Source: Gorsachius magnificus
Lineage: Eukaryota > Chordata > Aves > Pelecaniformes > Ardeidae
Assembly (NCBI GenBank): GCA_034008185.1
Contig: CM067082.1
Location: forward strand, 129,209,988 to 129,273,987
DNA length: 64,000 nt
Direction of reading: 5' to 3'
Position 1 is the first letter of the stretch. Every line of letters begins with the position of its first letter. This document shows, piece after piece, positions 1 through 64,000 of this stretch. A program made the translations under genes and the position numbers. The notes beneath the pieces were generated by a model, which searched no databases, was not told the origin of the DNA, and saw only the letters and a program-made list of their open reading frames with translations.

Positions 1-3000
1 CAATCTACCTACTAAAGGAAACCTGCAAAAATAAGAACAAATTCTTGGATTCCAATGTGTTTACAAAATAGACTCACCTATTACTGGAACACATTTCCCA
101 AACTACAAAGCAGCTGTGTATAGGAGTACAAAGGACTTCTTACAACACAGCCTATGATCTGGGCACACAGTTATGAGGAACAGATTAAAGTCAGCGATAT
201 TAAGAGTAAACCTTGCCTCTATTAATATTAAAAAACTGTTTCTCGAGGTTGCAAGCAATGTTTATACATTAGACAGTAGTTGTTTCTTCACTTGATTCTC
301 AATTTATATTTGGAAATCAGCCGAGTTGAATGATTAAGCCAACAGCAACAAAAAGTAACTGTTGCATTGCCTTTTGGTTTTGACTGCAACTACCTTATGA
401 TAGTCCATGTCTTCATTTACTACTCATGCATTCAAATTAATACAATGAGCCAACGACTACTGGGCAGGAGTGCAGAAATCTCCAACTTACTGAAACAGGT
501 ATATATAAGATCACTGAATCAAACTAAAGCTTGAAAGGTTCCAATTTTTTTAATAAAATTTTTATTTGCTGCAAGCAATTATTTAAACAAATTACTGAAA
601 AAAGCTCTGACTTAAAACAGTACCTGTTCTTATTATAAAATACCAAAGTACAGAAAAAATACACCAAAATAAATGTTTCTACTTAAAACTGTATTACTGC
701 ATTTACACATTGATACACATATCTAGCAATGAAACATACATGTAACATGTCAAGTAAGCTTACAGATTGCATTTACCATAGATTTGAAGTTCAGCTCATT
801 GCCAGGGAAAATTACACTTTTATCTCAGTCAACAGTTACTTTCATCTACTCAGCTTGCTTTTTTCTAAGCCTCCACCTATTCAAACAGAATTCCACAACT
901 GCTTTACATACAGTTTTAAGTATTTATTATTCAATTAAACTGTGAACAGCTAAACTTCCAACTATATTATGTGTGAAAAATTAACCAATAACCTTAGTCA
1001 ATTACCTTGTACAGACTGTAGAACTTATCAGAATAAACTAGAAATTTAATTCTTCTGAATAAATCTATTTTACTTTGTTGCAATAACAACAAAAGAAACA
1101 CACACATCGTACACTTTGTATCAGTGGGACTATAGGGAATCTTTGCCTGTAACACTTTAAAAAGAAGAATGGCAGCAATTACCTTTAGACAGATTTTGAA
1201 CTACTAAAATTCAAGTGACTTTTGAACTATGGCACTATTTTCTTGTGGAGGAAAGCCAGCTATAATCTTACCTTTCATAGGGACAAAGGTTTAGCAAACT
1301 AAACAAAATGAGGAAGTGATCTGTTGGGGATTTTAAAGGCACTCCTCTGCAATAAAAAACAAATTTGCCATCATTTTATTCTATAAAGGTAGAAGATCAT
1401 TTTTCTACCCCAATCATTCTGCACTTGAACATGACTAACTGTACAATCATTAAATAAATCTTACAGAAGAACTTTCAGGGAGTTCCATGGCTTTAGGGTT
1501 TAGATGTATTGATTGTATATAATGTTTTGGGGAATTCTCAAATAGGCATTCATAACTATCATCAGAAGACAGACACCATCATTCCATTTTTCTTTTCTCA
1601 TGAGTTAATATTACACTGTGCTAGGGAAAAAAAAAAAGGTCTCTCAAGATTCTATAAAATTAACTTTCAGTAGCTTACTGGATCTCAAATCAAATATATT
1701 CTGCACATTACTTTCCAAAAACTTCATGGACAGAAGAAGAAATTCTGCAAGCATAACAAGACAGCCAAAATTAGGAGTCTAACACTTGTTATAGTCAATG
1801 AAGACCTGACTAATGTCCTCAAAGGCACCTAGTTTAGGTCAACTAAATTGCTCTCTAAGCTCCATTGACAGTACTGAGTAGCTCTCCAAAGGACCGCAAT
1901 AGGAGCGCAGGAGTTAAGAGTACATGTTGACACTTAACATAAGGCACCTGAACCTGAGAACAGAAATTCCATCCTCAGTTTCCTAACTGCTGTTAAGAAA
2001 AGAATTGAACTACAGCTCAGTGCATGAAAAATACTGTTTTGAAATAATTTTCAATCCAGTATGAGAAAACAAAAGGGGACTAGGGGATTAAGAAAAGCAC
2101 TTCCTACCTGAAAAGACATGCTAAACAGCTCCAAAAAGATTTAAAATTATAAGAGTTACATGAATTAAATAAATGTCTTTTATGCTTTTGAAGAATGAAA
2201 GTCTACCTTCTTATAATTTCAAGGATTGAAGTAGCCAATCTCATTTGCCTGGAAAACCTCTGGAAAAAAAGTGAAGCCCTAAAAAGTTACACGATATCAG
2301 AAATGCTAAAAAAAAAACCAAACCAAACTACAACACCACTTTATTAAGGAAAAAAAAACAAACCAGGTTTTGTTTTTCAACAAAATAGGTGCCTCTCTGT
2401 TAGTATCTACCCTACCTTCCATCTCAAGAGAAACAGCAACAACAAACAATACAGCCTCACCTTCCATGTAAGGCTGTTAAAATTCCATAGGCTCACCTCA
2501 GAATTAGAATCATAGAATGCTCTGGGTTGGAAGGGACCTTTAGAGGTCATCTAGTCCAACCCCCCTGCAGTGAGCAGGGACATCTTCAACTCAATCAGGT
2601 TGCTCAGAGCCCCGTCCAACCTGGCCTTGAATGTTTCCAGGGATGGGGCCTCCACCACCTCTCTGGGCAACCCCTTCCAGTGTTTCACCACCCTCATTGC
2701 AAAAAATGTCTTCCTTATATCCAATCTAAATCTACTGTCCTTTAGTTTAACCCTTGTCCTGTCACAGCAGGCCATGCTAAAAAGATTGTCCCCATCTTTC
2801 CTATAGGCCCCCTTTAGGTACTGAAAGGCCACAATCAGGTCTCCCCGCAGCCTTCTCTTCTCCAGGCTGAACAAGCCCAACTCTCTCAGCCTATCCTCAC
2901 AGGAGAGGTGCTCCAGCCCTCAGATCATTTTTGTGATCCTCCTCTGGACCCACTCCAACAGTTCCATGTCCTTCTTGGGCTAAGGGCTTCAGAGCTGGAT

Positions 3001-3826
3001 GCAGTGCTCCAGGTGAGGTCTCACCAGAGCTGAGTCGAGGGGCAGAATCACCTCCCTCGACCTGCTGGCCACGCTTCTCCTGATGCAGCCCAGAATAGGG
3101 TTGGCCTTCTGGGCTGTGAGCACACATTGCTGGCTCATGTCCAGCTTTTCATTCGCCAGTACCCCAATGTCCTTCTCCACAGAGCTGCTCTCAATTATTA
3201 CAGAAGTGTTTCTTTAAAACCAGACCTCATACATTTGTAACATAAACTAGATTTTGAAGTAATGAGCAAAACAATGATTTGAGTATGTTTTAACTTTAAA
3301 ATTCCCCCATTTCAAACTGTCACTGAAAATCATGAGAAAGTTCAAGGCTAGTTGCTTTCACTTATAACTAAATGCCACAGACAATTCCTTTCTCTCCTCT
3401 CCATCTCTCTGCCTTTTTGGTACAGCAAAAACGTATGTAAAAAAACCTTCCCTTTTAGAAGACCTCCTATTCTCATGATCTTATATCGCAGTTATGCCAC
3501 CAAATCCGTATACTGAAATACGTAAGACAAAAATACATTTAATGTAATACCCTAAAGCCCTGAAAATACAATCCATAGCTCCAGTATTTGCACACTGTGA
3601 TTTATTATATAGGTATCTGTAGACCATGTCCTGTCCCATAGTTGCTTATGTTTGCTTCGCTGATGGATGTTTCACCACTAAAAAGGATCCATGTAGTATT
3701 ACAAAAAATTACCTTGCCAGAGTTCAAAGGCTTCTTTTTTTTTTTTTTTTGAAGAAAGCAAGTCAACATTTTATCAAAAGCAAGAGTATGCTTTCCTCCC
3801 ACAATGAGAATGAAGGGTTGTATTAC
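1..3826 (-). other. PHF14: PHF14 intron 4 (partial)
   Basis: This is the sequence downstream of PHF14 exon 4 on the minus strand. The next exon should complete the first PHD finger, beginning with the Cys-Tyr-Gly stretch that follows the exon 4 splice. I found no such sequence down to position 1, so that exon probably lies outside the window. The intron is AT-rich, has short A and T runs (for example 1627-1638 and 3734-3750), and holds one CR1 fragment. Other open frames here are short and look random. Confidence 0.8.
2508..3197 (-). mobile_element. CR1 LINE 3' fragment
   Basis: The element is 5'-truncated and reads on the minus strand. Its low-coordinate end carries the reverse complement of the CR1 3' terminus (ATAGAATG next to GGTTGGAAGGGACC). 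The minus-strand frame 2551-2880 encodes the typical C-terminal end of the CR1 reverse transcriptase ([13 protein letters not shown], then [20 protein letters not shown]). A further frame at 2989-3180 ([24 protein letters not shown]) is the preceding RT segment, shifted in frame. It lies inside PHF14 intron 4 in the same orientation as the gene. Stops and frameshifts mean it is dead. Confidence 0.93.
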
Positions 3827-3971
3827 CTTCATGCACTGTTATTCCACAGTTGTCACACTGGATTATTTCATCAGCATCTTCACTGTTATCTCCAAGACAA
3901 ACGCAACAAATCAAAATATGGTCCATTTTCTGGGAACTCCAATTTTGAGACTTCTCAAGGATCAATGAGTC
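3827..3971 (-). CDS. PHF14: PHF14 exon 4: start of first PHD finger
   Basis: This 145-nt internal coding exon encodes residues 255-302 plus one base of the next codon. The acceptor is TATTAG|GAC and the donor is GAAG|GTAATA. It holds the first zinc ligands of the N-terminal PHD finger: Cys276/Cys277 and Cys279 in ICCVCLGD, Cys293 and Cys296 in QCDNCG, and His301 in TVHE. PHF14 is a nuclear protein whose PHD and extended-PHD module binds histone H3. This first finger opens the PHD-zinc knuckle-ePHD cassette, and the rest of it lies beyond the window. The phase agrees with exon 3, which ends on a whole codon. Identification rests on near identity to known vertebrate PHF14 in this region. Confidence 0.95.
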
Positions 3972-6900
3972 CTAATATTGAAAAATGAAGACGTGGATTA
4001 TGCCAGGAACTTCAATTTTATTTAAAACAAAAGATCTGCTATTTGCTCAATTTTGAACAATAAACAAAGATAGAAAATTATTTTCACAAGAACAAAAGCT
4101 TCTTTGTTGTCAAAACATTTAAACACTTAATCCACAAATATAAGAGCTGTGAGAAAGGTAGGATACAATCTGATCTCAATATACATATTGATCTGTTAAG
4201 ATCCAGAGGCCAGAGAAGGGTCTTATTCCCTCAGACAGAAACATTTATGTCTTTAAAGCATTTATGTTCTACAAAAAGGAACAAATACACACACCTTAGA
4301 AACAGTTAAATTTTAAAATACCAAAGGAAAAACCTTAAACAAATTAGAAGTTGCTTTTTTTTAAAATTTTCCTTCCAAAAAAAAAAAAAGTCACAGATCT
4401 GAAAAATCTAAAAATAAACAGCTAAACAAGCCTGTCAAGTCTTAAATTATGTAAAATATAACAAATTATCAACTCAGTTCTATTTTGTTGTAATGCAAAT
4501 TTGTATGTCTCTATGCAAAACCATACAATTTATTAAAGCTGTAACAACTTCTTTTCTTTTGATTATATACAGAAGTAAGTATTTGCAGAACAAGTACATT
4601 GCTCTGTTTTGGCAATCTTCAATGTGAACTACACTACTTAAAAATAATGTGGCTTTTAATATGGCATTTCTCTAAGGAAACAGAGAAACGCTTCACAAAC
4701 CAAATAAAGCTGTATGTAAATTTTAACTTTTTCATAAACACCATCTAGGCTTCTTATTACTTTCACTGTGAGGTACAGCCACTGGCTCTTCCACAAACTT
4801 TCACTGCTTCCATACATTTTCTTTTATTTTTATACTAAAAGCAAACATTGAGCTTGAACTACCTTCATTGGTGAAGGCATATAGGGAAGTGTAAAATTAG
4901 GCACACTAAAAAATAATCATTGCAGAAATAATAATAGGTTCATAGCAGAGGCTGACAGTTCAAGCCCTAAATGGCAGCCATTCAAAATATCAGATATGAG
5001 AATATTCCAAAACTGCTGTGGTATCCTATCAGAAAAAAAAAAAAAAAAATTAAAGTGGAAGATGCCCTCTCAAACATCTCTTTCTCATTCTAACCTCCCA
5101 TTTATGACATCAAACATTGCATCAATACTGTGCCTGTGTAGCCTAAGCAGATAAAAAGTATCATGAATGCTACCTGAAGTAGGTATTCTTCCCCAAGGAT
5201 CTTAAATACACTAATCTACGCGAATTTTTCATGATAGCCTCTCAATCTGATACAGTAAGTCTCCGCAAAAAATTTTCAATGAATCATTAACAAAGTCTCT
5301 AGGTTTATCGGGCAGGTATTTGGAGGTAAGAGGGGGAATCTTTGCTTGATTTTAAAGCAAGATAAAAGGCTAGAATAATCTTACCACCCAAAGCTGGGCT
5401 CAAATAGTTTACCTCAAGCAATAGGGTTGGCTTGTTACAATGCTTTTGACCTAGGAAAGGTCAAGCACATACTTCCAGCAGTCAGGAAAGGCTTCTGGAT
5501 GTCCCATCCATTTTCTCTAAACAACGTACGGAAACATGACCTATAAAAAAAACCCCTCATCTAGAGGTAAAAATGAAGGATTATACAACCATTCACAAAG
5601 ACATGCTTGCTTACAGGAAGGCCACTAATTGTGAAAAATAGAAGATTCTCCCCTATAGAGTTCAGACTTATGTAGCATTTCTTCCAACATCCTCTTTTTA
5701 GGACAAAGTTGCAAAGCATATTGAGGAAAGCAAGAAACTTTTGCACTTTTTTCAAAACTACTGTGGCCCATCATTACTAAAATACCCACATTTAGCTTAC
5801 CATTCACATTACAGATAGGAAAATGGCAGTAGATACTTCCTAACTTTGGCAGATTAATTGTGCAATGGCACAGGCTTCTCAGACGCATCTTGCAACTCTA
5901 CAGAAATCAGCTTTTTCTGACAGTACCTTTGATGAAACTGTTATTTGGCTTCACTAACACAAGTTCATAAGAAATCTGCAATCTCTACTGTTTTAGATGC
6001 CCAAGATCTGATAATTCAAAAAAGAAAAAACAAAAACAAAACCCCAAACTATTACTTTAAATTAAACAAACACAATTGCACTGTAAAAACAACACTGAAA
6101 TAACAATAGCTATTTAGGCAGTGAGAACATATGCAAACATGGGTAAAAAAAAGAAACAGCAATGATGGAAGGGCATAAAATTTCGATCTAATGCTAGGAA
6201 CCCCATCCACTATGGTTTACCTTATGTGAAGACAGCCAACAGGTCAAACAGAGCAGCAGAGTGACTTAATTTTCTACACAGACATGCTCTCCCCCACTTC
6301 ATCCATGTAAGCACCTGAAAGACCCCAGCCCAGAAGCTGACCCTACTTGTTTAAAGCACGGGAACTTTTACACAGAGATGCATAACTGCTGCCAACTCCT
6401 GAACAAGTCCTGTTCCCTACCCAAGCGAGAGAAAGGATTTCAGCTGAATGTGAGCATTTCAAGCTATATGCCTATATACAAAAAATTAAAAAATAAAATT
6501 GCCACTTCACCGACAATAGAAGAATCCCATAAAGTGGTAGCAATTATAAAAACAGAAAAGCACCATTTATCTACTAATGATGCTTGACCCTAGAAAAGAA
6601 AGCTAAGTTTGTCTTCTGTGCTTAATACAGTAGAAAAGCCCATAGTATTTCTTTACAGCACAGGTTAAAATACTGTATAACCAGACCTCAAAATATTTTT
6701 GTAAAATGTAGAAAAATAAAATAAAAATCACACAGAAACAAAACCTAAACAACCCATCCCCAACATCCCCCCTAACATCCCACCCCAAAAAGTCAGTAAA
6801 GGAAAGGAAGAATGCATATTAAGGTCACTACTACATGTTCAGAGTTAATAACCTGAACATTCTTTCATAAATTAATTATGCATTCAGACATCTGTTTTTC

Positions 6901-8609
6901 TAAGAACTTAGCTTCTGCAGTGTAATGAGATTTTGCTAGACTTGTCTGCTAGACAGGTTTTGGTTTGGTTTTTTTTTTTACTATTTTAAAATATTGTAGT
7001 AGTGGAGACTATACTGTTATAATACAGTTGAGTATCAATCTAAAAATTACAGTCTATAATCCAGTCTACAGATACTCACTGTTGCAAGACTTCTTGTTGA
7101 AGACGTACTCGTGAACAGTACTTGGCTTTACATGCAGTAAAGATAAATTATCAGTTACAAAATTATAATTTGAATTTCAATTTTTTATTTTATCTTTTGA
7201 TCAATGTCCTAAATCCAAGGCAGGAACAGACTCTGAGGTCCACGCATATTAAGAAGCTTCACAAAAGATACGTCAGAGACAGCTCTAGGTTTCTGAAACA
7301 GACCTAACTTTCCAAGTCCATGGAAATTATGGACATATTCAAGGATATATCCCTAAGAATCTAGACTCACATCTCCATTCCAATATGGCAGACAACTCCA
7401 AAAGAAAACTGCCTAGCTCCATTTGAAGTTCTGATCATCAGTATTGGTAGAGCACTTTCAGCTCCTGAGCCAACAGAATACGAGTAACACTACTAGAATT
7501 ACAGAGCTAGACAATGAAAGAAGATGCCTATACAAAAAGTAAAAAAAACCCCTGAATTATGCTTTTTTTTTTTCCAAACACAATTATTACTGGTAATTAA
7601 AACAGCACAGCTCATTCGCAATCATATTTATATAATACATAAAAAAGTATCTGAAATGGTGAGAACCGATTCTTCCAAATACTCTGTTTAGTTCCCTGTC
7701 ATTTTACACATTAAAATAAAGATTAACTGGAACAGCAGAACTTTAAATAGTGCCATACCACTACAATTTATCAAATGTTATGTTGACATTGCAATTATTT
7801 CCTGAAAACTGAATGTAGATTTTACAGCAACTCTTTTTACTTTGTTCAAAATTTTGCTACTGCAGGACATGAAGTCAACCATCCTGACAACCTAGTATCT
7901 TAATTTTTCCACAGGCACAACCTTTAGGCGACCATAATTGTGCACGGGAAAAAAAAAAAGTTGCGTAATTAAACACTTAACATATAATTTTCACATTCTG
8001 CAATTAGAAGATATTTAATAGAATACTTCCCGAATACTTTTTAGTGCTGTGAGAAATCACTTCATTTGTGAGCATTATAAGCAAACCCAACATAAATTAT
8101 CATGATTATCCTATTTGATTTTAAACCCAGTGTGCATATTTCTTTACTTAGAATTCTTCTGTCAGTGAACTTAGTATTCAGATTTTGATGTTTGTCACAA
8201 AGAAAGGCTAGGATAAAGAACAGCCTATCATTTAGCTATTTTATGAACGTCATGGATGCTTTTAACTTTTATAACATTACAGATACGTAACACCTATGCT
8301 AAAACAGAACTAGAAGTCTCGCTAATACATGTTGATTTGCGTACTGGACCTCCTACTGGATTTAGAACTAATCCAACCCCCCCTAAAGCCAAGAGAAGTC
8401 TCTGTTGACTTTAGTGGCATTAGATTGGTCAAATGGTCCAAGCAAGTTTATTTAATATGCAGTGTCTATTTAGCACAATTTTGCTGCTTCACTTATTCCT
8501 GTAAACACAATTCCAGCCAATCAGTTTAACTGTTCAAATTGACAGAATAGCTACTGGGGAGTAGTTTCCATTTGTCAACAGATATATTATAGAAAGTTGG
8601 TTGCACTAC
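3972..8609 (-). other. PHF14: PHF14 intron 3
   Basis: This 4.6 kb intron has a GTAGTG donor after exon 3 and a TATTAG acceptor before exon 4. It is AT-rich with several A or T homopolymers (4379-4389, 5034-5049, 7565-7573). I see no recognisable exon, RNA gene or young transposon. Open frames up to 87 codons here lack family features and are probably chance. Confidence 0.85.
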
Positions 8610-9259
8610 CTCATTACTCTTGCTTTGTGAAAGAGCCAGGCTATCATTTGTCAATTCCTCATCATCTGCATTATTCCTGTTAAGAACTTTACTCTTCTTC
8701 TTCTTGGATCCTCCATCACTAGCCGTGCTGCTATTATCTTCTTCATTTCCTTCCTCATCATTGTCATCCTCATCACTTCCACTCCCGTCATCTTCATCAT
8801 CCTCATTATCTCCATCACTGCCCTCCTTTCGCAGTGCATTTTTTCCTTTTCTTTTCTCAGCAGTAGGCCGCCAGTCATTATCATCTTCACTATCATAGTC
8901 ATCCATATCATTTAGTTCTTCCATTGATACAAAATCCAGCAAAGGTCGGTTCCTGCGCAAATTCCATTTTTTTGGTTCATTTGTTTGCTCATCAGCCACA
9001 GCATCAGGTTCAGCTGCTTTCTCTTTCTCTTTCTTCTTTTTTGGCTTTTCTTCTTCATCTTCTTGCTCTTTCTTTTCAGTTTTAATTACCTCTTTGTCTG
9101 CTGTTGGCACCTCTTCTTCATTTGAGCTTTTTGGCTGTTGCTCTTCTACTTTCACTTCTGCCGGTTCCTCCTCCAAGATATTTTCTTCTGATTCAGTACA
9201 GGAACCTTCACCACTGTCCTTTGATGCATCTTCACTCCCATGACCACTTCCTTCAGAAT
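8610..9259 (-). CDS. PHF14: PHF14 exon 3: acidic/lysine-rich N-terminal region
   Basis: This 650-nt exon encodes the second and third bases of codon 38 through residue 254. The acceptor is CTCAACAG|AT and the donor is AATGAG|GTAGTG. Exon 2 leaves one base and exon 3 supplies the rest, keeping one frame. The product is low-complexity: a serine/glycine-rich start, Glu/Lys-rich blocks (about residues 66-125), the conserved WNLRRNRPLLDF at 136-147, then long Asp/Glu/Ser runs (150-215) and a basic KKKKSK patch near 223-228. This pattern matches the disordered N-terminus of vertebrate PHF14 before the PHD cassette. The segment between the Lys/Glu block and the WNLRR motif is shorter than in mammals, where alanine/threonine-rich sequence is inserted. 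The plus-strand serine-rich open frame over 8620-8898 is only the antisense of the acidic codons. Confidence 0.96.
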
Positions 9260-10949
9260 CTGTTGAGCATATGAAAATTTAAAAAAAAGTTCGGACACAA
9301 ATGTACCCCCAAAAATAAAATCTGTTGAAGCAAGTTGTTAAACAAAAGAATGATGCATGTTCCTCCCTCATAAGGTATTCCACCTATTTTTTCAGCTGGT
9401 GTCCAAATATTGCTATTTCGAGTGGTATGTTGAGAATCTGTTAAACATGAGTGCGTTTTAAGATGGCAAAAAAAAGATGGCAGAATTTATTAAATGAACA
9501 TTAAATGTTCCTTTGAACTGTAGCTCATATTAACAATAAGCAGTAGCACAGAATAATTTCTATGTGAAGTCACATCTTAAAGAAAGAGCATTCCAGTTTT
9601 TAATTTCCGGAGGCGTTTTCTAAATCTTCAAATTAAAATACCTACCCAATAGAAGAGATTTAAAATTACAAAATGAAGAGTTTACATAACAAGTACTAAC
9701 AATAATATGGATAATCTCTCACCTTCATTTTTAGTACAGGTTTGTTTTTCTAGGTTTGGGGGCTCTTTTAATTTCCAATGTTATTTCACTTATTAATCCC
9801 ACATAAGCTATGCCTCATTCAGTGTTGCAGCTGCACAAGGCATAAATTCTAACCTTATACCACTCATATGATATTGTTCTGCGTGTAGTCACTGTTTCCA
9901 CTAATTAACACAGGCCAATCTGTGCAATAGAAAGGAACAGAAGAGGATTTGTATGAAAAAGAAAAAAAAAAAAAAAATCACAAAAATAAAGCATCTGTAC
10001 TATAAAGTACACGTAAAAATTACTGAAAAAGATGACAAGTGAACTTGTTAAATTTTATAAACATCATCCCCCTTGATTATCTCTCATCTTATATTCACCT
10101 ACTACTTTTCATTTAAAGTACTTGTTTTAATGAAGAAAAACCCAGAAAGTTGTTTGTTTTTTTTTTTAATTAGCAGGAAAATATAAATTTGCTTGATTCA
10201 ACGCAGGGATCAATTAGGTAACGCCTAGAGTTTTCAGCTTGTTCAGAGCCATCACCAAGTTCTTGATGTCACTTAGATGCAATGAAGAAACATGTTGATG
10301 CTTGCAAATTAAAAAAAAATCCTTAATCACTTTAGTTAGCACACAAAAAAACGCAACACTCAGTATCACCATGTGCAGAGAATTTCTGTGCACATCCATC
10401 TCTGTACAAAGTCAAATAAACAAACAGTGGAGCCAGTGTGCTACACACTTCACATGGCATTATTTCCACCCCACAGAACACTGTCTATGACTAGGCAGTA
10501 TCTCAGTTGTTATTTCAATATAATGGTCAGTTTTATCTTTCTCTGCATATACATGTATGTGGAAGTATTTGATGAGGAGATTATATAATTACCAACAAAA
10601 AGATCCATCAGCGCTACTACCACGGATCAGGATATTAATGTTATCAGTCCTCTTACAAGCTAATAGAAAGTAAAAGTTTCCTGCAAATGTTCTAACTTCT
10701 AGAGAGACAGAAAAAAAAAATGAGAATCCAGTAACACAAGTTATTGCACAGTCTTCTGAGAAAGGAACAACTCAGTCATTGCCCTATGCCTACTCGCCTT
10801 AATGGGAGTAACGGAAGTACAACATAATTAACTAAAATTTTGAAATAGCAGAACACTCTTCAGGCATACCTAAGAAATAAAAAACAATATTAACGTGCAA
10901 TCTAAAAAATTATTTTTAAGTTACAAGAGCTTTGTTTGGATAGATATTC

Positions 10950-11412
10950 ATAGACCTGTTGGAGCAGTCCAGAGGAAGGCCACAAAAATGGCCAGAGGGC
11001 TGAAACACTTCTATGAAGAAAGGCTGAGAGAGTTGGGGTTGTTCAACCTGGAGAAGAGAAGGCTCCAGGGAGACCTTATTGCAGCCTTTTGATATATAAA
11101 GGCAGTGTATAAGAAAGACAGTCTTTTTACCAAAGCCTGTAGTGACAAGAAAAGGGGGAACAGTTTTAAACTGAAAAGGAGTAGGGTTTAGACTGGATAT
11201 AAGGAAAAACCTTTTTATAATGAAGGTGGTAAGACCCTGGAACAGGTTGCCCAGAGAAGTTGTGGATGCCCTGGAATGACTGGATCACTGGAAGTGTTAA
11301 AGGTCAGGCTGGATGGGGCTTTGAGGAACCTGAGCTAGTGAAAGATGTTCCTGCCCATGGCGTGGGGTTGGCCTAGATGATTTTTAAAGGTTCCTTCCAA
11401 CCCAAACCATTT
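10950..11412 (+). mobile_element. CR1 LINE 3' fragment
   Basis: The CR1 3' region reads on the plus strand. It includes the RT C-terminal reading [21 protein letters not shown] near 11014-11080, then CTGGATATAAGGAAAA, AACAGGTTGCCCAGAGAAG and a terminal GGTTCCTTCCAACCCAAACC. It is more degraded than the copy in intron 4, with in-frame stops. It lies antisense within PHF14 intron 2. Confidence 0.92.
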
Positions 11413-12968
11413 TATATTTGCCAGCTCTCACAAACACTTTACAAGTAACTCCTAAAGCTAGACTCTCATACTAGACATTTATATTATACGTTAAATGCCA
11501 TATGTATGTTTAAAAGTAAAATGTATTTTTGTATCTCATTTCACTGGTTCTGAGTGCCAATCTGCTTGTCTCACTGTAAACAAGGTAGTATAGCCTTTTG
11601 CCACGGTTTTAATTTAACTGGATTTTTAAGTTACCCTATATTTTCTTTTGTTTTACTTCCCCACCACAACTCCATGACATTAATTTGATTGGATGTTTTA
11701 ATTATGCTGTTCCATTTCTAAATATGCTTAGAATTCTTGTGAATTTAATCTTCCACTTGATTTTTGGGGGGAATCTTAGTCAGGATATAGTTTGATCTTT
11801 AACAGCACTCTAAATTACCAAGTGACTCTTGTACATCAAAACTACAGCACTGAGAATACTCTCTAGCTGCTTTATGCCGTGCAAACGATATAAAGCAGAG
11901 AACAAATAAACGTTAAGTTGCGTTTTTCTCTCCTTCAAATTCTCTTTGCCTTCTGCCTACATGTTATGCTTTGCACTCTCCTTTATGCGTGCATATACAC
12001 ACCAGAGATGCCTATACTAAGGGATATCCCTCTTCTGTCTGAATGCATCCACCGTGATAGGTACTTTTCTAGAAAGAGCTATTCTGTGATAACAGCTATT
12101 TTTGTAGGTGTTCTTCTGTCAGATGCACTTTCAGTTAGGAAGAGGCTGTAGTATACAATTTTCTTCTTGAAAGAAATTCTTAAGGAATGGCTCTTTCAAA
12201 TTGGTAACCATATCATGTCATTCCTACGGGAGTGAAGTCAAGCTACTCTCAGTGAAAGATGGGACCCGACACACTGTCAAATAGTGAAGAATACGGAGTT
12301 CCACTGAGAACAAATATGAGAGGTAACAGTTGTGAGAAAGGCATCATTCATTTCTGTACACCTTGTATCTTTAGCTCTACTAAGCACAACAGCAGGTGGC
12401 AGTCAAATCTAAAGAGGGTAATTCAGAGAGGAATTCTCCAGGACAGAACATTATAGTCCAAAATTAATATAAGAAAAAGTGTGATAAAGATAAAAAAACG
12501 TGACTACTAATCTCCACATCAACCGTGGAGTCTTGTACAATGCCTACTATGCACAAGACTTTAGGGAAAAGCTATGAAATCACTACAGCAGTTAAAAAAA
12601 TCCTCCCAGGATTTTGCAGGACCATTTTACAGGCAACTTTTAACATGGTACCCCGTGATTTTTTTATTATTAATTATTGCATTTTTTTTTACATTCTAAG
12701 AAAATCCATGTACACGGACAGTAAGTGCTACACTACATAAGTACATGGCCACCCACTCACAGAAGACAGGCTGGTTTTTAAATGCAGTATTTAGCTTAAC
12801 AAGCAGCTCTGTAAAAAGCAGTTTTATTGCTTGTTTTTAAGTGAAGTCTGAAGGATAAGCTAGCTAAAGGAAATCATAGACTCAATTTTGGGCTAGCTTC
12901 TTGCACTAACAAAGCCTAACCAACTCCAGACAGCAGAAGATAAGCATCTGGCATCATTTTGGAAAGTT

Positions 12969-12998
12969 GGGGGGGGGGACGGGGGGCGGGGGGGAGGG
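12969..12998 (+). repeat. G-rich run array, possible G-quadruplex
   Basis: Runs of 10, 6, 7 and 3 G are separated by AC, C and A within 30 bases. Four G-runs with loops of one or two bases fit the usual intramolecular quadruplex pattern. The G-rich strand is the plus strand, the non-transcribed copy strand for PHF14 is the opposite, so PHF14 pre-mRNA here is C-rich. GGTTGGTTTGGG continues to about 13008. Confidence 0.7.
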
Positions 12999-13924
12999 TT
13001 GGTTTGGGTTTTTTTGCACTGAGTCCTGTCTGGTTAATTCTTACCCAGGTGCTCAAAGCTGCATACAAAGAATACAATCCAGGATCCTGCAACATTGAAA
13101 AGGAGTGAAAAACCTGAAAAACTAAGCATGCAATACAGAAAACAACTACCATGTCTGAATTTATTCCTACTAAATAATATTGTTCAACAATAATACACAG
13201 GCATCATGTGAGAAGTCATCGAGCCCACAGTGTGCTTCACGATACCCTCTTTTCAAGGGCAGTAACAAAAAAAGGGCTACAAGCAAGGTTACTTCTTTTG
13301 GAGGTTAAAGCCACTCGATCACCATCACCCTGTTTAGTGGTCCCTTAGCCTCTTTCTCCCAATCACAAGGTGGACAAAAAATCTTTGACATGATGATGTG
13401 AAGTTACCTGGGTATCTCTGCTAATACACCATGTTATACACCATGTACAATTCCTCACCCAGGTTGCCTTCATCCTGACAGACAGGGAAACTAGAAAGCA
13501 CTGCAAAAAGTGTTTGTTGACAGCAGCCTCTGCCCATAAACTTCCTTACAAGAACAGCTCCAGAGTCACAAAAAATCCTTTGCACATGTGCTATACCAAG
13601 CATGCATAAAAGCAGCTGCACTTCCTATACATCTGACCTAGAAATTGCAAATCATTTTAAAGACTCAAAAATACCTTAAGGAAATGCTTAAACTAACTAG
13701 AATTCTCTGATATTAACAACTGGTTGTAAAATTAAGGCAGGAAAACGTAGATCATATACGGAAAATACTAACTTTTAAACGGCCAAAGCAGAGCTGCCTA
13801 ACTGGTAAATTCCTGATCTCATTTGTCCATTACACTAAAGCCACATAGGTCCATTATCCTAAGACCTATATAACTACACTGAGAGCAAGAATTGAAAAGG
13901 CTTAATACTTCACTTTCAGCATAA

Positions 13925-13927
<3 letters not shown>

Positions 13928-13955
<28 letters not shown>
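13928..13955 (+). repeat. Poly-A tract (28 nt)
   Basis: Twenty-eight consecutive A bases in PHF14 intron 2. No retroposed gene body is recognisable immediately 5' of it, so it is called a simple homopolymer and not a retrocopy tail. Confidence 0.9.
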
Positions 13956-13958
<3 letters not shown>

Positions 13959-16900
13959 AGAATCTAGCATCAGTTAGATATACACCACTTGCTTTCTATG
14001 CTATTTTGCAGAGTATGATGATTAAACATTGGTAGACTACTGGCAATTTAACAACGGTAATGCTGGCAGTCAAAAAAATAGAACTGCCCAAAGTAACATA
14101 ATTAAGAACATACAAAACAAAACCAACATAGATTAAGATATTACTGCTATAAGGAGAGTAATTCACTTCTCAAATGATGTTTTCCAAAAAAAAAAAAAAA
14201 AATCTTATCTGTATTAACTACAGATGTAGACCGGGCAGAGTAGGAAATGAAAATTGATCACTGATGCGCATTACACTTGTTTCAGAAGAAAAGTATTTAG
14301 TTTAACAGAAAAAGCAGGGAAGAGGAACATAAATGAAAGTTGTTTAGTAAACAGTTTCCTCACTTCTATGCTAGCAGTAATTACATCACACAGCATTTCA
14401 GAAAATGTCTATTCAAGTCATAAAAGCACTCAAAACTAAAGTTTGCCCACTTTGACTTGAGTCATTGCGAACTGCCTTATTTACAATGTTATAACACAGA
14501 TGGAATTGGTTACCCTACCTCCTGAATTTACTTGATATTTCCCAGTTTCCCCATTTGTAACTTTATCAAACTTTACTTGTTTGGGATGAAGTACTGCATA
14601 CCCTATGACTTCCCTCAGAAAAGTTGCAGTCCTAAATAATCCATGAAATTGGGTTCCAATACAAATTATTATGGAATAGTGAGCTAGAATACATATTTTT
14701 CCCAGAAACACCTAAGAGTTTCACATCTTGTACGAGGGAAGTGACATCTGGAAGACAGCTGAATGTGTGTCTGGGTCATGCTAATTCCAAGCCTCTGAGG
14801 CACTGTAACAAGTATATGCTCAAGAAACATTTGAAACATCCCATGCTCACTGAGCATGTCTAGAGTCTCAAAAGTGGCCAGGCTGCAAACAGACCATCCC
14901 ACCCAGCTGTAGTTAATAAAGTAGAGAATAACCTTCTCCATGTGGTAGGAAATACACAAGATGAACATACACACAAAAAAGTGGAGATGCAAGAGAAAGT
15001 AAAGTAAGAGTAGTAAAGTAGGAGACCGTGAAAATCCTGTTCAAGACTGACTGAACAAGCAGAACGACACTGAACCGATGAGGAAGGGTTCCATAAGGGA
15101 CAAACAGACAGGAAAGACAAGGCACAGAGTCACAGGAGGGGGAAAACAAAAAAATAATGTCACCCCATCACTAAATTCACCCTGCCCAGACACCAGAATG
15201 AAAGTCTACAGAATTCTGTTAGATTACTCCTCTGCTATCAGTAAACACAGAAGAATAGAAATCTCAGCGTTTCCAAAGAGAATGCAAGTTCAAAATGCTC
15301 ATCAGTCACTCCAAAGTGTTACTTCAAGTGGCAGACATCTGTATGGATAAAAGATCTCACTTGGGATGAAGATAACCCAAGAGAACATAATTTTCTCAAC
15401 GGCAGAAAGCCCTTGGGAACTCCACTCTGAGGGACTACACATTACAGTTGCAAAGTCAAGCTTTGAAATTACTGTAACAATTAAGATTGTGCAAATACGT
15501 CATAATTTACTAATGATTAGCTATTTAATATTTTCTCTTACCTTCACTGCCTACTGAAACACCTTACAACTTTTCTGTTGCATATCATTTAAGTTTATTC
15601 TCAAAACCAAATGTATCGGTTTCTTCATCATTATTTCAGTAGTGTTTATCACTATAGTACTTCGGTGCTTCTCAAATATTTCTTTATATTACAATATCCT
15701 GTACAGGAAAGTAAAAGTGGAATCTCCATTGTGCTAAGAGGAAATGAATTACAGAAATATAAAGATATTTGCAACTTTTTATTTCTAGATGAAGTCACAG
15801 GTTTTTCAGAATACCTAGTATATGCATTTATATAGATCATTACACATTTTAAACAGAGCTCCTACTGACCTCAATTGCAATAATAGTACATAATATTTAT
15901 GCAAGTCAGGCTCCACGCTCAACACCAAAAAACCCAATCATTTACAAATGTCTCTAAAAATTTGAGTCTAGGAGACTTGCAGCAGAAGTAGTGACAGAAT
16001 CCAGTTCTTCCAAGGCAGCACTCAGCTACGCTCTTCTCAGCTACACTGAGCTAGAGCGCCACTCCTTAAATTCACGCATCATTCTTGTTCAGAGACACCA
16101 CTACATTTCTCTGCATCATTTCAGTTTCAGTGTAGGAGCTGCCAAAACTGAACAACTTCACCAATGAGAGAGAAGAAAAGTGGCAAATCCTTGCTTTGGA
16201 ATCCTGCTGGGAATCACTCTACAGCTATACACTGATTTCTGACATCAGTATATCTCCAGCTGCTCTCATTAAATAAAGAAAAAATTCAACAAAAATTAAA
16301 GAAAAAAACCACACCAACAAAAAAAACCCGAAGTATGCTCTAGTTAACTTAAAAGCAAAACTTCATATAACTGATCTGTATTTTGAAACATATTATTAAA
16401 AACCTTCAGTTGAGTATATTACAGTACCATCATTTCAAGTTACATATTTGTATGCTCTGACTCCAAAGGGACATTTTTTTTGATTAATCCCACATTGAGA
16501 TTACGTATTACATTCTTACTTAAAGAACAAATTTTTCAAGATGTTTATAAAAACGAAAAATACAGTACTTTAAAATATGGCATTACTGCTTTCTATTATG
16601 TAGAAACAACGAAGCTATTAAAAATTACTTCATTCAATATTAATATAATGAAAAGCCCACAGGCCTGTAAACTATTTACATTAAGTAAATTTTCAAGAAT
16701 ATAACAGTTCTAAAGTCAGTTTCCCTAAAGGGTTGTCAGAATGATGAGCTCTTTAAAGTGGAAAAGGCAGTAATTGCCTGCTGGTATGACCTAAATCCAA
16801 AAGAAAAGAAATTAACTGCACTGTAAAGGCCATGTCTTCTATGGACTTTTTTTTGGTGGAAATGGAGGTTAGGTGATGAGAAATATATTCTGTAATGAAA

Positions 16901-17760
16901 AAAATTTACCAAGGCATCAGGACTCTGAATATAAAAATTCAGAAATGCTGATTCCTTCCTAAAAGTACTTAATATGAACTTCTCAAATCTTTACTGCATC
17001 TCATATTCCCAGAAATGATAGAACAATGAACATGTGTAAAAGCTTAAATGTTCAAGGCTCAGTCCTCCTTTCAGTATCGTCTACTAGCACATATCACTTA
17101 ACAACCTAGAGCTCATGCATATGGATGCAACATAATCAACACTGAGTAAACAACTTCAGAATTCCTTTAATTCAGTATTTAAATAGCCCTTTAAATTTTA
17201 ACTTTCAAATTTGTTTTGTTTTTTTTAATTTGTGAATCAAATAAACACACACTGCAGAGCTGTGGAATTACCATACTTAGAAGATTTTTCTCAGTGCATG
17301 AGTAGAATATATAGTCATTTTCAACGTAGAAAGATCGTTGCCTCCTTCTGTCACATTTATTTCTCTTTGTAAGCAAACTACGCAATGAAATTCTGAATTC
17401 AAACAAATACTAAACACTGATGTGCAACAGGCTGCACATAGAGAGACCGCTATGGTCACTGAAAGAAGAAGAGCAATAGCCCTGACTGTAATGGAGAAAT
17501 ACACATTATGCTTTGAAGGTTGAATCCACAGTGGGGAAAAAAGGAAAATATGTTTTCTATTAGCAACAATCCAGAATTTGTCTAGTAGGGCTGACTCTGT
17601 GCATACACATATATTCTTTATATATATATGTGACTTTGAAATTATCAATTTTATTTCTATATATGTCTGTGTAAAAAAGTCCGTTTATTTCAGCACTTCT
17701 TTCACCCGAATCTAAACAGACTAGGTACAACCACATTTAAGGCTATGTTATACCAGTATG

Positions 17761-17790
17761 TGTGTATATATATATACACACATACATATA
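17761..17790 (+). repeat. TG/TA alternating repeat with perfect palindrome
   Basis: Positions 17761-17780 form a perfect 20-base palindrome (TGTGTA, TA repeats, TACACA), followed by CATACATATA. Alternating purine-pyrimidine repeats of this kind are common microsatellites and may form cruciform or left-handed DNA. No function is inferred. Confidence 0.85.
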
Positions 17791-19791
17791 TTCATTTTAA
17801 ATCAGCACAGATGTTGTTTCAAATATCCTGCAACTATCCATTTAACTTGTATTACACATAAGAAATGCTCCTTTTTTCTTTAAACTTAAGAGGTTATATC
17901 TTTAATAATTTTCTATTCCTCAACTTTTCCAAACCCTCATGACTTTCTCCTTTCACACTCAAAATCCTTGAATAAAGTGTAAAATGTCAAACTCTGCTGC
18001 TGTTTCAAAGTGTTTTCACTAAATTTAAAATTTTATTAAATAGAACATTAATTTCTACAAGTGACAGACATAGGTTCTGAAGTGTTAAAACAAAGCTATA
18101 CGAGATATATGAACACAAAACAGTAATTAGAAAAACATTTTATAAGTAAAACTTGTTTTTTTCTCACATGCTTTTTTCAATTCGATGTTGCTTTTTTAAT
18201 GGAAAACGCATCCAACTTCCTCAAAATGAAAACTGAGATTGAAATACTCTCAAAGCTAGACACTGACACCCCCACCACATGCACATATGATATCCTAAAA
18301 GTCAAAGAGGATATCAATTACAAACGAATCCTCTACATTTAGACATAGTTGAGTTGGGAAGCTTTATTCACTACTTTTAATTAACTAATGATTGTCTTTT
18401 AATCAAATATTGCTCTGGATTATGTGTCCATCACCAATACTCCATTTCCAATTCTCCTTTTCCTTTAAATCCTGCCTACACTACTGTTCCAGAACATGGA
18501 GATTTTCTTTGGGAACCAGAAATCATTTCCTTTTATGGCAAACAGTCTTTACAAAAGGCAGTGCCCTTACTCAAAAGAAAGGATCAAAAATCCCCAAAAC
18601 AAGATTAAAAAAGTAAATGAAACAAGTCAAAAAATCTTAGCATGAAATTGGTAAGACATCAGCTTTACTCTCTTAAGTCATTGCAGCCTGCTTCTACCAG
18701 ATCAACCAAGGGAAATATGTCTAGGCTTGGGACAAAAGAAACCAACAAGCGCTAGGGTACATCTTAAAATTGGCACTGGCAAAATGATCATTAAGCATTT
18801 TTGAAGTTCATTAGTAAGGAGGAGCTTGCCAGATGATAAAAAAATAGCCTTTAAATGGAAGTGGGGACTATTTTTGCAAGGTACATTCACATGAAAACAT
18901 AGATCAGCATCCCCAGAGCAGAAATAACAAGTTATTTGACAAGCTGCCATGATGCTTCCCTTACATTTTGCACATCCTGCATCTCTTTGCTTATTTCCCT
19001 GAGCGTATAGCACAGAATATCCAACGTGCAGTTTATTCACAAACATGGTCCTGCCCCTTCTTTTCCTTCCCTCCAATATATGTGAATTTTTTAATTTTAT
19101 TTTGGCATCTTGTTTACTTTCAATTTCTGTGGATGTTCGCTGCAGATACAGGAATCTGCACACATAGAAAAGACTGCAGAACAAAAACACTCTGACTTCC
19201 TTCTAGTAAGAAAGGCGTACACCTCTCTGCATAGCTATCTGAATGGACAACTTAAGTTTGCCCATTGTAAAAAATAATAAAAACCCAAACAGATTCTTTT
19301 TCTGCTTAAGGTTTTCACTCACTGAGTAGAATTAACCTTGAGAAATAGGCAGGTTCTGAAGTCCACAACAAACTGTTATCCAGACTGATTCAAAACAAAA
19401 TTGCTTTAGAACATTCTTATTTCAATATTAAATGCAGTGTGTTTCAAAAATTATCTCTACATTGTAAGAATAAAAAGCAACACATAAAGCTAAGGTAGCC
19501 AGCACAGAAGCTACTCAAACGCTTCTGCCAAAACTTGTTTGATAATCATGAGTCTTCTGTCAAGAAAAAATGAATTGCAATTTAAGTATTGTATGGATGT
19601 TTTCTTTAATCAGTTGTTTCTTATCCACAGCGTAAGGCTTCCCAGTTATCCAATTAAGACACTGAACTTCAAGTGGCTCCAAGTCCCAACAGTTCACTAA
19701 TACCATTCTGTCTCCTGTATAATATTAAATGAGCAACCATAAAGCAAACATGAGATAATTCTGAATCGAGGAGATGAGGAAGCATATTTAC

Positions 19792-19902
19792 CTGAAGCAT
19801 CTCCAACTTTAAAATCACTGTCATCAGAGCTATCATAATCTAAAGCTTCCAGCAGCGAAGCTGCCAAAGGCTTCACTTGTCTCCTCTTCGAACTGCGGTC
19901 CA
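19792..19902 (-). CDS. PHF14: PHF14 exon 2: first coding exon body
   Basis: This 111-nt exon begins with the TG of the start codon and encodes residues 1-37 plus the first base of codon 38. The protein begins MDRSSKRRQVKPLAASLLEA and continues LDYDSSDDSDFKVGDAS, the known N-terminus of PHF14. The acceptor is TTTTTTTCCTGCAG|TGGACC and the donor is CTTCAG|GTAAAT. No ATG exists in the exon itself: the genomic codon at this place is GTG, and only splicing to exon 1, which ends in A, creates ATG. Residues 5-9 form a basic KRRQ patch, and residues 22-31 an acidic DYDSSDDSD patch. Confidence 0.93.
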
Positions 19903-20437
19903 CTGCAGGAAAAAAAAAAACACAGTATCGTTACAAGGCGGCATAATGAGAATTCAGCCTCGTTAAAGAGATTTAAACAAGAGGGAAAGGCAGAATGGCC
20001 GTGACAGGCGGGGGCAGCCTCCGCCACAGCGCCCGAGGAGCGGCGGCAGACGCAGGCGGCACCGGGGGCCCGTAGCCGTTCACTCCCGCAGCTGAGGGAG
20101 GGGAGCGGCGGGGCACACCGGGACGGCTCTACCCGCAGCCCGGCGGGGCACTGGTGCTCCCTTCAGGCGCCGGGAAACAACGCGGCACCGTACCGGCCGC
20201 GGCTCCCGGGCTGCCCCGGGCACCGGCCGGAAACCTGGAGGGGGGGGTGAGGTGGGGGAGCAGGTGGGCAGACACCGGGGTCGCCTGAGGCCCCCGGAGC
20301 CACCAGCACCTACAGGCGTAGCGCCCTGGCGTGATCCATCAGCGCCAGCGACGAGGAAAGGGCAGCCGGGACCGCGGGGCGCCTGAGGGACGGCGATGCG
20401 CCCGCCCCCCGGGCACCTGGGCATGGATCACTTACTA
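19903..20437 (-). other. PHF14: PHF14 intron 1
   Basis: A 535-nt intron that interrupts the translation start codon. The donor GTAAGT at 20437-20432 is a consensus match. The acceptor has an 11-T tract followed by CCTGCAG. Its 5' half is very GC-rich and belongs to the promoter CpG island. Long open frames on both strands here are by-products of GC-rich sequence. Confidence 0.85.
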
Positions 20438-20825
20438 AAGCCTGCGCGGGTGAGCGGCGGGCGGGCAGGGGCCCTCGGGTGCAGCGCCGCGGAGCCGCCG
20501 AGCCCCGGGCCCCTTCCCCAGACAATGGGCACGGCGGCGACCCGGACCCTCGCGAGGTGAAGCCGGGGGCGGGGGAGGCAGTGCCCGTCCTCTGCCCGGG
20601 CGCGGGGCGTGGCGGCAGCGCTGCGGCCTGTCGCGGGGAGCGGGGCGGGCGGGCCGGCCGGCAGGCTGGGGCGCGTAACGCGGGGCCGCGGTGCGGACCC
20701 ATTCGCTGCCGGGGGGGGAGGGTAATGTCACTGTTCAGGATGTCAGTGATGAGGAAAACCGGCTCAAAACCCAGCCTGGCACCTCCTCTGTTCCCTCGCG
20801 CGGAAACGAGGCGTCGTAAAACTGC
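19985..20825 (-). promoter_or_regulatory. PHF14: CpG-island promoter of PHF14
   Basis: About 840 bp with dense CpG and GC-box-like runs (GGGGCGGG on either strand, for example around 20565-20575 and 20641-20650) in an otherwise AT-rich neighbourhood. It covers the first exon and most of intron 1. No TATA box is evident, as usual for widely expressed genes. A CpG-rich shoulder continues on the upstream side to about 21110. Confidence 0.85.
20438..20740 (-). other. PHF14: PHF14 exon 1: 5' UTR plus first base of the start codon
   Basis: The 3' end is fixed at 20438 by ...GGCTTTA|GTAAGT. The last A, joined to exon 2, makes ATG in the context CTTTATGG: pyrimidine at -3, G at +4, only moderate by vertebrate rules. 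The 5' end is a guess, since CpG-island promoters give diffuse starts. An ATG at 20702-20700 on the minus strand would be an upstream AUG if transcription starts above it; its frame runs into intron 1 in unspliced RNA. Confidence 0.7.
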
Positions 20826-20829
20826 TTTT

Positions 20830-23800
20830 GTTTAACCCCTGTCCTAAGAACTAAGTTCCCTGTGGGCTTCGTTGCATTGCCCAGCTTATTCTTGCACTCT
20901 TGAAAGATAGGAAGCCGTTGCATTCAGAAAAAAAAAAAAAACAAACAAACCCAGGGATTTTTGTTTGACCACATCGCACGAGTCCAGGAGCTAAGCACGA
21001 AACCTGGTGGCAGGAGATGGACGGCGAAGGAGAGCAGCGCAGGGCCATGGCCTTTCCGAGTCCCAAAGCCGCCTCCGTCCCCAGCGCCACCCCCAGCCCC
21101 CACGCACAGCCGGTATTGCCAGTCCCACATGTAAAAGCTGCCCAAAACTTTTAGGAAGTCTTCAAAAACACTGAGGGAATCCAGTTTTTTGGCTTTTTCC
21201 CCAAAACTTATTTTTGTAATTAGACGAATGGGGACATTCTTAAAGAATTGTTGCTTTGACATACCACCATGGCGTCAAGAGCTTGAGGATCAGAAATAGT
21301 GATAAACACGAGCGCTTGCAACAGAATTGTGAGAGCATATATTAGAAGATGTGTGCTCCACGATGCGTAAACGCAAGTAGGGTCAAACCACTACGATGAA
21401 GCGTGGAGGGAAGGTAAAGTTTGGTAAGCATACGGCCCATGACAAGAGCCTGCGCTACATTTAGCACAGCTCTGCATGTATCACCTGAGCGAGCCTTCCA
21501 AAATGGTTCTTGGTATTGCAAAGACAGATAGTATGTTATGGGTATACTAGTCATCTTTTTTTTTTTAAAATAGAGCATAGAGATGGCCAGTTAGTGTACG
21601 ATTTAATTATACATCTGAAATACTTTCGGCGATAATTTTCTGTGTTTCAGGTTTTGAGTATTTTGGAAGGGCAGAAAATTCCAAAGAGAAATGTGAATTC
21701 CGTGTTCGTTCTGCGCTTGAATTTCATAGGATTTTTACAGCACGTTATCACATCAATAGTTGATGTGTTCACACGTCCTTCTGTTTCTTCCACCAATTCT
21801 TTGGCTACATAGGTAGTCTCACTGCACAATGAACTCCTTTCCTGAATCTGTTATTGCCAGCCCTACCCAAATATGCTATCAGCCCATGCAGTCTAGTCTT
21901 TCCTTCAAAACTCTGATCAGCTTGCCTGTTCCAGTAGGAGTTGCGTATGTCTTAGTTTTTCACTCATTAAGGGATTTTTTTCCCTTTAACTGGCATGCCC
22001 ATCCTACTTTTGCTCTTCACACACAATCACAGTCTTAACAGGACAAGTAGGAGGGCTCAGATCCCTTCGTTTAGACTCTCCAGATCCATGCTGACATGTG
22101 CAGCAACAAGTTCTGCAGCATCCCTGGCCTGCCAAGGGACAAGCCCCTGATCCTGTCCCATACACAGTGATTGGCAGGACAACTCACATCGCATGTAAGG
22201 GGAAGGAAAAATAAGCAGAACTGACCCAAAATTTGGCTTTATGTAGGAGAGCAGACTGAGGGACACAGCCAGCTTCGAAGAATGAGGGCTTTTGGCATGT
22301 AATACAGGCAAAGGGCCTGTAGAGCAGCGGAGGAACTTATGACTCCTTTAAACATGAAAGTCAAAGCAGATGTATGGACTGTCTGGCTTTCAGTTCAGCT
22401 CTCTGGGGCAGCATGCAATGCTAAGATTATTCCAGTTTCTACCTACACAGTTCTGGCAAGAACAGATGATCAAGCAGAAGTTAATTAATGGCTGCCTGCC
22501 CCTGCTCCTCATCAGCATCTCACATTGCCCAACCGCTCCTTCCTCCGTACCTCTTTGTACTCTGTCCCATGACTCGAGCCCTCTCAGCCCTTCTGTCTTA
22601 CTCTTTCTTGTCCCAGATCTTTCTTTTTATTCTTCCTCTCCTTTTTTCCCCCTCCAAAAGAATATTCACACTTACTTTTATTTCTGAAAATAGCATGCAC
22701 ACGTTCTTTGTTATCTTCTGTAGTCAGCTTGCATACTTTGCCCTCATTCCTCAACAGAAAAAAAACTACATCAATAAAATGTGAAGCACCTAACATTTAT
22801 TCACCGTTTCCCTAAACTTCTGGGCATTACAAACATAGGGCTTACAGATAAATCCTCCAAATTCAGTAATTAGAATTTAGAAGTTTAGTAAATAGAAATA
22901 AAGCATACAGCACAGAAATTAACTAGAACTACCAGTCTATCTTCTGATCAGCATTCTTTGGAAGTTTCTGGCTATTAAAACATCTATTAAGTCCCCCTTA
23001 GTAAACGCTAACCTCCTCTAGTAGAGTCAGACTATTTCAAGTAAGGGGAAGAGAGGGAAGAATTTTTGCTCCAAATGAAAGAAGCCTTCAGAGAGAATGT
23101 CTGATCCCCTTATTTCTGCGAGGCCTTTGCCAGTCTCAGCAGATAATCAAGGATGTTGAAATGTTCAGTTGCCTTTTTGGTTGAAGAAATGAGGTATTAA
23201 TGGCACACTGCTGGGAGCTGGGCACTGTACTGACACTGCTATATGCATTAAGTAGATTGTAAGTATTGTCAGTTTAGCACCTTTAAGTACTACCCTCATA
23301 CACATACAAAAAATTATCTTAAAATGTCATTTTTAGAGCAAAATTATGAGGAGCTGAAATAGTACATCTAGTATGAAAATGTCATGGCAGCTCCATCACT
23401 AACACAATACTTCAAAAATGCCTAGAAATATTTCAGTATATCAGGTCATGTCAGGTACATCAGGTCTTTCAATTATCTCAGCATTCCAGTGGTTCTCTTC
23501 AGGTCGAGCCTTCAGTGCACAGCCTGTTGCAAGAGTAGGTGTCTGAATCTCCATTTCAGTGCTGCTCTTCAACGGCTGGAGAAAGAAAGAAAATAATATC
23601 TTCTGACTGTACTTTTGCCCCAAGAAAAAAAAGAATCTTTGTTGCAGTTCTGTAAAGACCATTTTAGAAGGAGTTACACAATAGCAAGTCAGCAGAGAAT
23701 ACAGTCACACTCATATAAATTACCTTAAAAATATCATTCTTAGTTTAATTAAAGTGTCGAGTTTTCAAAGAAAAATACAATAATACAACATTTCCTCACC

Positions 23801-25974
23801 TAGGGAATAAACTCAAGAGTAAGTATGTTTTTAACTCATCCATCAACTGTGAATGGAGAAATAATAGTACGAAATTCCTGTATCTTTTTTTTTTTCCCTG
23901 GCAGTGACCAGACAGTTAAAGCTATGACCTACCTGTCTGAATCCAAACAGCAAACTGGTTTTTTGTCCATCAAAACCTCACCATCTATAGTAGGGAGACT
24001 GACCTCTTCAAATATCTTTCCAAAGAGAATTGTTCCAGCTTTCACTCTTTAACTGTGCCATTACAGCAAGCACCTCTCCCAGTGATCTCTTCTCTTTTGT
24101 CTAGTATTATATGGTAAAATATAAAAAGACTGAATCACATGTCCTTGCTGTTTTAAATTACAAAGGGAAGAAATTCAGTATCAATAGTTTCTGAACAATA
24201 AGACTTTGAAATAATAAACTGCAGGCTGTTACAAGCTCTACTGCAGTCAAATGCTACCAGGGAATGTTCCCATCGGGTATTAAGAAGTTTCTTGCACTCC
24301 TTAGGCCGTGCTTAACCTCAGTCCATTAATTATGGGGTTTTTTTGATTACGTGGTACACATGTTGTAAAAGAGTCCAGGAAAAGTGAAAGCCAACAGTAT
24401 ATATCTTCAGTTGAGGACCTTTCTGAATTAAAGAAATATAAATAAAGGTTGCAAAGGTTAAGAAATACTAGAATTAGGGCTACCTGTATCTCTAGTTCTG
24501 TGTGAATTGTCATGCTAAGTAATGTGTGGTTTTTTTTAAGATTAGGTAGAGATGGGCCCTACTCCCTCTTTTACTTGCTGATACAGGATGCAATTGTTAA
24601 ACCCAAGGTATAGGAAAGCTGGATCCATGCATTTCTGTCGCAGTCAGGTCCCACGTACGGCACCTGTGCTCATATAGATACTCACAGGCGGCAGACTCCT
24701 GCCTTCCATACCCTCTCTTCCCCAAGCAAATCTGTATGGTGTTCAGTGCCAGTCCTACAACCTCTTAATCAAACAGCTATTTTAACTGAAGAAAAAAATG
24801 TCATTTTGTAGAGTTTTGACAGCTCAAGCTTGACAGAGCTAAAAGAGAGATCTTCCCACGTTTACCCTGGCTCTATATGCCTACCTCCTCTTCAGCCACT
24901 ATGAGACCACCCCCGTAACTCATGCCCACACAAAGGACATCATCACTCAAGGACTCAGACCTTGCTGCAGATCCTGCCACTGAAGTTATGTCTGAAAGTC
25001 AGTGCAAAACATACCTTACATGCAGATTTCCTATCTGCCCATTCAGCGAAAATTCTTGTCTAGGCTCATCTCCCTTCTCCTTTACATCAATATTCCTTTC
25101 TCTGGTTTTTGAAAATGCAGTTCTGGTGTTGCCATATCTATTGTAATGATTCTTCTCAGCTTCTGCCATGGTCCTTTTCCATTTTTATCCGTCCAGTGAA
25201 TTCTCCTCCACTGCATCAGTCATGAATTTCTTGGGTTTGATTTCAGGACACTTCACAGATTACTCTTTCTTTCACCAGCCATTTCTTTACGGCAGATGAC
25301 ATCTGCCATACAGATTTGCTTAACACAATGTTTTGGCCTCCTGTTCTCTGTTAAATTTTCAGACAAGTTTCTGGGTTTTTTTTCCTAGGCATCCTCCTTG
25401 CTTAAAGTGCGTTCCATGTAAATACCTGCAAACTGAGTTAATTTTTGCTCTCAAAATACCCTTCTACCATCATGCTCCCAAAAAATGTTGTAAGGTCCAA
25501 AGGATACTGTCTCTCACATTGTCTCACAGTTTACTTACGCTTCCCTGCTGTAGCAGTCTGTTTCTGTTTCTTGTTCTATGCTTGTATTTCTAGTCCATTT
25601 GGGGCAGACTTAGTATTTCCATTTTTGTATTGTTTTTCTGTCTATGATTTATTTCAGGTGTAGCAGAAGTTTGAGTCATGATTAAAGCTCCTAGACATAA
25701 AAGCTACAGAAAGAATATTAATAGTTTTTATCGTGTGACTTTCAGATAGCAAGCTCCTAAAGTAATCCATGTTCTTTTTGTTTGTAAATTACATATAACT
25801 TGGGCCAATGTATAAATAAATAATTGATAATATGAAAGAATTATGAAATATTAGACTACAGACATGTTGTACTAGTACAGATTAAGGGTTTGTCCCTAAG
25901 TGGACAGCCAGAGAAAAGCAGGAACAGAGCAAGTATATATGATACTATCTGCTCATTTCCCAACTTCCAATTAT
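20830..25974. other. Intergenic, no gene recognised
   Basis: Upstream flank of PHF14. A GC-rich shoulder at 20970-21115 may belong to the bidirectional promoter zone. The rest is AT-rich single-copy-looking sequence. Open frames up to about 110 codons have no recognisable domain. I see no tRNA, no young transposon and no supported exon. Confidence 0.6.
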
Positions 25975-28260
25975 TTTCAACTTTGGGAATGTCTTGATAC
26001 TGATGTGGTTTGTCCATTTAGTGGCCTGTAATGAGTCTGTCTTCTAAGAATCTTTCTTCTAAAAACTTGTCCACTCCCCTTTGTAACCCATCGAGAGTTA
26101 TTTATTATGTCAACATTATTCCACAGATCTACTACCTTATGTATGAAAACAGCCTTGTTTTGTTTGTTTTGAACCTGGCTCCTGTCACCTTCTGCTAAAC
26201 CTCCCAAGTCATCTCTTTCCCAGGCTGAAGAATCCCAGCCGACACAGCCACGTCTGATAGTGTCACTGGGATAGACTTCCATTTCTCCAATGACCCTTGT
26301 TTTCCTTCCATTAATCTTTTCCAGTCTTTATATACAGCCTTTCTGTAATGAGAGGACAGCACTGAAATGCAGGCAAATACTGTATTCAGTTGAAAAATGT
26401 TTTCTTTTTTGTTCTTTATTCCTTTCCTAGTAATTTTTAAGATTTTTTTTTCTTGGGACATGGAGCGAGCATTGACTGCACTGAACTGACACATCCATAA
26501 AACTATCATAAGCCCAAGGTCTTGTTCGTAAGTGGAAACAGTCAACTCAGAGTCCGTCATTTTATTTGTGAAGCTAGGATTGCTCTTCCTCAGAAGTGTC
26601 AATTTCTTTACATTTATCTACACTGCATTTCACTTCCTTTGCATTTATCTAGATTGAATTTCACCTGCTGTTTTATTTACTGCCCAGTCGAGTAAGAGGT
26701 TACACCATTAGTAGTTGAACTGTTTTATACCCGAGTTCTTTCAGAGTCTTTGTGACAGTGGTGGTTTCCTAGTATTCTATCAGAGCATTTTTTTTTCTTA
26801 ATATATTATCTGTAGCTGCTTCTACAATAGCTTCAAATTCAGACAGATTGTCTGCTGAGCCCTATTCCCCCAGAGAGTAGCTCTCTAGCATGGGAGTACC
26901 TTCATTTCTTTTCCACAGAAAATACTCATGGAAAGAATTCATCTCCCTGAGTACACGTTTCATACAAATCATCTGCTGGCCCAATGGACACCAGCATGCT
27001 TTTCTGCTGTGTTCAAAATATGACTTAGTACTAATTTTGATTCTTTTATTTGCTGATTCTTAAATTCTTTTTTCATTTTGCCTAACTGATTTTCACATTT
27101 AATCTTGAGGGCTTATACTTTTTATGTTCTTTTTTAAAAATTTGAAGTATTCCTTCCTGTTTATAGTACTCTCCTTGACTTTGCTGGAAAGTGATTTCAT
27201 CTTTCTTTTATATTTTCTCTGCCATTTCCATAGGTGATACGCACTAATGCTGTGATTCCAGTATAGTGTTCTCCAGTAGCTTACATGCCTATGAGAATGT
27301 AATTCCTTGGACTATTCCTTGCAGATATCTTGTTAAGAAGCTTCCTCATTTTCTATATGTCCCTTTTGAAGTAAAGCACAAAAGCGCGGATTTTTTGACA
27401 TTTGCTGCCTTTGCAGGAATGCTGAATAAGTACACGGTCACTGTTAGAGAAGAGCAATTCAGCAGTAAAATTTTTATTAGACCCTGCTAGTTATTCAGTA
27501 TGAAGTCAAGGTTTGTATTTTTGGATGTGGGCTCACTAACCACTTATTCCATGAAAGAGTCATTCATAACATCTTAACATTTTCATCTGCTTATATCTCA
27601 GTATCATGTTCACCCAGTTGATGGGGGGGTAACTGAAGTCCCTCAGTACAACTGCTACCTTCCTGATTTTTCTCAGAATATTGCAGTCTGTGTTGCCATC
27701 CTTTCTGGATGGTAATTCAGAAACAGCTAGTACTACCTCTGTCCAGTTCAGGCCTGGAATTTCAATCCATACAAATTGAGTAAGGTCGTTAATTTGTTGA
27801 TTTTATTAGATTCTGATTTCTTGAATGTCTTTGCCCTGGGCACAGTTTACTCTATCATATTGTGTATCTTCTGGCTTGATATTACAGTCTGCCACTGATT
27901 GTCTTCTTCCCACCAAGTTTCCAATGTCTGCTATAATATTTATATTTTTAAGAAAAGGAGGACATTCCTCTTCCTCCATCTTATTTCTTAAACTTCTAGC
28001 ATTTGCCTATAAGCATGTGTACCTCTGTTCTGTTCCTATTGCGGGAACTCATTTAAATAACACTCAGTTAGTTTCCCATTTCCTGCCTGAGTATTTACAT
28101 CCTTTGGCCAGTCCTTTACCAGAGGATACAGAACTTCCAAGTTTTTCTTTTCAGCAGCATCACCATTTCAGACCTATGGGTTCTTGTGCATTTGCGAGCT
28201 CTTTCACAGTCTCCATTTTAAATGCTCATTATGACTTTCACGGTTTTAAGTGTCAAACTT
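25975..28260 (-). mobile_element. Ancient degenerate CR1-type LINE, minus strand
   Basis: Read on the minus strand, the order is that of a CR1 ORF2. Near 27600-28040 are endonuclease-region remnants (the reverse complement of the stretch around CACCAAGTTTCC and CTTCTAGCATTTGCCTATAAGC). Toward 26600-26195 is the end of the reverse transcriptase (GIKNKKENIF, YRKAVYKDWKRL). At 26282-25977 follows DDLGGLAEGDRSQVQNKQNK. Many stops and frameshifts show great age, far beyond the other CR1 copies here. About 1.5 kb separates the EN-like and RT-end parts, less than in an intact element, so there are internal deletions. Boundaries are approximate. Confidence 0.65.
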
Positions 28261-28264
28261 AAAA

Positions 28265-28770
28265 TCACACACTTTGTTAGGAACCTGCACTTTGTTAGAA
28301 ACCTGCACCAACGGGGTCTTCACCCTCCTAGGGCAGTTTGGCTATCAGTGCTCAGGACCAGCGGTGGTGTGATGCAGCCCTGAGACCTTTGATCAGGCTC
28401 TGGTGAAAGAGCTGTATGAGAAAGAGCTGGGAGGAGCCTTGCTGGGGGCGCTCTGCAGCTCTAAGGGCTGCATTTAAGCTCAGGTCTTACCCATGGTCCC
28501 TGCCTGAACAACATTGTATTGCCTTGCCTGATCTTACCGGGACCTTGCCGGATCCCAGCTCGACCGTAGACTTGCCTCATCACTATGTACCTGTCTGGCA
28601 ATCATCAAACTGCTGGCTCACTCTGGTTGCTATCACCAGACCTGTTCTGCTCTTCTTCTTTGGGCTTGGCACTGTGCCCTCCGTGCCTTGCTGTCAGCAC
28701 CAGCTCCTCCTTCACCTTCCCTTATGGAGCAACTCCCTCTTACAGCTCCCTGACACCTCATTCAGATGAA
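28265..28770. repeat. GC-rich unclassified repeat-like stretch
   Basis: Base composition shifts abruptly from AT-rich flanks to GC-rich sequence. The left edge holds an imperfect 18-bp tandem duplication (TTTGTTAGGAACCTGCAC, then TTTGTTAGAAACCTGCAC, 28273-28308). The interior has CCTGATCTTACCGGGACC and CTTGCCGGATCCCAGC. It could be an old LTR, the 5' region of the neighbouring CR1, or a non-autonomous element. I do not recognise it. Open frames over it (117 and 77 codons, plus) show no domain. Confidence 0.3.
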
Positions 28771-31619
28771 TTCCAGATAAAGTACTCCCATTATTCTGAA
28801 ACTACTCTCGATTCATGATGAATGTACATCCTTCCTACTTATACTATACAATCAAGGTAGAAAAAAATCTGTCTTTCCGCCTCTTCCCATGATCCCAAGG
28901 GGAGCAGGAAGCATTTTACAGAATACTATCATAGAAACCTTAGTCTTTAGATTCCTTCTTGTTTGCTTAATTGTTCTTCCCTTTGTCAGTAGTTCTGGTG
29001 CCCCACAACCAGTTACCCCTACCAGCACTTCTTAGGAGTCTATCCACACTCTTTAGTCACTATGCAAACCTACAAGCTTCTTGGGGTCACAAACCCAGCC
29101 ATCTATATGTGCAATGACAGATTTTTCCACCAATACAGCCTTTCTTTTCCTCAGCGTTGGAGAAAGAAGTTATGTGCAACACAAGTAAAGAATGTAATTC
29201 CATCTTTTCTAATAACCAAGACTCACTCCCTCTTAACAAGATATGAAAAATGTGAACATAAGCCAGTGATTCCCACTGATTTCAGTGGGCTCTGGCTCAG
29301 GCTTTTAATGACGCTGACTGATACACTTTTTCCAGACGCAGCCTTTCATCCATCAAACCATTCTGTTGTTCTGAAAAAATCAGGGATGTAAAGAACATCT
29401 GCCACGATGAACATAGCACAGACCTGCTGTTACTAATGAGAAGCATTCTAAGGGCTTGGATTTTAAAAAAAAGTTAATTAATTTTACAAGAATAATTACT
29501 TTCAATGTGAGTGTCAATGACCCTTCTTACATAAAGCTTTTCCAATACAATCTTGTTTTGGTCTCACTGAGGACAAAAGATGCTTCGGCTATACTAACAA
29601 AAATCTTTGTGAATTGCTATACAATAAATTCTCTGAAGGGGTTTCTATAGCTTCTTTTAAAATTCTATTTAGTTATTATCTGTAAACAAAAGAAGCTGAG
29701 CTGGCCTGGTTTGGATTTGTAGGAAAAATTATAATGAAATAATAAAAATAGTAAGCAATAAAGAAAGGAAATAACTGCTTTTAATGTTCTCTGTTAAATG
29801 TAATTGTGACACTTAGGAATCAATTCTTTTTCTAATATTCATTATTTCACTGATTAGTACAACGTGCAGCAAAGACACAGAAGACATCATTTATCATCAC
29901 AGATTTATAGAAACTCATCTTTTTTTTAATCTGGTTTTGCCAAATTATGCAGGTTTTTCTTGAAAAAAATATATTGTAAGAATTTGAGCTGATTTAAGAT
30001 CCAATTTATTGCAAAAGAAAAGACATTCAGTTATGTTAGAGTTCCACTTCATCAAGACATATATAGACAGTTTTCTATGTTTTTTACAAAAGAAAAACAA
30101 TCACCAAGACATGTCTTTGTTAAGGTACCCTGCTGGCGGCATATGGCAAAAATACTGGCACCTTGCCTGGAAAGTGCATCAAGAACTGATGGAGCTGATC
30201 TCATTCTGTGAGAATGGGGAAGAAAACAGACTACGGTGAAGGCTAATCTTATGGCCTGCGACCATCAGTTGCTTGGCAAGAAGCACAAGTTCCTGAAAAC
30301 AGATGCGGGAAAGGTGAACTGATTTTGCAAGTCAGGGAAAGGTTTTACCTTCCTAAGTGATGGTAGAGCCCCCAGAACAGTCCCTGTTAGAGCTGGACCT
30401 TCAGAACTGTCTGTGTAATTGCGTTTTATAAGCTACTGTGAAATAAATGTTTCAATATAAAAATCTTTAAGAAACACTAGTGCTTATTTAATATTTTACA
30501 GGTCAGCCTCAATTTCAAGTATTTCTTGAGAACTGGGATGAAATCCTGCAGCTGCAGGAGTTCTGAAGAAAAAGGCAGATTTTCTTCCATATTGTCATAT
30601 TGCTGAGGCAGACGTTTAGAGGGATGACCTGTTCCATGTGAAAAAGAGAAACATATACTTTTTTTGGGTTAATTCTAAATTATTTGAAACCTAGCTTGGC
30701 ATTAGGTAAGTACTCAGTTTTGAAGAATGTAGTAGTAGTGTGCAGAGAAGGAATCTACTGTCATCGTGATGGTTCATAAACCAGAGATTCTTGAGATTTG
30801 AACATCTCCTGCCCCAAACATGGGCAAGACTTCTAGCTAGAAGATTCTACTCCATCTTCTATGAAGATATTTGTATGCTAAATATTATCCTATAGCAACA
30901 ATCATTTTTATGCTTATACAGATTAAGTATGCATATTAGCCTATGACAATTATAGGGAGAAATAGCAGAAACCCTGTGTTTAAATTATTTAACAGAAAAT
31001 ACCCTAATTTTAGAAAATAATAGAGGAGCTTTGAGAAGCTCTTGGTTGTTGTGGTCTCTGAAATTTAGCAGGAACAACATTCTGATGTTGAAGATGTACC
31101 TTTCTTTGTCCTCTTAAAGATTTCATAAGTTTTATCTTAATTGTAAAAAGATTGCTATCCCCTTCCCCTTCCTCATTCTCTTCCTCGTTCCATTCCCAGA
31201 TGAAAAGGGGAGAAATGAGAGACCTGGATTAAATTCTGTCTCTTCAATACTTCTACTGGAAAGGGAAAAAAACCACAAACAAAAACCATGAGACCACTGG
31301 GATTTTTCTCATCAAATACAGAATGGAATCCATTTCCAGATTGCTTTAAATATTTGCCAAACTCAGGAAATGCTGTAAGAAATAAAATAGAAATAGAAAA
31401 AGTTCTTTTTCAATTGCACTGACATGTTTATAACTTTTTTTTTTTTTTTAAGAGAATGTCCAACCATAATGGACAGTGATGGTAGGGTGCAGTTTCACAT
31501 GAAACCTGCCATCTTCCATTCTCAATACCAAATTTTGCAATTATCCAACTATACAGTGAGCCAGATTCTGAAATGACAGAAAGCTATCCTACCAAGAGGC
31601 CCTGTGGCTCCAGGACCAA
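28771..31619. other. Intergenic, no gene recognised
   Basis: AT-rich sequence. The only point of note is a stretch at 30009-30460 that has a 76-codon open frame (30009-30239) and ends in GTGAAATAAATG with an AATAAA signal near 30442, so it could be the last exon of an unknown non-coding transcript. No splice-supported structure is visible and the protein frame is not recognised. Confidence 0.5.
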
Positions 31620-32072
31620 TTGATCCAGCCTAGACTGGCCAAGGACTTCTCAGCTCTCAGCTCTGCCAGGTGCACAAGAAGCTGGGAGGGGACACAGCCA
31701 GGACAGCTGAACCCAACTGGCCAAAGGGCTTTCCACACCATATGATGTCATGTTCAGCATATAAAGCTGGGGGAAGAAGGAAGGGAGGGACGTTTGGAGT
31801 GATGGCATTTGTCTTTCCAAATAACCATTACACGTGATGGAGCCCTGCTTTCCTGGGGATGGCTGAATGCCTGCCCATGGGAAGCAATGAAAGAATTCCT
31901 TGGTTTTCTTTGCTTGCGTGCATGGCTTTTGCTTTACCTATTAAGCTGTCTTTATCTCAGCTCAGGAGTTTTCTCACTTTTGCTCTTCTGATTCTCTCCC
32001 CCATCCCACTGTGGGGGGAGAGAACAAGCAGCTGTGTGGGGCTGAGCTGCCGGCTCGGGTTAAACCACGACA
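31620..32072 (+). mobile_element. Partial ERVL-type LTR, 5' end missing
   Basis: It shares the LTR body with the retrovirus at 39551: GCCAAGGACTT, CTGCCAGGTGCA, AAGCTGGGAG, ACCATATGATGTCATG, ATTAAGCTGTCTTTATCTC, GATTCTCTCCCCCATCCCAC, and the terminus GGTTAAACCACGACA ending at 32072. The first 130-140 bp of U3, including TGTCCTGG, are not recognisable. Unlike the two full LTRs it keeps a TATA motif (CATATAAAG near 31757). It is much more diverged and thus older. It is probably a truncated solo LTR; no internal viral sequence flanks it. Confidence 0.85.
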
Positions 32073-35000
32073 CTGGCTCACCAGCAAGTCCATGTTAGAT
32101 CAGGTGTGACACACGTAGCCGGTGGTGGCTGCACAATCAGATCAGTCAGGCCTGTAGTCAGAAGGTACGATCTCATCGTCCCTCTCCCATTTGCTTCTCC
32201 AGGATGCTTTTTGCAGTCACATCCTTTATGGTAGCATTAGCAATGAGCTGGAATTGATCCAGATAAAAACTTTGTTTTGTCTCTTTTGCACAGCCTTATG
32301 TTAACTGGTGCTGGCACATGAGTAGCCAAGGGCAAAGGATGGATAAAACTGTCTCTCTGCGTAGCACTCTGGACTTACTATGAATTAAAATGACTGTGTA
32401 ACCTTGGCCTTAATGATTCACTACATCCTTTACTGTTCCATGTAATAAAACCACTCTTGTCTGTGTTCTCACTACTATTTATTTGTATTCTGTGACTCAA
32501 GGTGGCTCTAAAGACAAAAGATTCATGGAATCCACAGTACAGAGGCTTCTCTGTTGCCCCTCAAATGACTCTTCTCTCTTTTCCAGATTCCATGGTCATG
32601 AAACAGTACACCAGCAAGTTGATTTAAAAGAGCTATGACCTCTAAAATCATGCTTCCTCCCCCCTCAGATCAAATAGGGGAGCAGGGAGGGAGAGACAGG
32701 GAGCAAAAATCCCCACTGTCCTGATTTGTTTCTTTAGAAGATGCAGTGTGGATTACTTCTTTTAAAACCCATTGCATTGGAATTTTCTGATTTTAAGTCA
32801 CATGAATCATTTCAGTTTGGCCAAGCTTTATTCATTTTACTCTACAAAGAAATATACTGAATCCAAGTTTGATAAGACAGGCTGTGCTTTTGAAGACTTA
32901 TTTTACTTTAAAAAAAATTAGTTCTCTTGACTGGCCTCCTTACATGTTTGTTTGCTTTTTTTTTTTTAATTAGCAATGATTCTGCTGTGGAGAGGTTGTG
33001 TAATATGTATCTCCTCTGAGACATATTTTTGTCATGGGTATTGCTTTTCAAAGCTCCAGCATTTTAAATTATGCTTGGAGAAGATACCAGTTTTAAAATT
33101 TATTCATTTCATCCACATCTGTTCTGCATTCCATGGAGAAAAGATGAGAGTATTGGGTGCCTGAACACTTTAGGAGTACTACATGTGTTTGTTAAGACAG
33201 CTCTTTCACACAAGTGTTAGTGTTCTGCTTATGTCTTCCTAAATAGGGATGGCAGTCTGAAGGAGGTGTTTCTTAAGGGCGAGTCTCAAAGAGGAAAAAC
33301 AGATGGGCAGAGACAGCATCAGTGCAGCAACATTTCAAAGTATACAAGCTTGTAAGTTAGTCAGACAAATAGGTTACTGGAAGACAGGAGTCAACTGTTT
33401 TGGACCAAGGATGTTCTGAAGCAAGCAAGTAAACAGAACATTCTGTTGTCTTTAATCTGATTTCTTGTGCAATGTCAGATGAAAATAGCGTTTCACAGAA
33501 AAAAAAATAAAGTACTTTGTGAAAATCCTTTTAAATTAAATTTGCTCTTATGTTCTGCCTGTTCTCAAAGAAAACTTTTGATGTCTTGGTACATATAAGA
33601 AAAAATACCAAGATATGCTGTAGTTTTCCCCTTCACATAATTTTCACTTCAGTTTAGACTCTGCTGTTCAAGAAAAATAAGACATTCCTGCTCAGAACTC
33701 TTATTACAGGTATATATTTCATGCTCTCACACAATGTAAATCTTACAGATATACTATATGTATCCTTCAAAGGAGGAGGATGGGCTCAGTCACACATCAA
33801 AACATGTTGCTGTCCTTCTCCCATAAATTTAATAATACAATTCCCTACATTTAAATGAAACTGTATTTAAAGAAAGAATATGGGAATACTACTTCTTGAT
33901 AAGTGGGTACATCACACAATCCTTAACAGAGCAGAAATTGCCAAAAAACCACAAGCAAAACTTCAAAGCAGCCAAAGCAATTACCTTCATGAACCTTTTG
34001 ATAAAGTTCCTGTGATTTATTAAAGAGACGTCATGGGATACCTTGTGTTCTTAGAAACAGAATCCTGAGTTTTGTAATAATCTAGATAAATGCATATAAA
34101 GACAAAACCTGTCATTTCTCAAAATTTGTATAGATGAGTTAAAAGCACAATGCATCCTGGTTGAAACATGGACTATCACCTCCTCTCTCCCAAGCAGAGT
34201 GAGTACGGGGTACTTCCTTAGTATGCAAACCCAGAAAGGAGGCAAGCTGGATTCACCTTCCGCTATGCTAGAAATTATCTGCATAAAGTACTAATGATTG
34301 CAGTGAATGTGGTAACTGGAGATATTGTAAGTGTAAAAGGGCGAGGGCTTGGAGATCCACTACTTGCTTCTTTACAAGAACCTGGCACTATGCCCTTCCA
34401 TGCAGACCTTGTTTATGTCCAAATTGTATTTCAGGTGGCAAAGGAAAAGGCTTAAACTACTGCCAAGATATCAATAGTTTATTCTCAAGTTATAAACGCC
34501 ACTGTCTGCAAAATCAGGCTGCTCACAAAAGTGATCAGCCCTTGTGGTGTCTGACATCACAACCCTTGCAGGAGGAATCCCAACACTAATGTTTTCGCAC
34601 AGTGAGAATACCAAGAAACAGATCTATTAGATGTTCTGCACAAGCTGTCCAGGTCTTACCAGGTTCACACCAGGATACTGCAGGTATCTTGGTTTTGCTC
34701 TGAAGGGTAATGAAAGCATGAGGTTTATCCAGTGACATCTTCTGAAATGCAACTGACGTCTATCCCTGTGCCTCAGCTTGTAATATCAGTGATTTTGGCA
34801 TGGGCCAAGGATCACATCCCGAAAGAGTGATTTATTCTAGCTCTACTTCATATTGCCTCTGGGAGCCACCTGTATCTTTCTACTGATTTCAGAAGGTAGA
34901 CTTGCTTAAACTAAACCCTTAACTTTTGCATTTCTAAAGTTTTGTGGAATATATTGCCTCCACAGCACTGCCACTCACTGAACCACAAGCAAACCACCCC

Positions 35001-38000
35001 TCACATTCATGCCTTTCAGACAGCTCTGCATTACCCAACAGTGTCAGGATCTGCATCGTAATTCAAAGACTTCTAAAGTAATCAATAATAGTTCTGTCAT
35101 CTGGTATCAGCAACTGGATTGACGTCTCCTCTTGCTGCAATGCATAAAACATACTGGATTCCTAAACTGCGTGAAAAACATTCTTTTGCAATTTCTATTC
35201 AGTAAACCTCTCTACTTTGCAAACATTAACCTTCCTCTAAAAACTGCAGCAGAAAAGAGAGGTAAATAATGTTTGTTTTTTTTTTTTCTGGAAAGTACAT
35301 GAATAACATTCTTACTTCCAAAGCAGCAGTATCTGTCCTCCAGTTCATAAATTGCAAGAATTTCTCTTTTACCTTTCCATAAAGAAAACAAAACCGTACA
35401 ACTCATGTTAGTGGAAGACAGATGAGATTTTCTACAGCCTAGGTTTGTGGAGAATAGCTTGTTCAGAATTATGTCTAATCCTGTCCTCTAAAGGCTCTAT
35501 CACTGTCTTAAATGAGAACAAGTTTTGGCTTATTTAAACCGTTAGATCTGGGAGCCTTATTTTTTCTATAAATTGTGTTTCCATTAAAATACTGACATTC
35601 TCCATTAAAGTGAAATACAGAGAAATATATTAGAATACAAAATCTATTTGTACTTTTCTAAGTGTGTAATCCTTTGTTGACACAGCTTGTGCAGATAATG
35701 ACACAGCAATAAGATGATGCTTTGTAAACATACACTGTTTTCATGTTTCTTTGTTAACATTGCATTGTTCTCTTTAACGTTTGGAATACATACTGAACCT
35801 GCGGTCTCATCTATCATTCCTTACAGCGGTTGCACAGTCAATGCCTCTTTTTTATTGTTGTTGTTTTTATATTTTCACATTTCAGAAGCTGCTTACGAGC
35901 AGCTTGTTCTATTCCCAGACTGTCTGCTTGAGTCACTCCTGTGGCAGCTGCATCAGTTCTTCCTAAGCAGCAGGATGTCCTGGAAAGGGCTGTCAATACC
36001 AAATTATTCTTTTCCAGTTAAGGAGAACAGCTTTATTCAGAGAGAAAACTCTGATCAGATTTTTATAAATAATTAGCTGATAGCTGACGGAATATAATAG
36101 CTTTTGCTAGCATGAACCCGACTGTCATGCCAGCCTTGGAAATCCATGACTTGTCTCAGTCAGCTTAGATTCCCAGCGTAAAAAAAATCAGCTGAGATTT
36201 GAGTAAACTTTCTATAAGCAAATGAAAGACTAACCAAAAGCCAGCTTAAATTTTGAACATCAGAGCAGAGGACTTGCAAGGACTATCAATTTCTTCCCCA
36301 GCACATGTAAAAGGAACGGTACAGAATGGTCCTGGAAGCATTATTCAAGTGTGCTTTTCCCTTACTCCATAGCAGAAACTAAAAAGCATCCTTTAACCTC
36401 CTGTACTAAGATGATTAAGACAATTACAGGCATGAGAAACGGAAACGGTTTTAATTTGTCTCTAAATAGTTGAAGCAGCACCTAGTTAAAAACTGCTCCA
36501 GGTACCATTCGTGTTTACATTTTTAGTGAAGATTTTGACTTTCTATTGAGCCATTAAACTTATCTTTTATTTATAGAGTTCAGATGGTTTTTCAAATCAA
36601 ACACAGGAGCAGCTTGCAAGGAAACACCATCTACGGATGCAATCACAGGAGAGAGATTATCTGTAAAAGGGCACTGAATCAGCATAGTGTTCAGGAGGGT
36701 CATTCCAATAACTTCTTGTGGTCTTCTGGTTCATGCGTTACAAAAGTTCTGTGCATTAGGGCCAACATCTTTAAGTTCACAAATAGCACGGTAAAAATCC
36801 AGGACACAACTTGTATTTCCAATATAAATTAATAATCATAAGTTATATACATAAATGCGAGTGAACTATAAAACAGGCTTTATCTTAATATGAATAGAAT
36901 ATTATTGACTTGCTGAGCAGATTATAAACTCTAGAAAACTATTCCTCCCTTAGTAATAGAACATACAACCACTGTTGCCAAGTTTTTTTTCTTTTCCAGA
37001 TCTCTAGCCCCCTTATTTAACAGAAATTTTGCTTATATGGTTGCTAGTAGCTTACGCTGCATAACATGTCTCTATATACTCATTCCAACTGAAATCAGGT
37101 GTATTTTTTTATAAAATAATAATCTATTTATAATGCTAAGATTATTGTGTACTTTTAATGGGTGTATGGAGACAAGAAGCTTTATCAACCCATATTTTTG
37201 ACAGACATAAATGAGAGAAGCAGAATATTTCTGTACCACGTATTTCAGTACCATTTGTTATTCACTTCTTCTTTGTTATAGCCCTTGTTTTTTGTTAGTA
37301 TTCAAGATTTCCAGTAGCTGATTTCCTTTAACCATAGTTCTCTTAAATGCTCTACATATTTTTGTTGCAGTTTAAAAAAAATCATCTGGTCTCTACCTGT
37401 AATTTTTTCTTTCAAGTTTTTTCTTTGTAAGCATTTGACTTAACTACCTGTAACATACTGGAATTCTTGCCTTTTTTTTGCAGAACTGCTACAATATTTG
37501 CAATGTTTATAGTTAATGGAAGATTTTAGCACAAGATGCTATGTAGCAGTGTTACTGCCCCTACACATCCACCTCAGTCCCCGAAGTTCCCTTACTGCCT
37601 TAGGTGAGGGATGCAAGAATAGAATGTGCAGCCACTCCATTTCACAGGGTTAAAACCCCATGTAGGTCAAACTTTAAGGAGGATATAAACAGACCACTCC
37701 AGGTGGGTATGGTGTGCGTACATATATCCTGTTCGGCTGTTGCTCCCCGCTAAGTGCAGAGAAAGGAGTAGAAGGACTTACAACAGAGGGAACGGATATA
37801 CAAATGGGAACAAGAAGACATGAAAAAAACCCATCACAATCCACAAAAAAATCACAGAAACCCCTGTGGATTTGTTGCATGTAAGCCAGGGTTTACATTC
37901 ACATTTCTTTCAAAGTATTTAAATACATTTTGCTCTCCTAGAATTCCTTTTCTCTGGTAACAATTATTTTTAAAAGTCTTTGCCCTTTTACCAAAACTGG

Positions 38001-39550
38001 TATGTCCTACAGAAAATCCTCAGTTTATATATTGTTCTGAATAACAGAGAAATGTCTTTGATGATATAGGACAATTCACAGAGAATTTAGTTTCTTGATC
38101 TGTGGCCAAATGGAGCATATCCAAATCTAGTAGTCTTCCCTTCCTATTTTCCTCCAATTAAAATACGCGACTTCAAAGTGACTATGATGATGTCTCTGTT
38201 TATTTTTTTTTAATCGACTGATTCTGTCAAACGTTGAGAGTGCAATTCTTCAAATAACCTCCGATTTTATTACGACTTCATATTCCTGTTCTTCAGGAAA
38301 TAGACATATCTGTGGCTAAAATTGATTGCTTTTAATATAAAAAAATGAAGCACACAATAACTGATGTTAAACAGAGTAGAAATCCGTGGATATATGATTC
38401 ATAATAACAGGTAAGGTTTAGGGAAGAAAGACTTTAGAAACAGGAAGGCCACCAAATACAAAAACAAAGCATCTGGAATAGAAGAAAAGTTTCTGAAACC
38501 AAAAGCTCAAATGAGCCTAAGGATAGGAACAAGGTATGACAGCAATCAAAGAAGGACAACTGAGAGAGAGAAGGCATGAGGTGAGGTTGTACACGGGAAC
38601 AAAAGAAAAGAGGAAAAAATAAATGATAAAGCACCAGAATAACCCAAGGACTTGATTTTCAGCAGTGCTGAGCACTATTGCAAATCTAGCCCCTTAGTTC
38701 TTAATGGACCGGTTCATCACAAAACCTTGCCAAAATACCTGAAGGATTTATGGATTCACTTATTTAAAAAGCAGAAACCTACACAAAAATAACTTTACTC
38801 AGAACGAAGGAAGTGACTAGTCTAACTAAAGCATCATAAATTTAATTGTCAGGTGTGAACACACAGACACCAAACTTTAAGAGGAAATAAATGTGTTTAC
38901 TTTCAGCTTGAGTAGCTAAGCGGCAGACACAAGAGTGGTAAAATTCTCTATCTAGTGTTTACTCTCTTTAAGGGAATGGATGGATTCTTGATGAGTAAGA
39001 GAAAATTGTTAGTCTTCAAGTATGGCCAATATTTTGAGAGCATGACTATAAATTAACACATGCAATTTATATAACTATAGCATAGGTGAAGCACACAAAC
39101 ACGGCAGCTAAGTAGGTATTTCTAGGAACCACGGATCCACCATCAAGACGCCATGAAGTGGCTTGAGTTTATACTCAGAATTTCACCAAGCCAAGCAACT
39201 GAGAGGTGGCATTTTTAACGATGCTTGCACTGGGTGTACTTTTCAGAATATTAACTCATGATTTCTAGAACTATAATGAAAAAATCTGTTTTCTGCTTGT
39301 TTCTACACTTCAATTTTTTGTTTGTAAAATTCATTAACATACACAAAAGTCCAAGTAACATAAATAATAAGACATGTATCTGAACAATGAACCAGCTGAG
39401 CCATACAGGCCCAGGCCATAAAAGCTGATGTACACAATGAGTAAAATTCATGAAAGCCCACAAAATGCATGACAAATTTTGCAAATTGATCAGGTTTGCC
39501 TCTGTTTAAATTCATAAAAGCAAAAGAAGCCAGCAAAAGTATAAATCATT
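32073..39550. other. Intergenic, no gene recognised
   Basis: About 7.5 kb of AT-rich sequence between the partial LTR and the retrovirus. T and A homopolymers occur (32957-32969, 35275-35287). Open frames up to 120 codons (35714-36076, plus) have no domain signature. No RNA gene, CR1 or exon could be supported. Confidence 0.55.
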
Positions 39551-40161
39551 TGTCCTGGTTTCAGCTGGGATAGAGTTAATTTTCTTCACAGAAGCTAGCA
39601 TAGTGCTGTGCTTTGGATTTAGTGCTAGAAGAATGTTGATAACACGCTGATGTTTTTAGTTGTTGCCAAGCAGTGCTCAGACTGCTCAAGGACTTTTTGA
39701 GCTTCTCCTGCTCGGCCAGGTGCATAACAAGCTGGGAGTACAGCACAGCTAGGACCCAAACTGTCCAAAGAGCTATTCCATACCATATAACGTCATGCTC
39801 GGGGGGGGTTAGTCGGTCGGGTCGGTCGGGTCGGTCGGTCGGTCACGGGCAGAGTGGTTGCAGCTTGGGCTGTGTGATCACGGCTCGGGGGGAGTGATCG
39901 CTGCTCGGGACGGGCTGGGCATCGGTCAGCAGGTGGTGAGCAATTGCATTGTGCATCACTTGTTTTATATATTCTGTATATTTTCTTACCATTATTATTA
40001 TTATTGTTATTCTTCTCTCTTATTAAACTGTCTCTATCTCAACCCACGGGTCTTACTTTTTTTTTCTTTTCTCTGATTCTCTCCCCCATCCCACTGAGGG
40101 AGGGGGGGAGTGAGAGAGTGGCTGCGTGGTGCTTAGTTGCCAGCCGGGTTAAACCACGACA
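39551..40161 (+). repeat. ERV LTR, inverted copy
   Basis: A 611-bp LTR, TGTCCTGG...CCACGACA, on the plus strand, opposite to the internal genes. The U3 side abuts non-viral sequence (ATAAATCATT) without a polypurine tract, as at a true integration edge. The U5 side is followed by GTCCTATTT and then directly by the end of the gag-proximal ORF. It contains a GTCGG-type minisatellite (39812-39843), a TTA microsatellite (about 39992-40010), and ATTAAA (poly-A signal variant) near 40023. By eye it differs from the 41107-41714 LTR at about six bases plus a microsatellite length change, and the first ~345 bp look identical. Confidence 0.95.
39790..39850 (+). repeat. GTCGG minisatellite within LTR U3
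   Basis: After CATGCTCGGGGGGG come repeats of GGTCGG and GGTC up to GGTCACGGG. The same array stands in the other LTR (41415-41480, reverse complement). It occupies the place where the related partial LTR at 31757 has a TATA box, so the array has apparently displaced the TATA element in this subfamily. Confidence 0.85.
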
Positions 40162-40988
40162 GTCCTATTTAGGTTTGCTCCCTGTTTCAGCTGCAATGCT
40201 GTTGCTGGGGTTTGCGTAGCTACAGTGCAGGTTGCAGGGGTTGGAGTAGCAGCGGTGCCTGTCGCAGGGGTTGGAGTAGCAGTGGTGCCTGTGCCTACGG
40301 CTGGAGGAGCTATAGTGGGTGTCACTGGGGTTGGAGTAGCTGCAGTGCCTGTGTCCACAGTTCGGGTAGCTACAGTGGGTGTTGCAGGGGTTGGAGTAGC
40401 AGCGGTGCCTGTCGCAGGGGTTGCAGTAGCAGCAGTGCCTATGTCCACAGTTGGAGTAGCTACAGGGGGTGTCACTGAGGCTGGAGTAGCCGCAGGGCCT
40501 GTTGCAGGAGTCGATCTTTGGATGGTATATAATTTACATAGGAGTCTAACCCTGAGTAAAAGCTGAACTATATTCAGGAGACCTAGCAATAGGGCCATGC
40601 TAGTTGGAACATCCCAAGGATATTCAACATTCTCAAGAACTGTTGTAATTAGCTCAGAGAAGAAGGGGAAGATGGAGTAAGGTGACTCCCCCACAGGCTG
40701 GCTCTCCGAGGATAAAAAGTAAAATATGTAATTATTCATAATTCCCAATAGATGGTTCCCAAAATACAGAGGTGACAGCAATACTGAGTACAAATATGAG
40801 CTTAATGTGATGACCAATATTTTTATCATAGCATAAGCCAGTATTATACAATACAGCAGGACAGTAACTTTAATCCACTTGCGAAAAGTGATAGCCAGCA
40901 GCACAGGGAGTGCACACAGAAGGTAAGGCGCTACATAAAAGAACGCTGTGAACAAGGACAGCAACTCTGAGAGCAAATAAAACAACAT
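40149..40988 (-). CDS. ERV gag-proximal ORF with membrane helices and Ala/Thr/Pro repeats
   Basis: A 279-codon open frame that starts about 90 bases after the primer binding site, the place where a retroviral leader gives way to gag. Residues 1-~100 hold three or four strongly hydrophobic segments (for example FYVAPYLLCALPVLLAI and VTVLLYCIILAYAMI). A further hydrophobic stretch follows near 130-150. Then come about ten 10-residue units of the type ATPTPATGTA or ATPTVDTGTA. The last residues lie inside the inverted LTR, so the natural C-terminus is lost. The frame is probably the N-terminal part of the gag precursor, cut off from the rest at 46412-45306; alternatively it is a separate leader protein. 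Multi-pass hydrophobic sequence is unusual for gag. Function unknown. Confidence 0.7.
   Translation of the reverse strand: MLFYLLSELLSLFTAFFYVAPYLLCALPVLLAITFRKWIKVTVLLYCIILAYAMIKILVITLSSYLYSVLLSPLYFGNHLLGIMNNYIFYFLSSESQPVGESPYSIFPFFSELITTVLENVEYPWDVPTSMALLLGLLNIVQLLLRVRLLCKLYTIQRSTPATGPAATPASVTPPVATPTVDIGTAATATPATGTAATPTPATPTVATRTVDTGTAATPTPVTPTIAPPAVGTGTTATPTPATGTAATPTPATCTVATQTPATALQLKQGANLNRTVVV
40219..40510 (-). repeat. 30-bp coding minisatellite
   Basis: About ten imperfect 30-bp units (plus-strand form GTTGCAGGGGTTGGAGTAGC followed by AGCGGTGCCT) encode the Ala/Thr/Pro-rich decapeptides of the ORF above. The unit is a multiple of three, so copy number can change without breaking the frame. 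Confidence 0.9.
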
Positions 40989-41079
40989 TGCGATCAGTGA
41001 CTATTAGACTAATATAACGAATGCTTATCACAAATTCGTTTTAAAAATGTTCAGATCTGTCGTTATCTCAACCCTTTGG

Positions 41080-41097
41080 GCCCCACGTTGGGTGCCA
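41080..41097 (-). other. Retroviral primer binding site
   Basis: The minus strand reads TGGCACCCAACGTGGGGC, nine bases after the LTR end. This differs at one base from the well-known lysine tRNA(1,2)-type site. A tRNA 3' end would prime minus-strand DNA here. The primer identity is inferred from the motif only. Confidence 0.85.
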
Positions 41098-41106
41098 AAA
41101 TAGGAC

Positions 41107-41714
41107 TGTTGTGGTTTAACCCGGCTGGCAACTAAGCACCACGCAGCCGCTCGCTCACTCCCCCCCTCCCTCAGTGGGATGGGGGAGAGAATCAGAGAAA
41201 AGAAAAAAAAAGTAAGACCCGTGGGTTGAGATAGAGACAGTTTAATAAGAGAGAATAATAATAATAATAATAATGGTAAGAAAATATACAGAATATATAA
41301 AACAAGTGATGCACAATGCAATTGCTCACCACCCGCTGACCGATGCCCAGCCCGTCCCGAGCAGCGATCACTCCCCCCGAGCCGCGATCACACAGCCCGA
41401 GCTGCAACCACTCTGCCCGTGACCGACCGACCGACCCGACCGACCCGACCGACTAACCCCCCCCGAGCATGACGTTATATGGTATGGAATAGCTCTTTGG
41501 ACAGTTTGGGTCCTAGCTGTGCTGTACTCCCAGCTTGTTATGCACCTGGCCGAGCAGGAGAAGCTCAAAAAGTCCTTGAGCAGTCTGAGCACTGCTTGGC
41601 AACAACTAAAAACATCAGCGTGTTATCAACATTCTTCTAGCACTAAATCCAAAGCACAGCACTATGCTAGCTTCTGTGAAGAAAATTAACTCTATCCCAG
41701 CTGAAACCAGGACA
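41107..41714 (-). repeat. ERV LTR in gene orientation, shared by pol and leader
   Basis: A 608-bp LTR reading on the minus strand (TGTCCTGG at 41714 to CCACAACA at 41107). A polypurine tract precedes it, so it is the 3' LTR of pol. A primer binding site follows it, so it is also the 5' LTR of the leader. One LTR in both roles is what a one-LTR circle or a tandem provirus gives. The last bases are CACAACA against CACGACA in the other copy, a CpG transition. Confidence 0.95.
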
Positions 41715-41728
41715 TTATCCACCCCTTA
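41715..41728 (-). other. Polypurine tract
   Basis: The minus strand reads AATAAGGGGTGGATAA immediately before TGTCCTGG of the LTR, the position where plus-strand DNA synthesis is primed. No such tract precedes the inverted LTR. Confidence 0.8.
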
Positions 41729-42120
41729 TTCTATACCATTTACGTCATGCTTAGGTCCTACCCTTACAATACATTCCAATTAATCACCACCATTTTCTCA
41801 TCTTTTTGGTACATACACAGATATCATTCCCTTAGTCTATAGGCCATCCCTCTGAAATGTCCATTGGGTTCATATAGTCCATGGTTTTGGGCTCCATCTG
41901 TCGTAACAGTCTTTCAGGGCAGGAGAGATGGGGTCTGGTGTTGGGTTGTTGCTTGCTGAAGTCAGTTCTGGTTCCATCCGCTGCACTTCCTCAGTTTCTT
42001 CAAAATTCATTCTTCATTAATCTGGGCGATTCCTACTGCTATACCATTGATAGGACATACAGCAATAGTAAAAATGATGACATACTATATTATACAGCAA
42101 TTAACATTATACAATTCAGT
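41729..42120 (-). other. ERV non-coding 3' region
   Basis: About 390 bases between the integrase stop and the polypurine tract. No open frame of note, so neither env nor dUTPase is present, in keeping with ERVL elements that lack env. Confidence 0.75.
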
Positions 42121-43158
42121 TCATTGGCTGTTTTCACCCAAAATCAAATCCCTTTGAGGTACACATCGGACTTCCCCATCCTTCCGCATCACCCACCAAG
42201 TAGAGCCAGGTCCTTGAGCAAAAGCAATCCCACGGATGGGTTTGCCTTTACCTGAGGCAGGAGAAACCCAGACTGTCTTCCCCAGCATATTTTTTACATG
42301 CACTACAGGGACTTTATCCCCTTCTACAGTACGTAAGAGGCTTGATTGGGCAGGGCCAGCTCGGTTGGCAGATCCTCTAGTGTTGACTAACCAGGTAGCT
42401 TTTGCTAAATGTGTATCCCAATGTTTGAATGTTCCACCACCCATTGCTTTCAGTGTAGTCTTTAACAGTCCATTGTATCGTTCAATTTTCCCAGAGGCTG
42501 GTGCATGATAGGGGATGTGATAGACCCACTCAATGCCATGCTCTTTGGCCCATTTGTCTATGAGGCTGTTTCGGAAATGAGTTCCGTTGTCTGACTCAAT
42601 TCTTTCTGGGGTGCCATGTCGCCACAGGACTTGTTTTTCAAGGCCTAGGATAGTGTTCCGGGCAGTGGCATGGGGCACGGGATATGTTTCCAGCCATCCA
42701 GTGGTCGCTTCCACCATGGTGAGCACATAGCGCTTGCCATGGCGGGTTTGTGGGAGTGTGATATAATCAATCTGCCAAGCCTCTCCGTATTTGTATTTCA
42801 GCCACCGTCCTCCATACCAGAGAGGCTTTAACCGCTTGGCTTGTTTGATCGCAGCACATGTTTCACATTCATGGATAACCTGTGCAATAGTGTCCATAGT
42901 TAAGTCCACCCCTCGATCACGAGCCCATCTGTATGTTGCATCTCTTCCTTGATGGCCTGAGGTGTCATGGGCCCACCGAGCTAGAAACAATTCACCCTTA
43001 TGTTGCCAGTCCAGATCTACCTGAGCCACTTCAATCTTAGCAGCCTGATCTGCCTGCTGGTTGTTTTGATGTTCTTCAGAGGCCCGACTCTTGGGTACAT
43101 GAGCATCTACGTGACGTACTTTTACAACCAAGCTCTCTACCCGGGCAGCAATATCTTG
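42121..43158 (-). CDS. ERV integrase, open to its natural stop
   Basis: The open frame runs from just after an in-frame TAG (43161-43159) to a TGA at 42123-42121. The zinc-binding HHCC part is seen as HDTSGHQGR followed by CETCAA. The catalytic triad is D in QIDYI, D in SDNGTH and E in KIERYNG. A C-terminal DNA-binding region follows (WVMRKDGEVRCVPQR). The enzyme inserts viral cDNA into host DNA. It would normally be released from the gag-pol precursor, from which it is now separated by the upstream stop. Confidence 0.93.
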   Translation of the reverse strand, partial: QDIAARVESLVVKVRHVDAHVPKSRASEEHQNNQQADQAAKIEVAQVDLDWQHKGELFLARWAHDTSGHQGRDATYRWARDRGVDLTMDTIAQVIHECETCAAIKQAKRLKPLWYGGRWLKYKYGEAWQIDYITLPQTRHGKRYVLTMVEATTGWLETYPVPHATARNTILGLEKQVLWRHGTPERIESDNGTHFRNSLIDKWAKEHGIEWVYHIPYHAPASGKIERYNGLLKTTLKAMGGGTFKHWDTHLAKATWLVNTRGSANRAGPAQSSLLRTVEGDKVPVVHVKNMLGKTVWVSPASGKGKPIRGIAFAQGPGSTWWVMRKDGEVRCVPQRDLILGENSQ

Positions 43159-43635
43159 CTACAGTGCGGCAGCCCAGATGGGTTTGCCCCTGCGCTGCCA
43201 GTTGTTCTGCTTCCATTGCTGCAACCACCCCCACAGGGCATTTGCCACCATCCATGAGTCAGTATAGAGATAGAGCACTGGCCATTTTTCTCTTTCAGCA
43301 ATATCTAAAGCCAGCTGGATGGCTTTCACCTCTGCAAACTGACTTGATTCACCTTCTCCTTCAGCAGTCTCTGCAACTTGTCTTGTAGGACTCCATACAG
43401 CAGCCTTCCACTTTCGATGCTTTCCCACAAGACGACAGGATCCATCAGTGAACAGGGCATATTGCTTCTCATTTTCTGGCAATTTATTGTACAGTGGGGC
43501 CTCTTCAGCACGCACCACCTCCTCCTCTGGTGATATTCCAAAATCTTTGCTTTCTGGCCAGTCTGTGATCACTTCCAAGATTCCTGGGCGACTGAGGTTT
43601 CGATTCGAGCCCGTTGTGTAATCAGTGCGACCCAC
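43159..43635 (-). pseudogene. ERV RNase H region, stop codon before integrase
   Basis: The frame carries RNase H motifs with the acidic residues of FTDGS, FAEVKAI and YTDSWM in order. It ends in TAG at 43161-43159, where the reading continues in frame into integrase; a TGG to TAG change is the simplest cause. It is joined to the RT frame upstream by a frameshift at about 43595-43615. Both lesions are polymerase-breaking and appear to be post-insertion decay. Confidence 0.88.
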
Positions 43636-45305
43636 TTACTCCACGTAGCATCAGTTGCATGATGTGTAGAGGGGACCTTCCCTTTGAACATCCAGCCCAA
43701 CACCGGCAGTCGGGGTGCCAGGAGGAGCTGTGCTTCAGTACCAACCACTTCTGAAGCAGCTCGAACCCCTTCATATGCTGCTAATATCTCTTTTTCAGTT
43801 GGAGTATAGTTGGCTTCAGATCCTCTGTATCCCCGACTCCAAAACCCTAGGGGTCGGCCTCGAGTCTCCCCTGGTGCTTTCTGCCAGAGCCTCCAGGTAG
43901 GGCCATTCTCTCCGGCTGTGGTGTAGAGCACATTCTTTACATCTTGCCCTGCCCGGACCGGCCCAAGGGCTACTGCATGCACTATCTTCCGTTTAATTTG
44001 TTCAAAGGCTTGTCGTTGTTCAGGGCCCCATTTGAAATCGTTCTTCTTCTGGGTCACTTGGTAGAGAGGGCTTACAACCTGGCTGTAATTTGGAATATGC
44101 ATTCTCCAAAAACCCACAACACCCAAGAAAGCTTGTGTTTCCTTCTTGCTAGTTGGTGGAGACATAGCTGTTATTTTGTTGATCACATCCATTGGAATCT
44201 GACGACGTCCATCTTGCCATTTGATTCCTAAAAACTGGATCTCCTGTGCAGGTCCTTTGACCTTACTTTGTTTTATGGCAAAACCGGCCTTCAGAAGGAT
44301 TTGGACTATTTTCTTCCCTTTCTCAAAAACTTCTTCTGCTGTATTGCCCCACACAATGATGTCATCAATGTATTGCAGGTGCTCTGGAGCCTTACCCTGT
44401 TCCAGTGCTGTCTGGATCAGTCCATGGCAAATGGTAGGGCTGTGTTTCCACCCCTGGGGCAGTCGATTCCAGGTATACTGGATGCCCCTCCAAGTGAAAG
44501 CAAACTGTGGCCTGCACTCTGCTGCCAAAGGGATTGAAAAGAAAGCATTTGCAATATCAATTGTGGCATACCACTTGGCTGCCTTTGACTCCAGTTCATA
44601 TTGAAGTTCTAACATGTCCGGCACGGCAGCACTCAGTGGTGGCGTCACTTCATTCAGGCCACGATAGTCTACTGTCAGTCTCCACTCTCCATCAGACTTT
44701 CTCACTGGCCATATGGGACTGTTAAAGGGTGAGTGAGTCTTGCTGATCACTCCTTGGCTCTCCAGTCGACAAATCAGCTTATGGATGGGAATCAAGGAGT
44801 CTCGGTTGGTGTGATATTGCCGCCTGTGCACTGTTGTGGTGGCAATCGGCACTTGTTGTTCTTCAACACTCAGCAACCCCACAACCGAAGGGTCCTTTGA
44901 GAGACCAGGCAAGGTAGACAGCTGCTTAGTTTCTTCTGCCTCCAATGCAGCTATACCAAAAGCCCACCGGTACCCTTTTGGGTCCTTGAAATACCCTCTC
45001 CTGAGGTAGTCTCTGCCCAGGATGCACGGAGCATCTGGGCCAGTCACAATGGGGTGCTTTTGCCACTCATTCCCAGTTAGGCTCACTTCGGCCTCCAATA
45101 CAGTCAGCTCTTGAGATCCCCCCGTCACTCCAGAAATACAAAGGGATTCTGCCCCTATATGGCTTGATGGCATTAGAGTACACTGTGCACCGGTGTCTAC
45201 TAGAGCTCTATACTTCTCTGGGTCTGACGTGCCAGGCCATCGAATCCACACAGTCCAGTAGACCCGGTTGTCCCTTTCCTCCACCTGGCTGGAGGCAGGG
45301 CCCCT
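43569..45305 (-). CDS. ERV protease-reverse transcriptase, in frame after gag UAG
   Basis: The frame follows the gag stop TAG (45308-45306) without a shift. Early on it has the retroviral aspartic protease motif VDTGAQ and the ILGRDYL flap-partner segment. RT motifs follow: WRLTVDYRGLN, LPQGWKHSP and the active site YIDD (Y-x-D-D), then FLGVVGFWRMHIP and a thumb/connection region with PLGFWS, typical of the class III (ERVL) type. The frame leaves the expected path near 43610, where a single-base indel moves the reading into the RNase H frame. There is no methionine start; synthesis must have been by read-through of the gag stop. Confidence 0.92.
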   Translation of the reverse strand, partial: RGPASSQVEERDNRVYWTVWIRWPGTSDPEKYRALVDTGAQCTLMPSSHIGAESLCISGVTGGSQELTVLEAEVSLTGNEWQKHPIVTGPDAPCILGRDYLRRGYFKDPKGYRWAFGIAALEAEETKQLSTLPGLSKDPSVVGLLSVEEQQVPIATTTVHRRQYHTNRDSLIPIHKLICRLESQGVISKTHSPFNSPIWPVRKSDGEWRLTVDYRGLNEVTPPLSAAVPDMLELQYELESKAAKWYATIDIANAFFSIPLAAECRPQFAFTWRGIQYTWNRLPQGWKHSPTICHGLIQTALEQGKAPEHLQYIDDIIVWGNTAEEVFEKGKKIVQILLKAGFAIKQSKVKGPAQEIQFLGIKWQDGRRQIPMDVINKITAMSPPTSKKETQAFLGVVGFWRMHIPNYSQVVSPLYQVTQKKNDFKWGPEQRQAFEQIKRKIVHAVALGPVRAGQDVKNVLYTTAGENGPTWRLWQKAPGETRGRPLGFWSRGYRGSEANYTPTEKEILAAYEGVRAASEVVGTEAQLLLAPRLPVLGWMFKGKVPSTHHATDATWSKWVALITQRARIETSVAQESWK

Positions 45306-45308
45306 CTA
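45278..45308 (-). promoter_or_regulatory. Candidate gag stop read-through signal
   Basis: Gag ends in AATTAG, and pro-pol continues in the same frame with no methionine. Nine bases after TAG (AGGGGCCCTG between) is a perfect 6-bp hairpin: CCTCCA at 45295-45290 and TGGAGG at 45283-45278, loop GCCAGG. A stop codon, short spacer and stable structure in one frame is the layout of UAG read-through in gammaretroviruses. Read-through is inferred, not shown. Confidence 0.55.
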
Positions 45309-46412
45309 ATTCTGATCACTGTTGCTCATGGTTTGTGTATATGAGTCAGAAGTTCCTTCATCACAATCAGAATTAAGATCAGCTGTTCTATTCTGTCTGA
45401 AAAAATGACAATCTACCCCGTCTCTGGAAATTGGAGCAACAAGTTTCTTGGAAGAGCCCCCTTTTGTGCTTGTTTTTCTTTGCAACTTGTGTACTCGTGC
45501 CTCTAGGGTCGAGGTAGGTTTTCCATCCCATTTCCTCATGTCCTCTCCATGGTCACGCAGGTAAAACCATAGAGTTCCCCGTGGTGTGTACCCTCGATAT
45601 TCCTTTCCTTGAGCAGAAGGGCGCTTACTTCTAATGGCTGAGATACTGGTCTGTACAGGAGAGGTGTAGGGTATACGCTTTTCAAGTCGTTCAACCTTTT
45701 GGGACAGTTTATCCACAGCAGAGACAAGGGAAGAAGAGATACTTTCTTCGTATTCCCGGAGCTGGCTAGCCATTTCATCCACTGTTGGTCCCCGTCCAGC
45801 TTCCCAGCTCATTATTGCCCATGTGTTGGCATATGATGTTGGTGCGCTCCGTAACAACTTCCGCCACATGGGTCGTGTGCACCGGACACTATCTGGATCT
45901 TTAGGCAACTGGTCATTGTCCAGGTCACTATAAATCACTTCCAGGACAGCCAATTCCCTCAGGTACTGGATGCTTTTCTCCACGGTGGTCCATTTGCCTG
46001 GGCGATGTATGACATCTTCCTTGAAGGGATATCTTTCCTTCATGGCTGACAGTAGTCACCTCCAGAGGCTGAGGACTTGTGTCCCTTTTCCAATCGCTTT
46101 GTCAATGCTGCCTTCCCTAGAAAGGGATCCCAGCTGTTTGGTTTCCTTACCCTCCAGTTCCAGGCTACTGGCCCCATTATCCCAGCATCGGAGCAACCAG
46201 GTGACAAGATGCTCTCCTGCACGACAGCTGAAATCTTTTCTCATATCTCGCAGCTCACCCAAGGATAGAGACCGTGTAGTTTCTGTCTCATTTATGAGCT
46301 CTTCCTCTTCCTCCTCCTTTTGTGATGGCCCTGATTCATCCTCCCTTTCTAAATGAGTTGACTTTCGCTTCCAAGATTTCTTCTTGTGTATAGGGGCAAC
46401 TGATACCGGCAC
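45306..46412 (-). pseudogene. ERV gag remainder, interrupted by one stop
   Basis: One minus-strand frame from the element edge (46412) to TAG at 45308-45306, broken by a TGA at 46058-46056. It begins with a basic KKKSWKRKS patch, then an acidic EEEEEE run. After the stop, a capsid-like region follows (YPFKEDV, RYTRPMW-like spacing as CTRPMWRK). Then come a heptad-like SAVDKLSQKVERLEKR and GYTPRGTLWFYLRDHGED, which recur in class III bird gag frames. No CCHC zinc knuckle is seen. The N-terminal portion is absent here and probably corresponds to the ORF at 40149-40988. Confidence 0.8.
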
Positions 46413-47130
46413 ATCATTGGAGAAAAAAAAGAATATACTGAGAAGCATATAAAACCCATGATGTATTTCCTAAAAATAAGTGCCCAAGACATGCCTAGTG
46501 GAAGTAACATATCCCTGATGGCCTTCCCTTAGAAGAGTAGAAGCAGACCACTCAAAGCCTCTGAATTTCTGCCACTTAGCCTTATGTCGGCGGCACAGAA
46601 GAAAGCAGACTGTTTCAATTTGAGGCGAGTTTTGCTCAGCAGCCCCACATAGCTACTGGCTATCTGTCTACCCTTTGGTCCCTCCCTGGTTATCCTGCAG
46701 CTGCTCCGGCAGCTGGTGTTCCCTGTGATCCAAATACATGGTGAAAAGTTCAATCACTCTACCAGAGAGCGAGCAGCATAACCTTCCAGGTTACCCTTGG
46801 CGGTTTCAGGTGTTTCTCTTATAAAAGAAACAGCAGTGATACTGTTATTTTCAATACTTTTAACTGCATGGTCAAATTGCTCTTTTAATTTGGAAAAAAT
46901 GGAAAAAATACTCTTCCCACTGTATACTGAACTGGTTAAAAGTATCTTGCAGCACTGCAACTATGCTCTTTTTTTTGTTCATCAACTCTGAAACAGATGA
47001 GAGAGACAAGTAATAGGGTTGCATTGCTCCAAAGAAAACACGCTGTAATTTTTGTGGGGTCATCCAATGACCTGGCAAATGTATCTGTGCGAGTTACTGA
47101 ATATGGCCAACTGCCAGCATTTTTGTCTTG
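46413..47130 (-). pseudogene. Broken coding-like sequence, possibly prominin-related
   Basis: Directly beyond the retroviral edge, three overlapping minus-strand frames (47078-46872, 46960-46754, 46753-46529) look coding-like and would need frame changes to join. Visible features are a helical, charged stretch (KLKEQFDHAVKSIENN), then ITAVSFIRETPE and GYAARSLVE. In spacing they recall the last extracellular segment of prominins, where coiled helices precede a Phe/Tyr-rich segment and a final membrane helix. That is a pattern-level resemblance, and conserved cysteines were not confirmed. If real, the lack of introns would suggest a retrocopy. Confidence 0.22.
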
Positions 47131-48030
47131 TCCATGGTTATCTGCTAGCCAGATTAAACTGGCTCTGGCAAACTGAAAAACGTTGGATTATGGAATGATA
47201 AGCAAGGAATCACATGGGGGTTTTTTTAGAATTTATTGTGACAAGGACAATTGGAGACAATTCTTGAAATACGCAGAAGCCAGTCTGTGGAGATAGCGAG
47301 TGACATAAAAGACATCTGTTTGCTTAAATTAATTTGCTCTCTGACATTTCACTCCATTATTTTTTACTTAAAATGACTTTGATATACATCCACACAAACC
47401 ATTAGCATTCATGTAAAGTTATTCTGCTTCTAACCTAGGAAAGGGACTCTTTTTGTCTTAGGTCAGTAGCATGCTGATATTCCCTCTACCTAAAAATGGA
47501 TTTCTTAATGACTGGGTGCAAGCTTACCTTTTGGGTTACTTTTCGTGAAAAAATTGTATATCACAGTGACTGGGGATCGTGCCCAAAGATAGGCATTAGG
47601 TTCCCAATTCTGTGGAAGAGAAGATACACAGCAATGGAGACCAAAGTAGGAAGGCACTTGGATACGCTCAGTATCCTACAGTAGGTAGCTCCATTGCTCA
47701 TTTGGTTACCTAACAAAAAAAAATGAAATCCAACCCAACCTTGCCTAAAATATGTAACATCTTCCTATAAACCTCTCTGCCAAAGGTTTTTTTGTCATTG
47801 TGTATCACATGTACATTAAATTTGAAAATCAAAGATCTCCCTCAACTCTGCGTATGCACCCAACTGTCGCCGCCCTGGCCGCAGTTGGCATTAGCTTCAC
47901 TAGCTAATTCATCATTAGCTTGGCAGTTTTACGATGAATTTCACTCTTTCGTCTTTTTCAAGAGAGCGAACCCCTCACTCTCCTGCCTCACCTTTAAACC
48001 ACCCCCTCAACTTTTAACCCGGGTGACGGC
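47131..48030. other. Intergenic upstream of NDUFA4
   Basis: AT-rich sequence with no recognised gene; CpG density rises from about 48010. A plus-strand open frame at 47792-48052 has no domain signature. Confidence 0.6.
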
Positions 48031-48232
48031 AGAAGACAGACCTCCACAGTGAGGTTTGCCCCGCAGGGGAGGCGGCGAAGGCGGGTGCACGCCCGCGCCC
48101 CCACACCACGGTCCCGCCACCACAGCGGGGAGGGCAGAAACCTACGGGGCGGGCTGCGGCGGCTCCGGGCCGGGGCAGAGGCTCGTAAGGATCCGGCGGG
48201 GGAGGGCGCCGGGGAGCGGAGGGGAGGGGAGA

Positions 48233-48307
48233 GGCGGGGAGGCAGCGGCCCTCAGGATCCGGCCCTTGGCGGGGAGGCAGCGGCCCTCAGGATCCGGCCC
48301 TTGGCGG
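48233..48307 (+). repeat. 35-bp tandem duplication in the NDUFA4 promoter
   Basis: Two exact copies of a 35-bp unit (48233-48267 and 48268-48302) start GGCGGGGAGGCAGCGG and end GGATCCGGCCCTT. A partial GGCGG starts a third. Each copy carries one GC-box-like GGCGGGG. Confidence 0.9.
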
Positions 48308-48654
48308 CTCCTCCGCCGCCCGCCGCGCTGCCCGGCCCGCCCCGGCGCCGGGCCCGGGGTGCCCGGGCAGGTGCCTGTTCCCCCGAGCGGCGCTGCCGGG
48401 CGGACGGCGGGGGTCAACGGGAGGGCGCCCGGGGCCCGGGGTGCCGGCGCGGGGCGCGGCGGAGGGGCGGCGGGCCGGGGGCGCCGCGGCGGAGGGCGAA
48501 CAGGCAAACGCCGGAGTTGCTACATCCGGGCTGCGGCGGCGGGCACCTGCCGCGCCGGGGGCTTCGGGTGACATTGGGCCTCGGCGGCTGAGGGGGGAGG
48601 ACGGGATCCGGAGCCTGGTAGAGAGCAAGACCTTCGCCTGCGCCCGCTGCCGCC

Positions 48655-48696
48655 ATGTTTCGCGTGATGGTCAGCCACGCCAGGAAGCACCCCAGC
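48655..48696 (+). CDS. NDUFA4: NDUFA4 exon 1 (start)
   Basis: Encodes residues 1-14, MFRVMVSHARKHPS. The context GCCGCCATGT is a strong start with A/G at -3, and the donor is CAGC|GTGAGT, phase 0. NDUFA4 is a small inner-mitochondrial-membrane protein. It was first assigned to complex I and is now accepted as a subunit of cytochrome c oxidase (complex IV). The basic N-terminus (Arg3, His8, Arg10, Lys11, His12) precedes the single membrane helix, and the KHPS motif is the family landmark. Residues 2-8 differ from the mammalian protein more than the rest does. Confidence 0.96.
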
Positions 48697-49362
48697 GTGA
48701 GTACCCGCCGGCACCGCTCTGGCGGCGCCTCGGCCCCGGCGGGCTGCCGCCCCCTCCCTGCGCCCTCCCCGGCCGGCGGAGGTGCCCGCGGCCCCGCCGG
48801 TCGCCCCCCTCCTCGCTCTTCCCTCCCCTTCCCTTCTGGATGCCTGGCCCCTCGGGTGGGCTGGGGCTGACGGCGTGTGGGTAGCCAGGGCTGTTGGGCG
48901 AGACGAGGTCCGGGCCCCTTTTCCCTTTGTGGGCCGTTCTTGTGCCGCAGCAGCAAGGCTCAAAGTAGCTCCTGCATTTTCCTGCTCGTCCCTTTCCCTG
49001 CACCCCCCGCTCCCATTTTCCTGCTTCGGGGGTAGAGTTTGTAGGGGCTGGTTTGGGCAGTGGAAGGATTGATGTTTGTTTCTCAGAAACGTGCTGTTAG
49101 GGGAGGTTTGGTTGTTCTGCAGGTAGCAGTAACTCTTTTTTTTCATGACTGCCTCTTCATAGCTGCTAGTTCCTCTCTGACCCCAGGGATGTCCTGCACA
49201 CAGGGAACTTATGTCAGGATTTTAGAGGGCCATGCGGGTTATGGCTCAAAATGCGTGTGAGCTTGTTCTTTGGTTTGTCATTGCTGTAGTCAGAAGTGCT
49301 ATGTAGTAATACTGTTTTGTTATATCGTGGTATGACATTTAATTTTGTTGTTGTTGTTCTAG
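48697..49362 (+). other. NDUFA4: NDUFA4 intron 1
   Basis: A 666-nt GT-AG intron. The 5' third is GC-rich (end of the CpG island), and the 3' end has a (GTT)n tract before CTAG. No other feature. Confidence 0.9.
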
Positions 49363-49451
49363 TTGATCCCTCTGTTTTTGATCATTGGATCTGGAGGCGT
49401 TGGCGCAGCCCTGTATCTCATGCGCTTGGCAGTGTTCAACCCTGATGTCTG
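49363..49451 (+). CDS. NDUFA4: NDUFA4 exon 2: membrane helix
   Basis: Encodes residues 15-43 and two bases of Cys44. The acceptor is TTGTTGTTCTAG|TTG and the donor is [31 protein letters not shown] is the single transmembrane helix with its glycine-rich centre, followed by RLAVFNPDV, which is nearly invariant in the family. The helix anchors the protein in the inner membrane next to COX subunits. Confidence 0.97.
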
Positions 49452-49777
49452 GTATGTATAAAATAACTTACAGCGCCCAGTCCTCTTGCTGCATGTGTTA
49501 AAGTAAACTTCCCTGCCTTGGGCCTTATGTTTCTGGAAGCCTTAATGTCTTGCTCCAGTATCATTGGCACTAAGTGTGTGGAGATTTCCTTGATTTGGAG
49601 AATTGTTTACCATATGACCGTACCACTGCAAAAGGATGGCGTCTTTTTCTGTGGAAGCTTATTTGGATGAGTGACTTCCCATGGCTTAATAACCACAGTA
49701 TGCATACAAATTTTAATTATTTTAAAGGCAGTGTGATTCTCTTAATATATTCTCATGTCTTGCATTTCTCTCAATAG
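49452..49777 (+). other. NDUFA4: NDUFA4 intron 2
   Basis: A 326-nt intron with a GTATGT donor and CTCTCAATAG acceptor. Nothing else recognised. Confidence 0.9.
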
Positions 49778-49838
49778 CTGGGACAAGAAAAATAATCCAG
49801 AACCTTGGAACAAACTGTCTCCCAGTGATCAGTACAAG
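49778..49838 (+). CDS. NDUFA4: NDUFA4 exon 3
   Basis: Completes Cys44 and encodes residues 45-64 ([20 protein letters not shown]). The acceptor is TCAATAG|CTGG and the donor is TACAAG|GTAAAA, phase 0. The conserved CWD and NPEPWNKL motifs identify the family. Compared with the 81-residue human protein there is one extra lysine after Trp-Asp, giving 82 residues in total. Confidence 0.96.
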
Positions 49839-51815
49839 GTAAAATGAAAAATACCGATTTTTAGGAAACATAATATCAAAGGTGTAGCCTATTGCTTTAT
49901 GATGTTTGAATATATTTGAAAATAGCTGAATGAGAGATGTATTTCCTCTGCTGTGCAACATTTGTGTCTAGAACTCAGAGCAGAGAGACCTGAGTTTGAG
50001 ATTTAAAACTTCCTAGAGTTGGTTGATAATGGGTTGAAAGGAGTCTATGCGGAAGCAGTCATATATATTGCACTGTAAGAAAAAGAGGAATTACGTGTGA
50101 GAGGAAGAAGATACTAGCTCACAATACTCAGAAGTAAACTATAGGGAGAAGGACGAAACCTCGTAACTTCTGAACTAAAGCTTTCTAAGCTCTAAACTGT
50201 TGGCCTTTACTCATGAGAAGCAAAGCAGAGAAAGGTATTAAACATAATTCAGCTCTACAGCTGATTGTTGAAAACAAAACAGTTGTAAATAACTGGATGC
50301 AATAGAAATTTCTTTAAAGTAATGCTCAAGTTACCACATTGAACTAATGAGAAAGCATGCAAAGATATGTAAAACACTTGGTAGTTTACAGAAATAATGG
50401 TTTTATCATATTTCATTTAAGTGGTATTTTAGTAGATTCCTGTTAAGAATATTTTAAGATTATCCTCATGCTACTAAAAAAAGCAAACCTACTATGTTTT
50501 CAAAGCTAGTATCTGTTCAGTACCATATCTCTACAATTCCAACCATTGAAATAAGCAAACAAAGCCCCCACACTCCAAAATAAAATGTGTTGCGGTTCCC
50601 TTAAAGGTCCAGGAAGAACATAATACTTTATTTTCATTGCTGCTCTGGAATGTTGCTGTTTCTGAAATATCTAAAAGAGGAAAATTCAACATAGTGCGCA
50701 ACACAAATTCTTTTAAAGAGTGCATGCCTTGTGTAGCATTCCCCTTCTGTCTTAGCGTGCAAACACAACCTCAAGGTTTACCATATTTGGGAGTGTGTAT
50801 CGTTGGGGATTTTTTTTTCCAAATCTGCACTGTGGGAAACGGAAAGGCAGATACCCTAAATTGAGGATGACTGTTTAGTAAAAAGCTCTGATACAACAAC
50901 TTTTAGCTTTTGATGAAACCATTTTTCTTTTGTAAACTTATTTTTGTCATATCAGCTTCTCCAATCTTCCCAAAGAATTGAAGACCCTATCATTGCTGTA
51001 GGAGTTCCGCAGAAAGCTGTAATTTGAATGTGCTGTAGGCTGTTTTGTTTTCTCTGAGGGAGTTAAAAAATAATTAAATTTGGGCATAACTAAAAATGAT
51101 CAAGCTAATAGATAAATACTACTTTTTTTTTTTTTATAAAGAAAAACTGTAGCATCAGATGTGTGATGTCAAGTCAGGCTTGGATGCCAAAATATGCATT
51201 TAATCTGTAAATTCATTGTCCTTAGTGACTTTTGGGCTATTTTGAATTGTTTGTAATGGGATCCGACTTTATTAATATAAATTGAGAGTGTGAAAGGATC
51301 TGTTCTTACTATCATTTCTCCTTGTTGTACCTTGCAGTTCTAGATGCAGCTACTTAAAACCAGTGCTTTTGCAGCACTGCTCTAAATGTTCCCTTGTGAC
51401 ACTATCTGTTCACATATACCATGCCTTGTGCCACTTGGCAAGCTAGGTGTTGCCTTTGGTATACAGGAGCACACAGATTTGGGGCATAAAGGGTACACTC
51501 AGCAGTACTGTAAGAACTTCCTGTGAATGGACTCTTAATTCTGGGGATTAAAGAAGAGATACTGTGGGTTTTCTCTAGTTGTAGATGTGAGCACTGCCTC
51601 ATTTTAAGTGCAGAGCTTCTAATACTGTATGCAGAATGAATATTAAAAGGTTGCTGCTCTTCAAAGTAGTATTTATTTATTATTGTCTAGTGTACACACT
51701 CATCTATTATTTCAGTTTCCTGAAGTGAGTTCAAGTGATGCGTGTTTTTTAGTAAATACCATGAAAAATTGGTAGTTGAGCTTCTTACTCATATTTTTTT
51801 TTCCCTCTTTCCTAG
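49839..51815 (+). other. NDUFA4: NDUFA4 intron 3
   Basis: A 1977-nt intron with a long T-rich tract before CCTAG. No transposon or RNA gene seen. Short open frames on both strands are chance. Confidence 0.88.
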
Positions 51816-51872
51816 TTCTACTCTGTTAATGTAGACTACAGTAGACTGAAAAAGGATCGTCCTGACTTCTGA
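51816..51872 (+). CDS. NDUFA4: NDUFA4 exon 4 (end)
   Basis: Encodes residues 65-82, FYSVNVDYSRLKKDRPDF, then TGA at 51870-51872. The acceptor is TTTCCTAG|TTC. This C-terminus is close to the mammalian one. The assembled coding sequence (42+89+61+57 nt) is in frame throughout and has no lesion, so the gene looks functional. Confidence 0.97.
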   Translation, partial: FYSVNVDYSRLKKDRPDF

Positions 51873-52040
51873 ACAACATGCTCATCTCCATAAGCTGCAC
51901 AGAAAGGTCTTCCAGAAGCCGTCCGCACAATTGTCATGCTTAATCATCCAGGAAATCAAACTTGCCTCGCACTGCACTTGGTCATGTGTTTGAAAGTGTT
52001 CTGGTGAGGCTTAATAAATGTCTGAAACTTGAAGTGTCTA
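51873..52040 (+). other. NDUFA4: NDUFA4 3' UTR and polyadenylation signal
   Basis: A short 3' UTR. AATAAA at 52013-52018 is followed by a T/GT-rich stretch (GAAGTGTCTACTC), so cleavage is expected near 52035. Confidence 0.8.
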
Positions 52041-52250
52041 CTCTTTACTCTAATTCTGCAAAATGAGAGTATCCTCCTGTTAACAGTTTGTTGTATCATT
52101 GGTCAAATAGTAAGCAAAAGTTGATTCGTGTTTCCTCAACAAGAAAGCAAAGTTGTCCCGATGGGCTTTATACTCAGTATGTTGACTTTAGAGACCTAAT
52201 GGCATGTTCATGCAGTATGCTGAACTGTAAGAACTTGAAAGCATGTATTT

Positions 52251-52279
52251 GTGTGTGTGTGTGTATATATATATATATT
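52251..52279 (+). repeat. (GT)n(AT)n microsatellite
   Basis: Seven GT units pass into AT units and then a T-tract, just downstream of NDUFA4. Confidence 0.9.
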
Positions 52280-52682
52280 ATTTTTTTTTTTAATTGCACC
52301 TGAATTTTTCTACTTGCCGCTTTAAGGAGTTTTGGTAGCAGAGGAGTCAATGCTAACAAGTCATTGTCTGGCAGGGAGGCAACAGTTGTTGCCATATGTT
52401 GCTGGAGAGAAGGAGGGGGGAAAAAAAAAGCCAAGCTCTCTGCAAAAGGTTTCATTTCTTTCTTTTTTTTTTTCTTAAAGTCGTAAGAAGTTTATTAATA
52501 AAAAAGAAGACAAATATTTTAAAAATAAAATTCAGGAACATACTTAAGGTTTCCTGTGGATCACGCTTTTAAGGAAGGGAAGCATGCAGTGAGCAAAATG
52601 ATACAGGATTTGAGAAATAACTAGATTTTAATGTAAGATCGAAAATATCTTTCAGCAAGGGCAAATTCTCATACTTCAGTGC

Positions 52683-52918
52683 TTTACAGAATGGCTGGGT
52701 TTGGAAGGGACCTCTGGATATCATCTAGTCCAACCCCCCTGCTAAAGCAGGTTCACCTAGAGCAGGTTGCGCAGGATTGTGTCCAGAGGAGCTTTGACTA
52801 TCTCCAGAGGAAACTACAACCTCTCTGGGCAGCCTGTTCCAGTGTTCCATCACCCTCAGAGAAATTTTTGCTCGTATCCAGATGGAACTTCCTGCGTTTC
52901 AGTTTGTGCCTGTTGACA
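52683..52918 (-). mobile_element. Short CR1 LINE 3' fragment
   Basis: The reverse complement of a CR1 3' end: GGTTTGGAAGGGACCTCTGG, CATCTAGTCCAACCCCCC, CAGCCTGTTCCAGTG, ATCACCCTCAGAGAAA, and GCGTTTCAGTTTGTGCC at the truncated 5' side. It belongs to a subfamily different from the 2508 copy: the first line reads TTTACAGAATGGCTGGG in place of the ATTCTATG octamers. Confidence 0.9.
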
Positions 52919-54892
52919 CTTACTTGGCTGAGTCTTGCTATGGGAAGACAAAAAATATCTTTTGCCGGTTGGTAACTTATGGTAGGTTCTTCTTTGTGAT
53001 TTTCTGTGAACATCTGGTTTTACCCTGGATAGGGGACATAATTCTGGACTATCTGACAGAGTACAGCTGTTCCTATTGTGATATACTTCAGTCCACTTAA
53101 AGCGACCTCTGGGAACGTAGCTAACCATAGCTGCTGTTATAAATAGTGATCGATTCAAAGAAACTGAGCAGCAAGAACTTTTACTGGAGAAGAAAAACTC
53201 TTCTGTGGTAATTGACTGCCAAATAACAAATATTTGCAAAGACTTCATGTTTTATATGGAAAAACCTTACAGGTCAATTGGATGTTGGATGTGGTTTATT
53301 TGGTAGCAGTTCAGGTTCTCTTCATTATATACCAAAATGGTGGATTTACTTGCAGTTTTCACTTGCTTATTTGAGAAGCTCTCATAGATTCTGAAGAAGA
53401 AATTAAGTGTTACAACAGAGATGGTGTTTACAGAAGTGGGCAAAGTCTGTAAGCGTCCTTGGGGACTGTGGTTGCTGTCTGAATACAAATATTTTTAGGA
53501 AGTAGAACATTCTGTTGCAACACTTTTCATTCTTCAGTTTGAAAAGTATGTCACGTGTAAAAATGGGAAGTGCTCCTATAACTTACTAGTTTGTAGTCCT
53601 TTTGGATTTTGCTTTGATATTACCAGGGTCTCCAAATGCAGATCGTTTCTCAGGCCATCAAGGAGGACCAATACCCAGGAAGTAAACCTGATCCTTAGTA
53701 AGGTGAGACAAGGTCAGAGCTGAAGAGGGTATGGACTCATGTTTTTCTTAATGAAGGCACTTAAAATAAATAGTCTGCCCTTGACATATTTCAAAATATA
53801 TTTAACAAGTATTTAAGATGTTTAAAGCTTCAAATACGCATTGACTAGAAAACAAAAAGGCAATTCATTCAATGCTACCTCCTCATAGCAGCATTCTTGC
53901 TGCTGAAAATACACAGAAGTTTAAGTCTCAAGTTTATTCTAAAGGCCGTTACCCTGAGGGGACACTTACGCCTATTTGTTTTGGGGCTATGCTTCTGTCC
54001 TATTTTAAATGGTAACAGACAATAGTCACCATTGCCTGCTAAACTTAAAACTAAGAATTTTGTTTCTTCCTCAATCTTTAATGCTTGAAATACTCAGTAA
54101 TTGAAAAATGTTACATAATTTCCAAAAAGAAACTGAGTCACATGAAGAATGCTGCATATTTTCTGTGGCTCAGAAATTCTCCTCAACCAATAACACATTA
54201 TTTTCATGCTATTTTCTGGCTCCACAGGACTAATTTGTTATTGCAGATGTTTTTCTTACTGTTGAACCCTCACACCTTGTAGAGACTTCAAGCCACACTA
54301 CCTACTCTAAGTGTCTTAAAATATTCTGTGGGCAGAAATTAAGCACCTGCTTAAATCTTCAGCTTTGGGACATAGAAGCATTGAAATTTGCCAACTTTAT
54401 TGGCACTATGACCATGTATGTTCTTCAAATGCCTAAAAGTAACGTTTCACAATTTTTGGTATTATATAATTAGCTTATGGGTTGATAGATCTATCCTAGT
54501 AATTCAGTTCTGCGGTCTGTTACTATTTCCTCAGTAACTTGGGGGTTTTTATGGGTTTTTTTTGTAAACATAGGAGTGCACTTTGTTAGTCCCTGTTTCC
54601 TTTTTTTGTTATTTTATATATTGTTTTTACTCTTAAAATTCCAGTCCTGCAAGGCCTTAAATTCCTGCTCACCTTTTTCTACTGCGAGTTTTCCTTAAGG
54701 AACCAGTTATTCCATGTAAAACCAAAGCATGTGTTTGGCCCTAGTTTGTAACTGCTTGGGAGCGGTCTATCAGTATCCAGTACCTTTCTTTGCATTTTTG
54801 TAATGTACTGTTTCTGAAAAAGAACTGTTTTCACAGCTTGGCAATATTCTATCCATATTAAAATATTCAACCATTTTCTTTAAAGCTTCTAC

Positions 54893-54960
54893 CTTTAAAG
54901 CTGCTTCTTTAAAGACATCTTCTACCTCTTTCTTCTTCATGAAGTCAAAGATGGTATTCC
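54893..54960 (-). pseudogene. Exon-like segment B, ankyrin-like (gene or remnant)
   Basis: A 68-nt candidate exon with acceptor TGCTGTCTTCAG|GG and donor TTAAAG|GTAGAA. It supplies two bases of a glycine codon, then NTIFDFMKKKEVEDVFKEAA. It starts in the phase that segment A (59965-60041) leaves. Joined, the split codon gives the glycine of the ankyrin G-x-T-x-x-x pattern. Typed as pseudogene because an active gene is not shown. Confidence 0.3.
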
Positions 54961-55139
54961 CTGAAGACAGCATGAAAAAAACGATCGTAGTTTGGATTTT
55001 TAGGATTCTAGCTTCTAATGTTCATCTATGGCTGTTAACTTTTATGAAACAATTAAATCTCATCATAAACAGAAAAAACCGAGGTCCTTCATTAACACCA
55101 TGGCATGTAATTTTGCTTAAGCAGATGTCATGTGTTATC

Positions 55140-55450
55140 TGAAAGGGACTGCTGCCTTATGTTTCGACTAAGATGGATACAGCTGCTGCGTTCCAGTTTG
55201 TGGCAGATTTTTTCTGAATGATCAGCGTAGGCCTGGCCTGCATGTCTCGTTAATGAGCCACGTGCAGGAGATTTGACTGTTATTCTTACAATACAGCACT
55301 GTGCCTGCCACGGTCGGGTTTCTGTTAACGCGGTGACTCTGCGCCTCCTTATCAGTGATCCTGATACGCAGCAGGGTGATCAAATCTGGAATTAATTCTG
55401 CCCCCTTAGGATAGAAACAACTGCTGGTTTCCATAGTTTTGGCAGCTCCA
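55140..55450. other. Motif-dense low-AT block, candidate conserved element
   Basis: Amid AT-rich DNA this block is richer in CpG and in binding-site-like words: CTTATCAGTGATCCTGATAC (two GATA-type cores), TCGTTAATGAG (homeodomain-type TAAT), CCACGTGCAG (E-box) and GATCAAATC (TCF-type). No repeat family or exon is recognised. An enhancer is a guess. Confidence 0.25.
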
Positions 55451-58400
55451 TGCAGCAGGTTGTCATGTAATTCCTTTGGTTGTATTTTTAGTATAGCCCG
55501 TAAGTAGGATTTATGTTATTTGCCTGCAGTAAGGAAAGATCCTCATGAGTATAAAATATCTAACTGCCTCCAAGAAATTAAAAGGTTGTGCCTGATATTA
55601 AAAGAGTAATTTAAATTTTGCATAGGATTTCTAGCCAAATGTCATCCAAGGAAATACATTTCATATCTGTTTCCAAGCTCTGCTTTACCTTTAAAGATAG
55701 TTTGGTGTGTGACTACTGAATGACCTTTAAAACTAAGCAAATGTATGTTTAATGCTGATTGGACTGTAATACTTTGTCAGAAAGAAAGGTTGAAAAGGAA
55801 TTTTACAGGAATTTTAAAAAGGCATTTAGAACAGAATATGAGTTATTGAAAAAAAATAGATATGTGCAAGTGCACACGAGGTCTACTCATTGGCCAGCCT
55901 TACTATGACAGCTATAGTATGAGCTAGAAAACCCTTTCTCCAGGACAAAGTAAAGCACAGCAGGTCTATGAGAACTCAAAAAACCAGGTGTTTTCCTGGA
56001 TCACTGCCACAGTAGTTTTTTTATATTTCTTCATAGAAAAGCTATCTCTTCAGGCCTCTCTTTTGAAATCCAGAAGTTGGTTGACTTCATGCTTTCATGA
56101 TTTCATGATCCATCCACTTTTCCTTAGAAGTGGTCTTGGCATCAGTATTTAGTCATGAGAAGTTCCTATGAAGCTCAAATCATTTCATCTCCTCCTCTGA
56201 TCTTTAAGCTGCTTAAGACTGTCTCTGGACACCACCATAATGGCATGTTTCCCAAATGTGTGTTAATTCTGGTGCCATCTGGCTTGGATGAACTTTGGGG
56301 GTTTTTTTAATAATTTCAAAACATTATTATCTATGGTCGGTAAGGCTTAACACTTTCTTAGTATGAAAGACATGAGCCAGTACAATGCAAGAAAATACAA
56401 ACCCTTTCCATTCTTGAGAAGCAAATCTATTTGCAAATCTAGCATGCAGAATAACATTTATCTAAACCAGAAAAGTATTCTAGGATTTTTTCTTTTTCTC
56501 CTTTTTCAAAGTTTCATATAAATAAAACTAAAAAGTAATTTTTAGACTTTCTAAGCTAACATTATTCTCACAGTTACCAGCTGAAGAGCCTATGAGATCT
56601 CCACACTTTGACTCGCTCAATATTTTTTTTCTATTTTCTATTCGGTCAGAATCAGTATTACTTTAGGTAATGTGAGATGAGAACTTAAGTATGCAAGTCA
56701 AGGCAAGAACAGTGCGTTCAAACTTTTGATAGTTTGCTATCAGCATTTACCTGATATTCATTTGTTACTAGCACTGATACAAGACTGGCATGTGGAACTC
56801 CTGCAAGAGGCAGCAAGTTCTGAAGATGATCATAAAATAGTTTATTAACACATAGCAATGCATACATTACAAAGGAGAATAGAAATTCTACTGGTAATAT
56901 TCATGACTGTTGGCAATGCTTTATAACATAGACACCTCAAATAGTATTTCTAGGGTCATTAATTTGAATTACTTTGGACAAAATAATGCACTATGCCATT
57001 TACAGTTCATCACTATAATGTAAAGACAACTTTAGTAGAACTGCGCGAGGCATAACCCAATAGACAAATTTATAGACTTGTTTTTTTCACATTGGAAGCA
57101 AACTAACTATGAACATGAAATGTCTTCTAATTTTAGTTTCCTTACTGCAGGCAAATGAAACAAACTGCTGAGAAGGTAATGAAAACAGATTACTTAATGG
57201 TGAAAAATCTGAGTGCCATTCTTTCTCTACCAGTGGTGGCACTGCTGGAATTTAATGGGGTGGCACCAGTGTGTCTGAATGAAGATTTTGGTCCTAGCTG
57301 TTTAAAAATAGGGTTGAATCTAATAAGATTTGCTCAGTGCTGATAACATTTTTTCTTTTTCTCTTTTTTTTTTGCTAGACTGAGAATAAGATAAATAGCA
57401 GAACTCATTATCAACAGGAAGAAAATGCTATTCCATCCCAATTTCAAACTTCCTACTCTATACCACTTACATCTCATGATAGTCTATGGGATTTTGATAG
57501 AGTGTTAAGGGGATAATTTGCTTCAGATGTCATTCTTATCTTCATGATGTGTCAAACAGATTTAACTTCCTAGCATTTTGGAAGCTTAGGGGAAGAAAAT
57601 TCATTCCTGCTATAAAGACAATGTCCTTAAAATGACCAAGGATCACTGAAGCAGTTTTCTGCACGTGCAAATCCTCTCTCTCCCTCCCGTTTGTAAAAGC
57701 CCTGGAAAATTCAGGAATTATTCCAGAAAAAAAAGAGTAAAATACATGTGATGTAATAGGCAGATGGAGCTGCATCAGTTTTTGCATCAGTTTTTACATC
57801 AGTTATAGCAAGTTCTTGGTTTTAGTGCCGGAGCTTTCTCTGTTTATGTCCATCAGTTTCTACATGCATTTGACACATGCAGAAGTTGTTCATTACACAT
57901 ATTAGGACTGCTGGGCCTGTTAGGATGCAGTGAGAATTAAGCTGAGAGTGAAAACAGAAGCATGATATTCCAATGGGTTTAAAGTATTACTCAAAATAAA
58001 AAAGCAGTAGCAGAATAACTGCAGAAGAAGGTCTGGTGCACCCTGCTCTGAATTCAGACTACTAATGACAAGTTTGTATTAGTGCAATTGTGTGAAATAA
58101 AAATAAAAACAAGTTTATGGTTAATTTTGAAAATAGCATTCTTTCTTTCTACTTAGCGTCATAATGGCATTCTTTAACTTATTTCTAAAACATTCAGATA
58201 ATGTGAAATGTATATATGAATCATGTCTGAACCATATGTATTTTAATGATATGCCTTCTCTTAATGATTTCAGTGTCAGTAACTGTTTATATTAGTTTAA
58301 GATTGTAGTTTTGTATCTCACCCTATGTTATTGTACCCAAAGAAAAGTTGTGTTACACTATTAAACAGGAAAAGGGTTTCAGAAGATCTTCCATCTTAAA

Positions 58401-59964
58401 TCTAATTTTGTTTTTATGTATGAAAATTAAATGTCTGCTTCACTGGAAAGAGTTGTTCAGCAAATTGTTATGCAGCATTGGAGAAGGGACCCTGTCCCTA
58501 TTTCTGTAATACAGCGTAACAAAGTTAGCAGTTGACTATCTCTCTCCCCAAAATAAGGAGAGCCAAAATTTCCAGGAGCTGTTTTATGCTGGTGGCACAA
58601 CATCAAAATATGAAAGAACTCTTTTTGCATGGATGGATGGACAGGTAGTGAAGAACCACCACCTGAGCTGCTCTTTATCTGGGGCCCTGGCAATTGTCTG
58701 CTTTATCAATCCCTGGCAGAGGGGAATAAGGTTAGGAGTTGACTAATGGCCCAGGCTACAACAGCCATGTGTTTGAAAGTGATCTGGACTGCCACGCGAT
58801 ATTTAAACGGTGAGGATAAAAACAATGACTCAACCCTTACCTGTTTCCCATATCAACTCACAGCTTTCACAGCTGGCCTAGTAGCTGGAGTAAAGATGAG
58901 TCGAGTTTTTACAGATCCTACGTTTTAATAACCTGAGCATGAGCTGATAATGAATAGAGAACAACGGACAAAATTAAAACGTGATCCTCAAATTTAGAGC
59001 ATCTTGCCAAAAAAATTATTTCCGCCACGGAGCACAGCATGCAGTGGTCAGGCAGGTAGATGTGATTTATATAGTACATAGCAATAGACCTCCTAATCCT
59101 GAAGCCTCGTTGCTTGCCCCAGCAGTCAGATGAGTCACGTAGCTGCATTCCCAGGCTCACAGAGCTTAAACAGGACGCTTCAGAAACAGCGGAGCTCTTC
59201 TGGATGAATCTTAATATTCCATTATCAACCTGTGTGCACATCAAATGCAAAATAAACAGTCCAGGAGTGTGTCTGAAATTCTACTTGGATGTATTTTGCT
59301 GTGTTTCTCCATCATTACAGAGAGCTTTTACGGGAAAGAAGAATGAGCTTTCTGAGACCCCAGAAAGAGAGATTTGTTACATCCAAAGCAAGGAGAATGG
59401 AGAGACAGAAACAAGTGGCCTACTCACTCAGGCATAGGAAAGAAGAGGCTGTAAAATGTGCAGTGCAAGCGTAATGAATTCCTCCATTTAAAATTATTGT
59501 CACAGGGAAATTATTTTGTACATGAATTTTGACACAGAAAATTGGATGGATTTTTTGTTTGTTTGTATGTTGCATTTATTGAAAATGAAAAAAAGCTCAG
59601 TGGCAGCAGTATATAAATGTGTATAGATATGTTGCCTAAGGTCTCCATTCTTCTTGTCTTCAGTCTTTATTCTTTCATCTTTTCCTCCGCTAGATAGCCA
59701 GGCTTTCTGCTTACTAGCCTGAGAAATCCTCTTCACTCATGTATCTTCTGCTTGTCAGGAGCTTTCCTTCTGTTACGCTATGCTATTTCCTGACGTGCTA
59801 GAATGAATGGCTACTTTTGTGTTAAAAAGAAATCGCACCTTTTCCCATCAACATCTCATTACAGCTGTTACACCAGCTTTCCGAGTAAGCAGGAAAGTAA
59901 AATGATCCAAATAAAACTTTGTAGAACTTGCAATAGAAAAGTGCCTTGATACAAAAATATCTAC

Positions 59965-60041
59965 CAACAAACTGAGGATCATTGGTGGAAGCCCGACCTC
60001 TCTGAAGAAGCAGGGGTATCATATCCTGGCCACGACGATGT
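59965..60041 (-). pseudogene. Exon-like segment A, ankyrin-like (gene or remnant)
   Basis: A 77-nt candidate exon with acceptor CTTTTTTCAG|AC and donor TTTGTTG|GTAGAT. The frame reads HRRGQDMIPLLLQRGRASTN followed by DPQFV. GQDMIPLLLQRG fits the second half of an ankyrin repeat (G-x-x-D/E-V-V-x-L-L-L-x-x-G), and N-D follows at the usual place. Any upstream exon would need to end with two bases of a codon; I did not find one before the window end. Confidence 0.32.
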
Positions 60042-61225
60042 CTGAAAAAAGAAACTCACTATACATTAAATAGCTGGAAGATTATTAGCTTTTTGAAGAT
60101 TGTATGATTATGTGATTTGGTATCTTAAAATAAAAAAAAGTGCCACATACATGAAGAATACAATAAAAATATACTTGACTTAAAAGTGCATCTGTAAAGA
60201 ACACAAAGGTATTTGTATTTTGTATTGTTAATACCAAGTAGTGATATAATATCTTTGTAGATTCAGAAGTGAGGTATACAACATGGCCTGCTTCTAACCA
60301 GTGTTGTGTAATATTGTACAATGACTGATGCAAAACTTGTTGAAATTAAAGGAGAGTTCCCCATCAGCTATAGCAGGCTTTGTATTAAGAGCCTATTGAG
60401 TATTTTAGGGTCAGGGAGGAAGGAAGAAGCACAGAAACATCTGGGATGAAATTTTCATGCCACTGTAGTCAAATGGAGTTCTGTGACTGCCTTGCTTGAG
60501 ACCAAAATTTCCCTTTAGAACTGGATTTTCAGTTGCATAGAGATGATTCACAAAAACCACTTTACCAGTCCGAGGTGTCCGAGATGACTTTTGTATATTT
60601 AGTATTTTGTACCTGCATACAAATGGATTTAACTTTAGTGAGGCAGTTTTTGCATAATCTTTTGACTCAACTCCATTTGTTTTTATCTCTTTTTCCTAAG
60701 CCAAATAAACTTTGCTCTTTTTAAGCAACCTTGACTATATTAATTTTCTTAGGACTAATTAGCACATGCAACTTCCAACAGAGAAGAAAAATTAACTTCT
60801 GATTTCTGGTGAGAGGCGTGCTTGGATGTTCTGGCTAACGCCGTCAGTTCAGGATCCATACGGTTCACTTTCAAGTATGCCCTAAGCCTTAAGGAAACCC
60901 ACTCAGCAAAATGCTGTACTCCATAGCAGTACGACTTTCGGCAAACAAGCCTGTTTTTTCCCACTAGCAGCAGTCTATCCACATGAGCCCAGCACACTGT
61001 GTCTGCCCAGGCGAGCAGAGCTACCTAGCGCTGCCATAAGGACACGGCTGCCGGCCTCCAGCCAGCTTGCTAAGAGCTATCTCAATTATTGCTGTGCAGC
61101 ACTGCCCTCTGCTTTGTGAATTTATGCAGAGTAGAACATACTTCATGATTTTAAAGGGCAAGACTGAAGGAGTTAGGCTGTTTCTATGACTTTTTTGGAT
61201 TGGAAGAAAAAAAAGCCATGGGATT

Positions 61226-61250
61226 TCTTTTTTGTGTGTGTGTGTGTGTT
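61226..61250 (+). repeat. (TG)n microsatellite
   Basis: A run of about nine TG units after a T-tract. Confidence 0.9.
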
Positions 61251-63979
61251 TGCACACAAAGAATACATTATAAATAAGTGATTTTTGTACAGCTGTGAAT
61301 ATAAAATACTTTCTACTAAAGTGTGGACATATATGTACACATAATACATACCTTAGGTACAGATATAGTACACACACATGAAATATTTTTGAATATTTGC
61401 ACTTCAGGTGATAGATTACATATGAATGTGGTGACATGCATGCAGCCACTACAGAGCGCTCCATCTCCCATGACATTTAAATGGCATACGCTCATCTCTC
61501 CTTCGTGAGCGTGGTGTGTCCTTTTGCAGACGAATCCATACAGCAACGGCCGTTCTTAAAAGAGCAGCAGTCAGGTTGGGCAAGCAGCAGGCAGGATTTC
61601 TGGGGCTGAGCCCTGCGTCTCCAGGGCTGGAAGCGGGCCACCGCACGGTGCGCTGCGCCAACCCTCCAAGCCCTTCCAGCTGCACTTACATCTGTGCATC
61701 ATTAGAGCAGCCGAGGCTACTGCAGTCACCCAGTGGCTGTTCATGAACAGCTCTTTTACCATTTTGCTGCCTGGAAAGGAAAATTCCTCTTTATCTTCTC
61801 TCCACTGGGTTCCCAGGTGTGTGAGGTGCTACAATAGTGATTACGCTCATAATGCACACCAGGCAATGAGCCCATTTCTTAAGTGTTTTAATATTCCATG
61901 TTGGTATCCCAGCATGCTTGAAAAGCAAACCTTGCTGGCTTTTATATTTATTTCTCCATTCTTCCATAAATGTTATGATTTTCTAAGTAAAGGAGGACCC
62001 TTTATCAATAATTTTTCAAATACAGCATTGCTATTTTGTTGAAATGTGTTTCGTCTTGCTTTAAATGGTGCTCCCTTGAGAACCGATCTATTTCACATAG
62101 CATTTCGGCTTGTGGTGATTTTACAAATGGCAGAGCTTTATTATGAAATCTTGGCTTCTTTCAGTTAATATTTACTATGAACACTTAATGCAGTCATAAG
62201 CTTGGTTTAATCTATCTGTCCAAATTTTAAGGAGATTTTATTTAATAGTAAAAAGACATCTATTTGGGGATTTAGAAGTTTAACCAGTGTAATGAAAATA
62301 GGCATCATCATATTCAGTGCACTTGTATGTCTTATTGTTACCCTCATTTAAAATTAAAAGGGTTTGTATTGTGGCTAAAAATTAGAGGTAAAATCTTGGA
62401 CATACTGAATGCAATGAGAATTTACTGTTGATTTAAATAGAGCCAAGATTTCTTTTGGAGTTATTGAAAAATCATTAGTGGAAGCTTTTGCAAACTGAAC
62501 TAGTGTTTGCTTAATCCTTGTGTTTTCAGTAGAGAAACATATTTATGAAACATGCATGAGATGTCTGGTTCTTGGCAGGAAGTGTCCTGGCTGCTTTTTG
62601 CTGCAAAGCATCTCAGCCTTGGCAAAATAGGAGTAACAAGCTTTAAACAGATTAATAGTTTATCTGATTCAGTGATCATCTTGCTTTAGGATAGAGTTTA
62701 AACAACCAGAATCCTTTTCTTGATCTTACTAGCAAAGCTTTCACTGAGAAGTGGGAAAGAACCATTTAGTGCAGATGTGTGCTATCACTGAAATTAATGC
62801 TTTTGGGTGTTACCGTGATTTACTTTTTGGGTGTTATTCTAGGGTAGGTAGGTAGCCCTATTTTTGCTGATAAGTATAGATAGAATATATACGTGATGAT
62901 TTGTCTTGCAATAGGTTTTGAATACAATTAAATGTTGCAAAGAAGAACTTTGAAATCCTGCTTTATTAAATAATTTTTTGTTGTTGTTGTTTGGTTGGGG
63001 TTTTTTTGTTTTATATGCAGGGACATGGCCTGTTTACGAAACAGTGATACATGCAGCCTAGAGGGAAATGATCAGTTCTGAGCATCTCTATTTTTTATAT
63101 AAATTTTGTATTTGGTAAGTATTTTCTGAATACTCTTGTGGTCCTTGAGATCAAAGAGCGAGAGGATACATCTCTCTTGTCAACTGCTAAATTTTCCTGA
63201 ATTTTCCTCCTTATTACGTAGTGCACTATGCAGTTTTAGAAATTCCACACTCCACCAGCAGCTATAAATCATTATCCCTGTGTTTATCCTAATCTAATTA
63301 TTCAAAGACTTGATTTTAAACATTTGCACTATGATAGCTCCAGGATCCAGTGCATGCTCCTAAATACTAGATTGGCCTTTCCCAAAGAATACGCAGTCTG
63401 AATAAATAAGATAGAAAGGAGTGGAAGAAAGAGTACATGTCAATCTAAAAATACAAAAATAAAAGTAACAATTTTGTACAACAGTACATAACCATACTTT
63501 TATTGAATGGATTGCTTCACTTTCATTTACTTTCATTTATTGGGCCTGCCATATGGCCACACTTTTTCTTCACAGCCAGTGATATTATCAGCTTTTCTGT
63601 GCCAGTGTCCTAGCCCTTGAGGTTGTTTATCCCTTAAAAATGAGAAGATCAAACTTGTAATCCACTGCAGCAATAGTCTTCCAGACTCAATCAGATTTCT
63701 CGTTAATCTCCTTGACAAGCATGAGTGTAGCTTCCTCTGCCTGAAGAAAAGCTTAGAGTTCACCAAATCTCTGGTTCCCAGCATAGCTGGCTATAATTCT
63801 CACTTTTGAACTCTGAGAGCTGAAAAGACTAAGTTGGTCCAATTTATTTTTAACACTGGAGCTGAAAACATTTGTAAAATTACCTCAACCCTAAACTCAA
63901 CCATGTGGCCACACTGGGGATAAAAAGAGTAGGAAAGATACATTCAATTTATATACAGACCAGTGCGGTAAAGGGGAGG

Positions 63980-64000
63980 GAAAAAAAAAAAAAAAAAAAA
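63980..64000 (+). repeat. A-rich tract at the window end
   Basis: The window ends in an uninterrupted A run after GGGGAGGG. Whether it is the tail of a retrocopy or a microsatellite cannot be told, as it is cut by the window edge. Confidence 0.8.

What the first reader, a model, noticed from the sequence alone, without database searches (positions are those of the whole stretch)
39551..46412. Circularly permuted retrovirus with an inverted terminal LTR
Seen directly: the LTR at 41107-41714 has a polypurine tract on its U3 side and a primer binding site on its U5 side. Gag-remainder and pol lie before it, and the leader and gag-proximal ORF after it. The near-identical LTR at 39551-40161 points the other way and caps the gag-proximal end; the gag-remainder end has no LTR. 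A normal provirus, a solo LTR or a simple tandem cannot give this. A model that fits every joint: one U5 end joined an internal gag site (one-ended autointegration or end-joining), and the segment between the now inverted LTRs flipped by LTR-LTR recombination, before or after insertion. A one-LTR circle broken in gag and joined to a stray LTR is an alternative.
Basis: partly seen in the sequence, partly recalled or inferred. Interest (0 to 1): 0.85.

Follow-up and report, generated by a model that had tools for sequence, protein, structure and literature searches.

The report
Scrambled retrovirus inserted through gag
A bird endogenous retrovirus whose DNA copy was rearranged before it entered the chromosome appears to have been inserted by the virus's own integrase, using one normal viral end and one stretch of the gag gene that resembles a viral end.

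Summary
In detail: on the minus strand the order is gag remainder, pol, LTR, primer site, leader, start of gag, then a second LTR reversed.

Three facts were missed. (1) The whole unit, 39551-46413, starts TG, ends CA and has a perfect 5-bp duplication (TCATT), the length seen in normal copies. So it very probably went in as one already rearranged molecule; assembly error is unlikely. (2) The outer LTR keeps nine bases beyond CA, exactly to the U5/primer-site border, so its U5 end was joined to gag unprocessed. (3) The gag pieces meet at one base of the normal gene, and the gag sequence used as outer end, TGTGCCGGTATCAGTTG, matches the U3 end at 13 of 17, tied best of 11,206 interior 17-mers.

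Best reading: one cDNA, cut or discontinuous at this U3-like gag site, was rearranged, end-joined, then integrated in concert through a real U3 end and the gag mimic. The integration step is well supported; the route of rearrangement is inferred. One case only: 39 of 39 other gag copies read (of 896 candidates) are continuous there. A genome-wide search for more did not complete.

The parts
39546..39550 (.). left copy of the 5-bp target duplication TCATT
   Evidence: normal copies of the family have 5-bp duplications
39551..40161 (+). outer LTR, U3 end joined to host at TG, in + orientation
40162..40170 (+). nine bases (GTCCTATTT) beyond the CA: unprocessed U5 end, stopping exactly at the U5/primer-binding-site border
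   Evidence: the same spacer stands before the primer site in 10 of 10 other 5' LTRs (one with a single change)
40171..41079 (-). leader and gag-proximal piece; gag end at 40171 joined to the U5 tail
   Evidence: ORF with 30-bp repeats at 40199-40508; joint found once in the genome at up to two mismatches
41080..41097 (-). primer-binding site (tRNA-Lys1,2 type by recall)
41098..41106 (-). nine-base spacer between LTR end and primer-binding site
41107..41714 (-). inner LTR with PPT on one side and leader on the other
41718..41727 (-). polypurine tract (AAGGGGTGGA); two extra bases (TA) before the LTR compared with 10 of 10 other 3' LTRs
42121..43158 (-). integrase piece of pol
   Evidence: PF17921, PF00665; best solved-structure matches are PFV integrase
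43159..43635 (-). RNase H piece of pol
   Evidence: PF00075
43569..45305 (-). protease and reverse transcriptase piece of pol
   Evidence: PF00077 just above its cut-off, PF00078; best solved-structure match 7o0h (Pr125Pol)
45306..46413 (-). gag remainder; begins at 46413 with TGTGCC; no Pfam match
46397..46413 (-). gag sequence TGTGCCGGTATCAGTTG used as outer end; 13 of 17 identical to the U3 end TGTCCTGGTTTCAGCTG
46414..46418 (.). right copy of the 5-bp target duplication TCATT

Best explanation
This is one retroviral cDNA of a spuma-related (class III, ERVL-like) bird family that was rearranged before integration and then inserted by integrase in a single concerted reaction. Integrase used the true U3 end of one LTR and, as the second end, an internal gag sequence that mimics that U3 end. 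SHOWN: 5-bp duplication around the whole TG...CA unit; U5 end with its nine extra bases at the inner joint; gag cut at one base with no loss and at most one base of overlap; similarity of the gag end to the U3 end. INFERRED: that integrase joined both outer ends, and that the gag site was a plus-strand discontinuity (purine-rich AGGGAGCGAACC followed by TGTGCCGG, resembling PPT plus U3). Plus-strand DNA begun there and carried over to the primer-binding site gives gag remainder-pol-LTR-leader-gag start, a one-LTR reverse-transcription intermediate. Its two natural breaks are exactly the two ends seen in the inner joint: plus strand at the gag site, minus strand at U5/primer site. A spare LTR end with an unprocessed U5 terminus was then end-joined to the gag-proximal end, which supplied a genuine U3 end on that side, and the molecule integrated. 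The confidence given is for the integration step by either route of rearrangement; the particular route named here is at about 0.33.
For: Perfect TCATT at both ends. Normal copies: of 18 solo LTRs, 14 were scored with a perfect 5-bp duplication, 2 more have one by eye once the LTR end is read on (L023, L038), and 2 have one mismatch (L014, L036); L008 and L009 are two copies of one insertion. 5 of 5 LTR pairs that can be matched also have 5-bp duplications. The tail GTCCTATTT stands before a primer site in 10 of 10 5' LTRs (one with a single change) and is absent from 28 of 28 outer U5 edges, so its retention marks an unprocessed end. The two gag ends map to the same base in 5 of 5 intact gag copies; 39 of 39 other gag copies read run straight through (40 scored of 896 candidates). 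No interior 17-mer of 11,206 is closer to the U3 end than the gag end, one equals it, and it is the best of 911 TG-initial ones. Window LTRs are sisters among the 40 LTRs (FastTree support 0.923) with ordinary divergence, 7 in 605 against 1 to 14 in five intact pairs. The joint was found once in the genome. PMC5041404 (passages): when host enzymes insert the second end, duplications are usually much larger than 5 bp, or there are deletions. [quoted passage not shown]
Against: One example only; no second copy ending at this gag site was seen, and the genome-wide pattern search for such ends did not complete (24 tries). The U3 likeness depends on length: 13 of 17, but only 7 of 10, which 49 of 11,234 10-mers reach; the match to the U5 end is weak (9 of 17). 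The one equal 17-mer lies on the other side of the same cut, 40177-40193 (+), pointing the opposite way; its meaning is open, and it may owe something to changes private to this copy. In L003, L012 and L018 the gag site reads GCCAG and would score 12. The PPT likeness was looked for after the fact and is moderate (8 of 14 with a 2-base shift; combined score second of 5,645 positions). Whether the base at 46413 belongs to the element or to a 6-base repeat (ATCATT) cannot be told apart. A CA-N4-TG symmetry seen in the window's gag copy is probably later CpG decay, since most relatives read GAGCG. How nine bases come off U5 in this family is not known.
Confidence: 0.68

Rival explanations
1. Same integration step (so this overlaps with the best explanation), different rearrangement: the linear cDNA broke in gag, the U5 end of the right half was end-joined to the broken end of the left half, and the inverted LTRs then recombined and flipped the segment between them; or the two LTRs recombined first into a one-LTR circle plus a free LTR, and the circle was cut in gag and joined to the free LTR.
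For: Each part of one cDNA (two LTRs, gag start, gag remainder with pol) is present exactly once; every joint fits; LTR recombination to one-LTR circles is well known (PMC3148978 passages). Window LTRs are sisters.
Against: Needs a break exactly at the U3-like gag base plus a separate crossover; does not by itself explain why the break lies there or why its two sides abut within one base.
Confidence: 0.35
2. Integrase inserted only the U3 end; host end-joining inserted the gag end, and the 5-bp repeat, the CA and the U3 likeness are coincidence.
For: This is the known outcome when one viral end is unusable (PMC5041404 passages).
Against: Such second ends usually come with much larger duplications, or with deletions. 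A 5-base match at a fixed place is 1 in 1,024 at even base use; the gag end is also tied best of 11,206 17-mers.
Confidence: 0.12
3. A larger insertion (an LTR and gag start in front of the present unit) later lost that outer LTR and gag start by recombination between the U3 start and the similar gag sequence.
For: The 13-of-17 likeness could guide such a deletion and keep TG and the 5-bp repeat intact.
Against: It makes the start of the gag remainder and the end of the gag-proximal piece two independent breaks, yet they fall on the same gag base.
Confidence: 0.07
4. Integrase-made autointegration of the U5 end into gag.
For: Gives inverted LTRs and an LTR-to-gag joint; known for several retroviruses (PMC3148978 passages).
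Against: The U5 end is unprocessed (nine bases beyond CA) and gag shows no 5-bp duplication.
Confidence: 0.05
5. Assembly error or later chromosomal rearrangement of a normal provirus.
For: LTRs and the gag repeat array (40199-40508) are places where assemblers can go wrong; no reads were available here.
Against: An error or later rearrangement would hardly give a perfect 5-bp repeat, a joint at the exact U5/primer border and gag ends abutting within one base; there are no Ns in the window.
Confidence: 0.05

Closest known systems
Aberrant ASLV and HIV-1 integrations with one good end (PMC5041404, passages read)
   Same: One normal end, the other end abnormal and sometimes joined to further viral sequence in either orientation
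   Different: There the abnormal end is thought to be inserted by host enzymes, usually with much larger duplications or with deletions; here a perfect 5-bp duplication and a U3-like end point to integrase at both ends
Autointegration products (PMC3148978, passages read; Ty1 autointegration near a central flap is recalled only)
   Same: LTR joined to an internal site, internally rearranged viral DNA
   Different: Those joints use the integrase-processed end; here the U5 end is unprocessed, gag has no target duplication, and the molecule integrated
One-LTR circles, including those from interrupted reverse transcription (PMC3148978, passages read)
   Same: pol-LTR-leader-gag order with a single LTR between
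   Different: Here the permuted unit also carries an inverted LTR and is integrated with a target duplication
Cleavage of two-LTR junctions by foamy virus and HIV-1 integrase (PMC1180852, abstract and section 9; PMC1905944, passages)
   Same: Integrase acting on an internal site made of viral end sequence
   Different: The HIV-1 reaction is reported as intolerant of sequence change in the palindrome; the gag site is only a U3 likeness, and internal cleavage is not shown here

Membership tests
Class III (spuma-related, ERVL-like) endogenous retrovirus | Reverse transcriptase and integrase closest to spumaviruses | tested here: met
   best solved-structure matches by sequence are PFV integrase (3l2q) and Pr125Pol (7o0h; foamy virus by recall); no tree with named ERV families was made
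Class III (spuma-related, ERVL-like) endogenous retrovirus | 5-bp target duplications (ERVL value recalled) | tested here: met
   of 18 solo LTRs 16 perfect (2 of them by eye), 2 with one mismatch; 5 of 5 matched LTR pairs
Normal provirus | LTR-leader-gag-pol-LTR order with both LTRs in the same direction | tested here: not met
Product of integrase-mediated integration | TG...CA ends and target duplication of the family's length | tested here: met
   TG at 39551, CA at 46412-46413, TCATT on both sides
Product of integrase-mediated integration | Both outer ends are LTR termini | tested here: not met
   right end is gag; it resembles the U3 terminus at 13 of 17
Autointegration product | Processed CA end joined to the internal site | tested here: not met
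   nine further bases remain at 40162-40170
Autointegration product | Short duplication of the internal target site | tested here: not met
   the two gag ends overlap by one base at most
Integrated one-LTR circle or its reverse-transcription precursor | Permuted order with a single LTR between pol and leader, ends of the permuted unit abutting in the normal genome | tested here: met
   the circle itself is not observable
Tandem provirus from LTR recombination | Same-direction LTRs at both outer ends | tested here: not met

The most novel reading that the evidence does not exclude
The gag gene of this spuma-related family carries a second, cryptic 'PPT plus U3' site that can start plus-strand DNA and serve integrase as a viral end, so that permuted one-LTR reverse-transcription intermediates, usually dead ends, can now and then integrate in concert.
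Probability: 0.33. Interest if true: 0.75.

Novelty: new variant of a known kind. Interest (0 to 1): 0.56.

Why it matters
Unusual cDNA molecules (one-LTR forms, end-joined fragments) are usually regarded as dead ends, and when one end is bad the host tends to finish the job untidily. This fossil preserves every joint of such a molecule. It suggests that integrase accepted a look-alike end inside gag and completed a clean, concerted insertion. It also shows where the unprocessed U5 end of this family lies, nine bases beyond the integrated end. If the gag site recurs as an end elsewhere in bird genomes, plus-strand starts and integrase end recognition could be read from genome fossils.

Tried and rejected
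Two separate insertions side by side: rejected, because one 5-bp duplication brackets the whole unit and the two LTRs are sisters. Autointegration by integrase: rejected for lack of a gag duplication and for the unprocessed U5 end. A CA-N4-TG symmetry at the gag cut (as in a two-LTR junction): dropped, because most relatives have GAGCG where the window has GAGCA. Similarity of the gag end to the U5 end: weak (9 of 17). Whole-window RNA-family search at gathering thresholds and tRNA search: nothing found. Paper searches aimed at permuted, inverted or aberrant proviruses and cryptic ends (one search was on two-LTR junctions; one search returned none): among the papers listed, no title or start of abstract described this structure; the lists were cut (for example 20 of 41, 10 of 16) and cover only the open-licence library. 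One passage (PMC5408684) reports a circularly permuted rotifer scaffold that may have been assembled from an unintegrated circle. Dating: only relative (7 in 605 against 1 to 14 in five intact pairs); no rate was tested.
Full report
WHAT IS THERE. The best named relatives of the gag remainder are proteins of birds such as Mycteria, Pluvialis and Grus (120 of 271 hits listed), so the host is taken to be a bird. Two LTRs lie in opposite directions, 39551-40161 (+) and 41107-41714 (-), with 98.36% identity. On the minus strand the order is: gag remainder (46413 down to 45306), protease and reverse transcriptase (45305-43569), RNase H (43635-43159), integrase (43158-42121), polypurine tract (41727-41718), LTR (41714-41107), nine-base spacer, primer-binding site (41097-41080), leader, gag-proximal ORF, and then the outer LTR read backwards.

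THE FAMILY'S NORMAL FORM. The 40 best LTR matches of the genome were classified (40 scored of 4,009 first-look candidates). Eighteen are solo LTRs. Of these, 14 were scored with a perfect 5-bp duplication; 2 more (L023, L038) have one once the LTR end, cut short by the alignment, is read on; and 2 (L014, L036) have one mismatch. L008 and L009 have the same flanks and count as one insertion. Ten are 5' LTRs followed by GTCCTATTT (one with a single change) and the primer-binding site. Ten are 3' LTRs preceded by GGGGTGGAA and ending at CA next to host DNA. The five pairs that can be matched up all show 5-bp duplications. The remaining two are the window's. The inner one is the only LTR with both a polypurine tract and a leader. 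The outer one is the only LTR with the nine-base tail but no primer-binding site.

THE JOINTS. (i) Left host joint: TCATT|TGTCC, a normal U3 end. (ii) Right host joint...CCGGCACA|TCATT. The family's gag stops matching exactly there: in the 39 other gag copies scored (40 of 896 candidates) the match begins at query base 148 (window 46413) in 38 and at base 150 in one. So the unit 39551-46413 is TG...CA with a perfect 5-bp duplication. (iii) Inner joint: the outer LTR continues beyond its CA with GTCCTATTT, that is exactly to the base before the primer-binding site, and is then fused to gag. Because minus-strand DNA starts next to the primer-binding site (established retroviral biology), this is taken as the unprocessed U5 terminus. 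The 28 outer U5 edges of normal copies lack these nine bases. (iv) The gag cut: the gag-proximal end (window 40171) and the gag-remainder start (46413) map to the same base in L003, L004, L012, L017 and L018. The further 39 gag copies run through this point without a break: 37 by script, and L074 and L081 read by eye. The cut therefore lost nothing and duplicated at most one base. The joint itself was found once in the genome at up to two mismatches.

THE GAG END LOOKS LIKE A VIRAL END. On the minus strand the gag remainder begins TGTGCCGGTATCAGTTG; the U3 end is TGTCCTGGTTTCAGCTG, 13 of 17 identical. Of 11,206 interior 17-mers on both strands two reach 13, and this is the only TG-initial one of 911. 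The other one, 40177-40193 (+), lies six bases from the same cut on its other side and points the opposite way. For lengths 12, 14, 16, 17 and 18 the numbers of k-mers that do as well (the gag site included) are 11, 2, 2, 2 and 2; for 10 bases 49 of 11,234 do, for 20 bases 6, and for 25 and 30 the likeness fades (56 and 125). In host DNA of the window 1 of 113,936 17-mers reaches 13. The bases before the site in relatives, AGGGAGCGAACC (33 of the 37 copies), are purine-rich and moderately like the polypurine tract (looked for after the fact). In relatives with the GCCAG variant (L003, L012, L018) the likeness is one base lower.

ONE cDNA. The two LTRs are sisters among the 40 (FastTree support 0.923) and differ at 7 of 605 bases; five intact pairs differ at 1 to 14. 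Two LTRs, one gag-proximal piece and one remainder-plus-pol piece add up to exactly one cDNA.

HOW IT MOST LIKELY AROSE. Shown: one insertion with a family-length duplication; a U5 end with its nine extra bases joined to gag; a clean gag cut at a U3-like site. Inferred: integrase joined both outer ends, and the gag site was a plus-strand discontinuity. If plus-strand DNA started there and was carried across to the primer-binding site, the product is gag remainder-pol-LTR-leader-gag start, with nicks at precisely the two ends later seen in the inner joint (plus strand at the gag site, minus strand at the U5/primer border). End-joining to a spare LTR end supplied a true U3 end. A break in gag, U5 end-joining and LTR inversion, or a one-LTR circle plus free LTR, give the same molecule. 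The present sequence does not decide between these routes. What it does argue against is integrase-made autointegration (unprocessed U5, no gag duplication) and host-only joining of the gag end (PMC5041404, passages: usually much larger duplications, or deletions, in place of the 5-bp repeat). Foamy virus particles have been shown to hold one-LTR circles, and such circles can come from interrupted reverse-transcription intermediates (PMC3148978, passages). The pol pieces of this element are nearest to foamy virus among solved structures by sequence (the foamy identity of Pr125Pol is recalled).

AGAINST THIS READING. It is a single case. The genome-wide search for other copies ending at this gag site was requested 24 times and never answered. 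The likeness to the U3 end is strong at 12 to 18 bases but not at all lengths. The A at 46413 could belong to a 6-base repeat. No reads or related genomes were available to confirm the order or the empty site.

VERDICT. Real, not an artefact as far as the sequence can tell; a new variant of a known kind (a pre-integration rearrangement), with an unusual twist: an internal gag sequence apparently served as a viral end.

Noticed in passing
41098-41106 and L003, L004, L012, L017, L018, L026, L029, L032, L033, L037: The family has nine bases between the integrated LTR end (CA) and the primer-binding site, so integrase or another step must remove nine bases from U5; two is usual in well-studied retroviruses (recalled).
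   Followed up: partly
40149-41000 (-): The gag-proximal ORF has a strongly hydrophobic first half and a Thr/Pro/Ala-rich array of 30-bp repeats (40199-40508), with no Pfam match.
   Followed up: no
40171-40193 (+): Beside the gag cut, on its other side and in the opposite direction, a second stretch resembles the U3 end at 13 of 17 (40177-40193), so the cut lies within an imperfect inverted repeat in this copy.
   Followed up: partly
L008 and L009 (C14:12093581 and C14:12075051): Two solo LTRs 18.5 kb apart in opposite orientation have identical sequence and identical near flanks: an inverted duplication of the region, or an assembly effect.
   Followed up: no
31632-32072 (+): An older fragment of a related LTR, 76-77% identical in two pieces.
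   Followed up: no
41715-41720 (-): The window copy has GGATAA where 10 of 10 other 3' LTRs read GGAA before the LTR start: two extra bases at the polypurine-tract border.
   Followed up: partly
P0021 and other proteins: Database labels: a gag relative is filed under Klebsiella pneumoniae (probable contamination), and many gag relatives in birds are named ubiquitin carboxyl-terminal hydrolase 4, which looks like misannotation.
   Followed up: no
20001-22000 and 48001-50000: Two G+C-rich stretches (0.57 and 0.59 against 0.36 to 0.42 in the neighbouring 2-kb steps), possibly promoter islands of host genes; the element lies 1.6 kb from the second.
   Followed up: no
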